Source: a virus. From it: a DNA stretch of 22,974 nucleotides. The stretch spans positions 1 through 22,974 of IMG/VR virus record IMGVR_UViG_3300044627_005332. The stretch is one strand, 5' to 3'. The notes under the pieces are model-generated. The model had not been told where the DNA came from. It ran no database searches and saw only the letters and a list, made by a program, of their open reading frames with translations. Shown here piece by piece: positions 1 to 22,974 of the stretch. Position numbers and translations under genes: made by a program. Position 1 is the first letter of the stretch. Each line of letters starts with the position of its first letter.

Positions 1-1472
1 ACAATATCGCCAACATTAAATATCAATTCTTCTGGTTCAATGTCTACTGTTGTCGCTGCACCTGCTCCCACCGCAAAGGTTAAGAACGGATTAAAACCAT
101 TTGTTGAAACTGTATTTGCAGGAGATGCTAGATCGGTGTCTAATGTGGCAATAGAAACTATACTATTATTTTGATCGATATATTGGAAATCTACATCACC
201 ACTAATTCTAAGGTTTCTATACACAGAAACAAACATTGACTTTCCAGAGGTAGAAGTATTTGATGCAGCAATTCTTAAAATATCAAACTCGCCAAAGCAT
301 TGTTTATTATTAAAATTTTGATTAACTTTAATAGCCATGAGCGGAATATCAGAGGTTGAAGAGAGATCAACAAATGAAACAGATTTGGCAAATCTTGGAT
401 CAAGCTTCTTAACCATGCCCTCTGTGAAAATAGCCATACTCGCTGACTTTGGTTGAACATTTGTTGTTGAACCACTATTCTCGCTTATTAATTTTGCTGC
501 AACTTGCGGATTCTTTAATACAGGATTTGTCCTGTTGTTAGCATTTTTAATCATGTGAACAGGAGTCATTCTGCCTAGTTCTGGATCTTCTACCGCAAAG
601 AAGGCATTACCAAAACCCAAGTATTGAAAGCCTATCTGATAAACATTGCCTTTTTGTGGATTTATAACCATTCTGCTTGGATTTGGTCCGCCACTTGCTC
701 CACCATCTAATCTATCAATATTCCAAGTTGATTGAGAAATAAATGTTCTTGTTGGTGTAACACCAGATTGAACTGTTGAGAAAGTGCCAGAAACAAAACT
801 AAAAGAACCAGTATAGGGCGCTGCTCTTGCAGAAGTAAAATAAACTATACTATCTATTACATCTGCTCTCCAACCAGCGCCAACACCAGAATAATCATAC
901 AAGCCTAATTGATAAGAAGTCTGCGAAATATCGCTGCCGCCTGTTACTGGAACAGAGACAGAAATACCATCAAGGGTTACGGTTACTGAAGTTGTTCCAA
1001 CTCCGCTTGTTACAGTTAGTTTTCTTATTTCTGCTTGTGCAGTTTCTTCGTGAATAATACCAAAATTTGTTCCAACATAGCCAAAGTAATAACCAGACTC
1101 AATGTTTCCTAAACCTAATAATTGATTATTGTTTGTTACTGGAGTATCAAATAAACAAGTGGCCCTCATTAGAGAACCCATTCCCGGTCTGTATTTTAGA
1201 TTTCTTCTTAAATACAAAGTAGCAGAGCCACTTGTGCTTGTACCGCTTTTCGCTATACCAAAGCCATTACTTGCAGAAACGGTTCCGCCAGCGAAAGTTC
1301 CACTTGAAAACATAATATTATTTATGCCATAAATAAAGTCGCCTTGAGAAGTCGGAGTAAGCTCAGAAACACTTAATTCACCAAACGATGTAAGAGGATT
1401 TCCATCTGTTGTTGTTATTCCTGCCGTAGTAGTATCGTAAAGGGTTCGTTTTTTAACATTAAAGCCTGCCAT
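1..1472 (-). CDS. Beta-rich virion structural protein, 3' end cut by window edge
   Basis: An open frame runs from ATG at 1472 through the left edge with no stop in 490 codons, so the C-terminus is missing. The protein begins MAGFNVKKRTLYDTT and is rich in Thr, Ser, Gly and Asn with few charged residues, typical of beta-structured virion proteins. Residues around 95-145 hold a motif RRNLKYRPGMGSLMRA followed by LLGLGNIESGYYFGY and NFGIIHE. From memory this resembles a domain common in uncultured phage structural proteins; no function is established here. No signal peptide or membrane segment is seen. AGGAGA lies just upstream of the ATG, and the gene follows the stop of the 203-aa gene by 11 nt, so it belongs to the head operon. 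It could be a head fibre, decoration or tail protein; structural role likely, exact role unknown. Confidence 0.75.
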   Translation of the reverse strand, partial: MAGFNVKKRTLYDTTTAGITTTDGNPLTSFGELSVSELTPTSQGDFIYGINNIMFSSGTFAGGTVSASNGFGIAKSGTSTSGSATLYLRRNLKYRPGMGSLMRATCLFDTPVTNNNQLLGLGNIESGYYFGYVGTNFGIIHEETAQAEIRKLTVTSGVGTTSVTVTLDGISVSVPVTGGSDISQTSYQLGLYDYSGVGAGWRADVIDSIVYFTSARAAPYTGSFSFVSGTFSTVQSGVTPTRTFISQSTWNIDRLDGGASGGPNPSRMVINPQKGNVYQIGFQYLGFGNAFFAVEDPELGRMTPVHMIKNANNRTNPVLKNPQVAAKLISENSGSTTNVQPKSASMAIFTEGMVKKLDPRFAKSVSFVDLSSTSDIPLMAIKVNQNFNNKQCFGEFDILRIAASNTSTSGKSMFVSVYRNLRISGDVDFQYIDQNNSIVSIATLDTDLASPANTVSTNGFNPFLTFAVGAGAATTVDIEPEELIFNVGDI

Positions 1473-1483
1473 CAAAGAGTCTC

Positions 1484-2095
1484 CTATACTCTGTAAAGAA
1501 TACCATAAGCGGTTTGATAGATATTCACATGACCCTTTCTTGGTTTTTGTGGAACTTCACCCAATTCTGTGGTATCAGATTCTTCTGGATTTACATACAT
1601 ATCTTCAACATTCTCTTCATAATTCTTTGATATATTAATAAACTCCATTTCTTTATCCAGAAATCTTTTTGTTAACAATAAAATAACTTGTAAAACGTCT
1701 ACGTTATCATTCGGAGGATAAAAAGATTCTAATGAATTTATTATTGCACCACTTCTAATTGTTCCTTTGACAAGAACACCTTTTTTATCTAAAAAATTAA
1801 AATATCTATTCTGTGCAGGATAAGTATCTGATGTTGTGCTATCTTTTGGTATGGTAAAAATTTTATTTTTATTAGGTATCAAGACAATATCCATTAAAGG
1901 ATGATCGTATATGACAATGTTATTATCAAGAGTTTTTCTTATATTTAATTTTACTTTAATAAACTTTGGACCAAATACAATTTTTAATTCTTCTTTTTTT
2001 GGTTCTTCCGTTGGAGACATAGGAGTTCCGAGCTCTTCTGGATTTACTCCAGCGGCATCAGCTTCTTTATTTGTTATTTTAATAGTTATTGCCAT
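1484..2095 (-). CDS. Hypothetical protein, 203 aa, in head gene cluster
   Basis: I do not recognise this protein. It starts MAITIKITNKEADAAG, has an acidic, Pro-rich stretch near residues 20-35 (TPMSPTEEPKKEE), then a mixed alpha/beta middle, then a helical segment (VDVLQVILLLTKRFLDKEME, about residues 133-152) and a polar C-terminus. There is no signal peptide, zinc motif or recognisable catalytic motif. The start lies 3 nt after the stop of the 272-aa gene, so translation is probably coupled; only a weak AGAGAA precedes the ATG. It sits between portal-side genes and a structural gene, which suggests head assembly or head completion. That role is inferred from position alone. Confidence 0.7.
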   Translation of the reverse strand: MAITIKITNKEADAAGVNPEELGTPMSPTEEPKKEELKIVFGPKFIKVKLNIRKTLDNNIVIYDHPLMDIVLIPNKNKIFTIPKDSTTSDTYPAQNRYFNFLDKKGVLVKGTIRSGAIINSLESFYPPNDNVDVLQVILLLTKRFLDKEMEFINISKNYEENVEDMYVNPEESDTTELGEVPQKPRKGHVNIYQTAYGILYRV

Positions 2096-2098
2096 ATG

Positions 2099-2917
2099 TT
2101 AATTCTCTAATTCATGAATAAGTTTTTGAAATTTAAGTATCTTTTGTAAATACTTTTCATCCAATTCTTCTTCTTTCATTACATCAAATCTTTTCTTAAC
2201 TTCTTTGAGTTTTAATAACATTTGTTTATCTTCTTTAATTTCTACAACGCTATGAGCTGTATTTAATTTACTTGAAATATTTTGAAGCTCTTCGTTTAGG
2301 AAGATAATAAAATCTGTATTATCATCTTCGGATGTGGTCATATATTTCTTTAACAAAGATTTTTGATTTTCAAGCAAATCTGAATATTTTTTATTAAAGG
2401 CATTGACATAGCTATGAATAACGTACTTATCAATCTTTTCGTTTACTTCGGCCAAGGTCTGTCTGCCTTCTGTCATTCTTTCAATTATTTGTCTTTCCAT
2501 TAACATTCTTGCTGGAATGCTCGCCTTCTGTCCGAAAATTTGTTGTAGAGTTGCGATATTTTTATAATTTGGAATATAATTTGAAAAAAACTTCGGGCTT
2601 AATTTGCGATTTACTTTAGCAATCATAGAGGATTGTTGTTTAAAAATATTATCTTGATTTAATCCAAGATATAATCTTTTTGCCTCCGCAAGAATCTTTT
2701 CTGCTAATTCTTTATCTACATTTTCTGTATTTAATACTTCTCTATAGATATTTAGTTCTTCTTTGAGAACCTTTCCTTCTGAAAAGAATTCTACTAAGAG
2801 GTTCTTAACTTCTATAAGCTTTTCTAAATTGTTTTCAATTTTTGCTTTTGTATACTCTCTTAATAAAGATTCGTATAAAAATAAAGTATTTCTTTTTTTG
2901 TTATGGTTTATTTTCAT
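2099..2917 (-). CDS. Charged alpha-helical protein, 272 aa; possible prohead core/scaffold
   Basis: The product is almost entirely charged and helical, rich in Lys, Glu, Leu and Asn, with heptad-like stretches near residues 20-95 and 180-272 that suggest coiled coils. A less charged middle (FSNYIPNYKNIATLQQIFG, about 111-129) interrupts them. No family motif is recognised. The gene starts 3 nt after the portal stop codon, with GGAAGAG overlapping that stop as the likely ribosome binding site. In T4 the portal gene 20 is followed by small prohead core genes (67, 68), protease 21 and scaffold 22. By position and helical character this could be a core or scaffold protein, but no sequence match supports it. 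Confidence 0.72.
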   Translation of the reverse strand: MKINHNKKRNTLFLYESLLREYTKAKIENNLEKLIEVKNLLVEFFSEGKVLKEELNIYREVLNTENVDKELAEKILAEAKRLYLGLNQDNIFKQQSSMIAKVNRKLSPKFFSNYIPNYKNIATLQQIFGQKASIPARMLMERQIIERMTEGRQTLAEVNEKIDKYVIHSYVNAFNKKYSDLLENQKSLLKKYMTTSEDDNTDFIIFLNEELQNISSKLNTAHSVVEIKEDKQMLLKLKEVKKRFDVMKEEELDEKYLQKILKFQKLIHELEN

Positions 2918-2920
2918 TTT

Positions 2921-4969
2921 TTACTCTTCCATTATGGTTTTTAAATCCCGGTCAAGTTTATCTAATTGATCTTCTGCCGACTTATTATAATTAGTATCCA
3001 TAGACTCAGCAATACCTTTTGCTAAACGATCTGATGTTACATATCCAAGTCCAAATATATTTCTAGTTGAATTTTGTCCATATTGATTTTTGCCCATCAG
3101 AGATTGAATATGTCTGGTTAATGGACCTCTTGACCTTCTATCATCTGTATCTTTTTTTGTATATCTTTTACCATTTGAACCAGCAGTTAAATAAGATCCA
3201 TCAGCGTATTCAATTTTTTCTACTCTGTCGTGGTTATCTCTTTTCACAGCATTATAGTCTCTTTTAGCTGGAGCTTCTGGAGGTGGAGCTGCTAGTAAAC
3301 GTGATTTGCCTTCACCACTCGCCTCTGGAGCCTCTGGAGCCTCTGGAGCCTCTGCTGGAGCTTCCATTCCCCCTTCTGTCGCTGGAGGAGTCAATGCGCC
3401 ACCTAGGCCGCCCGGAGCCTCTGTTGGCAATTCAGTTTCTGCTCCGCCAGAAGGAGTTTCTGTGCCATATGGGGCTCCCGGCATTCCAAGGCCGCTCATG
3501 TCACCGGCAGAAGGAACATCCTGTGCAGAAGCTTCAATAGAAGCATCAACTCTCTTATCATAAAATCTTTGTCTCTCAATTTTTTGAAAATCTTCATCAG
3601 AAAGTCCAAAGATATTTTTTGAAACATATTGGCGAGAAAAGAAATTTGCTGTCATTGCCTTTGAGGCAACATCAAGCTTTTGACTAAATCCTTCAAGCTC
3701 TTGAGCTAATGCAATTCTAGATGGATTATTTAAACCAAGTGAAAAAGAAATTAGATCATCTCCTCTAAATCCTAGAGTGTAAAGATGAATCATTCCGATC
3801 TTTTCTATCTCTGTTAGCATCGCTCTTTGTAGTCTTTGAATTGTTCTTGCGAATCTAACATCCTTTTGAGCAAGTGTGGATTTATCTTCCTTATCTGAAT
3901 CAGACTGAGACAAATAAGCTTTTGGAATTTTTATTGCCGCAAATAACTTATCTTTTAGATATTTAATATCATCAATTGAATCAATTCCTTTTTGCCCCTG
4001 TAGAGGAGTAATTTTTGATACAGATCCTGCTCTTACGGGAAGATAATAATCTTCTTCAACGCTCAATGGATTATATCTTAAATCTACTTGACCAGTTGTA
4101 TCGTCTACTACTTGGTGCCTTTTTAGCTGAGTAATTACTCTTTGCATATATTGTTCGACATCTTCTGGCGGGATACCAGAAACATCAATTTCAAATACTT
4201 TTCTATCTGGAGCGCGAATAACTCTGGCAGCCATCATCGCATCTTCTACAAGGATTAGTTGTCTCCAGATTCTTCTTGCAGGATCAAGAACAGAAGTTCC
4301 ATATGGACTGAATTTATCATTTCCTAAAATTCTGAAATGTGCTATCTGCCAATTCTCAAAAGTAAGTCCTCCAGAATTCCATTGAAATTGAATATAGTTT
4401 GGATTTGTTTCGTCTTCTCCCTCTAATCTTTCAACTTCTTGAGATGGAAGTCCAATTGCAGATTTGACTCCCAATACTTCGTCTGTATCGAGATATAAGA
4501 AAAAATCTCCATACTTACACATTGTTCTCGCCCAGTTAAACAAATTAGATTCTATGTTTAATGTTTTATAGAATAATGTATTAAGAATATTTTTAATTTC
4601 TTCATTATGACAATCAATTTTAAGAAGCTTTGAAACTTCTGTAAATGTTGTCATCTCATCTGCATAAATATCTAATGCCGATGCCAGTTCTGGATAAAAT
4701 TCCATTTGCTCAAAGTCTACATATCTCTCTGAACGGCTTTGTATTGCCATGTTTCCAGAGCGAAGAGAATCAAATGGATTATAAACATTTTTCTTGTATG
4801 AAAGTCCTTGAAGAGAGTTGAAGCGACTTGCATATTTATCTAATTGATATTTTCTTTCCCTTGATGGTCTTTGTGCTCTAAAATTAATAATTGGGCCAGA
4901 GAAAAGTTTTGTTAACCTCTTAAACAAAGGAGAAGCATTATTCTTAGGATTATTTTTTTGATCTGCCAT
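2921..4969 (-). CDS. Portal protein, T4 gp20-like, with long C-terminal extension
   Basis: This is the dodecameric portal that forms the head-tail vertex and the DNA channel. The body (about residues 60-480) carries T4-type portal signatures: ERYVDFEQMEFYPELASALD at 81-100, the DLRYNPLSVEEDYYLPVR block at 296-313, and the KLFAAIKIPKAYLS segment at 341-354, followed by a helical stem/crown region rich in Arg. Length is 682 aa against 524 in T4. The excess is a Pro/Ala/Gly/Glu-rich linker (about 485-567, including an APE tandem repeat) and a basic, hydrophilic C-terminal domain (568-682). The stop codon is TAA at 2921 and the start follows the terminase stop by 9 nt with GTGAGAGTG upstream. Terminase and portal are adjacent, whereas T4 places genes 18 and 19 between them. 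Confidence 0.93.
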   Translation of the reverse strand: MADQKNNPKNNASPLFKRLTKLFSGPIINFRAQRPSRERKYQLDKYASRFNSLQGLSYKKNVYNPFDSLRSGNMAIQSRSERYVDFEQMEFYPELASALDIYADEMTTFTEVSKLLKIDCHNEEIKNILNTLFYKTLNIESNLFNWARTMCKYGDFFLYLDTDEVLGVKSAIGLPSQEVERLEGEDETNPNYIQFQWNSGGLTFENWQIAHFRILGNDKFSPYGTSVLDPARRIWRQLILVEDAMMAARVIRAPDRKVFEIDVSGIPPEDVEQYMQRVITQLKRHQVVDDTTGQVDLRYNPLSVEEDYYLPVRAGSVSKITPLQGQKGIDSIDDIKYLKDKLFAAIKIPKAYLSQSDSDKEDKSTLAQKDVRFARTIQRLQRAMLTEIEKIGMIHLYTLGFRGDDLISFSLGLNNPSRIALAQELEGFSQKLDVASKAMTANFFSRQYVSKNIFGLSDEDFQKIERQRFYDKRVDASIEASAQDVPSAGDMSGLGMPGAPYGTETPSGGAETELPTEAPGGLGGALTPPATEGGMEAPAEAPEAPEAPEASGEGKSRLLAAPPPEAPAKRDYNAVKRDNHDRVEKIEYADGSYLTAGSNGKRYTKKDTDDRRSRGPLTRHIQSLMGKNQYGQNSTRNIFGLGYVTSDRLAKGIAESMDTNYNKSAEDQLDKLDRDLKTIMEE
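3321..3356 (-). repeat. 9-bp tandem repeat inside the portal gene
   Basis: Three perfect copies and one imperfect copy of the 9-mer GCCTCTGGA (plus-strand reading) lie in tandem in the portal coding sequence. They encode the APE repeat of the Pro/Ala/Glu-rich linker, near residues 538-549. In-frame 9-bp repeats can expand or contract without a frameshift, so linker length may vary between relatives. It is locally much more G+C-rich than the rest of the window. Confidence 0.85.
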
Positions 4970-4978
4970 GTTTCACTC

Positions 4979-6562
4979 TCACTTTATTAGCCAAGAAAAT
5001 TCTCTTGCGTTGCTGTAGGCTTCTGCCCATCTTTTTCTTTTTTCCGCAGTTTGATTCTGTATCATTCCCGGTATAGAAGATTCAAATGTTCTTCCGCCTG
5101 TTCTTAGGCTACCAACGAACGCATGACGATATTGTACATCTCTTTGAGAAATTATTAAGGCCCCTTCTCTAATCCAACAGGCAATTGCTAAAGACATTAC
5201 TAAATCATCATTGTGACCTTTTATTGCTTCAGCTTTACCATTGTTCCAAACAAACGTTGTTAGCTCATTAATTAGTCTTTCAGAGTTAATTTTTATGATT
5301 TTATTTCTTAAAAATTCTTCAAGCTTAGCAATCGCAAGAGGGCGCATTTTAACATTTGTAGAAAAACCAGGAACGGCACTTGTGTCATAAGTTGCTGTCA
5401 TTGGCTCAATAAAATCATAGCTTGATTTTTTATGATGATAAATCGCCGGATGTCTCATCGTTTTAAGTTTTTCAAGGACACCGTATCCAAATGAATTATT
5501 TTCTACTACTGTTAGACAGAATCCATATTCTTTAGATGTTTCAAAAATAAGATCTGCATAAATTTCTGGAGTAAGTTTTCCACAATATTCTGCAACTTGT
5601 TCCATGGAATCAGTATCAAAAATATGAAATGCAGAGCAATCTTCTGAATCTCCACGAGCAACATCTGCCGCTAGAAGATATCTTTTTCCAGGTTCTGGTT
5701 CTTTCCAAATCCAGAAATTTCCATCGACTCCCATTCTTCTAATCGGCTTAGAGATGTTTTGCTTTGCTTCTTCAAGTATTGTTCCATCGACAATTGTATT
5801 CCCTGAGAAATTAAAAGAGCATTCATATTCCTGAGCAATATCCTTTGAGCCCATGTTTTTGGTATTTTCATCCCACCACTTTTGATCCCTATCGGGATGA
5901 GCGTCCCAATTTAATTTAATTGGATTAAAGTTATTCTTTCCAGTTTCTGCATCTGTGTAAGTCTTATGAAACCAGTTGCCAACACCCTTTGGAGTTGATA
6001 CTGCGATACAACGACCACCAGTGGCAATCGTAGGGTAAATACCTGCCCACATTTCATCCATTCCCTGAATGATGCCAGCTTCGTCAACAATAAGAAGAGA
6101 GAGTGCTTCAGAACGACCGGAATCTCCAGTTGTTGATGCGGCTTTTACCCAAGAGCCATTGTTTAATTCAAGAGTGCTCTTGTTATCATTTTTAACTTTT
6201 GCAATTTTCATCCAATCTGGAAGATTATTATACATTGTTTTGACCTTCTTAACCATTCCGACCGCAACATTTAATTGGGTTGCAACAGATAATACTGTCT
6301 TTTCTCTGTGAAATAATACCATCCAAAGAATAAAGCCCGCAGTTGCAGTCGAAAGACCCATCTGGCGAGCTTTAAGAACGATATTAAATCTATAATCTTG
6401 AAATTGTTTTATGCAATCTTCTTGAAAGGGATAAAGCTTAAAACTAATAAGTCCATGAACCGGGTGGGAAATTTTAACAAAATTATTTATAAAATAAATG
6501 GGATTTTTTCCACATTTAATTATTTCTTTAACTATTTCCTTTTTCGTTAGCTCAGCACTCAT
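4979..6562 (-). CDS. Terminase large subunit, T4 gp17-like packaging ATPase/nuclease
   Basis: This is the motor that cuts concatemeric DNA and pumps it through the portal. The N-terminal ATPase shows a Walker A variant KARQMGLST (residues 64-72), with Leu where the classical motif has the second Lys; an Arg-Gln before the Gly is usual in this family. Walker B is LLIVDEAG (D160, E161) and the coupling motif is AVST near 187-190. The C-terminal RNase H-fold nuclease shows LLAADVARGDSEDCSAF (D300), VVENN (E354) and GHNDDLVMSLA (D452/D453). Length is 527 aa against 610 in T4 gp17. The start overlaps the stop of the 196-aa gene as ATGA, indicating translational coupling, and the portal gene follows directly. 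Confidence 0.95.
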   Translation of the reverse strand: MSAELTKKEIVKEIIKCGKNPIYFINNFVKISHPVHGLISFKLYPFQEDCIKQFQDYRFNIVLKARQMGLSTATAGFILWMVLFHREKTVLSVATQLNVAVGMVKKVKTMYNNLPDWMKIAKVKNDNKSTLELNNGSWVKAASTTGDSGRSEALSLLIVDEAGIIQGMDEMWAGIYPTIATGGRCIAVSTPKGVGNWFHKTYTDAETGKNNFNPIKLNWDAHPDRDQKWWDENTKNMGSKDIAQEYECSFNFSGNTIVDGTILEEAKQNISKPIRRMGVDGNFWIWKEPEPGKRYLLAADVARGDSEDCSAFHIFDTDSMEQVAEYCGKLTPEIYADLIFETSKEYGFCLTVVENNSFGYGVLEKLKTMRHPAIYHHKKSSYDFIEPMTATYDTSAVPGFSTNVKMRPLAIAKLEEFLRNKIIKINSERLINELTTFVWNNGKAEAIKGHNDDLVMSLAIACWIREGALIISQRDVQYRHAFVGSLRTGGRTFESSIPGMIQNQTAEKRKRWAEAYSNAREFSWLIK

Positions 6563-7149
6563 GCTACTCTTTTTGGAGCTTCTTCTGCTTTCTTCTTGTT
6601 CTTAAATAAAGATTTATGATACTTCTCATAGTCAGCAATAATGCTGCTTGTGTATTTCTCTGCTTCTGGAATACCTGTTAAATCATAACATTTATGAGCT
6701 GTTACGGAAGTTCTAAAGCGAGATATTGGCTGAATTAAAACATCGAAGTTCTTTACTTTCTTGCCGTTTTTTAATTCTTTCTTCTGCTCTTTTACCGCAA
6801 TAGTTTTTCCAGTAACTGCTTTAAATCTTTTCTTGATAAATGATAAACATTTTTCAATCATTTCTTCAACTTCATCCTCATATTTAGCAGCTCCCATTTT
6901 ATGGATGTATTGAAGAGGAATTTCTGTGTGATAATTAATTGTTAAAGTTCTTCCGCCTACTTTGACTCCAAACCCATCCATTATCCTTTTATCGACCAAT
7001 GGATTTCCTTCTTCTCTTTTAAGTCCAATTTTGTTGTCATTATCTTCGCTGTAGGTTGGGCCATCATAAGCTGTAGATACAGCTTGACTAATTCCACGGA
7101 CAATTTGGTATATATCATTCTGTACCTCGTTATTTAATATTTCTGACAT
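6559..7149 (-). CDS. Hypothetical protein, 196 aa, directly upstream of terminase
   Basis: The function is not recognised. The protein begins MSEILNNEVQNDIYQIVRG, has a conserved-looking core GLKREEGNPLVDKRIMDGF (residues 42-60), then VKVGGRTLTINYHTEIPL, a helical KYEDEVEEMIEKCLSFIKKR segment, and a Lys-rich C-terminus (KNKKKAEEAPKRVA). No nucleotide-binding or zinc motif is visible. Its stop overlaps the terminase start (ATGA), the arrangement T4 uses for small and large terminase subunits. It is therefore a positional candidate for the small terminase, but its sequence does not show the coiled-coil character of T4 gp16. AGGAAGAGAAG precedes the ATG inside the end of the zinc-ribbon gene, which it overlaps by 20 nt. 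Confidence 0.75.
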   Translation of the reverse strand: MSEILNNEVQNDIYQIVRGISQAVSTAYDGPTYSEDNDNKIGLKREEGNPLVDKRIMDGFGVKVGGRTLTINYHTEIPLQYIHKMGAAKYEDEVEEMIEKCLSFIKKRFKAVTGKTIAVKEQKKELKNGKKVKNFDVLIQPISRFRTSVTAHKCYDLTGIPEAEKYTSSIIADYEKYHKSLFKNKKKAEEAPKRVA

Positions 7150-7495
7150 TTGCTTCTCTTCCTTCTATATGTTTTATAAAACATTTAAAACAGCAGTTAT
7201 ATTTATTCATATAAAGATCGTCTTCTGTTTTATAAGCTTGTTCACCGCATAAAGAACAATTTTCAAAGTTCTTTTTATTAATTAGTTTTTCTTTTATAAT
7301 AAAACCACCCTGATCTACTTGATTTTCATAAGCCTGTTGTCGATAATATTTATCAAAAACTTTTATTTGATCAAGATATGCTTTTTCTTTTTCGGTATTC
7401 CACAAAGAAGAAGGGTCTAGCACAGCAAAATCGCCGTACTTTTCTTTAACGGCTTTTTCAATGGCCGAAACCTGCTTATAATCATAATTCGGCAT
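7130..7495 (-). CDS. Zinc-ribbon protein, 121 aa, upstream of terminase genes
   Basis: The C-terminal third carries a four-cysteine zinc-binding pattern: C80-X2-C83, then C101/C102 and C105 (NCSLCG ... NCCFKCF), ending in a basic, helical KHIEGRE segment. The N-terminal half is a charged helical region (SAIEKAVKEKYGDFAVLDP, then LWNTEKEKAYLDQIKVFDKY). No catalytic motif is seen. Small zinc-ribbon proteins often bind DNA or protein partners. With the next two genes it forms an overlapping chain (zinc ribbon, 196 aa, terminase), so a role in packaging initiation or terminase regulation is a reasonable inference but unproven. AAGGTGG, overlapping the stop of the 49-aa gene upstream, is the ribosome binding site. 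Confidence 0.78.
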   Translation of the reverse strand: MPNYDYKQVSAIEKAVKEKYGDFAVLDPSSLWNTEKEKAYLDQIKVFDKYYRQQAYENQVDQGGFIIKEKLINKKNFENCSLCGEQAYKTEDDLYMNKYNCCFKCFIKHIEGREANVRNIK

Positions 7496-7503
7496 GAACC
7501 ACC

Positions 7504-7653
7504 TTACTTAGATTTGCTGCCCTTGCCTACCTTTTCGCTCCAGCCTTTGGTGTTTGGGTCGCCAGCTTTTGGCCAATTGTGGCCTTTGCCTGAGCCTGGA
7601 TTTTGAGTATATGGCGCAGCTTTACCTGGGCCGTGTCCTTTTTGTTCTGACAT
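7504..7653 (-). CDS. Basic Gly/Pro/Lys-rich peptide, 49 aa
   Basis: A short gene supported by a perfect AGGAGG seven nt before its ATG at 7653. The 49-aa product starts MSEQKGHGPGKAAPYTQ and ends KVGKGSKSK. It contains 10 Gly, 9 Lys, 5 Pro and two Trp (W27, W38) but only 3 acidic residues, so it is strongly basic, hydrophilic and probably disordered. No membrane segment or known domain is seen. Its stop lies 8 nt before the zinc-ribbon gene, so it is the first gene after the terminator at 7692-7729 and may lead the packaging operon. It could bind nucleic acid or be a minor virion protein; function unknown. Local G+C is higher than in its neighbours. Confidence 0.82.
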   Translation of the reverse strand: MSEQKGHGPGKAAPYTQNPGSGKGHNWPKAGDPNTKGWSEKVGKGSKSK

Positions 7654-7660
7654 TTTAAAT

Positions 7661-7666
7661 CCTCCT
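7661..7666 (-). promoter_or_regulatory. Perfect Shine-Dalgarno AGGAGG for the 49-aa gene
   Basis: AGGAGG reads on the minus strand, followed by ATTTAAA and ATG at 7653. The ideal match and spacing support translation of this very short gene and predict strong expression. Confidence 0.85.
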
Positions 7667-7670
7667 AAAG

Positions 7671-7690
7671 ATTATACTATAAATAGTATC
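7671..7690 (-). promoter_or_regulatory. Candidate promoter P2 (CTATTTAT, palindromic)
   Basis: On the minus strand the sequence reads GATACTATTTATAGTATAAT. It holds a 7-bp perfect inverted repeat (ATACTAT/ATAGTAT, 2-nt spacer). The CTATTTAT copy starts at 7686, 33 nt before the start codon of the 49-aa gene, and the site lies just past the intrinsic terminator, where a new promoter is needed. A TATAAT is also present at 7676-7671, but it is so close to the Shine-Dalgarno sequence that transcription from it would start inside or after AGGAGG. CTATTTAT is therefore the better candidate core. Assignment as a promoter is inference. Confidence 0.5.
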
Positions 7691-7691
7691 A

Positions 7692-7729
7692 TAAAATAAA
7701 AAGGCGTCAAGGGTTTAATCTTGACGCCT
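7692..7729 (-). terminator. Strong intrinsic terminator (10-bp stem, U-tract)
   Basis: On the minus strand a perfect 10-bp stem AGGCGTCAAG/CTTGACGCCT with an 8-nt loop is followed by TTTTTATTTTAT. This is a textbook Rho-independent terminator for leftward transcripts. It lies 17 nt beyond the stop codon of the 17-aa micropeptide and separates the DNA-processing operon from the packaging operon. The plus-strand side has no T-tract, so it acts in one direction only. Confidence 0.92.
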
Positions 7730-7746
7730 CCGAGAAAACAAGAAAA

Positions 7747-7800
7747 TTATTTCTTTGGTTTCTTCTCTTCCTTTTTAGGTTTTTCTACTTTCTTTGCCAT
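7747..7800 (-). CDS. 17-aa lysine-rich micropeptide
   Basis: A tiny open frame encodes MAKKVEKPKKEEKKPKK: 9 Lys, 3 Glu and 2 Pro in 17 residues. The case for translation is its start region: AAGGAGGT at 7812-7805 is a near-perfect Shine-Dalgarno sequence 4 nt before the ATG, and no other start codon is served by it. A CTATTTAT promoter candidate begins 33 nt upstream of the ATG and an intrinsic terminator follows the stop by 17 nt, so it could form its own transcript of roughly 100-140 nt. It follows the Mre11-Rad50 gene by 33 nt. Possible roles are a nucleic-acid-binding peptide, a small regulator, or an RNA with a coding side function; none can be chosen from sequence. Confidence 0.65.
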   Translation of the reverse strand: MAKKVEKPKKEEKKPKK

Positions 7801-7804
7801 AAGC

Positions 7805-7812
7805 ACCTCCTT
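7805..7812 (-). promoter_or_regulatory. Near-perfect Shine-Dalgarno AAGGAGGT before the micropeptide
   Basis: AAGGAGGT on the minus strand, four nt before ATG at 7800. Among the strongest ribosome binding sites in the window, it fixes the start of the 17-aa frame and argues against chance. Confidence 0.85.
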
Positions 7813-7819
7813 CCCTTTC

Positions 7820-7833
7820 GGTATAATAAATAG
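7820..7833 (-). promoter_or_regulatory. Candidate promoter P1 (CTATTTATTATACC)
   Basis: CTATTTATTATACC begins right after the stop codon of the Mre11-Rad50 gene and 33 nt before the micropeptide start. It shares CTATTTAT and its exact position with P2 upstream of the 49-aa gene, and CTATTTA with P3 upstream of the 337-aa gene. The motif is a proposed phage promoter core; no -35 element was identified. Confidence 0.5.
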
Positions 7834-10800
7834 TTAATTGATGTAAGCAAATCCCTCTGAATCTTTTTGAATTTCAATAATTTTATCAACTGAATCTTTT
7901 AGGGTATCAAGATGGGTAATTAATAAAACAAGCTTAAACTGCGTCTTAATCATCTCCAATACTTTAATAAAACTTTCTAAGTGTTCTGCATCAAGAGAAG
8001 TGGCAGGTTCATCAAGAATAAATACATCACTTACAGGCAGGCTTCCACATTTAATCAAAGCCAATCTGATAGCCATAGCAACCAATGACTTCTCAGCACC
8101 AGAACAGTTTTCAACCGCTCTTGGGCTTGCATTTGGATGCTGAATATAAATCTCTAGTTTCCCATCTTCATTTGCAAAGTATGCCTCAAACTCCACAATA
8201 TTTGATAATAGAGTATTAATCTCTTCGTTAATCACAGGAAGTGTTCTCTTGATAAGTTCAAAAGGTATTCCGCTGTTATGAGTACATTTTAAAAACAATT
8301 CATAAGACGAATATTCTTTCTTTAGTTTATTCAATGCCTCTATCTCTGCTTCATAGTTATCAATCTGATTTTCTAATGTTGCAAGATTTACAATTGCTTT
8401 CTTATTCTCTTCTTCATCATTCTTAAGACATTCTGCACTAAAGTTTTTCTTCTTAGTGAGATTGTCTCTTTCACTTTTTAGTTCATTAATATTGTTATAA
8501 AGATCCTTATTAGACTCATAACGATTAATAATTTTTTCATTTTCAACAAGTTCAGATTCAACTTCAGATTTAGTATTTTGAAGAGCAATTACTTCTTTAA
8601 GAAGAGTTGAGGTTTTCTTCTCCGACTCAAAAGATTTTATATTTAACTTTGTATATTTGTCTATATATTCATTAACCTTATCAATGTCTAGCTTTAATAG
8701 ATCTCCGCGTAGTTTTGCTTCTTGCTCCTCTAGCGCCTTTAAAGCCATCTCTACGACTGAGATTTCTTCTAAAGAATCTAGTGCGCTCTTCTTAAAATGG
8801 CACTCTTTATATTGGTCTTTACCGCAGGCGGCGACATCTAATAGTTTTGCAGATCCTTTATAGATCGAAAGATGATTAGTTTTAATCTTTTTCTCATAGA
8901 TTAAAGCATCAATTTCTTTCAAAACCTTCTTGGAAACTTCTTGTTTTTCTTTAAGTTCGCTAATATTAAGTTTTTCTACAACTTGCTTAATCTTCTCGAC
9001 TGTTTCTTCGTGCGTCTTTATCTCTTCGTTCTTTTTTTCTATACCAGAAGTTGTCAAGAATAGTTGTGAATTAAGTTCGCCATGAATTATCCATGCCTTC
9101 TCTATGTCAATTGGCTCTTCAACCTTAGATAAATCAACGTTTAACTTGTTAATTTTGTCTTGGATATTTTCAAGTTCTGCTTTTGATAAATTTACAGTAT
9201 TGTTAGTTTCCGCTAATTTATTAATTGCTAGATGATGTTTAGCGTGAATATCTCCAAGGATTTTTGAGTAATCCTTCTCGGACTTCTTAATTATTGTTTT
9301 TAATTCATTGGCATATTGATTTGCTGGCTTATGTTTGTTTTCAAAGATTTGTAGATCCAAAAAGTTAGCAAGAATTTCTTTTCTTCTTGTCGAACCTTCG
9401 TTGATAAAATCTAATGAACCATGCTGGGTTGATAATGAAGTATTACAGAAATCTTCAATAGTTCCAATCTCTTTGCGAATGTTTTTATCTGTCTCATTTC
9501 TATCATTACCATTTAATGGATCGCCAGATAATTCAGCCTCAACAGTGGTCTTACCTTCCTCAACTAGCTTGCCTTTTGATTTCTTAACGTTCTTTTCTGT
9601 TTCTCTGAAAATATATAAATTATCTTTGCCTAAACAAATTTCAACAGAGCCTTTACCAAGCGTCTTTCTTTCATTAACAATGTCAAAATTTTTACGAATC
9701 TTCTTTGAAGTTGAATTAAATAAAGTATAAAGCAAGCCGTCAATAATGCTAGATTTGCCAGAATAGTTTTTACCAAAGACGCCAACGATTCCAGACATCT
9801 CGCTGAAATCTATCTTATTACCTTCTTTATAATTAAAGAGGTTATCCCACTCAAACTTCTGAAGGCTCCACTTTACATCTCTTGCAACTCCATCGGCTAC
9901 TTCGGAATCGAGATTAAATTTAGTGTTAATCTCCAGCACATCTTGTATTTGCTCTTCAGTAAGATTCTCGGATGTAAGGAATTCTCGAATTAGTTCTTGC
10001 TGAACGTTGTTGTCTCGTAGATTTAACTTTGTTTTGTCTACATCTTCAATCTCATTTTCAACTTCTTTTGCGTGCTTATTGACTATAACAATGGATTTTG
10101 GCTTACATCTATTGTTAATATCGTCCTGAATTTTTTGTACTTCGTCTTTTGAGTAATATTTATCTAAAATTAATCGAACATGGGAATTATCTGGAGCGTA
10201 TATTTTTCCATTTATTTTATCAAGTTCTATTGTTATGAATGGATTTGGGTTATTAAAACAAATCGGCTTTACGCTCCATTTATCTTTACTTTCAATATCC
10301 CAAATTAAAATTCCCTTATCTACGTCTTCTCCAAAATTCTGCTGAACTAGAGACCCACAATAAGCAACTTTATCAGTCAGAAATTGTTGTTTATGAATAT
10401 CCCCAAGAAGACCATAATCAAAGTCATCAAAGATCGACAAGTCATCATCGGTGTTTTTCATCGCCCATCCTAGATCAGTCTTGGCTCCTTGAATTGCTCC
10501 GTGGTAAAGAGCAATATTAATCTTGTTTGGATCTGTTGGTTTTATCCAATTATCTCTATCAAAGATTGAGAGAACATTGAGACAAAAATTATCGTTTATG
10601 TGATGTTCACCAGAGTTCTTTAATAGATGAATGTCTGGGTTGTTTAATGCCTCTACGATTGGAGTAATAGCGTCCTGACGATCTAAGTTTTTTAGATTAC
10701 CATCATGATTGCCGAGAATAATGTAAAGAGGAGCAATATCTGCTAGATTTGTAAAAAACCTGCTTGCAACTTGAACAAACTCTGGTGAAATGTTTGTTTT

Positions 10801-10944
10801 CGTGTGAGCAATATCTCCGCAAATTATAATCTTATTAACTTTCTCTTTCTCAAGAGTATTATACATTTGTTCAAAGACGTTTTCGTAAACACCATGATGT
10901 TTTAAATTTTTAATGTGTATGTCACCTAGGTGGCTTATTTTCAT
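7834..10944 (-). CDS. Fused Mre11 nuclease-Rad50 SMC ATPase (gp47-gp46 fusion)
   Basis: One 1036-aa protein carries both halves of the Mre11-Rad50/SbcDC complex, which processes DNA ends for recombination. Residues 1 to about 300 are a metallophosphatase-fold nuclease: LGDIHI (D8, H10), CGDIAH (D44), LGNHDG (N79, H80, D81), YHGA (H148) and LGDIHK (H184). Residues from about 360 to 1036 are an SMC-type ATPase: Walker A GKNYSGKSS (391-399), long coiled coils, a cysteine pair at 707 and 715 in the hook position, signature CSGAEKS (947-953), Walker B VFILDEP (D978, E979) and H-loop LLITHLD (H1011). T4 encodes these as separate genes 47 and 46. I chose ATG at 10944 because it overlaps the primase stop as ATGA with AGGAG just upstream. 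An ATG at 10998 would add 18 residues inside the primase gene and before the conserved LGDIH strand. Confidence 0.95.
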   Translation of the reverse strand: MKISHLGDIHIKNLKHHGVYENVFEQMYNTLEKEKVNKIIICGDIAHTKTNISPEFVQVASRFFTNLADIAPLYIILGNHDGNLKNLDRQDAITPIVEALNNPDIHLLKNSGEHHINDNFCLNVLSIFDRDNWIKPTDPNKINIALYHGAIQGAKTDLGWAMKNTDDDLSIFDDFDYGLLGDIHKQQFLTDKVAYCGSLVQQNFGEDVDKGILIWDIESKDKWSVKPICFNNPNPFITIELDKINGKIYAPDNSHVRLILDKYYSKDEVQKIQDDINNRCKPKSIVIVNKHAKEVENEIEDVDKTKLNLRDNNVQQELIREFLTSENLTEEQIQDVLEINTKFNLDSEVADGVARDVKWSLQKFEWDNLFNYKEGNKIDFSEMSGIVGVFGKNYSGKSSIIDGLLYTLFNSTSKKIRKNFDIVNERKTLGKGSVEICLGKDNLYIFRETEKNVKKSKGKLVEEGKTTVEAELSGDPLNGNDRNETDKNIRKEIGTIEDFCNTSLSTQHGSLDFINEGSTRRKEILANFLDLQIFENKHKPANQYANELKTIIKKSEKDYSKILGDIHAKHHLAINKLAETNNTVNLSKAELENIQDKINKLNVDLSKVEEPIDIEKAWIIHGELNSQLFLTTSGIEKKNEEIKTHEETVEKIKQVVEKLNISELKEKQEVSKKVLKEIDALIYEKKIKTNHLSIYKGSAKLLDVAACGKDQYKECHFKKSALDSLEEISVVEMALKALEEQEAKLRGDLLKLDIDKVNEYIDKYTKLNIKSFESEKKTSTLLKEVIALQNTKSEVESELVENEKIINRYESNKDLYNNINELKSERDNLTKKKNFSAECLKNDEEENKKAIVNLATLENQIDNYEAEIEALNKLKKEYSSYELFLKCTHNSGIPFELIKRTLPVINEEINTLLSNIVEFEAYFANEDGKLEIYIQHPNASPRAVENCSGAEKSLVAMAIRLALIKCGSLPVSDVFILDEPATSLDAEHLESFIKVLEMIKTQFKLVLLITHLDTLKDSVDKIIEIQKDSEGFAYIN

Positions 10945-11879
10945 ATTACTCCTAATTCTTGTTGTAGTATTGTATCGTAATTCATTAATCTGGCACAAGA
11001 TTTTCTTTTCTGAAATTCTTCTTTCGTCATTTCACCAGCATCTTTATATGGCAGGATATCTACCTTATAAACTTCAATATCGTAGTTTATTAACTTTCTT
11101 ATAATATCATTTTCTTTTTTACTTGCATCTGGATCCAGTGCTGTATAAACAGTAGAATCATAACTGACTATTTTTTGAAATAATTTACTCTCTTCTCTTA
11201 AAGTCGAGCCAAGTAATGGGATCGCATTATTTCCGGCTTTAATTGCATCAAATATTCCTTCCACAAGTACAATGTCGCTATCAAAATCAATATATAGCTC
11301 ATTAAATATAATATCCTTAGAGACTTGTGGCTGTTTGAATTTGCTGAATTTATCACCAACAACAGTTCTTCCCACAAAGAAATTTAAGTCTCCTTCTGTA
11401 TTAAAAGAAGGGATAATCACACGATCTTTGTATTCTCCTTCTGAGCAGAATCCGATCTTCCAATAAAGAGTGTCTTGAGGAGTTATTCCTCTCTTTTTCA
11501 GGTAATTAGAATATTTTTTAAAAGATATTGGATTAGAAATAGAAGTTAGTGTTGTAAAACCGTCTGGCAAAGAAACTATTTCTTCTGTTGCCTGTTCTGT
11601 TTCTGAGAACAAATCATCAAGATTTGTATTTAAATCAACTTCTCCGTCTATCTGTTTCCATTTCTGGAACAATTCAAACGTGGCTTTCTTCCTCACAAGC
11701 TTTCTTAGGTTGCCGCGAGAATCGCATACCCAACACTTGAATTTTCCTTTTTCAAAATTTATTGATAATTTCTTTTTTCTGTGATCACAAAATGGACAAT
11801 GGTAAATATATTCATTTCCAACTTTATGATATTCGCCAAGAAAAGAGCTTATAATATTTAGCTTTTCAGAGATCTCCAT
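10941..11879 (-). CDS. DNA primase, DnaG/T4 gp61-like, 312 aa
   Basis: The enzyme makes RNA primers for lagging-strand synthesis. An N-terminal zinc-binding domain shows C28-P-F-C31 and C49-W-V-C52 (CX2C-X17-CX2C). A catalytic Toprim core follows: RVIIPSFN (153-160), IVLVEGIFDAI with E207, and TALDPDAS with D249 and D251. The length is close to T4 gp61 (342 aa) and much shorter than bacterial DnaG, and there is no fused helicase domain, so a separate phage or host helicase is expected. The start overlaps the resolvase gene by 22 nt, and the stop overlaps the Mre11-Rad50 start as ATGA. The three genes therefore form a translationally coupled replication/recombination unit. Confidence 0.92.
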   Translation of the reverse strand: MEISEKLNIISSFLGEYHKVGNEYIYHCPFCDHRKKKLSINFEKGKFKCWVCDSRGNLRKLVRKKATFELFQKWKQIDGEVDLNTNLDDLFSETEQATEEIVSLPDGFTTLTSISNPISFKKYSNYLKKRGITPQDTLYWKIGFCSEGEYKDRVIIPSFNTEGDLNFFVGRTVVGDKFSKFKQPQVSKDIIFNELYIDFDSDIVLVEGIFDAIKAGNNAIPLLGSTLREESKLFQKIVSYDSTVYTALDPDASKKENDIIRKLINYDIEVYKVDILPYKDAGEMTKEEFQKRKSCARLMNYDTILQQELGVI

Positions 11880-12382
11880 TGTAAATAACCTGCTTTGGCA
11901 ATAATAAAACTGTCACTTCTATCCATAGATCCTGGGACTGGATTTCCGTGGGCGGTCAATTCTACCTTAAAATCAGGTTCTTTGTCAAGTACTCGCTCAA
12001 ATACGACTTCTTTTGCTTTTCTTCCCTTCTCAATTTTAACACCATATGATTTTCTTGCTGTTGCTGCCGAGATAAATTGAGGTATAAGACCTATTATATC
12101 ATAACAAATCCATGAAACAATACCATTAAATCTCATAAGGGTTGAAATAGTTTTTGCAGAGGACATCCCCTTTGAGAAAGACATCAAAGGTTCTTCTATG
12201 TATACTGCTTTAATATTATATTTTTTATCGAGCTCTTCAACATACTTCTTAATATTTGCAGATTTTACGAATAAATCTTTTACCTTTTCAAGACGAACAG
12301 CTTCGCAAGAGACTATTTTACCCTCTTCGTCTAAAATCGTAAATGCTGTAGTTGTTGTTGATACGTCAATGCCTAAAATCAT
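11858..12382 (-). CDS. RuvC-like Holliday junction resolvase (RNase H fold), 174 aa
   Basis: The protein begins MILGIDVSTTTTAFTILD, a first beta-hairpin with catalytic D6, as in RuvC-type resolvases. The second acidic site is AVYIEEPL (E63/E64) and the C-terminal pair is in SMDRSDSFIIAKAG (D154, D157). Together these give the four-acidic-residue RNase H-fold active site. Such enzymes cut branched DNA and would debranch concatemers before packaging, the job T4 gives to the unrelated endonuclease VII (gp49). The gene heads the operon with primase and Mre11-Rad50. No clear Shine-Dalgarno sequence precedes the ATG, which is unusual in this window, but the start is fixed by the closeness of D6. 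A related RNase H-fold nuclease of another type cannot be fully excluded. Confidence 0.85.
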   Translation of the reverse strand: MILGIDVSTTTTAFTILDEEGKIVSCEAVRLEKVKDLFVKSANIKKYVEELDKKYNIKAVYIEEPLMSFSKGMSSAKTISTLMRFNGIVSWICYDIIGLIPQFISAATARKSYGVKIEKGRKAKEVVFERVLDKEPDFKVELTAHGNPVPGSMDRSDSFIIAKAGYLQWRSLKS

Positions 12383-12421
12383 AATATAATTGTACCATTA
12401 ATTAAAAAAGTCTTAATACAA
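12383..12421 (-). other. Short A+T-rich intergenic gap before the resolvase
   Basis: The gap is 39 nt and almost all A and T. A weak TATTTAAT (overlapping the previous stop codon) resembles the proposed promoter core but lies about 47 nt from the start codon and has no leading C. No terminator-grade hairpin or Shine-Dalgarno sequence is visible. It marks the border between the structural block and the DNA-processing operon. Confidence 0.4.
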
Positions 12422-13720
12422 TTAAATATCTAATTTTAATTTAATTGTATAGTCAGTATCCTTTGTCTTTCGAAGAGGGTTTGCTAATTTTGCTATTCCT
12501 ATCATTTCTCCTTCTTCATTATAGATGGCTATTTCACTTATATAAACTTGTGGATTATATTTTGATTCATAGTTAGAAAAAGAACTGGAAATAGCATTCT
12601 TAACAACAATTTTATCATTCTCATAATATTTTCCGTCAGATGGAATAAATAAAGCATTTGAAGAAGCAGTATGAGTTGTACCATTAACAGTTATAGAAGA
12701 AGTTTGTCCTAGCAACAACTTATCTGATTGGCCTCCGCTGATAAAAGTTCTGTTGTTGCTCCAAGTAAAATCGTTTTTATCAGCAGTACAAAACATTGTA
12801 AGAGTATTAACTTGATTTGATCCTTGAAAATTTATTTCAAATGAAGCAGAAACAATAGGGGTATTAAATAAGGCATTAGTTGTTGTAACTTTATGAGAAC
12901 CAAAATGAACCCATCTTAAGTTATCGGACACTGGAGCGTTAGAAAAATTTACATTGAAAACAGAGGAAGATACTGGCTGTATATATCTTTCACTAACTGA
13001 AGCTAGTTGAGCACTTCCTGTTAATATTATTATTCCCTCATCGTAAAGAATTGATCCTATTTCTGCATTAATAAGAGAAGGATTAAACGATGAAGAAGTT
13101 TGGATTATTTTTGTATCTTTATATTTATCAGATGCTTCAGCTACAAGAGTTCCAGTTACATAAATTTTTAAATTTAAAGTTCCTGGTTGTATTTTATTTC
13201 CATAAAATGCTTGTGGAATTTCTATTAAATTTATATCTTTTTTAGGTCTAATGTAGTATTGGTAGTTATTTGCAGATAGAGGATTTAAAAAAACTTTAGA
13301 TTTATACTGAGGGACTCCATCATCCTCTAAGTACTCGCTTATCTTTAAGTTGGTATTTTCTAAATTATATTTTGGAAATACATTTCTTAGTGCTAAAATT
13401 TTTTTAAGAGTTAAATATTCTGTATATAAATAGTCAAAAGTGTTTCCAGCTTTTCTTATATAATTCCTTTTTATTGTTGGATTGTATGAAAGAGTGCCAG
13501 AAAATTCATAATCTAAAAATACATTACTTTTTGTAAATTCTTCTGTAACAGAGCAAGTATAATTAAAGTTGTTTTCTAAAAAGGTTACAGAGGAGCTTAG
13601 TCTATTTCCTTCACTTATCTGATCATTAACTGTTAAATTGCCATTGTATAAAACAATTTTATACGATGGATTACCTACTATTGTGTTATAGAATAAATCA
13701 TTTTTTTCAAATTTTTTCAT
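12422..13720 (-). CDS. Virion structural protein, 432 aa, paralogue of the next-upstream gene
   Basis: A Ser/Thr/Asn-rich, probably all-beta protein without signal peptide or membrane segment. Its C-terminal region (about residues 310-432) matches that of the 333-aa protein: KNDFTWSNNRTFISGG, then KIVVKN, then YISEIAIYNEEGEMIG and AKLANPLRKT, ending KLKLDI. The middle also shares a SILYDEGIIILTG strand pattern with GTLFYQAGIVVLN. It carries about 40 extra residues (QSDKLLLGQTSSITVNG onward) inserted in the shared region. From memory, related sequences occur as unannotated structural proteins of aquatic phages. It follows the 333-aa gene by 1 nt with no obvious Shine-Dalgarno sequence, so coupling is likely. 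Exact virion location (tail, baseplate or head) is unknown. Confidence 0.8.
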   Translation of the reverse strand: MKKFEKNDLFYNTIVGNPSYKIVLYNGNLTVNDQISEGNRLSSSVTFLENNFNYTCSVTEEFTKSNVFLDYEFSGTLSYNPTIKRNYIRKAGNTFDYLYTEYLTLKKILALRNVFPKYNLENTNLKISEYLEDDGVPQYKSKVFLNPLSANNYQYYIRPKKDINLIEIPQAFYGNKIQPGTLNLKIYVTGTLVAEASDKYKDTKIIQTSSSFNPSLINAEIGSILYDEGIIILTGSAQLASVSERYIQPVSSSVFNVNFSNAPVSDNLRWVHFGSHKVTTTNALFNTPIVSASFEINFQGSNQVNTLTMFCTADKNDFTWSNNRTFISGGQSDKLLLGQTSSITVNGTTHTASSNALFIPSDGKYYENDKIVVKNAISSSFSNYESKYNPQVYISEIAIYNEEGEMIGIAKLANPLRKTKDTDYTIKLKLDI

Positions 13721-13721
13721 T

Positions 13722-14723
13722 TTAATAATCTAATCTAACAGATAATGTATAATTAACAGCATCAGTATTTCTTAGAGGTTCACTTAATTTTGCAGTAGCC
13801 AACAATTCATCTGTATCTGAATACAGCCCAACGGTCGTTATATATGAATAATTTTTATCAGTTGGAGTATTCTTAACTCTAATTTTGCTTCCACTTAAAT
13901 AAGTAGGATTGGAGCTGAAGTTGAATTCGTTAGCATCTATTCTACAATTATAAACCGTAGAGTATAGTTGAGTATTATTATTAAATTGTAAATTAACAAC
14001 CAATCTTCTGAACGAATCACAAATTTGGTCAACAGAAGCATATGTAAATCCAAGATTTGTTGATCCAGTTCCTGAGCTCGAAGATATCCAGTCTGTAGTA
14101 TTAATGGTATCAGCATTGAGCACGACAATTCCTGCTTGATAAAACAAAGTTCCGTATGTCGTACTGCCAGATGTTAAGTAATAATATTCTCCAGCTGGGG
14201 AATCTGCATAAATTGTGTTAGTTGATACACCAGTGTCTGTTAGAGTTCTTGTTCCAGCTAGCGGCGTAGTAAATGATGAAGTTCCTAAAGTTAAGCTAAA
14301 AGTTCCGTTAGCTTTAACTTCATCTTTTGTAAGAAGCCTTGATAGAGGAATAAAAATTGCGCTACTAATAACAGTAGAAGATGTGTTAACAGTAAAGTTT
14401 TTAAGATTTCCAGTTACATCAAACCCTAATAAAGTTTGGGCCATTAAATTATACATTCCAAATTTAGAAAGTACTTCTTCATATACAGTATAGCTACCGC
14501 TTTTAACTCCAACAGCAATATCAAAAATATGATTAGCTGATGAGCTTAAATAAGGATAATCATAAACCGATTGAAAAGTTCCAGCAGGAAATTTTTTTAT
14601 GTTTGTATCATTTGGCCATGTTCCATAAGTTCCAGAAACAATTGTTCCAGTTATAGGAATAAATTCTGACAAAACTTCTTTAGCTGATTGAATATCGTTC
14701 TCATTAAAAAATTTATAACTCAT
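13722..14723 (-). CDS. Virion structural protein, 333 aa, tandem paralogue
   Basis: A beta-rich, Thr/Ser-rich protein beginning MSYKFFNENDIQSAKEVL. Its last 76 residues (258-333) contain RIDANEFNFSSNPTYLSG, KIRVKN, YITTVGLYSDTDELLA, AKLSEPLRNT and a terminal VRLDY, aligning position by position with the end of the neighbouring 432-aa protein. The order Asn-Glu-Phe strand, loop, GLY strand, AKL-x-x-PLR, final LD-aromatic/Ile looks like a compact beta domain for assembly into the virion. GGAG upstream of the ATG serves as ribosome binding site, and the gene starts 12 nt after the 337-aa gene. No enzymatic motif is visible. Confidence 0.8.
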   Translation of the reverse strand: MSYKFFNENDIQSAKEVLSEFIPITGTIVSGTYGTWPNDTNIKKFPAGTFQSVYDYPYLSSSANHIFDIAVGVKSGSYTVYEEVLSKFGMYNLMAQTLLGFDVTGNLKNFTVNTSSTVISSAIFIPLSRLLTKDEVKANGTFSLTLGTSSFTTPLAGTRTLTDTGVSTNTIYADSPAGEYYYLTSGSTTYGTLFYQAGIVVLNADTINTTDWISSSSGTGSTNLGFTYASVDQICDSFRRLVVNLQFNNNTQLYSTVYNCRIDANEFNFSSNPTYLSGSKIRVKNTPTDKNYSYITTVGLYSDTDELLATAKLSEPLRNTDAVNYTLSVRLDY

Positions 14724-14735
14724 TATTTTACTCCA

Positions 14736-15749
14736 TTATGGCTGATAGGCTAATACAACTGGAATGTCTATCGTGTGGCCTATGTTTGCCCCATTTACTC
14801 TTATTGTTGTATTTATATATTTTGCAGCAACTGTTAAACCGCTTATCGGTAGGGAAGCATTAGTCTGACCATATCTATCAAAGTAATAAGCTGGGTTTGC
14901 AGCTAAGAAATCTGATATTCTCAAACTGAAAGATAAGTCTCTTCCTACTTGAGAAATATATGTAGCATTTAAAGAAGTAGCTGGCTTAGAGACCGTAGCT
15001 CCATTGTTAAAGACGTTTACTACTTTGAAAAAATTAGGATTATTTGTAGTATCGACTGAATATAAATTATAAGCTTGGTTTCTATCAAATGCGGTTGAGG
15101 TTACAATTGGCGAAGAAGAAAAAACTCCGTTTGAATCTATTACTTCTACAAATAATCTATTAGCATAAATATCAAATTCGTTCTCTTCTAAGTCTGCCAA
15201 TTCCTTTTGAACTAATGTATCTAGCGAGTCAAACCCCTGAGAGACTCTAATGTTTCTTGATACGGCTCTCGTTCCTCCGGCAGCGGCTCCAGTGCCTGTA
15301 GAAATGTTTCTTCTACCATCTATTAGACCTTTTATAGTCGTAATTCCATTTCCAACATTTGAGATGGCTGTGTCATTTACCAGTACAACGAAAGCATTTA
15401 GATTATCATTTAGTTGAGATTTGGTTACAGAATCTATAAAATCACTTTGATTTAGCTTTAATGTTGGAAGATAGAGTAGGTTTGGATTTGCGTATGTTTT
15501 TAACTTATATTGTAATCCAGTATTTGAATTTGTTGTCGGTTCCAAAATAGGAGTTATACTTATATATAAATCATAATAAGCAGATCCGCTAACGTTTCCT
15601 AAATCAAATAATCTATAATCAATCTCCTCATCGGCAACTGCAAATTTTGCAACTCTAAAAGAACCATTTCCTTGCGCTAATCTTCTGCGCCCAAGTTCTG
15701 TTAAAACTGCGTCTAATATAATGTCGCCAGAATTATCTAAAAATGCCAT
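14736..15749 (-). CDS. Virion structural protein, 337 aa, with VLT-x-x-GR N-terminal motif
   Basis: The N-terminus reads DIILDAVLTELGRRRLAQG followed by FRVAKFAVADEEIDYRLFD, a motif that recurs at the start of the 275-aa protein upstream. From memory this signature is frequent in structural proteins of uncultured aquatic phages; its function is not established. The rest is beta-rich with many Asn, Thr and Ser and no membrane segment. The gene has a 73-nt leader region, the longest between structural genes, with a CTATTTA promoter candidate 28 nt upstream of the ATG and GGAG as ribosome binding site. It may therefore begin a transcription unit with the 333- and 432-aa genes. Confidence 0.8.
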   Translation of the reverse strand: MAFLDNSGDIILDAVLTELGRRRLAQGNGSFRVAKFAVADEEIDYRLFDLGNVSGSAYYDLYISITPILEPTTNSNTGLQYKLKTYANPNLLYLPTLKLNQSDFIDSVTKSQLNDNLNAFVVLVNDTAISNVGNGITTIKGLIDGRRNISTGTGAAAGGTRAVSRNIRVSQGFDSLDTLVQKELADLEENEFDIYANRLFVEVIDSNGVFSSSPIVTSTAFDRNQAYNLYSVDTTNNPNFFKVVNVFNNGATVSKPATSLNATYISQVGRDLSFSLRISDFLAANPAYYFDRYGQTNASLPISGLTVAAKYINTTIRVNGANIGHTIDIPVVLAYQP

Positions 15750-15770
15750 TTTTTAACTCCTTATCTTTAT

Positions 15771-15777
15771 TAAATAG
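15771..15777 (-). promoter_or_regulatory. Candidate promoter P3 (CTATTTA)
   Basis: CTATTTAATAAAG reads on the minus strand, 28 nt before the 337-aa gene start and just upstream of its GGAG. It shares the core with P1 and P2 and lies in one of the few gaps in the structural block long enough to hold a promoter. No -35 element was identified. Confidence 0.4.
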
Positions 15778-15792
15778 TCTATCAATTTATTT

Positions 15793-15820
15793 TTTACTTA
15801 AGTAAACATTCTTTGTTTAC
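15793..15820 (-). other. Overlapping palindrome and hairpin in an intergenic gap
   Basis: A perfect 14-bp palindrome TTTACTTAAGTAAA (15793-15806) overlaps a 7-bp stem GTAAACA/TGTTTAC with a 5-nt loop (15802-15820). The GTAAA arm is shared, so the two structures exclude each other. On the minus strand neither is followed by a U-tract, so it is not a standard terminator. It begins 2 nt past the 1013-aa stop codon and may stabilise or process the mRNA end. Confidence 0.5.
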
Positions 15821-15822
15821 CT

Positions 15823-18800
15823 TTATCTTGTTCTCTTGCTCATCCACGCTCTAGACCGCGAAGCACGAAGACGCGATTTACGCTTAGAAACTTTTTTGCT
15901 TCTAGAACTTGTTGGCGGGGTTACCACAATAACTTGAAATTCAGAGCTGGTTAAATATATTTCTTCTGCTGGTTGAAATAGATCTTTATTTTTGTAAATT
16001 ACTAATTTATATTTTTTATTTGTTGTAGATATTGTAGATGAATCCTTATCTACTTTAAGATCTATATTGTAAGACAATAATATTTGATTTTTTGGATTAT
16101 CTACTCGTATCACTCCAAAAGTTTTAGAAAAATCATTTGTTGGTTTAGAGTTATCAATTCCTAAAATTCGCCAACTAATTTTCTTTATCCTATTGGCCGG
16201 ATAATTATTAATTTTTAAACTAAAAGTAATAGTATCACCTTTATTTAACGTACTAGATGGACTGGTTTTTACAAGTTCATAAGTAACGTCTTGTAAGTTA
16301 TTTGTTTCAAATTCTAAATCGTTATAAGGATTAGACCCTGCTGAATCAGTAAATTTTTGCTGAAATGTAATCTTATTGTAGAGATTAATATCACTATACT
16401 CGCTAGGATAATAATATATTTTATTCGTTGATTCTTCTGTATCAATAAAATTAATTAATTCTTTTCTTGTTAAGGAATTAAAGCCATTAATAATTACCTG
16501 CCAAGACTGAAAAAAATCATTCAATTTAGGATTGTTAGGATCGTTAAAATACAAAGACGCTTTTACTTTCGAAAGATCATAATAAATTAAATTATTTATC
16601 TGATTATCACGATAATTAGGTATTTTATACTGTGCAGTTTTTGAAAAAAAATTTAATAAATTTTCTTGATTTTTTCTTGGATAATCAAAAGTCAATTTTA
16701 CTTCAGGCTTGGAAAAAGAATTTGCTTCATAAAACTTATTCTCTCCCACTACAAGCTCCAATTCTTCATATGTTAGCTTTTTGCTATCCGTGCCAAGACT
16801 CAAATAATCAATTAAGAAATGGCGAACATTTATATCTAATTTTCTTTTTGTTTTTGGAGAAGTAATTCTTAATTTTATTGTTTGCCCGGTTGCGTAATCA
16901 CTTGAAGCAACTAGCTTAGAAGTATTAGACCAAAATTTAATAAGTTTAGAATTTTCATTAATTAGTTTGGCTAAACCTTGAATTTCTTTACTAGGAGTTA
17001 TCTTTAAAGCATATTTATTATTTACAACATCTTTTAAACCTTTTAGATCTTGGCTTGCTTTTTGAACATCTGATGGAGATATCTTCAGTTTTTTTAAGAA
17101 AGATGTCTTATACTTTATAGCTTGTTTATCCTCTGGTATAAAGAAACTATAATCCAAATAGGTTGAATTATCTGTCGATATCATTTCTAATTCTAGAACT
17201 TTTGTTGGAGAAGAAAAATGCTGAACAAATTCTTTTTTGTCTTCCGGTATTGTTTTTACCTTAATTTTTTGAATTTTTAAATCAGAAAATTCCTCATATA
17301 CATCATATTCTCTTTGAGATAAAAAGCAGTAATAATATTTTTTATTTACTTCTATATTGTCTTCTAATACAACACTTTCATTTATGGTAATATTTTGACT
17401 ATTTTTTGGTAATTCAAGAATCTTGTATAATTTTTCTTTCTGTACTATATCATCATAATTTAAAGGCTTTTCTTGATCTCTATATACATATACTTTTTGT
17501 AAAGTTAGATCGTTTGAATGTATAATTTGCTCTGGAGATAAAGTTTTGGTCAGAATTGCTCCATTTGTGATCTTGCCATCATTGCTTTTAAATTCAGATT
17601 TAGGATTTATTTTCTTAAAAGTTTCAAAACACATTTCATTTAAAGTTATCATAAGTTCTTTAAATTCTGTTCTTGAATACAAGCCGTTAAGATTAGAGTT
17701 ATTCTCCTCAAAATAATCAAGCATTTTATCGCAAATGTTCCCTACTTCAGTTGGATCAACTAAATTTAATAAATTGATTAATAACTCTTTTAGATATAAA
17801 GGATATTTTTTAATCAAGTTTTTTAATCCAATGCTCTTTGTTGAGTATAAATTTTCAAGATTTGAAGCAGACACTGAATCAGAATAAAATATATCATCTT
17901 CTTTGGCATTAGTTGCAAAAAATTTATATTCTATTGATACCGCTCTTAAAATATAATGAGCTACATTAAAATATAATACAGCTGGCTTTAAAAGGTTATT
18001 TATAATTGTATCAAGAGAAGTATTTGATAAAGAAGTTAAATTAAAAATAAAATAATTTTTTGGAGGATCAAAATCGCTTATCTTTTCTTGCTCCATTCTT
18101 AGGCAAGATAAAAGCTCTTCATTGTTTCTCTTTAAAACAATTTGTTGTGGAGGTTGAACATTAGAGTTGTAAGATGTTCTAGTAGCTTTTAGTTTTATTA
18201 CCGCTTTATTTTTTACTTTTTGCCTACTATTCACCAAAACATCTAAATAATTTGGAGCTTCTCCTTCTCCTTTACTATAATAATCTTTTCCATCTTTATC
18301 TACTAAAATACTTCCTTTTTTAGAATATTCTAAATTAGGTTCATTTTTTAGCTGTAGCTGGTAGTATCCTTCTTTAAAATATTTGTATAGTGTATTATAG
18401 AAAACACCTTCGGCGTTTAGTTTAAAATCGTTTGTTTGGCTTATAGTTCCATTATTTATAAAAGAATTAAAAAAATTCCAGTTTTTTGGATTATCTAACG
18501 ATTTATCGTTTTTTATACTATCAAGAATAACGGAAAGGCCAAATAATTCCCCAGTTGTAAAATACTTTAAAGGGAGCTTTATTTGTTCAAAATTTACATC
18601 CATATTTTTTATTTCAGATAAATCATCAAAACAAGAAAATCTTAAAAAGAAATAAGGAATTAAATCTTTATAGTATGTAGGCTGTTCTCCTAATTTATCT
18701 TTTGCATAATATTCAAATCCTAAATCTGAATTTAGTGTAACACTTTGAAGTAGTTCATACGGATTCTGAGGATTTTCAGTAGTACCTTGATACTTCTCCC

Positions 18801-18864
18801 ATTTGCCCGGAGCATAAGCCGTGTAGACTATTGAATTTTTAAAATTATTTACGTCAAAAGCCAT
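15823..18864 (-). CDS. Large virion structural protein, 1013 aa, with basic C-terminal tail
   Basis: No family is recognised for most of this protein. It starts MAFDVNNFKNSIVYTAYAPG and is rich in Asn, Lys, Tyr and Phe with mixed alpha/beta character. A VDKDGKDY loop (188-195), resembling a DxDGxD metal loop, also occurs in the 275-aa protein. Residues about 861-980 look like an immunoglobulin-like or Calx-beta-like domain: TYELVKTSPSSTLNKGDTIT, then INNYPANRIKKISWRI, DFSKTF and a KYKLVIYKN strand. The final 29 residues are extremely basic (13 Arg/Lys, including SKKVSKRKSRLRASRSR), encoded by noticeably more G+C-rich DNA. The gene starts 2 nt after the 405-aa stop, with GGAG inside the preceding gene. 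Size and neighbours suggest a tail, baseplate or other major virion component. Confidence 0.78.
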   Translation of the reverse strand: MAFDVNNFKNSIVYTAYAPGKWEKYQGTTENPQNPYELLQSVTLNSDLGFEYYAKDKLGEQPTYYKDLIPYFFLRFSCFDDLSEIKNMDVNFEQIKLPLKYFTTGELFGLSVILDSIKNDKSLDNPKNWNFFNSFINNGTISQTNDFKLNAEGVFYNTLYKYFKEGYYQLQLKNEPNLEYSKKGSILVDKDGKDYYSKGEGEAPNYLDVLVNSRQKVKNKAVIKLKATRTSYNSNVQPPQQIVLKRNNEELLSCLRMEQEKISDFDPPKNYFIFNLTSLSNTSLDTIINNLLKPAVLYFNVAHYILRAVSIEYKFFATNAKEDDIFYSDSVSASNLENLYSTKSIGLKNLIKKYPLYLKELLINLLNLVDPTEVGNICDKMLDYFEENNSNLNGLYSRTEFKELMITLNEMCFETFKKINPKSEFKSNDGKITNGAILTKTLSPEQIIHSNDLTLQKVYVYRDQEKPLNYDDIVQKEKLYKILELPKNSQNITINESVVLEDNIEVNKKYYYCFLSQREYDVYEEFSDLKIQKIKVKTIPEDKKEFVQHFSSPTKVLELEMISTDNSTYLDYSFFIPEDKQAIKYKTSFLKKLKISPSDVQKASQDLKGLKDVVNNKYALKITPSKEIQGLAKLINENSKLIKFWSNTSKLVASSDYATGQTIKLRITSPKTKRKLDINVRHFLIDYLSLGTDSKKLTYEELELVVGENKFYEANSFSKPEVKLTFDYPRKNQENLLNFFSKTAQYKIPNYRDNQINNLIYYDLSKVKASLYFNDPNNPKLNDFFQSWQVIINGFNSLTRKELINFIDTEESTNKIYYYPSEYSDINLYNKITFQQKFTDSAGSNPYNDLEFETNNLQDVTYELVKTSPSSTLNKGDTITFSLKINNYPANRIKKISWRILGIDNSKPTNDFSKTFGVIRVDNPKNQILLSYNIDLKVDKDSSTISTTNKKYKLVIYKNKDLFQPAEEIYLTSSEFQVIVVTPPTSSRSKKVSKRKSRLRASRSRAWMSKRTR

Positions 18865-18866
18865 TT

Positions 18867-20084
18867 CTACACTCCAACTATAAAATATTCGTATGCTAAT
18901 TTATCATAATATTTTTTATTCTTTAAATTTATTCTACACATAACTGCTGTTTGATTTAAAAGCTGCGGCAGATTGTTGCTGTTTACCTCTTCCCATGTTT
19001 CAAATAATGAATTTTTTTCTACAGATGATAAATATTCTAATTTAAATTTCATTACGTGTCTAAAAAAATAATTTGGGTAAAGAAAAGGGTCTGACAGAAA
19101 TAAGTTATATCTTTGTTTTTCTATTTGAGTTGTTGGCTTAAAAATTTGATCTGTGTTTAAGATAAACATTAGAAACAAATTAGCGCTATTATTTAATGAA
19201 CTCGTCTTAAGACTAACATCTTCTAGTTTAAATATATTATCTTCAGAAAAGGTACTGGCATTTACAACATTTGTTCTTGTTTCTCTTGGAGAAGTGGGAG
19301 AATCTATTTTCTCTTCTCTAATGTCATAGATTCCTTTTGTAAATAGAAATCTTCTATAATCATAATCATTTCTTACATTTACTAGTTTAGTATAAAAATC
19401 AACTAAAGAATCAACATTTTCATAAGGTATAGATGTAGAAGAATTGTTTATAATCATTGATGAGAAGTTGGTAAATCCATCTTCTTGAACTGAATAATTT
19501 TGTATTAAACTATTCGATTGTACTGGGCTGCCAGCAAAATTAACTCTTTCTTTTACGTCTATAAATTTTGTAACATCTATATCCCTTGTCTCAAAAGTGA
19601 TCGTAGTTCTTTGAGTATTATTGTATTTAAGTAATGATTCTTCATGTTCTACGACTTGATTAAATAAAGTTTGGACATCTTCCTTTGGCCCGAAAGAGTT
19701 TCTAAAATTTTCATTTTTTAACTTTTCTTTTAAATGAGAATACAAATTCAATCTAAACGAATGTTGAAATAATATTTTTATTGGGTATGTTAGTCTTCTG
19801 TTAAATTCTATTACATACGTAGAAATTCTTCTGTTAGCGAATAAAGATACGTTTCTTATGGTGCAATAATCTTCTGCCTTGTATACTATTTTCTCTGAGT
19901 CTTGGAGAAGTATTCTTGTATACACAGAGTCGCGAATTATACGTCCTAGCTCTTCATCATTAAAATATTTAGATAAACTATTAGCATCTTTTATTGCTTC
20001 AAATTCATTTGCGTTTAGAATTACATAAGGGTTGCCCCTCGCGTTAATTGACATATGTAATTCTGATAAGTAATTTTTTTTCAT
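18867..20084 (-). CDS. Putative virion protein, 405 aa, unknown family
   Basis: I do not recognise this protein. It begins MKKNYLSELHMSINARGNPY, is rich in Asn, Phe, Tyr and Leu, and has an even mix of predicted helices (such as HLKEKLKNENF and a YDKLAYEY end) and strands (TTITFETRDIDVTKFIDV). No signal peptide, membrane helix or catalytic motif is visible. It lies 2 nt from both neighbours, so it is part of a coupled run of structural genes. A virion or tail-assembly role is inferred from position only. The in-frame Met at residue 11 is an alternative start. Confidence 0.7.
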   Translation of the reverse strand: MKKNYLSELHMSINARGNPYVILNANEFEAIKDANSLSKYFNDEELGRIIRDSVYTRILLQDSEKIVYKAEDYCTIRNVSLFANRRISTYVIEFNRRLTYPIKILFQHSFRLNLYSHLKEKLKNENFRNSFGPKEDVQTLFNQVVEHEESLLKYNNTQRTTITFETRDIDVTKFIDVKERVNFAGSPVQSNSLIQNYSVQEDGFTNFSSMIINNSSTSIPYENVDSLVDFYTKLVNVRNDYDYRRFLFTKGIYDIREEKIDSPTSPRETRTNVVNASTFSEDNIFKLEDVSLKTSSLNNSANLFLMFILNTDQIFKPTTQIEKQRYNLFLSDPFLYPNYFFRHVMKFKLEYLSSVEKNSLFETWEEVNSNNLPQLLNQTAVMCRINLKNKKYYDKLAYEYFIVGV

Positions 20085-20086
20085 TA

Positions 20087-20914
20087 TTAATCACACGTCG
20101 ATTGTTGTTCTTTCCCGCCAGAGCCATAGATATCTTCGGTTTTATTTTCTTGGTTAAATGAAACATCATTATCAAATGATACATTTAAATATTGCTCAAT
20201 TGAAAATTTATTCCTATCCTGGTTTTGAAAAGATAAATTTTCTAGCTGCCCCTCGGATCGGTTTTCAATAAATACTTCTAATTCAAAATTTGCCTGTTCG
20301 TTTTCTTCGAAAGAATTTATTTCATCAACTTCCAAAATAATATCTTTTTCTTCTATTATAAACGTTTTCATATAATCTTTTCCGTCCTTATCGACAAAAA
20401 ATAAAGATTCAATTTTTTTATAATAGTAATTTATGTCTATTTGAGGTATTCTATCCTCTAATCCAGAATTTTCTATTATATTCGTAAAAGAATCAGCCGT
20501 ATATCTAACTTGATAATAATTCGGTGTAACAAGATCTGTTGTAAGTGAGCCTGTTATAAAGTTTTGAAAATTCGGAGCATCTACAAACTTTATATTCCAC
20601 GCCGGAGCATATTGATTAATATTAATCTTGTCTCCAATCTCATTAGATAAAATATGCTTTCTTATTACGGCACCAGTTTTTCCATCTCTATAAAAATCAC
20701 TTCCTGAATAATAAGATGGAGCCTTTAATCTTGGCGTATCTTTAATTCTTTGTGTAATGTTATTCTGCTGTTCACCTGTATTATTTTCATAAGAAATATC
20801 TATGTCATGAAATGTATAATATGCTGGCTTAAAAATCCCCTTTGATAAAAGTTCTCTTCCTTTTGGAGTTAATACAATGTCTATTACTTCTTCGTTACTA
20901 TTAAAGAATTCCAT
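20087..20914 (-). CDS. Virion structural protein, 275 aa, VLT-x-x-GR N-terminal motif
   Basis: The N-terminus EVIDIVLTPKGRELLSKG followed by FKPAYYTFHDIDISYE matches the layout of the 337-aa protein (VLTELGRRRLAQG ... FAVADEEIDY), indicating a shared N-terminal domain. The remainder is acidic and strand-rich, with a VDKDGKDY loop at 174-181 and an acidic EVDEINSFEENEQANFE stretch (195-211), ending in a Gln/Ser-rich tail. No enzymatic motif is seen. GGAGAA precedes the ATG, and the gene follows the giant structural gene by 14 nt. The shared motif suggests that both proteins dock to a common virion partner; this is inference. Confidence 0.78.
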   Translation of the reverse strand: MEFFNSNEEVIDIVLTPKGRELLSKGIFKPAYYTFHDIDISYENNTGEQQNNITQRIKDTPRLKAPSYYSGSDFYRDGKTGAVIRKHILSNEIGDKININQYAPAWNIKFVDAPNFQNFITGSLTTDLVTPNYYQVRYTADSFTNIIENSGLEDRIPQIDINYYYKKIESLFFVDKDGKDYMKTFIIEEKDIILEVDEINSFEENEQANFELEVFIENRSEGQLENLSFQNQDRNKFSIEQYLNVSFDNDVSFNQENKTEDIYGSGGKEQQSTCD

Positions 20915-20928
20915 TTTATTTCTCCAGA

Positions 20929-22974
20929 TTATTTAGCCGTGCTTAATTTATTATATTCTAGTTCAACATCAAGCTTTGCCATGTTAGCAACTTCGTAGTA
21001 GCCATGAGGCCAATTTAGGGTTAAACTATAATCTTCTTTCTCAGACAAACCTAAAGTTCTATCAATTATGTTTTGATAATTCTTTTCTGCTCTTCTGTAT
21101 ACTTTAAATACCTTAAATCTTAAATTTTTTGGCAATGTTCCGCCAAATTTTGTTAAATCATCATAAGAAAATAAAGGATTTCCCTCTAAGTCAAATTCAA
21201 TTGTTTTGTTATCTATTTCCATTTTAGAAGCTACTTCCGGTATTAATCCTTGCCAGAATCTTAACATATCATTTTTTGTTAATACTGTTTTGTATTCTTC
21301 GAAGAACATTAAGAAAGGAGAAGCAACTTTGCCATAATCTTTTCTGGTAAGTGAAGAATTGGATTTTCTTCTTACTCTCATATAATCCAAAAGAGGTGGA
21401 AGGACATATTTTTTACTAAATTCATCCACTTTCTTTATGTATTCACTGTTTTGATAATTTTTTTCAAATTTATCCAAGTTTAATTCAAGTAATTTTTCTT
21501 CTTGATTATTTTCTAGATAAACTGGAATTATGACGACTGCATCAGATAAAGTTAATGAAGATTCTACATCGCCAACTTTAATATTTTGTTTTAAATCAAA
21601 TCCAACAATTTGTGCTAAAGATCCAGTCTGTTCATTTGAGTTATCCTGAATTGAGAAAAATAAACCCTGATCTTCGCTAGTTAATGACCCAAGCTGGTGC
21701 ATGATTCCTCTTGCGGCATGACCTGGGCTTAAGCCAGTATCATATGAAGTAGATCCGCTTGTTTTTCCTCTTGATCCAGAAAAGTTTAGATTAGGAGTTG
21801 GGCAAGTCCATTTTACATATGGAGTCCATGTTTCATCAGGATCAGAAAATCCGAATATATCAACACAATCTCCTAAATTAACTGCCCTATCAGCGATTGT
21901 TGACGAAGTAATAAATGAGCTTTCAAAAGAAACTGAAGTATGTTTCTTGATTTCATTAAATGAGATTTGAGCACCTTTACCAGCTACTATTTGAACACCA
22001 GAAGAAGCGGTTATTTCATATGGCTTAAAAACTAAATTTGCTATTGCAAATGAACCGTTTTTCCAAGAAGAAGATGGTGCAAGATTGACATCGGAATTAA
22101 AATTTGAACCAGTAATTGTTGCTAGCGTTGCATCTCCACTCGTCGTGAACCAAGGAGGATTGTGGAATATGTATGGCCTGTGTCCAAAGCTTTCTAATGA
22201 TGAATATGTCGTAAAGTTTGGAGTTTTTGTTATAACAATCCTCATTGAATAATCTTTATTTAAATCTGGGAAATACCAAGAATTTTGTGGTTTTGATTTT
22301 AGTTTTGGTAAAGATTTATCTTTTAAGAAAGTATTAACAACTTCTGCAAAGAAATTATTTGCAGCCTGCTTGTAAGGTTTATCATTAATAAATTGACTTT
22401 GCATTGTAAATGAAGCGCTAACAGGAGTATTAATATCTGGATCTGCTTCATAATATGTTATGCCATTTATTTTTGATGGATCAAGAATGGCATCCCAAGG
22501 AACTTTATAATATGCTCCTGTTAGGCTTCCAGTTAAAGAAACAACATCGTTTCCAAGGCTCGCTGTTACAATATTGTATGGTAAGCCAACTCCAGCCTTT
22601 ATAGAATTAAACATAATTCCTGGATAAAGGAAAGGAACGTATTTCGCTTTATCCTGACTTGTATTTATGCTTGAGCTAAATGCTAATGAATCTACACCTT
22701 CACCACCACGATCATAGTAAGATCTATAAATCTTTGCTATAGTATAAGTTATGTAAGGAATTGGATAGAATTGTAATGTAGGGTAAAATTTCTTAATTAC
22801 ATTTAAATTAAGCTTTATTTTAGATATTCTTAAATCTTTATTTTTATTAAACTCAGGTAATAAGTCTATAAAGTCAGAATAAAGTTTGCTTTCTAGTTCA
22901 TATTGCGGAATAAATTGTGGTTCCCAAGCAACTATTTTTGAAGGTTGACCAGTTATATTGCCAGCTAAAATCTC
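20929..22974 (-). CDS. Giant virion structural protein, 5' end cut by window edge
   Basis: The frame ending at TAA 20929 stays open to the right edge of the window: 681 codons are visible and the true start lies outside. The Met at 22614 is internal, because the codons before it read KYVPFLYPGI and run without a stop to 22974. The visible part is beta-rich in the first two thirds (DCVDIFGFSDPDETW, LSPGHAARGIMHQLG), then a helical, charged region (KKVDEFSKKYVLPPLLDYMR, MLRFWQGLIPEVASKM) and ends with NWPHGYYEVANMAKLDVELE. The YPGIMFNSIKAG and WPHGYYEVANMAKLD motifs recall, from memory, very large unannotated virion proteins of aquatic phages. It heads the visible structural run. Confidence 0.85.
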   Translation of the reverse strand, partial: EILAGNITGQPSKIVAWEPQFIPQYELESKLYSDFIDLLPEFNKNKDLRISKIKLNLNVIKKFYPTLQFYPIPYITYTIAKIYRSYYDRGGEGVDSLAFSSSINTSQDKAKYVPFLYPGIMFNSIKAGVGLPYNIVTASLGNDVVSLTGSLTGAYYKVPWDAILDPSKINGITYYEADPDINTPVSASFTMQSQFINDKPYKQAANNFFAEVVNTFLKDKSLPKLKSKPQNSWYFPDLNKDYSMRIVITKTPNFTTYSSLESFGHRPYIFHNPPWFTTSGDATLATITGSNFNSDVNLAPSSSWKNGSFAIANLVFKPYEITASSGVQIVAGKGAQISFNEIKKHTSVSFESSFITSSTIADRAVNLGDCVDIFGFSDPDETWTPYVKWTCPTPNLNFSGSRGKTSGSTSYDTGLSPGHAARGIMHQLGSLTSEDQGLFFSIQDNSNEQTGSLAQIVGFDLKQNIKVGDVESSLTLSDAVVIIPVYLENNQEEKLLELNLDKFEKNYQNSEYIKKVDEFSKKYVLPPLLDYMRVRRKSNSSLTRKDYGKVASPFLMFFEEYKTVLTKNDMLRFWQGLIPEVASKMEIDNKTIEFDLEGNPLFSYDDLTKFGGTLPKNLRFKVFKVYRRAEKNYQNIIDRTLGLSEKEDYSLTLNWPHGYYEVANMAKLDVELEYNKLSTAK

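Follow-up and report, generated by a model that had tools for sequence, protein, structure and literature searches.

A fused Mre11-Rad50 gene in a lineage of uncultured aquatic phages

The window analysed here, a 22,974-base viral fragment from an uncultured aquatic phage with a T4-type portal and terminase (Pfam, PHROG), encodes at positions 7834-10944 a complete nuclease of the Mre11/SbcD type and, after it, a complete ATPase of the Rad50/SbcC type. Judged from its sequence and modelled structure, the product is probably (with a confidence of roughly 0.8) a single-chain Mre11-Rad50 complex, which would perform T4 gp46/gp47-like end resection in phage recombination and replication. The fusion is not new in kind: N-Mre11-Rad50-C proteins were reported in Mimivirus, a phage, plasmids, bacteria and eukaryotes by Yoshida, Claverie and Ogata in 2011, who considered their homologues in aquatic metagenomes to be largely or probably of phage origin (PMC3175470), and fusions also occur in cultured phages. 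A literature search, thin on subscription journals, found no later paper on the present phage clade.

The fused frame and its nuclease half

A first-pass annotation of this DNA had placed Mre11 and Rad50 homologues, nuclease before ATPase, in one uninterrupted 1036-aa phage frame, and Pfam, PHROG and motif evidence bear this out. Its coordinates are also correct, and belong to the minus strand, which it did not mention: the plus-strand translation contains stops throughout, and the minus-strand translation none. Pfam detects Metallophos at residues 1-184 (7.6e-10) and AAA_23 at 368-605 (8.8e-08), PHROG detects the SbcD-like phrog_100 at 1-331 (5.9e-32) and the SbcC-like phrog_77 at 266-1031 (4.5e-56), and a PDB profile search returns both SbcD/Mre11 and SbcC/Rad50 chains. 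These matches to both halves rule out chance resemblance of motifs. The features are collected in Table 1.

Table 1. Coordinates of the fused gene, its parts and its neighbours in the window
Feature	Position	Strand	Extent and basis
Intrinsic-terminator-like hairpin	7700..7731	minus	12 pairs and T tail; 3' of fusion and 17-codon ORF
Fused Mre11 (SbcD/gp47-type nuclease)-Rad50 (SbcC/gp46-type ATPase) gene	7834..10944	minus	1036 aa
Rad50 ATPase lobe II	7837..8274	minus	Residues 891-1036; CSGAEK 947-952, Walker B 974-979
Antiparallel coiled coil between lobes	8275..9324	minus	Residues 541-890; AlphaFold2 helices
Apical hook, C-x7-C replacing CxxC	8800..8826	minus	CGKDQYKEC, residues 707-715
Rad50 ATPase lobe I	9325..9873	minus	Residues 358-540; Walker A 391-399, Q-loop 507; Pfam AAA_23, alignment
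Predicted Mre11-Rad50 joint	9874..9894	minus	About 7 residues, 351-357; AlphaFold2 secondary structure
Predicted Mre11 helix-loop-helix (Rad50-binding) module	9895..10011	minus	Helices 312-326 and 330-350; both AlphaFold2 models
Flexible stretch, cap to helix-loop-helix	10012..10074	minus	Residues 291-311; pLDDT
Capping domain	10075..10299	minus	Residues 216-290; AlphaFold2 secondary structure, two models
Metallophosphoesterase nuclease domain	10300..10944	minus	Residues 1-215; Pfam Metallophos, Foldseek
DnaG-like short primase	10941..11879	minus	Pfam/PHROG; stop overlaps fusion start (ATGA)
RuvC-like Holliday junction resolvase	11858..12382	minus	PHROG 159, 2.2e-09; overlaps primase start

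All five metallophosphatase motifs claimed for the nuclease are present (D8xH10, G43D44xxH47, G78NH80D, H148 and G181DIH184), although the fifth reads GDIH rather than GHxH. This substitution of Asp for the first His, with the second His retained, is found in all 105 aligned sequences, across which D8/H10, D44/H47, N79/H80 and H148 are nearly invariant. Motif V is GHxH in the aligned S. aureus and T. maritima chains; T5-like phage Mre11, with GDLH, has the same Asp change, as reportedly does Mimivirus R555 (PMC3175470), and the Asp is therefore best regarded as a variant within the Mre11 family. As characterised Mre11 has His at this position, the Asp could alter metal use or nuclease activity. 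The His of motif II (GDxxH) was briefly a candidate for a special feature of the fusion, and was dropped because Herelleviridae have it too. Foldseek searches with residues 1-359 match S. aureus SbcD (7dog) and T. maritima Mre11 (3tho) at E values of about 1e-10 to 1e-13, and by these matches to SbcD and Mre11 the Mre11 fold is present together with its capping domain, which is among the least conserved portions in near relatives.

The ATPase half and its variant apex

The Walker A, signature, Walker B and H-loop set reported for the Rad50 half is complete, and alignment adds the Q-loop and D-loop: Walker A GKNYSGKSS (391-399), Q507, the signature S948-G949-A-E951, Walker B D978-E979, D985 of the D-loop and H1011 of the H-switch. 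Like those of the nuclease, the active-site residues are nearly all invariant or almost so (n = 105 sequences). With the whole chain as query, Foldseek finds Rad50 of the C. thermophilum (Chaetomium) MRN complex (E 3.9e-19), and E. coli SbcC/SbcCD too. Between the lobes, AlphaFold2 predicts coil helices at residues 532-555, 559-606, 614-657, 661-699, 716-751, 754-811 and 819-888.

SbcC and Rad50 of E. coli, archaea and eukaryotes carry a CxxC hook. No CxxC zinc hook stands at the coil apex of the window protein, which has C-x7-C instead, and among the matches listed the spacing over 90 sequence types is C-x6-C in 58, CxxC in 16, C-x7-C in 12 and otherwise in four; the common apex of the lineage is PCGxxxxxCKF. 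Since a CxxC pair occurs in all eight split-gene phages examined, and in the deep fused branches represented by Microcystis phage Mel-JY01, L034 and L035, the expanded spacing looks derived within the lineage. None of 14 members matches the Pfam Rad50_zn_hook profile, against which the CxxC-bearing T4 gp46 also scores weakly. With an apex that is not CxxC, the protein is classed as a Rad50-type ATPase whose apex is a variant, rather than as a classical zinc-hook Rad50, and zinc-mediated dimerisation is not assured. Tentatively, and at somewhat less than even odds, the C-x6/7-C apex might join or sense partners unlike a CxxC hook, alongside the Asp-substituted metal site of the nuclease, and CxxC may have been retained by a minority of members and by the deep branches.

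The joint between the domains

The first-pass annotation described an internal linker of roughly 60-100 residues and took it to replace the C-terminal Mre11 helices that bind Rad50. The second of these claims fails, and the first needs revision, as two AlphaFold2 models (the full chain, built with 71 sequences, mean pLDDT 84; residues 1-359 alone, mean pLDDT 85) both place helices at 312-326 and 330-350 within that stretch, which is therefore mostly a helix-loop-helix module. In place and form, the predicted helices are as expected of the Mre11 helix-loop-helix. With the first Rad50 strand beginning at residue 358, the genuine joint is only about seven residues long, close to the 9-12 residues estimated for fusions by Yoshida et al. 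(PMC3175470). A flexible stretch lies before the helices, where pLDDT falls below 50 at residues 291-304 of the full-length model and 293-303 of the shorter one. The full-chain pTM of 0.48 leaves the relative placement of domains uncertain, which makes any docking of these helices against the coil putative.

Codon comparison with L010, the sole usable pair because dS is saturated or undefined in most others, shows purifying selection on the helix-loop-helix and the joint (dN 0.06, dS 1.9 over residues 301-362). Among the matches listed, 80 of the 90 sequence types keep a distance of 211-215 residues between motif V and Walker A.

Integrity of the fusion

As the window fusion was read from a single contig, a missed stop or frameshift could in principle have created it. 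This is scarcely credible given the 99.9% identical copies from two further assemblies (L002, L003), as well as at least 104 loci with a full-length, uninterrupted fusion, forming 90 sequence types at 95% with the window included. Relatives were gathered with a fused query and the best 80 loci kept from 578 or more IMG/VR matches, so that no proportion of fused to split genes can be derived from them. Reads with a frameshift or stop between the domains had been named as a result that would overturn the single-frame reading; among the fusion loci examined, no break falls at the domain junction. Contig ends apart, and leaving aside a split Grass pair that was deliberately included (L033) and a gene cut in an apparently chimeric scaffold (L038), interruptions occur in three loci, all away from the joint: a TGA in L016, a frameshift-like break in L030 and an insert in L034. 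The TGA, in frame near position 5597 of L016, interrupts at about residue 198 a fusion that is intact elsewhere, and may reflect sequencing error, decay or recoding. In L034, a 484-kb uncultured phage (LR756508), the insert of about 0.9 kb (4672-5577) falls just past GDIH and holds a Cys-rich, homing-endonuclease-like ORF, after which the fused gene resumes in a second frame with a possible start of its own.

An intact frame might still yield a precursor or alternative product, from which a protease or an internal translation start frees a separate Rad50. The window gene does have in-frame start codons between residues 300 and 400, but they number only two: GTG336 falls in the second helix of the helix-loop-helix, and ATG383 within the fold of the ATPase. 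Both lack a convincing Shine-Dalgarno sequence and conservation as a start, and the distance across the junction hardly varies. An internal start, which the first-pass annotation had raised as a possible refutation, was rejected on these grounds, and the precursor explanation as a whole appears distinctly improbable. For the single chain, the fixed 1:1 ratio proposed earlier follows provided that the chain stays uncleaved, whereas the suggestion that fusion changes how the complex opens on DNA ends gained no support.

Gene neighbourhood and proposed role

A conserved gene order surrounds the fusion, running from two unassigned genes through resolvase, primase and the fusion itself to a pair of small genes, then terminase and portal. 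In the window, two tiny ORFs follow the fusion on the minus strand, both preceded by good ribosome-binding sites, at 7747-7800 (17 aa, Lys/Glu/Pro-rich) and 7504-7653 (49 aa, Gly/Lys/Pro-rich). At the other side, seven genes in a row on the minus strand (12422-22614; 275-1013 aa) lack PHROG matches and are probably structural by place; two of these, at 12422-13720 and 13722-14723, adjoin the resolvase and are conserved in many relatives. Rfam and tRNA searches returned no matches. Flavobacterium phage immuto (L123, MW353176.1), close to the window phage by terminase and primase, lacks the fusion at this locus and has directly after its primase a PD-(D/E)XK nuclease gene, a possible replacement.

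In 11 phage records of 147-204 kb the fusion is the only SbcC and the only SbcD homologue, and each of the 11 has one RecA-family protein; Mel-JY01 has two further, very weak SbcC-profile matches over short stretches only. Together, the resolvase and primase neighbours, the sole SbcC/SbcD status and the RecA-family protein support a gp46/gp47-like role as far as gene content can indicate one. The single chain would comprise nuclease, capping domain, helix-loop-helix, about seven residues, Rad50 ATPase, a short coil and an apical cysteine hook, and two such chains would dimerise through the nuclease and the ATP-engaged ATPase heads into the usual two-plus-two head module. This would most probably trim double-strand ends into 3' overhangs for the phage RecA-type recombinase, serving recombination-dependent replication and repair, with host DNA breakdown as a possible added role.

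Alternatively, the complex may be real and its main role another: degradation of host DNA, clearing of blocked ends or hairpins, or holding of ends without cutting. T4 gp46/gp47 are annotated as also needed in host-DNA degradation, E. coli SbcCD cuts hairpins, and GDIH together with the unusual hook could alter activity. However, the remaining nuclease residues are nearly invariant, and the gene adjoins primase and resolvase in genomes with a RecA-family recombinase, such that we regard a different main role as unlikely and favour end resection.

Distribution and origin

Trees of each half gather the fused phage proteins sampled into one clade, though on long branches, with support of 98/98 for the nuclease and 100/98 for the ATPase. 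The trees contained no giant-virus or jumbo-phage fusions, and therefore do not bear on a single origin of all fusions, for which several origins were argued in 2011 (PMC3175470). Split pairs run nuclease-first in T4-, T5-, Herelle-, Ackermann-, Campylobacter- and cyanophages, with the ATPase gene following directly or after one to two small genes. Because every split phage pair examined thus has the nuclease upstream of the ATPase in the same operon, we infer that the fusion most likely arose through merger of two neighbouring genes.

Plasmids yielded no more than two weak Mre11-like matches, both in Leptospira. Three candidate cellular copies from metagenome-assembled genomes (MAGs) were rejected: L036 is present in IMG/VR too, as an equally long contig, L037 is a contig of 7.8 kb, and L038, in the MAG 'chromosome' of a WOR-3 bacterium (CP070664.1), has phage genes between runs of N and a cut fusion, and looks chimeric. 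The bacterial-genome scan therefore holds no good evidence of a cellular copy.

The existence of the aquatic phages that were suspected in 2011 is borne out: they make up one coherent, large lineage with a fixed gene order, and the fused form is that lineage's only Mre11-Rad50; the window contributes one member to this large uncultured group. Small single-chain versions of a central DNA-repair enzyme should be useful for structural work, and their zinc hook and Mre11 metal site are naturally occurring variants.

Comparison with known systems

The present fusion resembles those described in 2011, including Mimivirus R555, in its N-terminal Mre11, C-terminal Rad50, retained helix-loop-helix and short joint; most of those fusions keep the capping and helix-loop-helix regions, and their joint fits the known complex (PMC3175470). 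It differs from R555 in size, at about 1036 against 1351 aa, and in a hook that is usually expanded. In a viral structure library, Foldseek ranks giant-virus proteins as long as a fusion at the top, with matches assessed by their length and the span of the alignment only.

Among cultured phages, matches that cover essentially the whole fused protein within a single annotated feature indicate fusions in Microcystis phage Mel-JY01 (WWT39521.1), Tenacibaculum phages pT24, PTm1 and PTm5, Chryseobacterium phages MA9V-1 and MA9V-2 and Sphingomonas phage PAU, where they bear no more specific name than AAA domain protein, metallo-phosphoesterase or DNA repair exonuclease. The Mel-JY01 protein is 31% identical to that of the window and likewise has a primase gene close upstream; the jumbo-phage proteins are longer, and share about 23-24% identity with the megaphage fusion L035.

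As the first-pass annotation stated for T4, Mre11 and Rad50 homologues are separate genes there, and so they are in each further cultured split-gene phage that was examined. Such split pairs, T4 gp47/gp46 among them, share with the fusion the same two enzymes in the same gene order, but are encoded by two genes, with a CxxC-type hook and, except for the GDLH of the T5-like pair, a GHxH motif V. The folds of E. coli SbcD/SbcC and of archaeal and eukaryotic Mre11/Rad50 also match the fusion, with the subunits kept separate.
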